Shown here: piece by piece, positions 1 through 31,273 of the stretch
Position numbering within the stretch: position 1 is the first letter of the stretch
Layout of the letters: every line of letters begins with the position of its first letter
Virus record (IMG/VR): IMGVR_UViG_3300048918_000169
Coordinates: 1 to 31,273 of that record
Length of the DNA stretch: 31,273 bases
DNA from: a virus
Strand: one strand, 5' to 3'
Position numbers and translations under genes: made by a program
Notes under the pieces: generated by a model
What the model was told of the DNA's origin: nothing
Database searches by the model: none
Seen by the model: only the letters and a program-made list of their open reading frames with translations

Positions 1-27
1 CGGCGCTTCACGGCGCCGGGTCTTTTT
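1..27 (+). terminator. Rho-independent terminator at the left edge
   Basis: A perfect 6-bp stem (CGGCGC, 1-6, with GCGCCG, 13-18) closes a 6-nt loop and is followed by GG and then TCTTTTT. The stem may extend beyond the window. It lies 20 nt before the tail chaperone gene, so it probably trims transcription between the preceding structural gene, likely the major tail protein, and the less abundant chaperones. Confidence 0.7.
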
Positions 28-47
28 GCAACTGAGGGAATCCTGCC

Positions 48-461
48 ATGCAACTCTCCAAAGAACAGATCCTCGCCGCCGAAGATCTCGATACCGTCAT
101 TGAGCCGGTACCGGAATGGGGCGGCGATGTCACGCTCAAGATGCTCAGCGCCAAAGAACGCATTACCTGGGAGCAGGAAGTGTTCCCCGATGGCGTGGTC
201 AATACCGAGAAGTTCCTGACCTCGCTGGTCGCTCGCTCGCTGGTCGACGAGAGCGGCGCGCGCATGTTCAGCGACGACGAGCTTGATGCGCTCGGCGCCA
301 AGAATCCCGCCGTCATTGCGCGCCTGCGTGAATTGGCGGCCAAGCTCAACAAAATCGGGCAGACCGACCAGAAGGAAGCGGAAAAAAACTCCGCCGCCGA
401 CTCGGCTTCCAGCGACAGTTCCAACTCGCCATCCGACTCGGCTACCCTCACCCCGACCTAA
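48..461 (+). CDS. Tail assembly chaperone, gpG-like
   Basis: This 137-residue protein is the zero-frame product of a G/GT tail chaperone pair, which in lambda-like phages coats the tape measure protein and recruits tail tube subunits. Identification rests on position (directly before the tape measure gene), size, an acidic folded first part, a low-complexity Ser/Asp/Ala-rich end after residue 114, and the frameshift site within the gene. A GAGGG motif lies upstream of the ATG. The stop TAA overlaps an ATG of the second frame (TAATG). The sequence alone gives no strong family match to gpG, so the call is mostly from context and the frameshift. Confidence 0.8.
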   Translation: MQLSKEQILAAEDLDTVIEPVPEWGGDVTLKMLSAKERITWEQEVFPDGVVNTEKFLTSLVARSLVDESGARMFSDDELDALGAKNPAVIARLRELAAKLNKIGQTDQKEAEKNSAADSASSDSSNSPSDSATLTPT

Positions 462-634
462 TGCTCCGATGCCTCAGCTCCGCTCAATTGACGGAGCTGA
501 TCGCGTACATGGACATTGAAGCTTTCCCCGGTGCGTTGACGAGAGAGGAAGCGGTCGAGAAGGACAAGCAAGATCGTACCGCCATTCTTAAAGATCGCAT
601 GCAACGCGGCCTATTCGGAGGAAAGCCCAAGTGA
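48..634 (+). CDS. Tail assembly chaperone GT fusion (via -1 frameshift)
   Basis: Slipping back one base at 383-389 joins the first 114 codons of the G frame to an open stretch from 389 to 634, giving a 195-residue fusion. The added part has no stop and contains the sequence LGYPHPDLMLRCLSSAQLTE followed by a Tyr-Met-containing helix. It resembles the HPD-Y-L...LT..QL.EW.AY core of the T part of tail chaperones (DUF4035-like, recalled from the family). The T part could also start alone at the ATG at 461 (57 residues). Its TGA overlaps the GTG of the tape measure gene. By analogy with lambda, the fusion would be a minor product essential for tail assembly. Confidence 0.8.
383..389 (+). promoter_or_regulatory. 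Slippery heptamer A_AAA_AAC for -1 frameshift
   Basis: In the reading frame of the upstream gene the bases read GAA AAA AAC, which places a canonical X XXY YYZ heptamer exactly in register. After a -1 slip both tRNAs can re-pair with AAA, and the new frame is open to 634. A short GCCG/CGGC stem (396-406) begins 6 nt downstream and may or may not stimulate slipping. The -1 direction and the position near the end of G match the lambda-type arrangement. Confidence 0.88.
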
Positions 635-3600
635 CCACTGTAGCGACACTCGATACCGTCCTGCGGCTCAACTCCGCGGCATTCCGCCAAGGGATGACCG
701 ACGCCGCTGCCACGGCGAACAAGTCGCTCAGTTCGATCCAAGCCACTGCGCAAGAAACCGCCAGCGTGCTCCTGTCGCTAAAACGCGCAGCGGGCACGCT
801 CGGCGAGCTGTATCTCGTCAAGGAGACGGTCGGCTCCCTCGTGGACGCCCAGAAGCAGCTCCAGGCGATCTCGTACACGTTTCAGGCCGCGACCGGCAAC
901 ATCATGCAGGGTGCGCAGGCCTTCGACTTCGTGCGCGCCGAGTCCGAGAAGCTCGGCCTATACCTGCCCGACGCCGCGCAGGGCTTCGCCAAGCTGAGTG
1001 CCAGTGCGACGGCGGCCGGCGTTACGATGAAGGATCAGCAGCAGCTCTTTGACGCCTTCGCCAAATCGGCCACGACGCTTCACCTTTCAACAGATAACAG
1101 TAACCGTGCATTGCTCGCCCTCGAGCAGATGTTCGCCAAGGGCAAGGTGCAGGCGCAGGAGTTGCGGCTCCAGCTCGGCCAGGCCATCCCCGGCGCCGCG
1201 CAGCGGTTCCAGAATGCCGTCATGCAGATGACGAAAGGCACGGATCTCGCCGGCAAGTCGTTCGATCAGCTGCTCGAGGAAGGCAAGCTCACCACGTCGC
1301 AGTTCTTGCCGGCGCTGATCACGGCGCTCCAGCAGACGAGTCAGGGCTGGGAGGGTGCGAGCCAAGGCTTGCAGGCCAGCCTCAACCGGCTCCAGACCGC
1401 ATGGTTCAACCTAAAGACGGAAGTGTCGACGGGGCTGTTCAGCGACGTGGTCACGGGCGGCGCATCGCTGCTGGCCAGCAACCTGACGCACATCGCCTCG
1501 CTCGTCGGCATCATCGGCGCCAGCGCCGGCCTGCGTGCGCTGGGCCAAGGCCTCGGCGGAGCCGCTGGGAAGGCCAGCAACGCGATCCAGCAGGCGCAGG
1601 GCACCAGCATGGCGGCTACCGCCGAGCGCGAGTATCAGGAGCGCTTGCTGGCCCGTGCGACGGCTCAGGTAGAAGCCGCTGAGTCCGCAGCGTTGCTCAA
1701 CAACCTGACGATGGAGTCGGCGGCGTCGTCATTGCAGGACGCCAAGGCTAAGGAGATCGAGGCCTTTGGCATCAAGGAAGTCGCCACCGCAGAAATGCAG
1801 CGCATCGAGACGGCCATTGCGCTCAACGAGCGGCTGGCCACGGGTGCGGCGGCTGAGCGCACCGCCATCGCTCTGAACGCGGAGCTGGCCACGGCCACGC
1901 AAGCGGCCACCATCGCCGAGCAGCAGATGACCGCGGCCATCGTCGAGCAGACTGCCGCGCGCGCCACCTTGGCCCGTTCCAGCGCGGCCCAGGCCGGTCT
2001 CGGCGCCGTTACCTCCGAAGCAGTCGCGCTCGAGGCCGCTGCCGCGAAGGCCGCTGCCGGCGCCCGCGTGGTCGAAGCGGAAGTGACCGGCCTCTCGGCG
2101 GCGATTCGCACGGGCGCAACCTCGTTTGGCCAATTCGCGCTGGCGCTGGCCGGCGGCCCGTGGGGTTTGGCGGCGATCGCGATTGGCGGCGTCACCTACG
2201 CGATTTACGACGCCATCGCCGCGCACAAGGCCTACGACTCCGAGTCGGTGAAGCAAGTCGAGTCGCTCCAGCAGATCGCCCAGGCCGCCAACGATGCGGC
2301 CAAGGCCTATGGCACGTTCGGCGACACGCAGAAGATCTCGACGCTCGCCGAGCAGTCGAAGTCGGATCAGGACGCCATCGGCAAAACGAAGGCGGAGATT
2401 GCTGATCTCGAAGATCAGATCCGTCATCTGCAAGATGCGCAGGGACAGCAAGGTGGCGGCGGCATGCTGGCCGGCTTGCACCTCGAAGAAATGCAGGATC
2501 GCTTGGCCAAGCTCAAGGCCTCGCTGCCCGACACCGAGACGGCGGTCGGCAATCTCGACAAGGCGATCAGCGGCGGCCTGACGCCAGCCGTGGACGGCCT
2601 GAAGAATGCGATCGCCACGCTCAAAGACGGCGGCTCGCTGTGGGACGCCATCGGCCAGCTCGCCACGCCTGACGATATCAAGAAACAGCAGAAGGCCATC
2701 GAAGACGCTCAAACGGGCGCCGCGACCGCGTTCGCGAATATCAGCGGCATGGTCAAGTCGATGCAGACCAAGCTCGACAATGACACGCTGACCAACGTGC
2801 AGAAGGTGCAGAAGACCTATAGCGAGGGCCTTCGCAATCTCTCGATCGCCACGCCGACTGACAAGCTGCCAGATGCGTTGAACGCTGCGCGTGACCAGGC
2901 GTCGCTAGCTTTTAGCACCGCGGCCAAACTCGACGCTGCCGAAGCGGCGAAGAAAAACGCCTCTGCGTTGAATGCCGAGGAAAATCAGTACAAGTCCCTG
3001 ATAGCCACGATCAATGCGCGCATCACGCAAGACAAGCAGGCGGAGATTGATCAAACGTCGCTGACGGCCGCGCAGAAGTTGTCGATCAATACGATCGCGC
3101 AGCTCAACGAAGGCCACACCAAGCTCAGCGCCGCCGAGCAGGCACGCGTGCGCGCATTGCTCGCCGTGGCCGTCGCCCAGGGCGAAGCCACGCGGGCTTC
3201 CGAGCTTCAGCGTGACGCAGACAAGGCATTGCTCGACAACCAGCGCCAGCTCACGGAGCTTGCCGAACAGCAGGCGCGCACAAATGCACGCACGCTCGAG
3301 GGCGCCGATCAGTCGAGCCAGTGGAACGATCAGAAGAAAGGGATCGAGTCGATCCAAGACCAGTATCGCCAACTCCGCGTGGAAGCCGACAAGGCCTATG
3401 AAGCGCAGAAGCTCCAGAAGGGCGATAGCGATATCTTGGATCAGCAGCACCTCGATACGCTCCAGCAGATCACGCAGGCGGAAAACAGTGCCATCTCCGC
3501 GCAGCAAAAGTTCTACTCCGATCAGACCGCGCAGCAGAGTGATTGGATGATTGGGTATAACAAGGCGGTGAATCAGTTCGCGGCGGACCAGCAGAATGTT

Positions 3601-4152
3601 GCCGCGACGGCGCAAAAATTCACCAACGATGCGATCAGCAGTTTCAGCGAAAACTTCACCGCTTTTGCCACGGGTGCAAAGACGGCCAAAGAGGCAGCGT
3701 TGGATTTCTTCTCGAGTCTGCTCGAGGAAGCCATCAAGGTCCAGACCAACCGTGCGCTCGCTCAGCTGCTTGGCGGCGGTAATACCGGAGGCGGCAGCGC
3801 GACTGGCGGCGGCAATGACGTGAGCGGGTGGGCCGGGTTGTTCCAGGCCTTCATGGGCAGCTACTCTACTTGGGGCGGTGTGGCCAGCGGCGGCGGTGTG
3901 AGCCCTGGCGGCATCTATCGCGTCAACGAGAACGGACCGGAAGTCGCCACGTTCGGCGGCAAATCGTTCTTGATGACGGGCAACCAGCCCGGCTATGTTA
4001 CGAACGCGCAGCAGGTGCGTGACGGGGGCAACGGCGGCGTGACGAACGTGACCAATATCATGGTTCAGCCCACGTCGACGCGTCGCACCGCCGAGCAGAT
4101 CGCCACGGCCAATGCGCGCACGCAGCGCATCGCCACTTCGCGGAACGGATGA
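631..4152 (+). CDS. Tail tape measure protein
   Basis: This is the longest gene of the window (1173 residues) and lies directly after the chaperones, as tape measure genes do. The protein sets tail length and is ejected during infection. Residues about 75-270 form the N-terminal tape-measure region. Hydrophobic, Gly/Ala-rich segments at about 278-315 and 501-530 could act in membrane passage. Long Ala/Gln-rich coiled-coil stretches fill most of the rest. Residues about 970-1050 resemble the lambda tape measure C-terminal domain (YNKAVNQFAADQQN, then SSFSENFTAFATG). The GTG start is supported by GGAGGAAAG upstream and overlaps the previous TGA. A Gly-rich linker near 1050-1070 precedes the C-terminal tail. 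Confidence 0.95.
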   Translation: MTTVATLDTVLRLNSAAFRQGMTDAAATANKSLSSIQATAQETASVLLSLKRAAGTLGELYLVKETVGSLVDAQKQLQAISYTFQAATGNIMQGAQAFDFVRAESEKLGLYLPDAAQGFAKLSASATAAGVTMKDQQQLFDAFAKSATTLHLSTDNSNRALLALEQMFAKGKVQAQELRLQLGQAIPGAAQRFQNAVMQMTKGTDLAGKSFDQLLEEGKLTTSQFLPALITALQQTSQGWEGASQGLQASLNRLQTAWFNLKTEVSTGLFSDVVTGGASLLASNLTHIASLVGIIGASAGLRALGQGLGGAAGKASNAIQQAQGTSMAATAEREYQERLLARATAQVEAAESAALLNNLTMESAASSLQDAKAKEIEAFGIKEVATAEMQRIETAIALNERLATGAAAERTAIALNAELATATQAATIAEQQMTAAIVEQTAARATLARSSAAQAGLGAVTSEAVALEAAAAKAAAGARVVEAEVTGLSAAIRTGATSFGQFALALAGGPWGLAAIAIGGVTYAIYDAIAAHKAYDSESVKQVESLQQIAQAANDAAKAYGTFGDTQKISTLAEQSKSDQDAIGKTKAEIADLEDQIRHLQDAQGQQGGGGMLAGLHLEEMQDRLAKLKASLPDTETAVGNLDKAISGGLTPAVDGLKNAIATLKDGGSLWDAIGQLATPDDIKKQQKAIEDAQTGAATAFANISGMVKSMQTKLDNDTLTNVQKVQKTYSEGLRNLSIATPTDKLPDALNAARDQASLAFSTAAKLDAAEAAKKNASALNAEENQYKSLIATINARITQDKQAEIDQTSLTAAQKLSINTIAQLNEGHTKLSAAEQARVRALLAVAVAQGEATRASELQRDADKALLDNQRQLTELAEQQARTNARTLEGADQSSQWNDQKKGIESIQDQYRQLRVEADKAYEAQKLQKGDSDILDQQHLDTLQQITQAENSAISAQQKFYSDQTAQQSDWMIGYNKAVNQFAADQQNVAATAQKFTNDAISSFSENFTAFATGAKTAKEAALDFFSSLLEEAIKVQTNRALAQLLGGGNTGGGSATGGGNDVSGWAGLFQAFMGSYSTWGGVASGGGVSPGGIYRVNENGPEVATFGGKSFLMTGNQPGYVTNAQQVRDGGNGGVTNVTNIMVQPTSTRRTAEQIATANARTQRIATSRNG

Positions 4153-4153
4153 C

Positions 4154-4771
4154 ATGACTTTCTTCGCTACCACTATTCCGCCGCAGGCCGCTTTCGGTTT
4201 CTCCGGCGGTCCCGAGTTCAGTACGAACATCAAGTCGATGGCGTCCGGCCGCGAGAAGCGCAACGGCGACTGGTCGCAATGTCGGCACAAGTACACCGCG
4301 CCGTTCCAGAACATCACGAATGCCAACTACTTGCTGATCAAGGCGGTGCATCTGGGCATGCGCGGTCGTCTGCATACGTTCTTGTTCCAAGATAAGGCGG
4401 ATTACCAAGCTTCCGCCGAGCAATTCGGTGTTGGCGACGGATCGACGAAAATATTTCAGCTGAGCAAGACATCGAATGCGGGCGGCGGTGCGACCTATAC
4501 GCGCGTCATTACGAAGCCAGACGTTGTAACAGGCATCGTCATTCGCGTTAACGGGACAGTGACCGCCGCTACCGTGGATTCGACGACGGGCCTGGTCACC
4601 TTTTCAGCGGCGCCAGCCAGCGCAGCGGTGCTGACGTGGACCGGTAATTTCTACGTGCACGTGCGCTTTGACAACGATTCGCTGCCTTTCTCGATCGACG
4701 ACAAGTCGGGCTCAACATATATTCAAAACGGCAGTATCGATCTGATCGAAGTCCCCGTGGGAGATGACTGA
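4154..4771 (+). CDS. DUF2460-type distal tail / tail tip protein
   Basis: The 205-residue product matches the DUF2460 pattern: an N-terminal region with FGFSGGPEFST and an RHKYTAPFQNI segment, and a C-terminal stretch FYVHVRFDNDSLPFSI followed by a closing beta strand SIDLIEVP. Proteins of this family sit at the tail tip between tape measure and hub, comparable in role to lambda gpM. Residues 90-168 form a beta-rich module that reappears in the next gene. The ATG lies 1 nt after the tape measure stop; an in-frame extension into the tape measure gene is possible but has no role. The GTG of the next gene follows its TGA directly. Confidence 0.85.
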   Translation: MTFFATTIPPQAAFGFSGGPEFSTNIKSMASGREKRNGDWSQCRHKYTAPFQNITNANYLLIKAVHLGMRGRLHTFLFQDKADYQASAEQFGVGDGSTKIFQLSKTSNAGGGATYTRVITKPDVVTGIVIRVNGTVTAATVDSTTGLVTFSAAPASAAVLTWTGNFYVHVRFDNDSLPFSIDDKSGSTYIQNGSIDLIEVPVGDD

Positions 4772-5923
4772 GTGCGCACTATTCCTTCGCTTTTGGCCGC
4801 GGATCTGGCCAATAACGCCACGACCACGTGTTACCTCCTTAAGGTAACGCCTGTGCGCGAAGGCGTTGCCGTCTTCGGCATCACCACGCTCGATCAAGAT
4901 GTCGTTTATGACGATGGCCTCGGCCCTGTCACGTATAAAACGAAGTCCGGCTATACAGCGTTCGACGTTAGCACCGCTGCCGACATGAGCGTGGACAACA
5001 GTCAAGCACAAGCGCTGGTTGCGACGTACCCCGTGGAAGGCATGACCGTTGCAGGTATCTCCCGCGGCGATTACGACAGCTCGCGCTACATCCAGTACCT
5101 CGTTAATTACGAAGCGCTGGGCCACGGCCATGTGATCATGAATGCGGGCCAGGTTGGCCAGGTAACGCGCATCGACGATCTGACGTGCAACATGGAGATG
5201 CGCTCGTTGACGCAAATCCTGAAACAGAATTCGATCATTGAGCTGACCTCGATCACGTGTCGCGCTCGCTTCGGCGATGTGCGGTGCAAGATGCCTCTGC
5301 GCTGGTACACGTCTTCCGTGGCTGCGGTCGGTACCGAAATCGATCGTGACTTCACGTTGAGCAATTCGCCAGGCTCGTCAGATCCTCCGGGCGGTTCCAC
5401 TGGCCCCGTCACCGGAGTTTTCCTCGGCAACGGCAACGGCGCTTCGCTGAAGTATCAGCTGATCGATACAGCCGGCGAGCCGGTCACCGCTGGCTTCACG
5501 GTGACCCAGATCAAGAGTAACGGTGTCGTGCAACCCGGCACGGCGTACTCGATCAGCGGCACGGGCCTCGTCACCTTCGTCGCGGCTCCGGCCGTCAACG
5601 CGGTGCTGACTTGGAGCGGCACGGTCACCCTGTTCCCGGACGGCTTTTTCTCTCCCGGTGTCGTGCGCTGGCTGACCGGTAACAATGCCGGCAACGAGAA
5701 CGAGATCGAGTCCTACGATGCTACGACTGGCGCCGTTGTCTTGTCGATTCCCACCAATGACGATATCCAAGCCGGCGACACCCTCGAGATCCGCCGCGAT
5801 TGCGATTACTCGAAGGCCATGTGCAAGGACGTCTACAATAACCTGTTGAATATGCGCGCCGAGCCGGAGTTGCCACGTGCTGACGGTGCGGATCTCCAAT
5901 CACCTACGGCACATCCAGCATGA
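4772..5923 (+). CDS. BR0599-type tail tip protein (DUF2163 family)
   Basis: The 383-residue product shows the N-terminal DUF2163 pattern and the C-terminal BR0599 region, with the signature CDYSKAMCKDVYNN near 344-357. It probably plays the role of lambda gpL at the tail tip. Cysteines 163, 172, 344 and 351 are spaced as two CX(6-8)C pairs flanking a beta-rich insert and could bind a metal or Fe-S cluster as reported for lambda gpL; this is inference. Residues about 211-288 are the insert, resembling the module in the preceding protein. The start is GTG directly after the previous TGA. The gene overlaps the NlpC/P60 gene by TGATG. Confidence 0.88.
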   Translation: MRTIPSLLAADLANNATTTCYLLKVTPVREGVAVFGITTLDQDVVYDDGLGPVTYKTKSGYTAFDVSTAADMSVDNSQAQALVATYPVEGMTVAGISRGDYDSSRYIQYLVNYEALGHGHVIMNAGQVGQVTRIDDLTCNMEMRSLTQILKQNSIIELTSITCRARFGDVRCKMPLRWYTSSVAAVGTEIDRDFTLSNSPGSSDPPGGSTGPVTGVFLGNGNGASLKYQLIDTAGEPVTAGFTVTQIKSNGVVQPGTAYSISGTGLVTFVAAPAVNAVLTWSGTVTLFPDGFFSPGVVRWLTGNNAGNENEIESYDATTGAVVLSIPTNDDIQAGDTLEIRRDCDYSKAMCKDVYNNLLNMRAEPELPRADGADLQSPTAHPA

Positions 5924-6348
5924 TGACCGAACAGGAGATCGCAGAATTCGTCGCCGAAGCCAGGCGTTACGTGCAGCTCGCTGTGCGCTTCCGGCATCAA
6001 GGCCGCACTGTGCGCGGCGTGGACTGTGCAGGCCTCGTCTACGTGAGCCTGGTAGCCGCCGGGCATGACCCAATCGACTGCCCGGCCTACGGGCGCGAAC
6101 CGTTTGAACAAGGCTTGCGCGGCTATCTCGTGCGCAACTTCGGTGAGCCGATACCGAAAGATGAAATGCGCCAAGGAGACGTGGTACTAATGCGCTTCAA
6201 AGGGGAGCCGTGCCACGTGGCCATCATTGCCGACTATATCCACGGTGGTCTGTCACTGATCCATTCCTACGCCACCGTTCGCAAATGCGTCGAGCACCGG
6301 ATCGATGCAGAGTGGGACGGCTATATCGTTGAGGTCTTTCGCCCATGA
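5920..6348 (+). CDS. NlpC/P60-type tail-associated peptidase
   Basis: This 142-residue protein is an NlpC/P60 cysteine peptidase, the equivalent of lambda gpK. Such enzymes cut peptidoglycan stem peptides and are built into or help build the tail tip. The catalytic pattern is visible: Cys36 in GVDCAGLV, His99 in PCHVAIIAD and His115 in SLIHSYA. Two ATG codons are adjacent (5920 and 5923). The one at 5920 overlaps the previous stop and either is possible. It overlaps the next gene by ATGA. Length and position between the BR0599-type and hub genes match other siphovirus tail modules. Confidence 0.9.
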   Translation: MMTEQEIAEFVAEARRYVQLAVRFRHQGRTVRGVDCAGLVYVSLVAAGHDPIDCPAYGREPFEQGLRGYLVRNFGEPIPKDEMRQGDVVLMRFKGEPCHVAIIADYIHGGLSLIHSYATVRKCVEHRIDAEWDGYIVEVFRP

Positions 6349-8783
6349 GCGGACAACAAATAGGCAGTACCATCGGCCTGGTTGTCGGCTCCTACTTCGG
6401 CGGCCCGGTCGGCGGTGCAATCGGCAGCGCCATCGGCGGCTACCTCGGCGGCGTCATCGACCCCACGATCGTTAAGGGTCCGAAGATCGGCGACGGCCAG
6501 ACGCAGTCCTCCACGGATGGCCAAGCCATCGCTTGGGTGCAGGGCACCGGCTGCGTCGCCGGCACGATCGTGCAAGTCAGCACGCGTCGCCAGATCCGTC
6601 ACAAGGAAGGCGGCAAAGGTTCCGGTACCGTCCAAGAGACGTTCACTGCGCAGCAGGATTTCGCGATCCTGATCTGCGAGTCATGCGTGTCGCGCGATAG
6701 CGTCATGTCGCAAGTGCTGATGGTCTACCAAGATGGCAAGTTGGTTTACGACGTTCGCCCCGGTTCGGCCATCGCGGCGGACTCCGCGAAATGGGTGGCT
6801 AACGTAGACTTCCTGTTCGGCGGAGAAGACCAGCTCCCGCATCCTACGCTGGAGGCCATCAGCGGGGTCGGCAATACGCCGGCCTACCGCGGATCACTCG
6901 TTGCGGTGTTCAAGAATTTCGACGTGACATCAGTGGGCGATCGCATCCCGCAGTTCCAGTTTGTGGTTGCTTCGGCCGGCTCGCCGCCGATCAGCGTGCT
7001 GTATACGGATAACTTTAAGTACCGGGTTGAGAACACGGCTACCCCCGATTACTCGAGCCCGACCTATGACGATTCGTCTTGGCTAACGGCGCCGGGTGGC
7101 TTCGGCGGTAGCAGCATCATTCCGCAGATCGCCAACACGTACGTTCCTACAGGCTTGCCGGGTCGATCGATATGGTTGCGTAAAGAGCTTCCGGCTGTCG
7201 CGGCGTCTGGTGTGCTCACCGTCCAGACGATCACGGACGACGGCGCGTGGCTATGGGTTGCCGGCACGAATCTCCAGAACGGGTTGATGCTCGGCGGTAC
7301 GGCCACGATTGATCTAGCGACCGTGAGTCCTCCGCTCGTCGTCGTGCTGAAAGCTGTCGATTGCGTTCCCAGCGGCTCACCGACCGGCATCTTCGCCGGC
7401 ATGAACATCAGCAAGCCAGGCGCGGACGTGGGTCAAGTGCCGTTGTCTCTGATCCTATCGCGCATCTCTCTGCGCGGCGGTTTGGCGGCCAGCGATTTCG
7501 ATCTGTCACACGTGCCGGACATCATGGTCGCTGGCTATGTGGTCGCCACGCAATCGAATGCGGCCGATACGATCCTGCCGCTGCTCCAAGCCTATTTCAT
7601 GTTCGGTTCGGAGTATGACGCGCAGCTTCACTACCACGCTTACGGCGATGACTCGACGGTCAATCTGACGATCGACAGCCTGATGGAGCGCGACAATTCC
7701 AACGACGGCCTCGTCACCAGCACGCTGCGCAATCAGGAGACTGAGTTCCCCTCGCGTATTGTCGTCTCCTACTTCGACACTGCGCAGAACTACAAGGTCG
7801 TTAACGTCACCTCGCGCCGCACCGCCTCCACGATCAAGGCGATCGGCGATCAGTCGTTCCAAGTACCCGTGGCCATGGACTCGCAGACGGCTATTCAAGT
7901 CGCCGACAAAGCGATGAAGATCGCCTATGCGTCGCTGCAAGGTACGCTTGAGCTGACCGTCCCCTACGCCGACGATGCAGGCGTTTACCTCTCGCTGCCG
8001 ACCGGTTTTCCGTTGACCTACGGGGGCAAGCGTTACGTGATCGACCAGGCCACGATCAGCCAAGGCACGATCGACTTCAAGCTTCGCTATGACCGACAGA
8101 GTGCGTACACGTCGACCGTGCAGGCTATCCCAGGCAATGCGCCCGCGGTACCGACATCGCCGTACAGCGGTCCGACTTCGATCATGGCGCTTAACCTGCC
8201 TTCGCTGCGGCCGCAGGACAGCTACGGTATTTACATCGCCGCCTCGTCGACGACGGGTTCCCCCAACTGGCGTGGATGCGCCGTCGATATCAGCTACGAC
8301 GCACAAGCCTCGTGGCAACCTGCCGTAAGCGTCACTTACCCCAGCGTGATGGGAACGGTTGCGGTCGCGCAGACGGCGCTCAACGGCAACTTTAAGGTGC
8401 AGGTAAACGGCGATCTGACCAGCGCCACGACCGCGCAGCTCGCCGCCGGGTCGAATGGCTTCGCGGTCATGAACAGCTCTGGCGTATGCGACTTGGGGCA
8501 GTTCAAAAACGCCACCGAGGATCTCGTCACCGCCGGCCTGTATCTGCTCGATACCGTGACGCAAGGCCTGCGCGGCACGACCGGTTCTATCCACACAGTT
8601 GGCCAAGCGTTCACCAATCTCGACGGCGTTTACTTCCTGCCGATCCCCGTGGATTTCAAGGGCAAGACGCTGTATCTGCGCGCCACGGGTTTCGGCGAGG
8701 ACGTATCGGCGGCCACGATCATCAGCTTCGTCTACACTCCCGACACGACCATCATCTATGACGCCGGAACTGTGACGACATGA
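6345..8783 (+). CDS. Tail hub / tip attachment protein with inserted jelly-roll domain
   Basis: The 812-residue protein occupies the position of lambda gpJ. Residues 1-40 are a glycine-zipper hydrophobic segment (GLVVGSYFGGPVGGAIGSAI), frequent at the start of such hub proteins and possibly membrane-active. Residues about 55-210 and 365 onward form the hub proper, including the LILSRISLRGGLAASDFDLS stretch typical of the gpJ-like 'putative phage tail protein' family. Between them, residues about 218-355 look like an inserted galactose-binding-like jelly roll: DDSSWLTAPGGFGG, SIWLRKELP, TITDDGAWLWVAGTNL. Such domains bind carbohydrate, so it may contribute to adsorption. ATGA overlaps join it to both neighbours. 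Confidence 0.85.
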   Translation: MSGQQIGSTIGLVVGSYFGGPVGGAIGSAIGGYLGGVIDPTIVKGPKIGDGQTQSSTDGQAIAWVQGTGCVAGTIVQVSTRRQIRHKEGGKGSGTVQETFTAQQDFAILICESCVSRDSVMSQVLMVYQDGKLVYDVRPGSAIAADSAKWVANVDFLFGGEDQLPHPTLEAISGVGNTPAYRGSLVAVFKNFDVTSVGDRIPQFQFVVASAGSPPISVLYTDNFKYRVENTATPDYSSPTYDDSSWLTAPGGFGGSSIIPQIANTYVPTGLPGRSIWLRKELPAVAASGVLTVQTITDDGAWLWVAGTNLQNGLMLGGTATIDLATVSPPLVVVLKAVDCVPSGSPTGIFAGMNISKPGADVGQVPLSLILSRISLRGGLAASDFDLSHVPDIMVAGYVVATQSNAADTILPLLQAYFMFGSEYDAQLHYHAYGDDSTVNLTIDSLMERDNSNDGLVTSTLRNQETEFPSRIVVSYFDTAQNYKVVNVTSRRTASTIKAIGDQSFQVPVAMDSQTAIQVADKAMKIAYASLQGTLELTVPYADDAGVYLSLPTGFPLTYGGKRYVIDQATISQGTIDFKLRYDRQSAYTSTVQAIPGNAPAVPTSPYSGPTSIMALNLPSLRPQDSYGIYIAASSTTGSPNWRGCAVDISYDAQASWQPAVSVTYPSVMGTVAVAQTALNGNFKVQVNGDLTSATTAQLAAGSNGFAVMNSSGVCDLGQFKNATEDLVTAGLYLLDTVTQGLRGTTGSIHTVGQAFTNLDGVYFLPIPVDFKGKTLYLRATGFGEDVSAATIISFVYTPDTTIIYDAGTVTT

Positions 8784-9802
8784 CCGACACCATCGCCGCC
8801 CGCTTCCTCATTCGCCGCGGTACGAAGGCGGAGCTTGCCGCTATCAACGAAGTGCCGTTGCTGGGTGAGTTTGTCTACGAGACAGATCAGGGTTTGTCGG
8901 ATGGCAGCTACAAAATCAAGATCGGCGATGGCGTCACGCATTACAACAGCCTTCCATACATAGCTATCGGAACCTCAGGGCTGCCGATGACTGCTAAAGG
9001 AGACCTTGTCGGTTACGACGGTACATCGGTTATTCGTATTCCGAATGCAAGCGCCGACAATATGGTGCTGACGTCGAAGGCTAGTTCAACAGGTGGAATG
9101 GATTGGGAGACGCCAAGTGGCGGAGGTGGTGGCGGCAACATCACCGCTGACTCGCATCCCGCAACGGCTTCTGCCGCCGATGATGAGTTTGAGTTCGGCA
9201 CAGGCATGGATACGACCGGAGCGCGACGCTCCGGCGCAACAGCCTGGTCGAACTTCAACACTGTCACTGGCTCATGGACGGTCAATAGGGGGTCACTTTG
9301 CTTCAAGCCATTTATCACGACTGTCGCAAATTTCAACGGTTACACGCAGTCGGTCTCGGGTTCGACGTGGGAATACACTGCCAAGATGGAGGGCGCGAAC
9401 CTCAACGCCAATTGCAACCTCGGTATCTTCGTCGGTACGGCAAGCGGTACGGCCGGAAAGTTCATCATGCTGGGCATGAATCAATCCGTGTCCCTACAGA
9501 AATGGAATAGCGCTACTAGCTTTAACAGCGCGCCATTCACCGGAACCATACCCAACCAGGTCGCTGCTACCGGCGTTGGCACCAATACCATTCCGTTCTA
9601 CTTTCGTATCAAATATGACGGGACGAACCTCATTTTCTCGTTTAGCTTGACTGGCATCGAAGGCAGTTATATCCCGGTGCTCACGGAGACGCCCGCAACT
9701 TTCCTTGGAACACCAGCCATCATTGGAATCGGCGGCCAGCAGTCGGCCACAGTTGCGACGGCGCCGATCCTCATCTGTGATTGGTTCCGAAAGACCGCAT
9801 GA
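8780..9802 (+). CDS. Receptor-binding tail fibre protein
   Basis: The 340-residue protein begins with a short N-terminal module of the major tropism determinant type (RFLIRRGTKAELAAINEVPL, then YETDQGLSDG and IGDGVTHYNSLPY), which attaches fibres to the tail tip. A Gly-rich linker (SGGGGGGN, about 113-120) follows. The C-terminal half is a predicted concanavalin-like lectin fold starting DDEFEFGTGMDTTGARRSGA and ending in DWFRKTA, a common ending of phage fibre domains. It probably recognises surface sugar. The DNA is less GC-biased here than in neighbours, as often seen in exchangeable fibre tips. No diversity-generating variable repeat is seen. The stop abuts the convergent polymerase stop. 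Confidence 0.85.
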   Translation: MTDTIAARFLIRRGTKAELAAINEVPLLGEFVYETDQGLSDGSYKIKIGDGVTHYNSLPYIAIGTSGLPMTAKGDLVGYDGTSVIRIPNASADNMVLTSKASSTGGMDWETPSGGGGGGNITADSHPATASAADDEFEFGTGMDTTGARRSGATAWSNFNTVTGSWTVNRGSLCFKPFITTVANFNGYTQSVSGSTWEYTAKMEGANLNANCNLGIFVGTASGTAGKFIMLGMNQSVSLQKWNSATSFNSAPFTGTIPNQVAATGVGTNTIPFYFRIKYDGTNLIFSFSLTGIEGSYIPVLTETPATFLGTPAIIGIGGQQSATVATAPILICDWFRKTA

Positions 9803-12313
9803 TCACTTCCGGTACCGCTTGCCGCGCCAGCCACCACTCGCACGGATCGGCCACGGTTTACCGTCCGGCGTGCGCGCCCAGGGCGGCATGATCGCCATGA
9901 TCGCCTCGTACTGCTCCACGCTGCCGAAGCCCTCGCGCACCTCGCTGCAATTCTCATCGTAGACGTGCTGGACGATTGGGTAGCCTGCCGCCTCGAGTAG
10001 CACCTGGCCGTGGCGCAGGATGCGATTGGCGAGGAACTGGCAGGCGTTCTCTTGCAGCTTGCCGGCGTAGGTGAACATGCGAATCCAGCCGAACGGGCCG
10101 GACTTCGGATTCGTGTTGTAGCCCTCGAAGCTGATCGACAGCCCGCGCCACGGCTTGTCGCTCTGCGTGAGGCGTGGACGGTGGTACGGGATGTTCGTGC
10201 CGTCCGGGCCGACCATGTAGAGCACGTCTTCGTGGCAGATGAAATGCAGCGGCGACAGCTGGCCGTCCAGGCGCACCACATCGAAGCGCTTGCCTGGGTT
10301 CTGGATCGCCGCCACGGCCATACCTTCCAGACCGTAGTAGAACGCCTCGCCTTCGCGCCGGCCGCCGAAGATCGGGTGCTTGCCCAGCTTTCCGCGAGGC
10401 ACGCTTTGGCCACCCCCGTGGAAGACAATCTCCGGCGACGCATCGCGCCACGCGAGGATCAGATCCTTGGCTTCCTTGTCGCTGCCCTCGAAGCCCATGG
10501 CGCGCAGCGCACCGATCCAGCCGAGGTATCCCAGCGCCAGCTCCGTCACCTTGCCCTTCTGGCGCAACGGGTGCTTCTGGCCGCCGTGCTTGTCCGGGTA
10601 CTCGAGGATCTCCGCCTCGGGGATTTTGAAGGTCTTCGCCGCCGAGGCCTCGTAGATCTTGCCCTTGCCGCGGAACACTTCCATGCGCCACTCGACGCCG
10701 CTAATCGCCGCATTGACCACGGCTTCGATCGCCGAATAGTCGGAGCAGATCAGGTCGTGGCCCTCGGCGGCGTTGAACAGGCCGCGGAGCACGCCGGAGA
10801 CGGCCGCCATGGCGTTCCCCCAGCAGGCCTCGACGTACTCCAGGGATCGGCTCGCGATCGCTTCCAGCGCGCACTCAGCGGCTTCCGCGTGCCACTCCGT
10901 GACGAAGGGCTTCGGGCCGTGCGGCGCGCCGCAACACGTCATCTGGCCACGCGGGAGGAATTGCTTACAACCGTCCTTCACGGCGCAGCGGAACGCCGGC
11001 TGGCCGCCGCACGCCACGCACCAGCCGATCGCCTTCGGGAACCAGCGATGGCACGAGTCGCACTTGTGCACGTCCGGGCCGGAGTTCGGCAGGTTGGTGG
11101 ACTGCGGGCCGTCACCGGTCGGCCTGCCGGTGCGTGCGCCATGGAACACAAAGAGGTCGTGGATGCGATCGGCCTGGCTGAGCCGGTTGCGCATGGCGAA
11201 CACTTTCTTGACGCTGGCGCTGCCCACTTCGGCGCGGATCTCGAGGATGCGCTTGGCCAAGGGCAGGTTGGTGATCGCAAAGACGGCTTCGTAACGCAAG
11301 CCTGGGTCGTCGGGCATCTCCGTGAAGTGACCCTCCCCGCGCGACCACGCCTTGAACGCCGTATCGGCCTTCTCCGCATCGTCGATTCGCTTCAGCCATC
11401 CGCTGACCGCCTCGTCATCGAGCGAATCGGTATACAGCTTCAGACCGCCGAGGAAACCCACGGTCTTCTGCACCTCGCTCGCCTTCTGCACGATACCGCC
11501 CGTGATGCGTGCCAGCTCCGCGTTGTAGCGCTCGTGCGCCTGCTCGATGATAGCGATGCAGTTCTCAACGCCGGCACGGTCGACGTGGATGCCGCGGCGA
11601 TTGATCGCGAAGTCGACCAGCCAATATTGGCGCTCGATCGGCGAGAGATCCGGCACGCGCGCCGACACTTCGGCTTCCGCTTCAATGTCGCGCTCGTTGT
11701 ACGCGTAGTAACGCTCGGCGTCTTCCGGGTCATCGCTCGGCAGGATGCGCAAGCGCGGGTCGGCCTTGGTCGGGTTGCGCGGCATGGAAAACTTATCCAT
11801 GAGCCGTTTGCCGTCCTTGTCTTTTTTCGCCGAGATATTCAGCACATCGCCGACCATCTCGAGCGACGGCGGCAACGCCCAGGCGCGGCACTTTGCCTGC
11901 GAGCAATAGAACTGCTCCGGCCGCATCGGCGGGAAGCCGTATTTCTTCGTCAGCACGCCTGAGTGAATCCACGCCTCGAACGGCGCGTTGTGCGCCTCGA
12001 GTTCGCCGCCGTTTTGGATATGCGCAACGAGATCCGCCGGCAGCGGCATGCCTGGGCGCCATCGTCGACGACCGAGGCCATCCTTGAGATCGTAGGCGAG
12101 GCAGATCAGCTCGGCGGTATGATGTTCGGCGTAGAGCGCTGCGCCGACCACGAACAAACCTTTCTTGCCTTGCGACGCATTCGGCAGGCACGTCCATTTG
12201 TTCGACGCGATGTCCCAGACATAGCCGGCTTCGCTATAGGTTTCGAAATCCCAATCGGGGCGAACGGTGCTGGTGCGCAAACCTGCGCGGAAGATCGTGC
12301 CGGCGAGGGGCAT
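9803..12313 (-). CDS. Family A DNA polymerase with 3'-5' exonuclease
   Basis: The 836-residue phage replicative polymerase shows an exonuclease domain (DFE at 22-24, HNAPFEAW near 108, YxxxD at 205-209) and a polymerase domain: TGRPTGDGPQSTNLP near 395-409, motif A DYSAIE at 525-530, motif B R584...K588...Y596, motif C YDE at 785-787 instead of the usual HDE. Between the TGR segment and motif A is a Cys-rich insert (Cys 418, 421, 432, 435, 443, 449, 460, 461) that looks like one or two zinc ribbons. The ATG at 12313 overlaps the previous TAA; a 26-codon extension upstream would run into that gene and is less likely. It is the last gene of the leftward operon. Confidence 0.93.
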   Translation of the reverse strand: MPLAGTIFRAGLRTSTVRPDWDFETYSEAGYVWDIASNKWTCLPNASQGKKGLFVVGAALYAEHHTAELICLAYDLKDGLGRRRWRPGMPLPADLVAHIQNGGELEAHNAPFEAWIHSGVLTKKYGFPPMRPEQFYCSQAKCRAWALPPSLEMVGDVLNISAKKDKDGKRLMDKFSMPRNPTKADPRLRILPSDDPEDAERYYAYNERDIEAEAEVSARVPDLSPIERQYWLVDFAINRRGIHVDRAGVENCIAIIEQAHERYNAELARITGGIVQKASEVQKTVGFLGGLKLYTDSLDDEAVSGWLKRIDDAEKADTAFKAWSRGEGHFTEMPDDPGLRYEAVFAITNLPLAKRILEIRAEVGSASVKKVFAMRNRLSQADRIHDLFVFHGARTGRPTGDGPQSTNLPNSGPDVHKCDSCHRWFPKAIGWCVACGGQPAFRCAVKDGCKQFLPRGQMTCCGAPHGPKPFVTEWHAEAAECALEAIASRSLEYVEACWGNAMAAVSGVLRGLFNAAEGHDLICSDYSAIEAVVNAAISGVEWRMEVFRGKGKIYEASAAKTFKIPEAEILEYPDKHGGQKHPLRQKGKVTELALGYLGWIGALRAMGFEGSDKEAKDLILAWRDASPEIVFHGGGQSVPRGKLGKHPIFGGRREGEAFYYGLEGMAVAAIQNPGKRFDVVRLDGQLSPLHFICHEDVLYMVGPDGTNIPYHRPRLTQSDKPWRGLSISFEGYNTNPKSGPFGWIRMFTYAGKLQENACQFLANRILRHGQVLLEAAGYPIVQHVYDENCSEVREGFGSVEQYEAIMAIMPPWARTPDGKPWPIRASGGWRGKRYRK

Positions 12314-12540
12314 TAGTGAGTCTCGCCCATGAACTGCGCAAGGCTGACAAACTTGTCGTCTGACGTGACGAGCAATTGTTCGAGCTTCCATTCCACCGGA
12401 ATATCGTTCTCGACTTTCTGCGCAGTGAAGGCAAGCGACAGATGAAAGTCCGGTAGTAGGGGCAATTTCGTTTCGTCGATCTCGGCGTAGCCAATAACGC
12501 TACGCTCATCGAAAGCGTCGGTGAGAATAGGAACGCGCAT
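12313..12540 (-). CDS. Small unknown protein in polymerase operon
   Basis: This 75-residue protein (MRVPILTDAFDERSVIGYAE...) is not recognised. It is acidic, with alternating hydrophobic strands and no Cys or membrane segment. Its stop overlaps the polymerase start by one base (TAATG) and its own ATG overlaps the stop of the preceding 28-residue ORF, so it is probably translationally coupled to both. A role in replication is suggested only by position. Confidence 0.75.
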   Translation of the reverse strand: MRVPILTDAFDERSVIGYAEIDETKLPLLPDFHLSLAFTAQKVENDIPVEWKLEQLLVTSDDKFVSLAQFMGETH

Positions 12541-12626
12541 CACTGCATCTCCAATCGGGTAACGAGGTAAACAATGGCCACGCAGACCGCGACCAGCAAG
12601 AGCACCATGAGCGCATAGCGACGCAC
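12540..12626 (-). CDS. 28-residue single-pass membrane peptide
   Basis: A GTG codon overlaps the TAG stop of the SLOG gene and opens a 28-codon frame whose product has one clear hydrophobic helix (ALMVLLLVAVCVAIVYLV) and ends LEMQ. Its TGA overlaps the ATG of the next gene. An internal ATG would give 22 residues. The tight overlaps on both sides argue that it is a real micro-gene rather than a gap, but there is no family match and the function is unknown. Confidence 0.6.
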   Translation of the reverse strand: MRRYALMVLLLVAVCVAIVYLVTRLEMQ

Positions 12627-12982
12627 TACGGATGCTCCAAGTCGGTGCGATACACAAAGACCGTCAAGCCGTGGCGACGCGCGCAGTCGATCATGTGGCG
12701 CGTGCCAGGCGACGAGCCATCCCACACGGCGATCAGCGCCTCGGCGTAGCGCGCCATCTCGAGGTTGCGCTGTGGCCCGGCGCTGCGACCGAAACGGTTC
12801 CAGTCGGCCGCGAAAATGCGGCACGGCAGCTGCGCAGTGCGCGCGTATTGCTCGCCGAGCTTGTCGGCTCCGTTAGCGTGGCCAGAGACGACCTCTGTGA
12901 TCGCAATGCCGCTCTGCGTAACGGCGTGCATCACGTCGCTGAAGTGACGACAGCTGCGTGAGCCGGCGATGATCGTTTTCAC
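12626..12982 (-). CDS. SLOG-family protein (DUF2493, YspA/YpsA-related)
   Basis: The 118-residue protein has the Rossmann-like SLOG signature: IIAGSRSC at the start, VVSGHANGADKLGEQYA in the middle, and GPQRNLEMARYAEALIAVWDG...GTRHMIDCARRHG. DUF2493/SLOG proteins are thought to bind nucleotides or nucleotide-derived signals, and some family members belong to conflict systems. Phages often carry stand-alone copies of unknown role. The start is GTG, overlapping the previous TGA (GTGA). It sits in the leftward operon four genes upstream of the DNA polymerase. Confidence 0.88.
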   Translation of the reverse strand: MKTIIAGSRSCRHFSDVMHAVTQSGIAITEVVSGHANGADKLGEQYARTAQLPCRIFAADWNRFGRSAGPQRNLEMARYAEALIAVWDGSSPGTRHMIDCARRHGLTVFVYRTDLEHP

Positions 12983-13128
12983 TTGTCGCAGTCCTCAACG
13001 TAAACGAGCCACATCGCGGAAGAAAGGACCATGCCCGGTATGACGCTATCGAGCTTCACGGTGACGACTGTCCACGTGCAGAACAGCAGCGTCCATTTGA
13101 TCGCGCGCCGAGCCTGCTTAAGCGTCAT
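12979..13128 (-). CDS. Small membrane protein, unknown
   Basis: This 49-residue protein has a basic N-terminus (MTLKQARRAIK) followed by two hydrophobic stretches (about 12-23 and 28-44), suggesting a small inner-membrane hairpin. The start at 13128 lies inside the end of the previous gene and the stop overlaps the GTG of the SLOG gene. No family is recognised. Confidence 0.65.
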   Translation of the reverse strand: MTLKQARRAIKWTLLFCTWTVVTVKLDSVIPGMVLSSAMWLVYVEDCDK

Positions 13129-13276
13129 TGGAGGCGCGCTCGACAGGCTTGCCGGGAACGAATGCGCCGTCCTGCCACATCGCGCACAACAGGGCGAAAA
13201 TGATAAAGCACGGCACGGCAAACAGCCCTTCGCACACGGCGCAGATATAGGCGAGTAGGAGCCAGACGTATTTCAT
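13118..13276 (-). CDS. Small membrane protein, unknown
   Basis: The 52-residue product MKYVWLLLAYICAVCEGLFA... is hydrophobic over residues 4-34, with three cysteines, and ends with a polar tail (GKPVERASNDA). It looks like a one- or two-pass membrane peptide. The ATG overlaps the stop of the upstream gene (ATGA) and its end overlaps the start of the next. Unknown function; the run of adjacent small membrane genes could be early host-takeover or superinfection functions, which is speculation. Confidence 0.65.
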   Translation of the reverse strand: MKYVWLLLAYICAVCEGLFAVPCFIIFALLCAMWQDGAFVPGKPVERASNDA

Positions 13277-13539
13277 CCTCGATCCCCGAATTCTATGAGC
13301 ATGTAGAAACCGAAGCCCCAACGTCGAGGAAGCAATCGACCGGGACGCCATTTGATAAACCTAGGGTCATTTCGGAAAACATAGAACGCGCTATGCAATC
13401 GCAGATAAGCGCGAAACGTTTTCCAGTTAGACCACACGTGCCACGGCGCGAAATGGATCGGCACAAACCATCGTTCGACACCTTTGGTATCGACATAGCG
13501 CCGAGTCAGCCCGAGCCAAACGAGGAAGCGGAGTAGCAT
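13273..13539 (-). CDS. Unknown 88-residue basic, aromatic-rich protein
   Basis: The product begins MLLRFLVWLGLTRRYVD and is rich in Trp, Phe and Arg (FAPWHVWSNWKTFRAYLRLH). It is not recognised. The ATG is preceded by a good ribosome site (GAGGTG, about 10 nt upstream), as expected for the first gene after the terminator at 13551-13588. It opens the distal part of the leftward operon that ends with the polymerase. Confidence 0.65.
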   Translation of the reverse strand: MLLRFLVWLGLTRRYVDTKGVERWFVPIHFAPWHVWSNWKTFRAYLRLHSAFYVFRNDPRFIKWRPGRLLPRRWGFGFYMLIEFGDRG

Positions 13540-13550
13540 TGCACACCTCA

Positions 13551-13588
13551 GAAAAAGAGCCCCGGCGAGCTGAGACGCGAACCGGGGC
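13551..13588 (-). terminator. Rho-independent terminator inside the leftward operon
   Basis: On the minus strand GCCCCGG (13588-13582) pairs with CCGGGGC (13565-13559) around a 16-nt loop, and TCTTTTTC follows. It lies between the predicted ssDNA-binding protein gene and the seven distal genes including the polymerase. It probably makes SSB the abundant product and limits the polymerase. Confidence 0.8.
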
Positions 13589-13613
13589 GAAAGTCCACGA
13601 GGGACGGGGTGAA

Positions 13614-14546
13614 TCAGTTAATATGGCCCGCCGCGCGCAGCTGCTCGTCGCTCCAGCCCGCATCCTTGAACGCCTGATAGCTGACGCCACCAGCGGAAGG
13701 ATTCATCTGCGGACCAGCGGCAGGAGCCGGCGGAGCAGCAACAGGCGGAGGCGGCGGAGTCACAGCGCCCGCGTTGAGGATCGCTGCGTGCGGCTGTACG
13801 GCGGTCGGAGTCGGCGTCGCGACGGGCGGAGTGGCGACCGGCGGGGCAGCGACCGGCGGGGCAGGCGTGGCCACACCGGGAGCACCAGCAACGCCAGGCG
13901 CAGCGGTCATGCCGACCGGCGCAGCGGACGCACCAGCGGGCAGCGGATCGGAGCCGAAGCCGACCGACTTCAGATCCACGCCGAGCTGGATCTCCGGGCC
14001 GTAGCCAGAGAAGGCCACGATCTTGTGATTGATGTAGAGGCCCGGATTGCCCGTCGACTTATTCGAGTCGATATCGCCGAACACCTGTACGAAGTAGCCG
14101 GCCTTGATCGCGACGATTTCTTCCTCGCTGAGGAAACGCTCGCCCTTGGCGTCGCACACCTTCGGACGCGTCGAGCCGCTGAACCACACGACCCAATGAC
14201 CGGGGTAACCTTCGGCATCGCACGGCTTGTTGCCCTTCCTGTTCGGTTCGGTGCTATCACCATCCGTGATCTTCCACGAGAAATCCTTGTTCTGCGCGAC
14301 GGCGCCCCATGTCGTATTGCCGAAGTTCCAGATCGTCTGGCCCCAGCCCGGCTCGTTGCCCCAATGCGCCTGGGTCTTCGGGAACGCGATGCCGAAGCCA
14401 AACTCGACGCGCGGCTGGCCGATCTTGTCGCCGGACTTGTAGACCAGCGGCTTGCCCTCGTAATCCGTGGTTTTTTCCTGCGAGATGCTACCTCCGACGA
14501 TACGTCCTACCGGGAAACGGATTTCCGGTCGCTGCATTGCGTTCAT
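13614..14546 (-). CDS. Predicted phage ssDNA-binding protein (DUF2815-like)
   Basis: The 310-residue protein has a folded N-terminal part of about 200 residues (EIRFPVGRIVGGSI, GYPGHWVVWFSGSTRPKV, GYFVQVFGDIDSN, INHKIVAFSGYGPEI) that resembles OB-fold ssDNA-binding proteins found beside DUF2800 nucleases and phage polymerases. A Pro/Ala/Val-rich disordered linker (about 205-285) leads to a C-terminal helix with GWSDEQLRAAGHIN. The linker-plus-tip layout is typical of SSBs that recruit partners, though the usual acidic DDDIPF tip is absent. The ATG overlaps the TGA of the nuclease gene. A promoter with an operator lies upstream, inside the nuclease gene. Confidence 0.75.
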   Translation of the reverse strand: MNAMQRPEIRFPVGRIVGGSISQEKTTDYEGKPLVYKSGDKIGQPRVEFGFGIAFPKTQAHWGNEPGWGQTIWNFGNTTWGAVAQNKDFSWKITDGDSTEPNRKGNKPCDAEGYPGHWVVWFSGSTRPKVCDAKGERFLSEEEIVAIKAGYFVQVFGDIDSNKSTGNPGLYINHKIVAFSGYGPEIQLGVDLKSVGFGSDPLPAGASAAPVGMTAAPGVAGAPGVATPAPPVAAPPVATPPVATPTPTAVQPHAAILNAGAVTPPPPPVAAPPAPAAGPQMNPSAGGVSYQAFKDAGWSDEQLRAAGHIN

Positions 14547-15688
14547 GCGAATATCTTCCTCGTTTTGGTGGTGTCGACCGGAACGAGCTTTGCTGATCCG
14601 GGTGGGTATGAAGCGTATTCCACAATGACGGACTCGTCAATCCCTAATTTCTTCGCCTGCGCGGGAGTGAGAACCGCCGGTTCCGTGGACTTGGCCAGAT
14701 CCTTGCCGAGCATCGCGCCGACCGCCAGCACCGTCTCGGCGGGAACGCTCCAGCGGCGATGCGGTCGCGTGTAGTCGATGCCGTAGTCCGCCAGGTGCGC
14801 GCCGGCCTGCAAGCGGTGCAATGCCTGTTGCTCCAAGCCGGTAATGCGCGACTCGAGCATGGCTTGGGCATAGTGCAGCGAGCGCAACTCGCGGGACAGC
14901 GCACGATCGTCTAGATCGACCGGCGTGGCGCGGCCTGACTCGTGGATGGAACGATACGCCGATTTCTGATTCGCCTCGCAGCGTCGACGGCCGACGCAAT
15001 CGCGGCACCATTCGCCGGCACGTCCTTCGCGTTGCGAGCTGAGTGCCCGCGTAGCCGCGCCGGCCAGTTCCGAGATATACGGGTGCAACTTATCGGCGGT
15101 AATCGTCCATGTGCGAATCGGGCCTTCGCTGGTATACGTGCGAGGCTGGACGATGTGCATCGTGATCGTGACGCGATGCCACTCGAGCGGTGGAATGCCT
15201 GATGCGTCGAGCACGCCGATGACGTAGAGCAGGAGTTGCCAGTTTTCGAATACCTCGACGAAGCGATGGCCGAACTTGTAGTCGAACAGGTGCAGGTGCC
15301 AAGGACCGTTGTCTTCGCCAAGCAAAATACGCGCATCGGGTGTCCCGTAGCATTGCTTATGCACACTCGGCACATGCACAAGCTGTTCGACGAGTAGCCA
15401 CATGCGCGAGCGAGCCGGCAGGGTATCGGTGATGTGCTCGGCGTAGGTCATCGACCCTTCGAGCATTTCATCCGTGACCGTCACGCCGTTATTCATCTGC
15501 GTGCCGACTGGAATTAGCTCGCCCGTCGTGAGCAGCTGAGCGGCGTGCGCATGCGCCGCATTGCCTTCCTTGTCCTCGTCGCCGTCGCGCAAGTCCTGCG
15601 TGATCGACGAGAGATGCGGCGCCAGGCCGCAATTGATCCACTCGTGCGCAGAGCTGGGCGCGAGGAATGCGTGATCGTGGTCGCTCAT
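14543..15688 (-). CDS. DUF2800 PD-(D/E)XK nuclease (Cas4/AddB-like)
   Basis: The 381-residue protein starts with HAFLAPSSAHEWINC, the DUF2800 N-terminal signature. It has EGNAAHAHA near 41-49, D118 in YGTPDARIL, DYK at 136-138 and the QLLLY helix after ENW, which together form the PD-(D/E)XK nuclease core. Cys20 and the cluster Cys228, Cys231 and Cys237 are placed like the four ligands of the Fe-S cluster in Cas4, AddB and Dna2. It probably trims DNA ends in recombination-dependent replication, next to SSB and polymerase. ATG at 15688 overlaps the preceding TGA; a 7-residue longer start exists. Confidence 0.88.
   Translation of the reverse strand: MSDHDHAFLAPSSAHEWINCGLAPHLSSITQDLRDGDEDKEGNAAHAHAAQLLTTGELIPVGTQMNNGVTVTDEMLEGSMTYAEHITDTLPARSRMWLLVEQLVHVPSVHKQCYGTPDARILLGEDNGPWHLHLFDYKFGHRFVEVFENWQLLLYVIGVLDASGIPPLEWHRVTITMHIVQPRTYTSEGPIRTWTITADKLHPYISELAGAATRALSSQREGRAGEWCRDCVGRRRCEANQKSAYRSIHESGRATPVDLDDRALSRELRSLHYAQAMLESRITGLEQQALHRLQAGAHLADYGIDYTRPHRRWSVPAETVLAVGAMLGKDLAKSTEPAVLTPAQAKKLGIDESVIVEYASYPPGSAKLVPVDTTKTRKIFA
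14612..14640 (-). promoter_or_regulatory. Promoter with TGACG-N4-CGTCA operator, for the SSB gene
   Basis: On the minus strand TTGACG (14640-14635), a 17-nt spacer and TACGCT (14617-14612) form a plausible but weak sigma-70 promoter. The exact palindrome TGACG-GACT-CGTCA (14626-14639) overlaps the -35 element. It lies inside the end of the nuclease gene, 66 nt before the SSB start. The -10 fits at 3 of 6 positions, so support comes mainly from the shared layout with the other operator copies. Confidence 0.45.
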
Positions 15689-15846
15689 GCCGGAACCCAC
15701 TCGTAGCAAAAGCGTCCGTTAGCGCACACGATGTTGCCGTGCTGATCGCGACGCAATTGGCGCACCTGCTTCACGCCCCCGCACATGCGGGTCTGCCCAA
15801 TCTTCGGCCGCTTTCGCGGCTTGCTATCGATGACGCGGATTTTCAT
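15685..15846 (-). CDS. Small basic Cys-containing protein
   Basis: This 53-residue product (MKIRVIDSKPRKRPKIGQTR...) is strongly basic at the start and carries Cys22, Cys41 and Cys47 with a closing FCYEWVPA. It may bind metal and nucleic acid, but no family is recognised. ATGA overlaps link it to both neighbours, which supports expression. Confidence 0.65.
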   Translation of the reverse strand: MKIRVIDSKPRKRPKIGQTRMCGGVKQVRQLRRDQHGNIVCANGRFCYEWVPA

Positions 15847-16400
15847 GCCGCGCTCTCCTTTGCCTTCTGCGCCTCGAGGTAATCGAGCAAGTCGATCTGT
15901 GCGGCAATGAGTTGGCCCGCCTTGATGAGATCGGCGCGGGGCGACTCGGGCTTCCATGACAGTATCGACCAGGGGAAATGGCGCGATGGCTCGCACTGGC
16001 GGTATTCGCTTTCATCGCCAAATGGGAAAGCCGTAGCGCTTCCGGCTTGAATGGCGTATGCCGCTGCCGCTTTGGCCAACTCGCCTCGCCGCCTTTGAAG
16101 GGAATACGTTTCTGCATCCTCTTCAACGGTAATGCCTTTCTCAGCGCGTACGCGGTGCGATTCCTCGGCGATCAGCTGCGCGCCCGTCAGTGCCGGCGGC
16201 GCTTCGCCAGGCTTGAGCCGGATCGCAGTCATCGCCGCTTCGACAGCCACGAGGCCTTCGAGCCCGCATTGCGCTGCGGCCTGCAATGCCTCGAGCCGCT
16301 GATCCACAACCTCGTGGTGCGCCGTATCTCGCAGCGCCGGAGCAACCGGCGCCACGAGGGGGAGCAACCACGCGACGATCTGTGCGTGGGAGTGCGCCAT
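15843..16400 (-). CDS. Phage protein of unknown role with conserved C-terminal helix region
   Basis: The 185-residue protein ends with a pattern common in phage replication regions: GELAKAAAAYAI, then FPWSILSWKPESPRADLIKAGQLIAAQIDLLDYLEA. This region is recalled from many short phage proteins of unassigned function and sometimes compared with MazG-like folds. The E-rich metal site of MazG is not evident here, so no enzyme role is claimed. Its ATG lies 1 nt after the stop of the upstream gene and its stop overlaps the ATG of the small Cys protein. Confidence 0.75.
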   Translation of the reverse strand: MAHSHAQIVAWLLPLVAPVAPALRDTAHHEVVDQRLEALQAAAQCGLEGLVAVEAAMTAIRLKPGEAPPALTGAQLIAEESHRVRAEKGITVEEDAETYSLQRRRGELAKAAAAYAIQAGSATAFPFGDESEYRQCEPSRHFPWSILSWKPESPRADLIKAGQLIAAQIDLLDYLEAQKAKESAA

Positions 16401-16401
16401 G

Positions 16402-17295
16402 TTACTTCTCCGTCAGCTCAGCGATCGTGAGCAGCTGGTTGAACTGGTCGAACAGATCCGGGCGGCTCTGCAACGACGGGAAGTCCGGCAAGCCGATCGA
16501 CTTCAGTGCGTTTTGCATATCCAGCACCATCCACTTGCCGACGCGCATCACTTCCTGCGTGCGCTTGACGAGCGCGCCGAACGTGACGCCGGGCGCAGCA
16601 GGAGCGGCCGGAAATACAGGCGGGGCGGCGTTCGGCGACGGAGGTGCGACCTGGGCTTCGGCGGTCACCGTCACGCGGTCACCGTTCCCGGGCGCCGGGT
16701 CGATCGTCACCGTTACCGGGCCGAAGACCGCGCCACGTGCAGCGCGTTGAGCCGCCTCGACCGTCTCCACCAACGTATCGGCCACACCGCGCTTGTAGCG
16801 CCACGTGCCGTCAGCGTTCTTGGTCTTCGTGCTGGCGTGGATGCGCTCGTCGTGCGTGTAGCCGTTGCGATCCGTTTCACCGGTCGAGGCAGGGGCCTGG
16901 GTAGCAACCGCAGGAGGCGCGGGCGGGGCAGGCGCCGCGACGGGCGGAGGCGGCGCTGAAGTAACCGGCGGAGCCGCGGGGGCAGTCGTGGACGTCTCGA
17001 CAGCCGCAGTGGAGGCGGCAGGACTCGACGCTTGCGCCAAAGGGATGTTGGTCGTGCTCCCGTCGCCGGTACCGAACAGGGTATGCGCGAGCGCAAGGTC
17101 TTCCTTGGCGCTGGAATCGACGCTGGGCAGTACAGCCGGCGCTTTGGTGACGGCACGTTCCAAATTCGTCACGACCACACTTGCGGCTTGCTCGACCTTC
17201 GTCTCGCCCAGGTGCATGAGCGCGGTGAGCTGAGCGATGTGCTTGGCCAGCTCCGTTTTGTCAAAGATATTTTCGATAACCAAGTGCGTCTGCAC
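16402..17295 (-). CDS. First leftward gene: unknown, with central disordered linker
   Basis: The 297-residue protein has a helical N-terminal part (about 1-75), a Pro/Ala/Thr-rich linker (about 88-138), then NGYTHDERIHASTKTKNADG and WRYKRGV, a short motif recurrent in phage proteins of unknown role, and a helical C-terminus. GTG start at 17295 with GGAG 7 nt upstream; it is the first gene of the leftward replication operon. The linker resembles that of the SSB. A role as replication accessory is inference from position only. Confidence 0.75.
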   Translation of the reverse strand: MQTHLVIENIFDKTELAKHIAQLTALMHLGETKVEQAASVVVTNLERAVTKAPAVLPSVDSSAKEDLALAHTLFGTGDGSTTNIPLAQASSPAASTAAVETSTTAPAAPPVTSAPPPPVAAPAPPAPPAVATQAPASTGETDRNGYTHDERIHASTKTKNADGTWRYKRGVADTLVETVEAAQRAARGAVFGPVTVTIDPAPGNGDRVTVTAEAQVAPPSPNAAPPVFPAAPAAPGVTFGALVKRTQEVMRVGKWMVLDMQNALKSIGLPDFPSLQSRPDLFDQFNQLLTIAELTEK

Positions 17296-17319
17296 GTTAT
17301 TCTCCGTTGGTGGAAAGGA

Positions 17320-17362
17320 TTGACGGGATCGCAGCCTAACCCTAGACTGACGGCCTCGTCAA
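17320..17362. promoter_or_regulatory. Divergent promoters with a shared palindromic operator
   Basis: The 82-nt gap between the two replication operons holds a rightward promoter, TTGACG (17320-17325), 17 nt, TAGACT (17343-17348). A leftward one on the minus strand is TTGACG (17362-17357), 18 nt, TAGGCT. The exact palindrome TGACG-GCCT-CGTCA (17348-17361) overlaps the start of the leftward -35 and the end of the rightward -10, so a bound protein could block both. The leftward -10 is weak. Confidence 0.6.
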
Positions 17363-17377
17363 TAGGGGAATTTCTCC

Positions 17378-19105
17378 GTGCATTTGCGCCCGTACCAGAT
17401 AAAGCTCGAGGAAGAAATCGAAGGTGCTTGGAATAGCGGTCACAAAGTGGCGCTTGCGGTTAGCCCGTGCGGAAGCGGAAAGACAGTTCTATTCAGCAAT
17501 ATCCTCTCACGCGAGCATGGCGCCAGCGCAGCCATCGCGCATCGACGTGAATTGGTCAGTCAAATGAGCGTGACGCTCGCTCGCAATGGCGTTCGCCACC
17601 GCGTGATCGGTAGCAAATCGCTGATCCGCGATATCGTTTCTATCCAAATGCGAAAGATCAAGCGCAACTATGTCGACCCTTCTGCTCGGTGTGGCGTTGT
17701 AGGCATTGACTCACTACTCAATCTCAATCCTTCAGACCCGTGGCTTAGCCAGGTGCGAACGTGGATTGGCGATGAAGGCCATCATTTCCTCAAAGAGAAC
17801 AAATGGGGGCGGGGTATTGAGATGCTCCCCGCTTCGGCACGAGGATTGCTTGTAACGGCCACGGCGTACCGGGCCGATGGTAAGGGCTTAGGCCGCCACA
17901 CGGACGGGCTCGCTGATTGCATCATCATGGGGCCGCACATGCGTGACCTCATTCGCATGGGGTATCTAACGGATTATCGCGTCGTCGCGCCACCTCTGCC
18001 CGATGATCTTGATTTCAGCGATGTGACCATTACCGCCTCGGGGGATCTATCCCCGCAGAAAAATCGCGCGGCCATGCACCGATCGAAAAAAATCGTCGGT
18101 GATATCGTCAAGATGAATCTCCAGTTCGCGCCAAAACTACGCACGGTGGTGTTCGCAGTAGACGTGGAAGCTGCTGTCGAGATCGCGAACGCATTCAAAG
18201 CTGCTGGCCAGAGCGCTGAGGTTGTTAGCGCGGAGACGCCTGACGTATTGCGATTCGACATTATGCAGCGCTTCGAGCGTGGCGAGATCCGCGTGCTGGT
18301 GAACGTCGACCTATTCGGCGAAGGCTTCGATTTGCCAGCGGTTCAATGCGTGCAAATGGCGCGTAAGACGGAATCTAAGCCGCTATTCGATCAGCAATTT
18401 AGCCGTATGATCCGCCTGATGTTGAGCGATATCCTGATTGCGGCTTGGGATACCTACAGCGTCGAACAGCGGTTGCAATTCATCGCCGAGTCGGAGAAAC
18501 CCGTCGGTTTGCTGATCGACCATGTCGGGAACGTTGAACGGCATTTGCCGCCAGATGGCCCACGTGTTCAAACGCTCGATCGTATGGACCGCAAAGCGCG
18601 TTCTACGCCAAGCGACGCGATTCCGCTGAAAAAATGCTTGTACCCCGATTGCTTCGCGGACTATGAGGCTTGGCGAGACGAGTGCCCGTGCTGCCACCGT
18701 AAGCCAGAGATTTTGCCTCACCAAAAACGTACCGTTGAGATGGTCGACGGCAACCTCTTCGAGATCCCCCCCGAGGTGCTGGCGCGTATGCGTGGCGAGG
18801 AAGTCGATGTCACTACGTTCGCCCCAGTTATCCCTGTCGGTGCAACGTTCGCTATGGCGCAAGGCATTAAGAACCGGTTCCTCGAGACGCAGCAAGCGCA
18901 ACGGCGGCTCCGCGAGGTTATCGCGACATGGGCCGGCGGCGAGAAATACTTCGGCAAATCCGACTCAGAGATCCTGAAAACCTTCTATTTCCGGTTCGGG
19001 CTCGACCTGTCCTCGGCCAAGGCGCTAGGCCGTGCCGACGCCCAGGCGCTACAGGAGCGGATCGAGACGAGGATGGGGATTGACGGGATCGTCAGAGCGG
19101 AGTAA
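17378..19105 (+). CDS. SF2 DEAD/DEAH-type helicase with C-terminal zinc knuckle
   Basis: The 575-residue protein is a superfamily 2 helicase: RPYQ at 4-7, Walker A CGSGKT at 31-36, DEGH at 132-135 in place of DEAD/DEAH, TAT at 160-162, and a second RecA domain with VLVNVDLFGEGFDLP. Motif VI reads QQFSRMIR (339-346) where QxxGRxxR is usual, so the glycine is replaced by serine. Cys420, 425, 436, 438 and 439 suggest a zinc knuckle after the core. It probably unwinds replication or recombination intermediates. GTG start with AGGGG upstream; it is the first rightward replication gene and faces the operator at 17348-17361. Confidence 0.92.
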   Translation: MHLRPYQIKLEEEIEGAWNSGHKVALAVSPCGSGKTVLFSNILSREHGASAAIAHRRELVSQMSVTLARNGVRHRVIGSKSLIRDIVSIQMRKIKRNYVDPSARCGVVGIDSLLNLNPSDPWLSQVRTWIGDEGHHFLKENKWGRGIEMLPASARGLLVTATAYRADGKGLGRHTDGLADCIIMGPHMRDLIRMGYLTDYRVVAPPLPDDLDFSDVTITASGDLSPQKNRAAMHRSKKIVGDIVKMNLQFAPKLRTVVFAVDVEAAVEIANAFKAAGQSAEVVSAETPDVLRFDIMQRFERGEIRVLVNVDLFGEGFDLPAVQCVQMARKTESKPLFDQQFSRMIRLMLSDILIAAWDTYSVEQRLQFIAESEKPVGLLIDHVGNVERHLPPDGPRVQTLDRMDRKARSTPSDAIPLKKCLYPDCFADYEAWRDECPCCHRKPEILPHQKRTVEMVDGNLFEIPPEVLARMRGEEVDVTTFAPVIPVGATFAMAQGIKNRFLETQQAQRRLREVIATWAGGEKYFGKSDSEILKTFYFRFGLDLSSAKALGRADAQALQERIETRMGIDGIVRAE

Positions 19106-19108
19106 GGT
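19080..19108 (+). promoter_or_regulatory. Promoter with TGACG-N4-CGTCA operator at helicase end
   Basis: TTGACG (19080-19085), 17 nt, TAAGGT (19103-19108) lies over the last codons and stop of the helicase gene. The exact palindrome TGACG-GGAT-CGTCA is at 19081-19094. The 15-nt stretch GGATTGACGGGATCG also occurs at the rightward promoter at 17318. The -10 fits at 3 of 6 positions. It would drive the small-gene run starting at 19134. Confidence 0.5.
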
Positions 19109-19133
19109 CTGCTCACTTTCGGGAGATTTAAAG

Positions 19134-19595
19134 ATGCGTTGGAAAGTTTGCGACGACTGCGAGACGAATAATCCGCCCACGGCTGAGAACTGCCGTTCGT
19201 GTGATTCTCCGGCGTTATCCCTTGTTGAAATGACGCCGACGATCGAGGAAGGCGCAGTTCCGCTCCGCCAGTTCGACCACGTCGTTTGCAAGGGTTGCGG
19301 TTGTTTTTTCAATCGCGCCGCGGAGTCGACGTGCCCCGAGTGCGATCGTCTCTATGTGCCGGACGCCAGCGAGTTGCTCCCGCCGCGCACCGCCGCCCAG
19401 CTCCAAGCTATCGCCCACGCCGAACGCCTCCGCACGCAGTTCCAGACGCAGGAGCGCATGATCGCCGAGGCGCAGCTGACCACGACCAAGGTTTACCGTC
19501 CGCTGCCCGTGTGGCGGCAGCGCCTCAATACACTCGCCAGGGGAATACGCACATGGGTTACCGAGATCCGCGGGAGGAAGGGCCGGACGCGATAA
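19134..19595 (+). CDS. Double zinc-ribbon protein
   Basis: The 153-residue protein has two clear zinc ribbons: CDDC...CRSC (about 6-25) and CKGC...CPEC (about 47-66). A basic helical C-terminal half follows. Double zinc ribbons usually mediate nucleic-acid or protein contact. GGGAGA lies 7-12 nt before the ATG. The gene follows the helicase by 28 nt with a promoter/operator between and overlaps the next gene by 43 nt. The specific function is unknown. Confidence 0.8.
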   Translation: MRWKVCDDCETNNPPTAENCRSCDSPALSLVEMTPTIEEGAVPLRQFDHVVCKGCGCFFNRAAESTCPECDRLYVPDASELLPPRTAAQLQAIAHAERLRTQFQTQERMIAEAQLTTTKVYRPLPVWRQRLNTLARGIRTWVTEIRGRKGRTR

Positions 19596-19768
19596 CGATC
19601 TGCATCGTGGTCGCATTCATCGTTGCGTTGCTGTGCGTGGGTTGGCAGTTCGAGTCACGCGATCGCTGCATGCAGTTCGGGCAGGATCACAACGTCGAAA
19701 CGCGTTACATCTACGGCGAGTGCCGTGCGTATTTTCCAGATGGCCATATCGAGGTAGCAGAGCAATGA
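19553..19768 (+). CDS. Small single-pass membrane protein
   Basis: The 71-residue product has one strong membrane helix (about 14-31, ITICIVVAFIVALLCVGW) and a C-terminal domain with two cysteines (39 and 57), so the tail could face the periplasm with a disulfide. The ATG lies inside the end of the zinc-ribbon gene, with AGGGGAA upstream, and the stop overlaps the next ATG (ATGA). Unknown function. Confidence 0.7.
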   Translation: MGYRDPREEGPDAITICIVVAFIVALLCVGWQFESRDRCMQFGQDHNVETRYIYGECRAYFPDGHIEVAEQ

Positions 19769-20154
19769 CTGACCCCAACAATCCGCTGAATCTCCTGCTC
19801 ACGCTCGAGACGGCACTCCACAAATCGCACAAAGGCCGCTGGCCGAATAACGTGCGCAACGCGGTGCAGGGTTTGCGCCATGCGCTGGCGGCGCGTTACG
19901 AGACGCCTGCTGGCCCCGTATACGGGTCGATTGACGCGTGCGCTGAGGTGCAACGGGCGCACACGCAAAACTTGCTCGTCATGAAGCCTGTTCTCGACGA
20001 GTCCGGCGAGCGACTTGGCGTTATAACGGCAGTCACCCAAATCGATGGATCGGTCATGTGCTCTATCAAAGCGGATGAAGGCATGGAAAGCCGCGTTGCG
20101 CAGATGGTCCGCGGCATCGAAGGGCCGGTAAGCATCGGCTACCGCAAGGCGTGA
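19765..20154 (+). CDS. Unknown 129-residue phage protein
   Basis: The protein begins MTDPNNPLNLLLTLETALHK, has a helical first half and a beta-rich second half (GVITAVTQIDGSVMCSIK). No family is recognised and there is no membrane segment. It overlaps both neighbours by 4 nt (ATGA and GTGA), so it belongs to the translationally coupled run 19134-22012. Confidence 0.75.
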   Translation: MTDPNNPLNLLLTLETALHKSHKGRWPNNVRNAVQGLRHALAARYETPAGPVYGSIDACAEVQRAHTQNLLVMKPVLDESGERLGVITAVTQIDGSVMCSIKADEGMESRVAQMVRGIEGPVSIGYRKA

Positions 20155-20360
20155 AATACCTGCCGCACCAAGCGGGCTATTGCCCGTGCAAACGTAAGAA
20201 CTGCACGCGTCGGGTTCGTCCACGCTTGCAACGAGGCCGGATACGCTGCGCCAATACCTGCGAGTGCTCCGGCTACAAATTCCCGCATCGTCGCGGTAGC
20301 GGCTGGTGCGACTATGGTTCTTGGACCGCCGAACAATTACGAGAGAGGATGGGGCAATGA
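20151..20360 (+). CDS. Small basic Cys-rich protein
   Basis: The 69-residue protein carries paired cysteines (CPCKRKNC near 11-18; CANTCECSGYKF near 33-44; C53) in a very basic background with many Arg residues. It probably binds zinc and nucleic acid. The GTG start overlaps the previous stop (GTGA) and its TGA overlaps the next ATG. No family assigned. Confidence 0.7.
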   Translation: MKYLPHQAGYCPCKRKNCTRRVRPRLQRGRIRCANTCECSGYKFPHRRGSGWCDYGSWTAEQLRERMGQ

Positions 20361-20683
20361 GTTGGACACTTCACGACATGATCCGCGCTAAGCAGCTCGC
20401 CAACGAGATGAACGAGCTGGAACAAAAGCGCGTCGCACACTTTTCGGATATGCGCAAGCCGCTGGTCGTTTGCCTGGACGAGATCGAGCGAGCCATGCGC
20501 GGTACCGGCGAGCTGGATCAGAATGCGCAGCAGGCGATGTTCGATGTCTGCGAGGCGCTTAAACCGTACGCCTGCAATTTTCGCCCGGTAGCGCCGCGCC
20601 CTGTGCCCGCAATCCCCGAACCGTACCCGCTGGATGAACCCAGTGCTGAATGCGAACTCGTTACACAGGAGCCGCAGTCATGA
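20357..20683 (+). CDS. Unknown 108-residue protein, MSWT start
   Basis: The first 60 residues are helical (MSWTLHDMIRAKQLANEMNE...), with a Pro-rich end (VAPRPVPAIPEPYPLDEP). It is not recognised. Its first 13 bases (ATGAGTTGGACAC) are identical to those of the next gene, suggesting a local duplication of the start. ATGA overlaps occur at both ends. Confidence 0.7.
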   Translation: MSWTLHDMIRAKQLANEMNELEQKRVAHFSDMRKPLVVCLDEIERAMRGTGELDQNAQQAMFDVCEALKPYACNFRPVAPRPVPAIPEPYPLDEPSAECELVTQEPQS

Positions 20684-21183
20684 GTTGGACACCGCATAAG
20701 GAAGCCGAGTTTCAGGAGGTAAGGCTGTTGCAGCACAACCTCGACAAAGAGCGCGAGGACTACATTACGCGAGTCGTGACGCCGATGCGCGTCATCTGCA
20801 ACTGCTTGAGTGAACGCGATTTGCTCAATGAGTTGGCGAAGCATGCCGGCACGTTGCGCGATCTGCTCGCGCCGTTCGACGCGCGGCAGAAGCCCGAATG
20901 CGAAACGGTAGCCGTGAGCTATGAAAATTTCAAAGAGGTTCCGTTGACTCACGGCGGCAGTGCGTTCGTCTATCGAACGGATTACGACAAGGTGCTCGCG
21001 CAACTCGCCGCCATTGCCCAGGCCGTCAAGCCGCTGCGCGATTGGTATTTCACCGGGCAGTTCGCAGATCGACCAGACTTGGGGGTTCTTGGTTGCTATG
21101 GGCACGTTGTCACGATCGGCGATCTCGCAAAGCTGATCGACGCATGCCCGCGCCCCGGCTCGATCGTGGACACGCAAGCATGA
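20680..21183 (+). CDS. Unknown 167-residue protein, MSWT start
   Basis: The protein starts MSWTPHKEAEFQEVRLLQHN, has a coiled-coil-like first half and a mixed second half (YDKVLAQLAAIAQAVKPLRD, then GCYGHVVTIGDLAKLIDACP). No family is recognised. Its ATG and stop overlap the adjacent genes by 4 nt. The start matches that of the preceding gene, but the rest shows no clear similarity. Confidence 0.72.
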   Translation: MSWTPHKEAEFQEVRLLQHNLDKEREDYITRVVTPMRVICNCLSERDLLNELAKHAGTLRDLLAPFDARQKPECETVAVSYENFKEVPLTHGGSAFVYRTDYDKVLAQLAAIAQAVKPLRDWYFTGQFADRPDLGVLGCYGHVVTIGDLAKLIDACPRPGSIVDTQA

Positions 21184-21671
21184 GCACTGAGCTGCAAGCA
21201 TGGGCGCATCGCAATGGCGTGAGCCTGACCGCATTCCTCGAGCTGGAGGAAATTCTCGACGCGGCGCCGGAGACGCTCGGGCTCAGCGGAGCGCCCGGTA
21301 CCGAAGCCCGCGTGGTCAGTGAGCTGCGCCTCGAGGCCAGCCAGCTCGGCATGCGGCTATGGCGCAACAACTCCGGCGCGTTCTACGACGACAAGGGCAA
21401 CTTTGTCCGCTTCGGCCTGGGCAACGACTCGAAGCAGTTCAACACCGTGTGCAAGTCCAGCGATCTGATCGGCATTAGCAACAAGCTGATTACGCCGGCA
21501 GACGTGGGCAAGCCGCGCGGGCAACTCGTCGCACGTGAGGCGAAGAAACCTGGCTGGAAATACACCGGCACGCCGCGCGAAGTAGGGCAGCTCAATTTCA
21601 TCAACATCATCAACCGATTCGGCGGCGACGCGGCATTCGCGACCGGGCCGGGCACATTCGGAGAGAAATAA
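21180..21671 (+). CDS. VRR-NUC nuclease
   Basis: The 163-residue protein has the VRR-NUC arrangement: Glu48 in SELRLEASQLGMRLWRNNSGAF, Asp95 in KSSDLIGI, the E-x-K pair Glu120/Lys122 in AREAKKPGWK, and Gln137 in VGQLNFINIINRFGG. Such stand-alone phage VRR-NUC enzymes cut branched DNA such as Holliday junctions and flaps (FAN1/T7-like group). It probably resolves replication intermediates before packaging. The protein carries an extra N-terminal helix region (about 1-40). ATGA and TAATG overlaps link it to both neighbours. Confidence 0.9.
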   Translation: MSTELQAWAHRNGVSLTAFLELEEILDAAPETLGLSGAPGTEARVVSELRLEASQLGMRLWRNNSGAFYDDKGNFVRFGLGNDSKQFNTVCKSSDLIGISNKLITPADVGKPRGQLVAREAKKPGWKYTGTPREVGQLNFINIINRFGGDAAFATGPGTFGEK

Positions 21672-22012
21672 TGGATATGCGCATTCAATCGTTGAGTGAG
21701 TTTGCTCGCTTCAAGGAAGGCCAGCGTTTCGATAACGCAACGGTGATCGTGCTGAAAAATTGCACACTTATCAAAATGGAGAACGGCGCTATTTTCACGC
21801 TGCACCATTCGACGCACCTCTATGACGGCTGGAACATGAACGACTTTATCCGTCGCGCGTGGTGCCGGCTGTCCGGGGTGAAATTCGTTGACTTGAAGAA
21901 AGCGATCGCCGCTCACAAGGCGGAGCAGGAGAGCGAACGAGTTAAGGGAAAAGTCGAGGATCTTCGCCGCATGGCCGGCAAACTCGGCTATGACCTCCGC
22001 AAGCGCCATTGA
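21671..22012 (+). CDS. Unknown 113-residue protein
   Basis: The first 75 residues look like a small beta fold (ATVIVLKNCTLIKMENGAIF, then HHSTHLYDGWN), followed by a charged helix (KAEQESERVKGKVEDLRRMA). No family is recognised. It is the last gene of the coupled run; the next gene has its own promoter, whose -35 overlaps this gene's end. Confidence 0.7.
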   Translation: MDMRIQSLSEFARFKEGQRFDNATVIVLKNCTLIKMENGAIFTLHHSTHLYDGWNMNDFIRRAWCRLSGVKFVDLKKAIAAHKAEQESERVKGKVEDLRRMAGKLGYDLRKRH

Positions 22013-22037
22013 CGACCTCGACAGTCTGACCTATCCT
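22009..22037 (+). promoter_or_regulatory. Promoter with degenerate operator, for the TetR-type gene
   Basis: TTGACG (22009-22014), exactly 17 nt, TATCCT (22032-22037; 4 of 6) is a good sigma-70 promoter 33 nt before the regulator ATG. TGACG-ACCT-CGACA (22010-22023) is a one-mismatch copy of the palindrome found at the other promoters. A weaker site at the regulator's own gene would fit autoregulation. Confidence 0.6.
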
Positions 22038-22069
22038 CGCGCCATCACACCCCGGAACACAGCGACACC

Positions 22070-22372
22070 ATGACCACGAATCTCAAACCCGAACAGCGCA
22101 AGTCCGATATCCTCGTGGCGTCGCTGAAGATTGCCGAGCGTGACGGCTATGACCGCATCAGCCGCAAGCAGATCGCCGAAGCCGCTGGCGTAAGCGAAGC
22201 GCTCGTGTCGCACCACTTCGGCACGATGCCGCACTTCCGCCGCGAGCTGATGCGCTTCGCCGTCAAGCGCCAGAACCCGCGCATCGTCTTGCAGGGTTTG
22301 CTCGCCAAGGATGCCCAGGCCCGCAAGGCGCCGGAGGATCTCCAGGATCTCGCACGTAAGCTCATCGCCTAA
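22070..22372 (+). CDS. Minimal TetR-type DNA-binding regulator
   Basis: The 100-residue protein matches the TetR N-terminal domain: ILVASLKIAERDGYDRISRK, then QIAEAAGVSEALVSHHFGTM, with the helix-turn-helix at about 33-52 and the helix 4 start at 55-64. The ligand-binding and dimerisation domain of about 120 residues normal for TetR proteins is missing; a short basic/helical tail of about 35 residues replaces it. It has its own promoter and sits between the coupled run and the PrimPol. It is the best candidate in the window to bind the TGACG-N4-CGTCA sites, but this is inference. Confidence 0.82.
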   Translation: MTTNLKPEQRKSDILVASLKIAERDGYDRISRKQIAEAAGVSEALVSHHFGTMPHFRRELMRFAVKRQNPRIVLQGLLAKDAQARKAPEDLQDLARKLIA

Positions 22373-22392
22373 ACAGCGCCTCCGGGGGAATC

Positions 22393-24780
22393 ATGCAAGC
22401 GCTGCCTGCCGCTCTGGCGCCAATGGGTGCCTACAAACAGTTTCTCAATTACAAGCTGGTGCCGTCCGTCAAACAGCCGGGAAAGATGGACAAGTTTCCG
22501 GTGAACCCGTCGACGGGCGAGGTGTGCAATGCGCATGACCGCAATGCTTGGGCGTCGTTCGACGGTGCGGCGCAGGCCGGTTTGCTGCGTGGCCACGGTG
22601 TTGCCTTCGTCTTCGCTGACACCGACCCCTTCTGGTTTCTCGACATCGATGGTGCGTACGATGGAAACGATTGGAACGCTACCGCCAAGACTCTTTGCGC
22701 TGAGTTTGCAGGCTGCGCTATCGAAGTCTCCCAGTCTGGCCGCGGCCTACACATCTTTGGCTCGGGAGCTGTCCCCGAGCATGGCACGCGCAATCGGGCG
22801 CTCCATCTTGAGTTCTACCATCGCCTCCGGTTCGTCGCCCTTACCGGCACGCACGCCACTGGCAACGCCGCGCACACTCCGCACAACCTGACGCCGCTCG
22901 TCAATCGTTACTTCCCTCCGGGCAGCGACCAATCGACCGATGTGGGCGCGGATTGGTGGAGCATGGAGCCGGTACCGGAATGGAACGGCCCGCAGGACGA
23001 CGCCACGCTGCTCCAGCGGGCGTTGCGGAGCAAGAGCGCTGCCTCGGTATTCGGCGGCGACCGGGCGAGCTTTGCGGACCTCTGGGATGGCGACGAGGCG
23101 ATCTTGGCCAAGGCCTTCCCTGACGACAAACACCCCTACAATGCCTCGAGCGCGGACCAGGCGCTTGCGCAGCACCTAGCCTTCTGGACGGGCAAGAATG
23201 CCGAGCGCATTAAGACGCTGATGCTCGAGTCGGGCCTCGTGCGCGACAAGTGGGATCGGCGCGGCGATGACTACTTGGCGCGCACCATCCGCAAGGCCTG
23301 CGCATGGCAGAAAGACGTGCTGATCGACCCGCCACCGAGCGCCAGCCCGTTCGAGCAAGCGCTGAGCGATGTGCCGTTCAGCACCGAAGCGCTGCGGATC
23401 TCCGAGAAAACGCTGCTACAGCCCGACGAACAGGTGCAATTCTTCAAAGGCTGCGTCTACGTCGCCGACGAACACAAGATCATGGTACCGAACGGTGCGT
23501 TGGTCGACTCGTCGCGCTTCAATGCGTTGTACGGCGGCCGATCGTTCGTGATGGATGGCGGCAATACCCGCGTGGTCAAAAAGGCGTTCGAGGCCTTCAC
23601 CGAATCGCAGGTGTATCGCTTCCCGCGTGCTGACTCCACGTGCTTCCGTCCGCTCGAGACGCCCGGCGAGATCATTCGCGAGGCGGGCTTTACGCGCGTC
23701 AACGTGTACCGCCCGTGCGAGGTGAAGCGCGCCAAGGGCGACCCCGGCCGTTTCCTGCACCACCTGGCCAAGTTGATCCCCGACGAGCGCGATCGACAAA
23801 TCCTGCTCGGTTATATGGCGTGCGTGGTGCAATATCAGGGCCATAAGTTGCAGTGGGCGCCGTTACTCCAGTCGACCACGGGTACCGGCAAGGGCCTGAT
23901 CGGTATCGCGATCAAAAAGGCGATTGGCCGTCCGTTGTGCTACTCGCCGCGCGCTGAGGAAATCGGCAACAACTTCAACTTCTGGCTCACTGGCCACACG
24001 TTCTATTGCGTCGACGAGATCTACATCCCCGACAAGCGCACCGACTTGCTCGAGGTGCTCAAGCCGATGATTACCGGCGACGAGGAAGGGCAGGAAGTCA
24101 CGAAGAAAGGCGTTGACAGTGAGATGCGCGACACGTGCGGCAACTTCTGGTTCAACACCAATCACCAGAACGCACTCAAAAAGGATAAGCATGATCGTCG
24201 CATCGCTGAGTTCTTTATGGCTCAACAAGATCCTGATGACCTTATGCGTGATGGGCTCGACGCTGAGTACATCCTCGATCTTGTCGAATGGCTCAAAGGT
24301 TCGGGACGATACGCTGGCCATGCCTCGGGTTACAGCATCGTGGCCGAATACCTGTGGACGGTACCGATCGCGCGTGAGTTCGATCCGCGCAAAGACGTTC
24401 GCGCACCGAAAACCTCCAGCACGCAACGCGCGCTAGAAGTAGGTAAGGGACGCGTCGAACAGGAAGTGGCGGAACTGATCGCGATGGGCAACAGCGGCTT
24501 CCGCGGCGGATGGGTATCGTCGGCGGCCTTCCGCAATCTGCTGCGCGAGATGAAGATCAGCATTCCGCTGACGCGCCACCAAGAGATCCTGAAGTCGCTG
24601 GGATATATACCTCACCCTGCGCTGCCCGATGGCCGTGTGAACAATCCTGTGCTGCCTGACGGCACGCGTGTGCGGCTCTACGTCGACGTGCGTCAGGCGG
24701 ATCTGCTGACGATCAATGAACCGTCGCGCGTGGCGGAAGCATATAGCGCGGCGCAAGCGTTCTTACCTGGGAGTGTGTGA
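22393..24780 (+). CDS. PrimPol-helicase (AEP primase plus DUF5906/SF3-like ATPase)
   Basis: The 795-residue protein fuses a primase and a helicase. The N-terminal domain has archaeo-eukaryotic primase motifs: DID at 84-86 (FLDIDGAYDG), SQSGRGLH at 113-120 and FVALTG near 147-152, similar to the NrS-1-type phage primase-polymerase. The C-terminal part has Walker A TTGTGKG (495-501), Walker B CVDE (539-542), the NFWFNTN sensor (584-590) and the RR pair near 602, typical of DUF5906/virulence-E/SF3-like phage helicases. It would prime and unwind at the origin. GGGGGAATC precedes the ATG; the TGA overlaps the next ATG. Confidence 0.9.
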   Translation: MQALPAALAPMGAYKQFLNYKLVPSVKQPGKMDKFPVNPSTGEVCNAHDRNAWASFDGAAQAGLLRGHGVAFVFADTDPFWFLDIDGAYDGNDWNATAKTLCAEFAGCAIEVSQSGRGLHIFGSGAVPEHGTRNRALHLEFYHRLRFVALTGTHATGNAAHTPHNLTPLVNRYFPPGSDQSTDVGADWWSMEPVPEWNGPQDDATLLQRALRSKSAASVFGGDRASFADLWDGDEAILAKAFPDDKHPYNASSADQALAQHLAFWTGKNAERIKTLMLESGLVRDKWDRRGDDYLARTIRKACAWQKDVLIDPPPSASPFEQALSDVPFSTEALRISEKTLLQPDEQVQFFKGCVYVADEHKIMVPNGALVDSSRFNALYGGRSFVMDGGNTRVVKKAFEAFTESQVYRFPRADSTCFRPLETPGEIIREAGFTRVNVYRPCEVKRAKGDPGRFLHHLAKLIPDERDRQILLGYMACVVQYQGHKLQWAPLLQSTTGTGKGLIGIAIKKAIGRPLCYSPRAEEIGNNFNFWLTGHTFYCVDEIYIPDKRTDLLEVLKPMITGDEEGQEVTKKGVDSEMRDTCGNFWFNTNHQNALKKDKHDRRIAEFFMAQQDPDDLMRDGLDAEYILDLVEWLKGSGRYAGHASGYSIVAEYLWTVPIAREFDPRKDVRAPKTSSTQRALEVGKGRVEQEVAELIAMGNSGFRGGWVSSAAFRNLLREMKISIPLTRHQEILKSLGYIPHPALPDGRVNNPVLPDGTRVRLYVDVRQADLLTINEPSRVAEAYSAAQAFLPGSV

Positions 24781-25004
24781 TGGCAGACCTCAAGCAGTGC
24801 GACACGTGCGGCGTCATATCGCCTAACAACAAAGGTGAGTACATCGCCAATCATTGGACGACAATGCGCGTCGTCTACGCTGAAGGGTTGCGCAGTAGCC
24901 GAACGACGGACTTCCTCGTGTGCTGTGACTGCATAGCGCGTGGCGTCAAAGTTTCGGATACTTCCGGCTACCCGCCGCACAAAGCGATTTTGGTCGCCGA
25001 TTGA
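24780..25004 (+). CDS. Small zinc-ribbon protein
   Basis: The 74-residue product contains CDTC (8-11) and CCDC (about 48-51) separated by a polar stretch, a zinc-ribbon pattern. The ATG overlaps the PrimPol stop (TGATG); a GTG at 24777 would add one residue. The end of the frame runs through the first iteron-like repeat. Unknown function; last gene of the rightward unit. Confidence 0.7.
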   Translation: MADLKQCDTCGVISPNNKGEYIANHWTTMRVVYAEGLRSSRTTDFLVCCDCIARGVKVSDTSGYPPHKAILVAD

Positions 25005-25112
25005 AACCTCGTTGCACAAAGCGATTTTGGTTTTTGCCCAAAAATTGAGGGCTCGACGCACATTTGGATTTTGGTCCGCGCGGGAAATCGCGTTGCACAA
25101 AACCGAATTGGT
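24977..25112 (+). repeat. Four 18-bp iteron-like direct repeats
   Basis: Repeats of the form GCACAAAGCGATTTTGGT lie at 24977-24994 and 25014-25031 (identical), 25058-25075 (14 of 18) and 25095-25112 (13 of 18). Start-to-start distances are 37, 44 and 37 nt. They lie directly after the PrimPol-helicase gene, with an AT-rich patch (TTTTTGCCCAAAAATT) between copies two and three. This resembles an iteron-type replication origin. The spacers are too short and unequal for CRISPR. Confidence 0.65.
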
Positions 25113-25121
25113 GTCGAGCCC
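25049..25121. repeat. Inverted repeat framing the last two iteron-like copies
   Basis: GGGCTCGAC (25049-25057) immediately precedes repeat three and its exact complement GTCGAGCCC (25113-25121) immediately follows repeat four, making a symmetric block of 73 nt. It could fold into a long imperfect hairpin. T-rich tracts on either side (TTTCTC after it; TCAATTTTT on the minus strand) would also suit a bidirectional terminator between convergent operons. From 25122 to 25252 no gene is seen, only short CCTGGCC/GGCCA repeats. Confidence 0.55.
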
Positions 25122-25252
25122 TTTCTCGTGGTGCAACACGTCCTGGCCGTCCCTGGCCACGTCCATTCTGTTGCGTAGCGGCATGCCTGCTAGGGCTGTG
25201 AAACGCTGTAATGCAACACCCATCCGCCGCGAAGTTCGACGGTAGTTTTGCC

Positions 25253-25417
25253 TTATACCTCAGTAGCCATTCGCTCTAGCGCATGCTCGCGTTCACATAG
25301 TCTAGGTAGCGCCCACGATGCCAAAGCATCCGCCTGTTTGCGCGTTACCTGTACGCGTTCAAGACGGAAACACCCGTGACGGATGCGCGGTCTATCCCGC
25401 TCGATATAGAAGCCCAT
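25253..25417 (-). CDS. Small unknown protein, end of leftward cluster
   Basis: The 54-residue basic protein (MGFYIERDRPRIRHGCFRLE...) is unrecognised. The ATG at 25417 has AAGGGAG upstream and follows the double-hairpin element at 25431-25482. It is the last gene of the leftward cluster. Confidence 0.5.
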   Translation of the reverse strand: MGFYIERDRPRIRHGCFRLERVQVTRKQADALASWALPRLCEREHALERMATEV

Positions 25418-25430
25418 ACTAGGCTCCCTT

Positions 25431-25482
25431 GTTGCGTGCCAGTCGCACGGCAAAGCGCACCGCTAGGATGCGCTTCACGCTG
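25431..25482 (-). terminator. Double-hairpin terminator element, copy 1
   Basis: On the minus strand, AAGCGCA/TGCGCTT (7-bp stem, 25475-25453) ends in a T run (TTT), then a second hairpin CGTGC-GACTG-GCACG (25449-25435) follows. It lies just after a gene stop and just before the next start. The first 24 bases of the plus strand (25431 on) are identical to those of the copy at 25960. Confidence 0.65.
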
Positions 25483-25489
25483 TTACCGG

Positions 25490-25684
25490 CTAATCGCGCA
25501 TTGCCCGCAGCTCAATGGCGCTTTCAAAAGCGCGTTCGGACCAAAATGCGGCACGTTCGCGCCATCCTTCGGCGTCTGCTGACAGCGACATACTTTCCGC
25601 ATGTTCAGCACATCGTAGATACGCCTCGCATGCCCGTCCGTATTGGGCAATGGCGGTTTCCCATATTTCTCGGCGTGTCTTCAC
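25490..25684 (-). CDS. Small unknown helical protein
   Basis: The 64-residue product MKTRREIWETAIAQYGRACEAYLRCAEHAE... is predicted all-helical with repeated Ala/Glu/Arg. The start is GTG overlapping the previous TGA (GTGA). No family recognised. A double-hairpin terminator follows its stop. Confidence 0.55.
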   Translation of the reverse strand: MKTRREIWETAIAQYGRACEAYLRCAEHAESMSLSADAEGWRERAAFWSERAFESAIELRAMRD

Positions 25685-25944
25685 GTGGTCGCCTCCCTAG
25701 GTGGATACTCGCCGCGACTAGGGCACAACGGCCGGAGCGGCACGTCCTCGTCACGTGGGTTGTAACGAATAAGGGTGTCATCATCGATACGCACCACGCC
25801 GAGCGGATTAGCGCGGAGCATGGCGAGCGTTTCGGCCACGCTGGCAACGTGCGGGCGTAGCAGTTTCTCCGCGTTGATGTGGGCGCACGCGGTAATGCGT
25901 AACTTGCGCTTCGATTGGCGCAAGAGTTCAAAGGTACCGGCCAT
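25681..25944 (-). CDS. Small unknown protein
   Basis: The 87-residue product begins MAGTFELLRQSKRKLRITAC and contains a helix followed by strands (LGVVRIDDDTLIRYNPRDED). It is not recognised. GGAG lies about 10 nt before the ATG. The gene starts about 15 nt after double-hairpin copy 2 and overlaps the next gene by 4 nt. Confidence 0.6.
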   Translation of the reverse strand: MAGTFELLRQSKRKLRITACAHINAEKLLRPHVASVAETLAMLRANPLGVVRIDDDTLIRYNPRDEDVPLRPLCPSRGEYPPREATT

Positions 25945-25959
25945 CGGCGCGGCTCCGGT

Positions 25960-26010
25960 GTTGCGTGCCAGTCGCACGGCAAAACGCCCCGTTAGGGGCG
26001 CTTCACGCTG
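25960..26010 (-). terminator. Double-hairpin terminator element, copy 2
   Basis: On the minus strand AAGCGCCCC-TAAC-GGGGCGTTTT (26003-25981) is a strong rho-independent terminator (6 GC pairs plus A-T and G-T extension). The hairpin CGTGC-GACTG-GCACG (25978-25964) follows. It sits 6 nt after the stop of the 122-residue gene. Relative to copy 1, both arms of the first stem changed together so that pairing is kept. Confidence 0.8.
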
Positions 26011-26016
26011 AGACTG

Positions 26017-26385
26017 TTAGCGGTAGTAACGCAGACCGTCACTCGCGACAAGCCAGCGTTTCGCAATGCGCGTGCCTTCGTGACAGCATTCGTCTATGTC
26101 GAAGTCGCGGTAATGCGTCGCGCCTTCACCGAAGCGCAACTCCGCAGCGGTAGGAGGCCTGTGATACGTGATCGATTCGACGTCGTCACGCACCTGGAGA
26201 ATGCCCAGCGCCTTGCATACCTCGCCAAATGAGCCGATCCAGTACCAGCGCTTATTAGCGTTCAATCCCCACACTTGCGCGCCGCCTATCGCGCGCTCAT
26301 CGGCGTTAGCGGGCTGGCGGATTGCAACGGCCCGCGGTGAGCCATAGGCGCGGCGGATACGTTCGCGGATTTGTGCCATGCTCAT
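26017..26385 (-). CDS. Unknown 122-residue protein
   Basis: The protein starts MSMAQIRERIRRAYGSPRAV and has an AQVWGLNANKRWYWIGSFGEVCKAL segment and an acidic CC-containing part (DFDIDECCHEG). No family is recognised. Starts at 26385 or 26379 are both possible; the first lies 1 nt after the upstream stop. Followed by terminator copy 2. Confidence 0.65.
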   Translation of the reverse strand: MSMAQIRERIRRAYGSPRAVAIRQPANADERAIGGAQVWGLNANKRWYWIGSFGEVCKALGILQVRDDVESITYHRPPTAAELRFGEGATHYRDFDIDECCHEGTRIAKRWLVASDGLRYYR

Positions 26386-26386
26386 A

Positions 26387-26728
26387 TCAGCTCACCTTCA
26401 CCAGTTCGCACCAATACCCCTTTAGAAACGCCTCAAGGCTGGCGTATTTGCGCACGCATGAACGCTCCGCAGTGGACGCCCAGCTAGGCGCAATGCAGTT
26501 AAGAGCATCGCTCAGCACGCGAGGCGTGATGTCGTGCGCGATATGAAAGCCAGTGCCTACGGTGCGGTCAGCCATGTGCACGCTGGACACGCTAACGCGG
26601 TCGCGCCACTGAGCATATGCGATGCGTTCGCCGTCCGTGTAGAAACACCACTTGTCCTCCGGCTTGCGCATATAGGCGGTAAAGCCAGCGGCGAGAATTA
26701 TCGCGAGGTACGGGTCAGGGTGAGACAT
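26387..26728 (-). CDS. Unknown 113-residue protein
   Basis: The product begins MSHPDPYLAIILAAGFTAYM and has a beta-rich middle (CFYTDGERIAYAQWRDRVSV) and a helical end. The sequence suggests a small soluble domain but matches no family I know. On the minus strand GGAATTCCTGCC lies before the ATG. The next gene starts 1 nt after its stop. Confidence 0.65.
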   Translation of the reverse strand: MSHPDPYLAIILAAGFTAYMRKPEDKWCFYTDGERIAYAQWRDRVSVSSVHMADRTVGTGFHIAHDITPRVLSDALNCIAPSWASTAERSCVRKYASLEAFLKGYWCELVKVS

Positions 26729-26774
26729 GGCAGGAATTCCTTAACGTAGTGAATGAGTGTGGACGGCTAGACGG

Positions 26775-26939
26775 TTACAGCGCGTGGCGCAGCGCGAACG
26801 CAGCGGCGAAGATAAACACCGCGACGAACGCCACGACGGGCCATGGCGATTTGCGCGGCTTGCTCAGACTCGCGACGATTTGCGGGGCGCACGTTGCGCC
26901 AACGTGGAACGGGTAGGGGTGACGGTCGCGACGGCTCAT
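26775..26939 (-). CDS. Small tail-anchored membrane protein
   Basis: This 54-residue product, too short for a usual cutoff, reads MSRRDRHPYPFHVGATCAPQ... and ends with a membrane helix (WPVVAFVAVFIFAAAFAL) and a short basic tail (RHAL). Its ATG overlaps the stop of the upstream gene (ATGA), which supports translation. Unknown function. Confidence 0.6.
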   Translation of the reverse strand: MSRRDRHPYPFHVGATCAPQIVASLSKPRKSPWPVVAFVAVFIFAAAFALRHAL

Positions 26940-27133
26940 GCGATCATCTCAAACAAGTCTGCATCGCCGTCAATGGTCGCTTCCCCACAAAGCGGGTCGC
27001 CGTTAGGCGTAGCGCCGAAATTCACGTCTGCGCAATCGATAACGCTGTTTAGAATGTCGCGAGCCTCGCGTTCGCTATTCGCCTCAACGCGAACGGCGCA
27101 GATAACTTTGATGTCAAAAGCGTAAGTAGCCAC
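26936..27133 (-). CDS. Small beta-alpha-beta phage protein
   Basis: The 65-residue product (ATYAFDIKVICAVRVEANSE...) has the pattern of a strand, a helix EREARDILNSVI, and an acidic end with GDPLCGEATIDGDADLFEMI. Similar short proteins occur in many phages without known role. A GTG at 27133 is chosen as start because longer frames would run through the upstream gene; the ribosome site is weak. Confidence 0.6.
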   Translation of the reverse strand: MATYAFDIKVICAVRVEANSEREARDILNSVIDCADVNFGATPNGDPLCGEATIDGDADLFEMIA

Positions 27134-27158
27134 GGAGGTAATCTCTGGGTAAGTGCCT

Positions 27159-27356
27159 TTAGTTATGCAGGGAGCGCGCCAACCGCTCGCGAGCTTCGAA
27201 GCGTTCCACCATCTCACGCTCGCGCATCGTCGCCATGCGGCGCAAAACGGCTCGGCGTTTCGGTGGGCATGATTCATATTCCGCAGCAGCGCGAAATGCC
27301 CGCGCCTGATCGATCAAATCAGCGCTCGTTTCGTTCGGGTAGCGTGGGCGTGCCAT
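27159..27356 (-). CDS. Small basic helical protein
   Basis: The 65-residue, Arg-rich product (MARPRYPNETSADLIDQARA..., with MATMREREMVERFEARERLA) is predicted helical. No family recognised. It starts 4 nt after the stop of the upstream gene. Confidence 0.55.
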   Translation of the reverse strand: MARPRYPNETSADLIDQARAFRAAAEYESCPPKRRAVLRRMATMREREMVERFEARERLARSLHN

Positions 27357-27360
27357 GGCG

Positions 27361-27630
27361 TCACGCTCCAAACGCGGCGAGCGCGTCACGCAATGCCTCA
27401 ACCTGCGACGTGAGCGGCTTGCACCCGCAACGCCTGAAAGGTTTGGCAGCTTCGATGAGACGTGCGAGCGGTTCCTCGCTGTCCAGGGCGAGCTGGGCGG
27501 CCACGACGGCGGCGGTAGCGCGGTCGGCAAGGTCGCCAAACTCTGCATCGCCATTCGCGGCCTCGCGGAGATTCTCCGCCTTTGCGATAGCGAGCGGCAA
27601 CAGGTTTCGGATGATAGACAGGACGGACAT
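27361..27630 (-). CDS. Unknown 89-residue helical protein
   Basis: The product MSVLSIIRNLLPLAIAKAEN... is helical throughout, with CGC near residue 68-70 (RRCGCKPL). It is not recognised. The ATG overlaps the stop of the 50-residue gene (TAATG). Confidence 0.6.
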   Translation of the reverse strand: MSVLSIIRNLLPLAIAKAENLREAANGDAEFGDLADRATAAVVAAQLALDSEEPLARLIEAAKPFRRCGCKPLTSQVEALRDALAAFGA

Positions 27631-27782
27631 TATACGGCCCCTTTGTTTAGGCGATTGGCGAGCGCTTCGGCGCACTTGCGGCCATAGCGTGTGGGGAAAT
27701 ACCAAACTTGCGACGACGCGCACCACACGGCCCAGCGATGGCGCTGCGTTTCGGTGTCGTAATACTTGCCTACGCTAAACAT
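27630..27782 (-). CDS. Small unknown protein, first after operator promoter
   Basis: This 50-residue gene reads MFSVGKYYDTETQRHRWAVW..., with an aromatic-rich middle (SSQVWYFPTRYGRK) and a basic end. The ATG lies 26 nt downstream of the -10 of the promoter at 27808-27836, and the stop overlaps the next ATG. It is the first gene of that transcription unit; function unknown. Confidence 0.65.
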   Translation of the reverse strand: MFSVGKYYDTETQRHRWAVWCASSQVWYFPTRYGRKCAEALANRLNKGAV

Positions 27783-27807
27783 GTGGTCAGACTCCAGAGT
27801 GACGTGG

Positions 27808-27836
27808 ATTGTCGGTTAGATTGACGATTGCGTCAA
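27808..27836 (-). promoter_or_regulatory. Promoter with perfect 16-bp palindromic operator
   Basis: On the minus strand TTGACG (27836-27831), 17 nt, GACAAT (27813-27808; 4 of 6) forms a promoter for the leftward genes from 27782. The operator TTGACG-ATTG-CGTCAA (27821-27836) is the most symmetric of the family and covers the -35. Confidence 0.65.
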
Positions 27837-27856
27837 TGTGTGACGCGGCGGGTAAG

Positions 27857-28102
27857 TTAGTTGAAATACCCCTCGCCTTCCGCCCACTCATACAACTTGT
27901 ACTCAAGCAGGCGACGCGAGTCGCTTTTGGTGATCGTGTTAGCGATGGTCAGCACGTACTCTCCGTTGCCGTCCACCTCGATATAAAGCCCGTGGGCGTA
28001 GACATAGCCCGGCACGCCCTTGAGCGCGTCATCACGGATAACCGCGTCGTCGCCGATGGATGCGGTATAGGTAGCGGTTTTGCGCCAGTCGTGGAGTCGC
28101 AT
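27857..28102 (-). CDS. Unknown 81-residue protein
   Basis: The product starts MRLHDWRKTATYTASIGDDA, contains a beta-rich middle (GLYIEVDGNGEYVLTIANTI) and ends LYEWAEGEGYFN. No family recognised. It lies directly upstream of the operator promoter, so transcription from 28811 may run into that site. Confidence 0.65.
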   Translation of the reverse strand: MRLHDWRKTATYTASIGDDAVIRDDALKGVPGYVYAHGLYIEVDGNGEYVLTIANTITKSDSRRLLEYKLYEWAEGEGYFN

Positions 28103-28115
28103 GGTGTCGATTCCT

Positions 28116-28199
28116 TTAGCGAATGCGGAGCGCGCGCACCACGGCCATACCCAGCGTTGCACCCGTGACGATGACGACAGCGAGGAAGGCAAGAAACAT
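28116..28199 (-). CDS. 27-residue membrane peptide
   Basis: The frame MFLAFLAVVIVTGATLGMAV plus VRALRIR is a single membrane helix with a basic end, preceded by CGGAGC about 10 nt before the ATG. It fills an otherwise empty gap of the gene cluster. No match; a real but unproven micro-gene. Confidence 0.45.
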   Translation of the reverse strand: MFLAFLAVVIVTGATLGMAVVRALRIR

Positions 28200-28251
28200 G
28201 GCGGCGTGCTCCGGTGAGTTAGTGCTGAGATGAATGCAAGGCGCGTGCCAA

Positions 28252-28458
28252 TTACGCTTCAACGGCCTTAGCGGACGGAATGCGCAACGTCTTCAACATG
28301 TCGCGCGTTTCTTCGATCGTTCCGCGCGGAGCATGCAACGTAATGACGTGGTGGCCTACGCTGGGGTAATCCTCGCGCCATGTAACGCCCTCGCCGTGGA
28401 AGACATCGAAAATGCCCATGGCGTTAGCGATACCTCGCACTGTGATGACGTGGCTCAT
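28252..28458 (-). CDS. Unknown 68-residue protein
   Basis: The product (MSHVITVRGIANAMGIFDVF..., VGHHVITLHAPRGTIEETRD) looks like a small alpha/beta domain. Its ATG overlaps the stop of the 118-residue gene (ATGA). No family recognised. Confidence 0.6.
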   Translation of the reverse strand: MSHVITVRGIANAMGIFDVFHGEGVTWREDYPSVGHHVITLHAPRGTIEETRDMLKTLRIPSAKAVEA

Positions 28459-28811
28459 GCCGTCACCCACTGCGCCATCGCCTTACCGGCGGCGCGCTGG
28501 GCGCTCTGGCGTTGCGCATAGCGGCGTGCGGACAACCAAGCGCACATACCATCAACGTCCAGACGGGCGTGCCACAGGCCGCCACCGGTGCGCACATAGT
28601 GATGACTGAGTGAGCCGGTGCGCATGGCATATTCATACAGGTCGCGTGCGCTCTGAATGAACGCACGGGCAGCGTCCAGCGCGGCAACCATGGCGACGTT
28701 ATCCCCATTGGCCTTGAGCAACTGGGCATCACTGATGGCGCTACGTGCGGCCCAGCGTTTCTTGGTGGACAGTTCCAATGCGGTGCGGGCGTTCAAGGGT
28801 TGCAGGCTCAT
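28455..28811 (-). CDS. First gene of the leftward small-gene cluster, unknown
   Basis: The 118-residue protein starts MSLQPLNARTALELSTKKRW and is largely helical and Ala/Arg-rich; it is not recognised. The ATG at 28811 has GGAGATACCGCA before it, and a sigma-54-like promoter lies 32 nt upstream. A GTG at 28895 would extend the frame through that promoter but lacks a ribosome site. Confidence 0.65.
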   Translation of the reverse strand: MSLQPLNARTALELSTKKRWAARSAISDAQLLKANGDNVAMVAALDAARAFIQSARDLYEYAMRTGSLSHHYVRTGGGLWHARLDVDGMCAWLSARRYAQRQSAQRAAGKAMAQWVTA

Positions 28812-28842
28812 TGCGGTATCTCCAGTTAGGTGCAGATACCAA

Positions 28843-28859
28843 TGCAACCCCCGTGCCAA
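28843..28859 (-). promoter_or_regulatory. Sigma-54 (RpoN) type -24/-12 promoter
   Basis: Minus strand: TTGGCACGGGGGTTGCA matches the consensus YTGGCACGRNNNTTGCW at every fixed position, with the GG and GC pairs 10 nt apart as required. It faces the 118-residue gene, and the expected start of transcription falls just before its ribosome site. Confidence 0.65.
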
Positions 28860-29401
28860 CTGTCCGCACCGCGCTAGATAGCCACGCTGACGCACCAGGT
28901 AGCGCTAAGTAGGCGTCGCATTGCGTCACTTAGTGACACACGTGCGCACGTTGTGACGTAGCGCGGCAGGCGTGCCCCAGGCAAGGCTAGGCACGTATCG
29001 CATCACCCGCACCAGCAATGCCAGCGCTACAGCGTGCGCTGCGATCCGTCGTGCTCGCTCCACTGCGTTACGTCCAGCACCAGCGCTGTCCAGGTCGCTC
29101 CAGGCGCACGCTTGAGCGTGGATGCGCTAGACGTATCGATCCAGCACGCTACAAACCGTTACGAATCAATGCGTTAGCGCATCATAAAGCGCTCGTCATG
29201 CGGCGGTGCACAACGGTCGCTCGGCCAGGGCGTGGGGGTGGGTGCAAAGTTCGTGCCAAAACCGCAGCGGACCGCGCGGGTGCCTTTTTTCACATGTCCG
29301 CAGTTCAAAAGTTCGCAAAATATGAACTAACGGACGCAGCAAAAACGCCCAACGTTGCCGCCAGGCGCTTGTTTTGCGCGTGAGTTGGACGATCGGGGCG
29401 G
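28860..29401. other. Palindrome-rich non-coding region
   Basis: No convincing gene is seen in this 542-nt stretch. It holds a nested palindrome (28924-28958: CGTCAC ... GTGACG around GTCACTTAGTGAC and CGTGCGCACG). It also has a CGTGCC/GGCACG hairpin (28971-28995), an ATGCG-TTAG-CGCAT hairpin (29169-29182) and a GTCCG.AGTTC/GAACT..CGGAC hairpin (29296-29335). The layout suggests a control or replication region. An Arg-rich forward frame here (29018-29383) is probably spurious. Confidence 0.5.
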
Positions 29402-29848
29402 TTATTCCGCGAGGCGGAGGATCTGTTCTTCGGTCAGTGAATCAGCGTCGAGGCGTTTCTGGCGATCGGCCAGGTCTTCGGCCCAGCGCATTTTCCAGTG
29501 GAGCTGCTGACTCTTTGCTTTGCGGACGCACATCATGCAGACGTTGTCTCGAGTGCGCCAACGAGACAGATGGCCTCGGCCGCAGCGATGGATCGGGAAA
29601 AAGTAGGGCTGACCGTTGTCGATCGCTTCCTGACGGACGATGGCCAGCTGTCGACGCTGCTTTTTCATCGTCATCCCGGAGCTTCGACCGATCTGGCAGA
29701 GCACGCATCCCCTGTTCGATATATATCGTTCCTTGCCTCCGCAGCGATCGCAGGAACGGATCGAATCGTATTTCTTCAGCCCAAGCAGCTGAGCGATGCG
29801 ATAAAGCTCATCGTCACGGGCTTTTACCGCCCTTTTAGTAGGATTCAT
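29402..29848 (-). CDS. Double zinc-ribbon protein
   Basis: The 148-residue protein contains CDRCGG...CVLC (about 33-51) and CGRGHLSRWRTRDNVCMMC (about 88-106). This is the pair of zinc ribbons often seen in phage proteins related to HNH/Endo VII nucleases, but no HNH catalytic histidines are visible. AAGGAG lies 9 nt before the ATG at 29848. A frame extension with a further CKCDFC motif exists upstream (from a TTG at 29893) but has no ribosome site. It is transcribed alone, leftward, between two non-coding regions. Confidence 0.75.
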   Translation of the reverse strand: MNPTKRAVKARDDELYRIAQLLGLKKYDSIRSCDRCGGKERYISNRGCVLCQIGRSSGMTMKKQRRQLAIVRQEAIDNGQPYFFPIHRCGRGHLSRWRTRDNVCMMCVRKAKSQQLHWKMRWAEDLADRQKRLDADSLTEEQILRLAE

Positions 29849-30322
29849 GTTGCCTAACTCCTTGTTTCCTTGGCAGAAATCGCATTTACACAAATGCTAA
29901 CCCTGTTCGCGTATCGTGTTTTGCGCTAAGTGCATGATTACAAAGAATACACAAAACCTTCTCCGTCTACCACCCCTAAAAACCGTGGAGAATCTCCAGA
30001 ACCGCCAGCGACGCCTACGCTACACGGATGATGCAGAGGTGTTGCGGTGAACTGCGGTGCATATGTACATACTATTTATATTATTTAAAGAGTAGAGTAG
30101 TAGTAGTAGTAGTGATATCAACGACTTAGCTCAAAACTTCCGACCCCGTAGGTACACTCAGCACACACGAAATACCCCCTTTGCGTCTCTTGCTCGATGA
30201 GACGTGGTTACGCCGCTCCAACGTGGCTGTTCCATCGTGCCGTTGTCCCGTCGAACCGAACACGTGCACAACGCGTGATCCCCTGATACGCTCCGCCCAA
30301 CTCCTGCGATCGAGGGCTCGCC
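29849..30322. other. AT-rich non-coding region before the lysis genes
   Basis: No gene is supported in these 474 nt. It includes a perfect palindrome TGGAGAATCTCCA (29986-29998), a TATGTACATA palindrome (30062-30071), an AT-only run around 30072-30088, and six TAG triplets (about 30092-30112). The AT-rich part stands out sharply from the GC-rich genome and may hold the rightward lysis/late promoter or a melting site. No -35/-10 pair was convincing. Confidence 0.5.
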
Positions 30323-30622
30323 ATGAGCTTCCTTTCACGCTGGCTCGGCCTCGAGCCGGGTCAAAGCGAGGGACTGCCAGCGCGCAATCCCGCACCACCT
30401 TCCGCCGCGCCTGCACCGTCTGCCGCTTCGACGCCCCTCGACGAGCCGCAGAAACCCCCGGTGCAGGCCGCGGAAGCCTCTCCCCAGGCGCAGGTAGCTT
30501 CGAGCGCCCCCGACGAAGCCCACGCGTTGCTCGTCGAACTGGAGCTGGAGGTGCATCGCTTCCTCGGATCGCGCACCGGCAAGATCCCTTTCCTCATTTC
30601 CGAGCTACGGAAGCGGCTATGA
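30323..30622 (+). CDS. Small Pro/Ala-rich protein upstream of endolysin
   Basis: The 99-residue product has a short N-terminal helix (MSFLSRWLGLEPG), a Pro/Ala/Ser-rich middle (about 20-62) and a C-terminal amphipathic helix (ALLVELELEVHRFLGSRTGK). GAGGG lies before the ATG, and the stop overlaps the endolysin start (ATGA). Not recognised; a lysis- or virion-associated role is only suggested by position. Confidence 0.65.
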   Translation: MSFLSRWLGLEPGQSEGLPARNPAPPSAAPAPSAASTPLDEPQKPPVQAAEASPQAQVASSAPDEAHALLVELELEVHRFLGSRTGKIPFLISELRKRL

Positions 30623-31152
30623 CCACACTTCAACTCCCTTGGGCGGGCAAGACCGGGCCGGCGTTCGCCGCGCGCGTCGTCGAGCTGACCCAAGCGCTCA
30701 ACAAGCCGTTCGATTTCGCGCGCTGGACGATGAACGCGATGGCGTTCGAGACGGGCCGCACGTTCGCGCCTGATATCCGCAACAAGCTCAGCGGTTTCAC
30801 CGGCCTGATCCAGTTCGGACCGACGCAGGCGAGCGAGCTGGGCTATACGCTGCCGCAGCTGGCCGCGATGACTGCCGTCGAGCAACTCGACGTGGTGTTC
30901 AAATATCTCCAGCGCTACGCCGCCCGCGTTGCTTCGCAGAGCGACTTGTACATGACGATCCTGTGGCCGGCCGCGGCGGGCAAGGACGACAATCTCGTGC
31001 TGTGGCGCGAGGGGTCGATCCAGTACAAGCAGAACGCTGGCCTGGACCCGATGGGCAAAGGCTACGTGACGAAGGGCATGGCCGCGGCGAAGGTGCTGGC
31101 GCTCGATTCGATCGGCATGCAACCGCCCAACGTCGCGGAGGTTGACTGGTAA
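30619..31152 (+). CDS. Endolysin, lysozyme/lytic transglycosylase-like
   Basis: The 177-residue protein has a lysozyme-like core: Glu44 in AMAFETGRTF as the probable catalytic acid, then GFTGLIQFGPTQASELGYTL (59-78), the GLIQF signature of transglycosylase-like phage lysins, and an MTAVEQLDVVFKYLQRY helix. It would cut the glycan chain of peptidoglycan at lysis. No signal peptide or signal-anchor is seen, so it needs a holin, and a holin-like frame follows 1 nt after its stop. Confidence 0.82.
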   Translation: MTTLQLPWAGKTGPAFAARVVELTQALNKPFDFARWTMNAMAFETGRTFAPDIRNKLSGFTGLIQFGPTQASELGYTLPQLAAMTAVEQLDVVFKYLQRYAARVASQSDLYMTILWPAAAGKDDNLVLWREGSIQYKQNAGLDPMGKGYVTKGMAAAKVLALDSIGMQPPNVAEVDW

Positions 31153-31153
31153 G

Positions 31154-31273
31154 ATGGACGCTACAGGGGAAGCACTGAACCAATTCGCGACGTGGGCCAA
31201 GGGGCTCGCTTACGTCGTCTTTTCTGCCTTTGCTGGCGGCCTCGGTTATATTCTTCGCGCCATGAACAACGGC
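31154..31273 (+). CDS. Probable holin, N-terminal part (runs off the window)
   Basis: The first 40 residues are visible: a polar start (MDATGEALNQFATWAKG), then a membrane segment LAYVVFSAFAGGLGYILRAM. Position after the endolysin, the short polar head and the helix with a GLGYILR turn fit phage holins. The ATG is 1 nt after the endolysin TAA. The rest lies beyond the window. Confidence 0.65.
   Translation, partial: MDATGEALNQFATWAKGLAYVVFSAFAGGLGYILRAMNNG

Follow-up and report, generated by a model that had tools for sequence, protein, structure and literature searches.

What does a protein of 100 residues, with a TetR helix-turn-helix and no usual ligand domain, control in a phage, and through which DNA sites? 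The question bears on gene timing, which is poorly known in many tailed phages without a phage RNA polymerase or sigma factor. The gene lies in the virus record IMGVR_UViG_3300048918_000169, which was analysed over its whole 31,273 nucleotides (the window), and its product, termed mini-TetR here, was regarded in the original prediction as a candidate master regulator acting on dispersed palindromes. We propose, with a probability of roughly 0.7, that mini-TetR is a Cro-like repressor of the early and replication operons and of itself, acting through an operator fused to the -35 box of the promoters.

Overall features of mini-TetR

The gene is situated inside the replication region of the window (17378-24780), with the following features.

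22070..22372, + strand: mini-TetR regulator gene, 100-residue reading frame with ATG start, matching TetR_N and phrog_8723
Residues about 32-50: helix-turn-helix, with the recognition helix SEALVSHHF at 42-50
Residues 53-66, 70-78 and 89-97: C-terminal helices
17378..19105, + strand: helicase gene, first of the operator-flanked replication operon (phrog_16, 1e-67)
22393..24780, + strand: primase/helicase gene directly 3' of mini-TetR (phrog_1829, 2.7e-114)

The reading frame was confirmed, and its product matches Pfam TetR_N (PF00440) with an E-value of 1.4e-8 and 34.8 bits, against a curated cut-off of 24. It also matches TetR chains in the PDB by sequence, and phrog_8723 (8.5e-25), labelled in PHROG as of unknown function. 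A sister phage (IMGVR 3300048918_000255) encodes an identical protein in flanking DNA that is only 81-97% identical. About 45 residues follow the helix-turn-helix, predicted to form three or four short helices, and the classical C-terminal ligand-binding and dimerisation domain of about 120-150 residues is absent, as judged from the structure model and a Foldseek comparison against the PDB. The lack of the usual ligand domain is therefore as originally predicted.

The AlphaFold2 model, built on an alignment of 19 family members, is compact and all helical, with a pLDDT of 91.6 and helices at residues 7-25, 32-39, 43-50, 53-66, 70-78, 82-85 and 89-97. Among PDB structures it most resembles TetR-family regulators, for example LuxR, HapR and EilR (TMq 0.62-0.68); the similarity to the larger TetR proteins is partial (TMq about 0.5-0.68), and no PDB match reached E<=0.001. 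Three predicted viral proteins, two of them equal in size to mini-TetR, match with TMq of 0.82-0.92. The last 45 residues had been described as a short tail, a description that has to be corrected: they are predicted to be ordered helices and are conserved family-wide with the consensus ...IAQGL...D..A..AP..L...A...L, the Q-G-L, D, A, A-P and L positions being kept both in this alignment and in one of 11 members. Alignment and model thus agree on a small, conserved helical unit at the C-terminus. We also considered a truncated, decaying TetR protein, and rejected this idea because the family as a whole keeps both the short form and the C-terminus.

A tblastn search with mini-TetR found matches in 98 of 50,697 phage records, all below 60% identity, including Jedunavirus (Klebsiella JD001), Yokohamavirus (Edwardsiella MSW-3) and phages of Escherichia, Pantoea, Shewanella, Vibrio and Acinetobacter. 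A genome scan with the single protein returned only ordinary host TetR regulators, mostly actinobacterial. In the window and in most annotated relatives the usual neighbours are helicase, nuclease and primase genes, and the primase adjoins the mini-TetR gene in JD001, MSW-3 and CWW26 as in the window. In Scuro, SppYZU01 and two IMG/VR records (G023 and G049), the protein is 150-170 residues long and carries an extra degenerate TetR-type helix-turn-helix fused at the N-terminus, possibly forming a tandem (duplicated) regulator.

Scuro (L044), 21424-21924, - strand: mini-TetR with fused helix-turn-helix
SppYZU01 (L291), 38065-38565: mini-TetR with fused helix-turn-helix

The window record is probably incomplete, and no terminase or capsid gene was found among the window proteins scanned. 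In 631-9799, the gene of a 1173-residue tape measure protein comes first, then those of tail assembly and tail proteins. Several relatives with the same replication and mini-TetR module have annotated contractile-tail genes (sheath and baseplate), which suggests modular exchange.

Operator sites in the window

Four exact TGACGNNNNCGTCA palindromes (TGACG-N4-CGTCA) are found in the window, at 14626, 17348, 19081 and 27822, where 0.10 are expected; none of 100 shuffled sequences reached four. Extended by their flanking bases, and together with a degenerate copy before the mini-TetR gene, they make up five candidate operators.

14625..14640, - strand: operator reading TTGACGagtcCGTCAt, serving as -35, 17 bp to the -10 TACGCT; 94 nt before the Gp2.5-like ssDNA-binding/annealing gene (14546-13614)
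17347..17362, both strands: perfect palindrome CTGACGgcctCGTCAA, common to divergent promoters
19080..19095, + strand: operator TTGACGggatCGTCAg, serving as -35, 17 bp to TAAGGT; 54 nt before gene 19134-19595 (153 residues)
22009..22024, + strand: degenerate operator TTGACGacctCGACAg in the mini-TetR/primase promoter, -35 TTGACG, 17 bp to the -10 TATCCT (22032-22037)
27821..27836, - strand: perfect operator TTGACGcaatCGTCAA, serving as -35, 17 bp to a weak -10 GACAAT; 54 nt before a 50-residue reading frame at 27782 (- strand), in a cluster of small - strand genes

Four of these operators supply, with their left half, the -35 box of a sigma70-like promoter whose spacer measures 17 bp; the fifth (27821) does so too, with a weaker -10. 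At all five, a reading frame starts 54-94 nt from the -35; for mini-TetR, the ATG lies 61 nt from the start of the -35. The operator at 17347 is the -35 of the - strand promoter of gene 17295-16402, 17 bp from its -10, and also covers the start region of the + strand helicase promoter (-35 at 17320, -10 TAGACT). The sister phage retains the operators at 17347 and 27821 without change amid diverged surroundings, the former within a stretch of about 70 identical bases.

A copy in the gene's own promoter had been taken to fit autoregulation. Such a copy is present at 22009; it carries two mismatches, and its counterpart in the sister phage, TTGACGgcctCGATAg, is weaker still in the right half, so that autoregulation in the window phage rests mainly on the relatives described below. 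In addition, a de novo scan of the window for all 5-base half-words and gaps was tried as proof of the operator and was not decisive, because CpG-rich palindromes outscored the operator word in 15 of 100 shuffles. The weight of the operator case is in the comparative tests.

Other repeats were seen in the window. Three imperfect head-to-tail (G)TTGCACAAAGCGATTTTGGT-like copies, spaced 37 and 44 bp, follow the primase region at 24973-25112, beside an inverted repeat at 25048-25122; they could be iterons or an origin. A 46-base direct repeat (GGCTCC..GTTGCGTGCCAGTCGCACGGCAAA), 89% identical, lies between small - strand genes at 25422-25467 and 25951-25996.

Co-occurrence of the operator and mini-TetR

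Allowing at most one mismatch, TTGAC-N6-GTCAA is strongly over-represented at spacer 6 and at no other spacer in the window, Scuro, JD001 and MSW-3, and likewise in many IMG/VR relatives, AAM22 and CWW26. The near-matches at spacer 6 number 15 in JD001, 13 in MSW-3, 15 in AAM22 and 23 in the IMG/VR record G019, against means of about 1-3 at other spacers. We then scanned 2.9 million IMG/VR viral contigs for the operator joined to a promoter (TTGACGNNNNCGTCAA-N7-TANNNT), blind to the protein, and obtained at least 120 stretches. Among the matches listed, 26 of the 50 records tested encode the mini-TetR family. A control scan with one more central base gave 49 stretches, and the family was found in 0 of 29 records (N5-spacer control; Fisher p 2.5e-7). 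All records from the scan had been selected for one operator site, and the 50 tested were mostly longer contigs, which slightly favours gene finding; the control contigs were up to 277 kb long. The comparison thus supports the predicted action of mini-TetR on dispersed palindromes.

The family is present in 16 of 17 records with at least three exact sites, if G024, which is divergent but matches TetR_N, is included. G046, the one record without it, is a 23.5-kb fragment, and its sites too are embedded in promoters. A TetR_N search of the operator-positive records without a family match found G024 only, and none of the control records gave a match over the cut-off. In 16 of 27 operator-positive records, taking G011 with its later start codon, the mini-TetR gene is preceded at 35-70 bp by an operator with no more than one mismatch, and AAM22 and CWW26 are two further cases. 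By sequence statistics, therefore, a palindromic operator is found in candidate target promoters and in the regulator's own promoter, as in the TetR family.

Relatives with a different operator

Homologues in phages lacking the motif had been named beforehand as evidence against the regulator, and such homologues exist. The operator is absent from eight of the 14 relatives found through the protein and examined (AeroV_348, PD0307, PY6, Vibrio 367.14, 1.009.O, CKB-S1, SFCi1 and R9Y1). Their recognition helices carry PPA, APS, PQA, TAL, GQT or NSS, whereas those of operator-positive phages mostly read G/A/S-L/T/S-V-S/N/T. Position 44 is small (A, G or S) in all operator-positive helices and another residue in most negatives, a link to the operator that is suggestive. 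The correlation comprises only two to four independent changes and is confounded by ancestry, the sign test carrying no information.

Pseudoalteromonas phage PY6 (L047) has five copies of TAGCGC-N4-GCGCTA between the -35 and -10 of its promoters, which apparently represent a different operator in a phage bearing mini-TetR.

PY6, about 7108, 8015, 12383, 19993 and 28189: copies of TAGCGC-N4-GCGCTA

In AeroV_348 the promoters carry a GGGCTA-N4-TAGCCC palindrome, in SFCi1 a GTTACGTAAC palindrome, and CKB-S1 and 1.009.O share TAGATTAG words there. The different helix residues and the PY6 palindrome make diverged specificity a plausible reading of the operator-negative relatives, rather than a refutation. 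These homologues are the main caveat nevertheless, because they do lack the motif and shared ancestry confounds the statistics.

The same small number of changes leaves room for another binder, either a second phage protein or a host factor, with mini-TetR linked to the palindromes through shared phage ancestry. The proposed binding of mini-TetR comes from sequence comparison, and many small genes of these phages have no assigned function. We consider this explanation unlikely. A host factor common to all is improbable, because the hosts include Klebsiella, Pantoea, Edwardsiella, Shewanella and Acinetobacter. In addition, most records that bear the operator have a copy immediately in front of the mini-TetR gene, and eight perfect sites occur even in G024, whose family member is very divergent (profile E 5e-5); one of the eight precedes its mini-TetR gene by 68 bp. 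Palindromes of this kind also suit dimers of the TetR fold, and from the operator symmetry we infer that mini-TetR dimerises.

Operator-promoter fusion and proposed mechanism

A -10 box lies 16-18 bp away at 125 of 198 operator sites, with a sharp peak at 17, compared with 42 of 207 pseudo-sites of wrong spacing and 20% of random positions. In operator-positive phages, 129 of 195 TTGAC promoters (66%) carry the second half-site, against 2 of 55 (4%) in seven operator-negative relatives with other recognition helices. Most perfect sites of JD001 lie 40-70 bp before a gene start.

Based on these comparisons, we propose a regulatory cycle for mini-TetR. A dimer would recognise TTGAC-N6-GTCAA, in the window phage TTGACG-N4-CGTCAA. 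In a strong sigma70-type promoter, the left half-site doubles as the -35 hexamer, with the right half-site falling in the 17-bp spacer; bound mini-TetR would therefore keep the host RNA polymerase away from the promoters that drive replication genes, small accessory genes and its own operon. Immediately after injection, the host polymerase would fire the operator promoters. As mini-TetR accumulates, it would shut them, its own included, forming a negative-feedback timer of the Cro type, while the virion genes, operator-free in the annotated relatives, would stay on.

Mini-TetR might instead bind these sites and activate, or switch on a later class of promoters. LuxR and HapR of the TetR family both activate and repress, and among the PDB entries matching the mini-TetR model one is titled 'repression' (7amn) and one 'activation' (7amt). 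This seems quite improbable to us: the operator lies across the -35 and the spacer of promoters close to the sigma70 consensus, which makes steric repression the simplest function, such promoters should need no help, and mini-TetR's own promoter is laid out likewise. A role of the sites in replication or recombination is possible, as is activation. Finally, the half-site equals the -35 consensus TTGAC(A/G) and some sites serve divergent genes (e.g. 17347), yet face-to-face -35 elements of overlapping bidirectional promoters are a very improbable source of the symmetry and were rejected, because a -10 occurs in both orientations at only 36 of the 198 sites, many sites have only one annotated downstream gene, spacer 6 is strictly preferred, and the TTGAC promoters of motif-negative relatives almost never have the second half-site.

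Genes behind the operators

The reach of the proposed repressor was judged by eye in the annotated relatives JD001, MSW-3, CWW26 and AAM22. There, replication genes, the mini-TetR/primase operon and small hypothetical genes follow the operators, many of the small ones on the strand opposite to the virion genes around them. In these four genomes, a good operator-promoter was not seen to be followed directly by a gene for terminase, portal, capsid or sheath, except that a few head- and tail-gene starts in MSW-3 are close to a divergent site (e.g. 4287, 7989 and 19858). An adhesin gene is downstream of AAM22 site 12952. No gene is annotated behind AAM22 site 24874. An operator TTGACa(c/g)tcacGTCAA is conserved between virion genes near this position in AAM22 (L292) and at 90-105 in JD001 (L046), with no annotated gene clearly downstream in either; a small RNA or an unannotated gene is perhaps present.

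We lean slightly towards a widespread system, in which a miniature ligand-less TetR and a 16-bp operator/-35 module would provide genome-wide shut-off of early genes. Accessory genes that insert among virion genes would join the regulon by bringing their own operator-promoter cassette, and specificity would have diverged with the recognition helix (TTGAC-N6-GTCAA versus TAGCGC-N4-GCGCTA in PY6). For phages of Klebsiella, Escherichia, Pantoea, Edwardsiella, Shewanella and Acinetobacter, the sequence itself would reveal a circuit of one protein and one operator, and regulons could be drawn directly from the genomes. It would give a proposed function to a family so far called 'unknown' or merely named TetR, and would provide very small natural proteins, predicted to be TetR-type repressors, with candidate operators.

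Comparison with known systems

The annotated 'TetR family transcriptional regulator' genes of JD001, MSW-3 and their relatives belong to the same family (phrog_8723), and their loci have an order similar to the window, helicase, nuclease, mini-TetR and primase. The window protein shares with this family the helix-turn-helix, the C-terminal motif and this placement. No operator, regulon or mechanism was found described for these genes in the non-subscription literature searched, so the gene switch is called hitherto undescribed only provisionally.

Mini-TetR has the same helix-turn-helix and the same predicted fold of the first four helices as TetR-family regulators such as LuxR, HapR and EilR. 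Those regulators have about 190-220 residues, whereas mini-TetR has about 100 and lacks the classical ligand-binding and dimerisation domain. The operator consensus of RutR, another TetR protein, also has TTGAC...GTCAA outer halves. The candidate mini-TetR operator is likewise a palindrome of about 16 bp, RutR binding an 'approximately 16 bp palindromic sequence' (PMC10891134).

Lambda Cro-type repressors are likewise small phage proteins directed at early promoters including their own, the role we propose for mini-TetR. Unlike Cro, mini-TetR has a TetR fold and many dispersed operators fused to -35 boxes, and no lysogeny module was recognised among the window proteins scanned. The repressor of Cluster A mycobacteriophages (L5 type) has many binding sites, the stoperators, scattered over the genome (PMC9283540), as proposed here for mini-TetR. 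Those stoperators are asymmetric, are occupied by an immunity repressor in monomeric form and halt elongation, whereas the candidate mini-TetR sites are symmetric and lie inside promoters.

Follow-up and report, generated by a model that had tools for sequence, protein, structure and literature searches.

A putative and apparently undescribed two-hairpin RNA element between the genes of a few related phages

In the DNA of a virus from IMG/VR (record IMGVR_UViG_3300048918_000169), whose analysed stretch of 31,273 bases we call the window, we find two copies of what appears to be a genuine and apparently undescribed structured RNA element, here named E, with a function that we infer from its sequence and position. 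E is shared by a few related phages, where it stands at the junctions between genes. Six homologous copies in four phages have compensated pairing, a constant geometry relative to the start codon and no conserved U-run.

Two copies between small genes

The window has a run of minus-strand small genes that begins at about 30 kb and ends near 25.2 kb, where it meets the plus-strand replication genes. Two minus-strand copies of the element, E1 (25418-25489) and E2 (25945-26016), lie in this run and, as delimited by stop and start geometry, self-match and covariance search, each occupies the complete 72-nt gap between the stop codon of one gene (TAG for E1, TAA for E2) and the ATG of the next. Both consist, in order, of hairpin 1, hairpin 2 without a spacer, CAACA, the Shine-Dalgarno sequence GGAG and the start codon. 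Folding predicts 12 pairs for hairpin 1 in either copy, as GUGAAGCGCAUC-CUAGC-GGUGCGCUUUGC in E1 (25450-25478, minus) and GUGAAGCGCCCC-UAAC-GGGGCGUUUUGC in E2 (25979-26006, minus). Hairpin 2, which the first-pass annotation had described as fixed in both copies (CGTGC-GACTG-GCACG), is indeed identical in the two: by sequence and folding, CGUGC-GACUG-GCACG stands at 25435-25449, abutting hairpin 1 of E1, and at 25964-25978 in E2 (both minus). The GGAG lies 7 nt past hairpin 2 in each case (25424-25427 and 25953-25956, minus), as placed by comparing the geometry of the copies.

According to the gene list, the gene before E2 (26017-26385, minus; 122 amino acids) belongs to PHROG 38643, of unknown function, and no family is assigned to the gene after E2 (25681-25944, minus; 87 amino acids), the gene before E1 (25490-25684, minus; 64 amino acids) or the gene after E1 (25253-25417, minus; 54 amino acids). 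Self-BLAST aligns E1 and E2 at 88.5% identity over 61 columns with one gap (E 2.3e-13), the sole repeat of such kind listed for the window, and GTGCGACTGGCAC occurs in the window only twice. The first-pass annotation had placed both copies where we find them, and they read on the minus strand; the identical run it had reported is real and spans 25 bases, TGTTGCGTGCCAGTCGCACGGCAAA (25430-25454 in E1), instead of 24.

Homologues in related phages

The primase gene of the window (22393-24780) leads to a sister phage, IMGVR_UViG_3300048918_000255 (G001; 37,434 bases), with a primase that is 98% identical. G001 retains both copies in place: its E2 is the same as that of the window through GGAG, and its E1 differs in one loop base and in the bases preceding GGAG. 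E1 belongs to an island of 68 bp with 95.6% identity between the two phages. The gene that follows E1 cannot be aligned (best blastp E 0.16 over 14 residues), and the preceding gene retains 32-35% identity. The junction thus persists while the genes on either side of it are exchanged or diverge. An earlier suggestion that the unit is a mobile or copied module separating small genes stands as regards a copied module between small genes, but 'mobile' is too strong, because E1 stays put while the next gene is replaced and the preceding one is so divergent; the pattern could reflect recombination at a conserved junction.

For homologues further afield, we took the best 80 of 521 related primase loci from an alignment-based search and ran a covariance model trained on the four copies of the window and G001 (R1) over 85 sources, equivalent to 83 distinct records. 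R1 finds a fifth copy in the record L023 (14006-14069, minus) with 32.5 bits and E 6.1e-6, the next unrelated match reaching 14.8 bits. The element of L020 (14241-14306, minus) scores only 12.7 bits (E 3.7) with this model, and we accept it as a sixth copy because it resembles the L023 element (83% identity over 60 nt, E 2.9e-10) and occupies the same kind of position. Both are minus-strand copies past the primase gene, set in stop-to-start gaps of 74 and 77 nt, and the primases of these phages are 53% (L023) and 54% (L020) identical to that of the window. The further copies in relatives, for which a covariance model search had been proposed with the original observation, were found in G001 and L023, and in L020 by likeness to L023. 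The total is six copies in 4 of the 83 records, many of which are partial, so that misses do not prove absence. A model trained on all six copies (R2), whose scores for those copies are circular, yielded no seventh at E below 1 over the 85 sources.

Pattern searches in IMG/VR with the exact core matched the contig of G001 only, and three extra contigs from a pattern search were judged chance matches after inspection. A host origin was also rejected: genome contigs contain 18 stretches of TTTGCCGTGCN{3,8}GCACGCAAC, none with hairpin 1 and a Shine-Dalgarno sequence, and we read them as chance. A loose pattern returned at least 120 stretches; inspection of the 79 new loci listed showed a complementary third pair at 35, with a Shine-Dalgarno-plus-start string at 2 of the 35, and an abutting hairpin 1 was seen at none of the 79.

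L023 (13583-13667, minus) and L020 (13720-13803, minus) also share a second intergenic hairpin, S2, which is 80% identical between them and follows the gene located after E. S2 was considered as a paralogue of E and dropped; it folds as one long nested hairpin.

Compensatory changes and folding

With the gap put in the loop, hairpin 1 of E1 and E2 differs by one two-sided pair change (A-U to C-G) and two one-sided changes (G-C to G-U and U-G to C-G), whereas an automatic alignment of the four close copies, in which the gap falls inside the stem, counts zero two-sided changes. The initial claim that both arms of this stem had changed together holds in that pairing is kept with one two-sided change, and finds no counterpart on the automatic alignment; the covariation between E1 and E2 within one genome is real but thin.

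The distant copies add to this. Between the window and L023, all nine aligned pairs of hairpin 1 still pair and four of them have changed on both sides, a degree of pairing that a shuffled L023 5' arm matches in 40 of 200,000 trials. One of the five pairs of hairpin 2 has likewise changed on both sides (CGUGC/GCACG to CGGGC/GCCCG), with a loop change from GACUG to GACUU, and hairpin 1 of L020 pairs at only seven of nine aligned positions. Hairpin 2 and the preceding GCC form the most conserved part across the four phages. The functional RNA structure that had been proposed from the two window copies is hence backed by covariation across phages.

Folding energy alone is weak evidence for structure: relative to shuffles, z is -3.2 for E1 and -2.7 for E2 when downstream sequence is included, -1.75 and -2.54 for the trimmed window copies, and -1.2 to -3.1 over the trimmed elements. 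A permissive scan for two hairpins followed by a Shine-Dalgarno sequence and a start codon gave 183 cases, compared with 155 in shuffles, so the bare architecture is unremarkable and the case for E rests on homology, compensation and position.

Sequence features around the element

A sigma70-type promoter scan gave no match at E. A sigma54-like promoter within E was also considered and rejected, with the -24 part TGGCACG present and the -12 part TTGC missing. Exact copies of TGGCACGN4TTGCW, which we take to be the sigma54-type promoter consensus, occur on the minus strand of the window at 29243-29258, 28843-28858 and 28235-28250, in G001 at 2003, 2407, 3001 and 4091, and in L023 at 15902 and 15603, mostly some tens of bases ahead of small genes on the minus strand; among the records scanned, exact matches were confined to these three. 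The window count of 3 compares with 0.01 expected in shuffles, and that of 4 in L013 with 0.02. No sigma54 activator domain (PF00158) was found in the records of the window, G001 and L023, and in the literature searched we recognised no phage with such sigma54-type early promoters. Between two of the sigma54-like motifs, about 380 nt of the window (28860-29240, minus) have no obvious gene and are well conserved in the sister phage, possibly as a noncoding RNA. A 78-bp island at 27780-27857 (minus), 96% identical in G001, carries a TTGACGCAATCGTCAA dyad and a sigma70-like match and is flanked by genes that are not the same in the two phages.

The window has iteron-like repeats (GCTCGACGCACATTTGGATTTTGGTC and variants) at 24973-25112, just past the primase gene, as do L020 (12622-12755), L022 (3263-3390), L023 (12561-12844) and L041 (12817-12931), and these are a possible replication origin. 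Stenotrophomonas phage B2 (L015) has a duplicated cassette downstream of its primase homologue (14678-14745 and 17149-17216), composed of a terminator-like stem with a U-run and a sigma70-type promoter. L033, L035, L037 and other records contain repeated promoter-like modules with a palindrome, for example TAGATAAATAATTTATCTA, between or beside the -35 and -10 boxes; a TetR-like protein, annotated in L015 and L016, is encoded near the primase and might use such palindromes as operators.

Possible functions

The six copies fill stop-to-start gaps of 68-77 nt, and in all of them the end of hairpin 2 lies at a nearly fixed distance from the start codon (17, 19, 20, 20, 19 and 18 nt) and from the Shine-Dalgarno sequence (7, 7, 7, 7, 9 and 6 nt). 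A position 17-20 nt before the start codon is approximately the upstream edge of an initiating ribosome. Mainly because of this constant distance, we prefer a role in translation or leader processing, and tentatively, at somewhat less than an even chance, we regard E as an RNA leader acting in cis, which punctuates the operon of minus-strand small genes and most likely affects translation of the downstream gene. RNA would be the acting form, translation its target and alternative pairing its presumed means: E would act on the mRNA of the junction, leaving the downstream gene coupled to, or insulated from, the upstream gene. Ribosomes finishing the upstream gene would mask stop-codon bases that are able to pair with the hairpin-2 loop, and the two-hairpin form would be made; without the masking ribosomes, a single long nested hairpin would form and hairpin 2 would be lost. 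Among the points against the leader reading are that a gap of this size is long for coupling by reinitiation and that neither predicted form consistently buries the Shine-Dalgarno sequence.

The alternative pairing comes from folding with flanks. Once the 15-nt hairpin 2 is folded together with 45 nt of upstream and 8 nt of downstream sequence, its predicted probability falls from 1.00 to 0.00-0.35 in all six copies, and it reaches up to 0.63 with other flank lengths. In the long nested hairpin predicted to replace it, the hairpin-2 loop is paired to bases at the stop codon of the upstream gene or directly behind it, as GCCGGU:ACUGGC in E1 (25485-25490, minus, at the stop codon), CAGUC:GACUG in E2 (26012-26016, minus, just past the stop codon and complementary to the entire loop), AAGU:ACUU in L023, and GCAG plus UC in L020. 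The stop-codon flank differs among these four copies, and in each it is nonetheless able to pair with the conserved region of the loop. The displacement of hairpin 2 is not significant, random genomic flanks doing equally well in 129 (window E1), 151 (window E2), 14 (G001 E1), 142 (G001 E2), 170 (L023) and 182 (L020) of 1000 cases. The loop-to-flank pairing, assessed for five copies, was matched by random genomic flanks in 24/600 cases for window E1, 0/600 for window E2, 26/600 for G001 E1, 31/600 for L023 and 29/600 for L020; Fisher's method over window E1, window E2, L023 and L020 gives about 1e-4, with 0/600 taken as 1/600. Because we settled on this statistic with the folds already in view, and because L023 and L020 are relatives of one another, the switch is a lead only, a post hoc result that suggests a ribosome-gated switch at gene junctions. 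That E is a portable two-state RNA switch, through which the downstream gene would report on upstream translation and new small genes would be allowed on either side, seems to us possible but doubtful.

Other readings of the same features have to be weighed. The first-pass annotation had called the unit a terminator, and stem 1 is indeed a GC-rich hairpin in all six copies, followed directly by TTTT in the E2 of the window, TTT in its E1 and no U-run in L023 and L020. The window E2 reaches a d-score of +27.7, against +18.8 for a stem of phage B2, and weak termination could occur there; the scores are -2.6 for E1 of the window and of G001, -32 for L023 and -39 for L020, a terminator scan lists neither window copy, and the U-run of the window is predicted to pair within stem 1. 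We therefore reject termination as the shared function, and consider it quite unlikely that E is an intrinsic terminator or attenuator that reduces read-through into the last genes of the operon. An antitermination RNA acting in cis is a further reading, after HK022 put, in which two adjacent stem-loops modify RNA polymerase. The resemblance lies in two abutting stem-loops present twice in one phage operon, but E2 follows the nearest exact sigma54-like motif only after about 2.2 kb, the copies keep a constant distance at ribosome sites, and E1 has little downstream of it ahead of the convergent region; we hold this reading to be very improbable.

It is unlikely, though less remote, that E is a site of mRNA processing or stability, its stacked hairpins being cut by RNase III or guiding RNase E, so that each small gene would gain a protected 5' end and the preceding gene a protected 3' end. 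T7-style processing between early genes is an established precedent, the hairpins abut directly and occupy the gap between genes, and stem 1 has its 12 predicted pairs in the window; however, its main helix is only nine pairs long in L023 and interrupted in L020, and RNase III would presumably need neither the fixed loop GACU nor the fixed distance to the start codon. The conservation of hairpin 2 with its GCC would also suit a binding site for an RNA- or DNA-binding regulator, either as an operator near the ribosome site or as a palindromic site that a repressor would bind, for instance the TetR-like protein of the phage, and a palindromic DNA site would likewise change symmetrically in both halves. 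E has no recognisable promoter, however, the six copies share one orientation relative to the start codon, and hairpin 1 pairs despite its changed sequence, which fits RNA better; we hold the regulator reading to be improbable.

Relation to known elements

Rfam 15 gave no match with E-values up to 1 in positions 24600-27000 of the window, and none at gathering score for the window, L013 and L023. Among 50,697 phage records, no match was obtained for window positions 24600-27000 in a near search, for 25400-26040 in a distant search or for the L023 element region in a distant search, and nothing that our searches of open-licence papers brought up was recognised as E. With neither an Rfam nor an isolated-phage match in the regions searched, E is apparently undescribed.

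Nearest in spirit, by analogy, are the SAS/ESAS elements of mycobacteriophages and the PeSL cassettes of T4-type phages. SAS/ESAS, whose function is unproven, are repeated elements with inverted repeats directly upstream of start codons, as E is in front of several genes, and sit before a subset of non-structural genes, kept with differing gene families. Each ESAS is an imperfect inverted repeat of 17 bp associated with a 13-bp motif, GGGATAGGAGCCC, and a genome has 11-19 of them, whereas E has another sequence, two abutting hairpins and one or two copies, and the stop-to-start sequences of all six copies lack the 13-bp motif before the start codon. PeSL cassettes, reportedly described by Arbiol and colleagues in 2010, are said to combine an early promoter with a terminator-like stem-loop. 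Like these cassettes, E is a conserved intergenic module between small genes where genes are exchanged, as the 68-bp island between an unalignable and a diverged gene exemplifies; unlike them, it has no recognisable promoter beside the stem-loop, given the missing sigma70-type match and -12 part, and no conserved U-run.

The T4/RB69 gene 43 translational operator (PMC3014915) is, like E, a hairpin with a conserved loop upstream of a ribosome binding site, but a single hairpin that serves one gene and is bound by the product of that gene, whereas E occurs in front of unrelated genes and includes another hairpin, which is variable. Coupling by RNA unfolding, for example in MS2 coat-lysis and rpmI-rplT (PMC12548453), shares with the model for E a terminating ribosome that would alter RNA structure ahead of the following gene, and the rpmI-rplT spacing of +52 nt is near the gap of E. 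Known cases hide the ribosome site itself, whereas the predicted switch of E would alter the structure just upstream, and the same element E recurs at several gene pairs.

Discussion

E looks like a control element rather than a simple stop signal, and its history illustrates that a copied 'terminator' in one genome can prove, once homologues are known, to be another kind of element. Where a phage carries many small genes open to exchange, correct expression of each newcomer calls for some rule. If our reading is true, an RNA module that spans the whole stop-to-start interval and outlasts the replacement of its neighbours would be such a rule, and would help both to find small phage genes and to build insulators for gene junctions.
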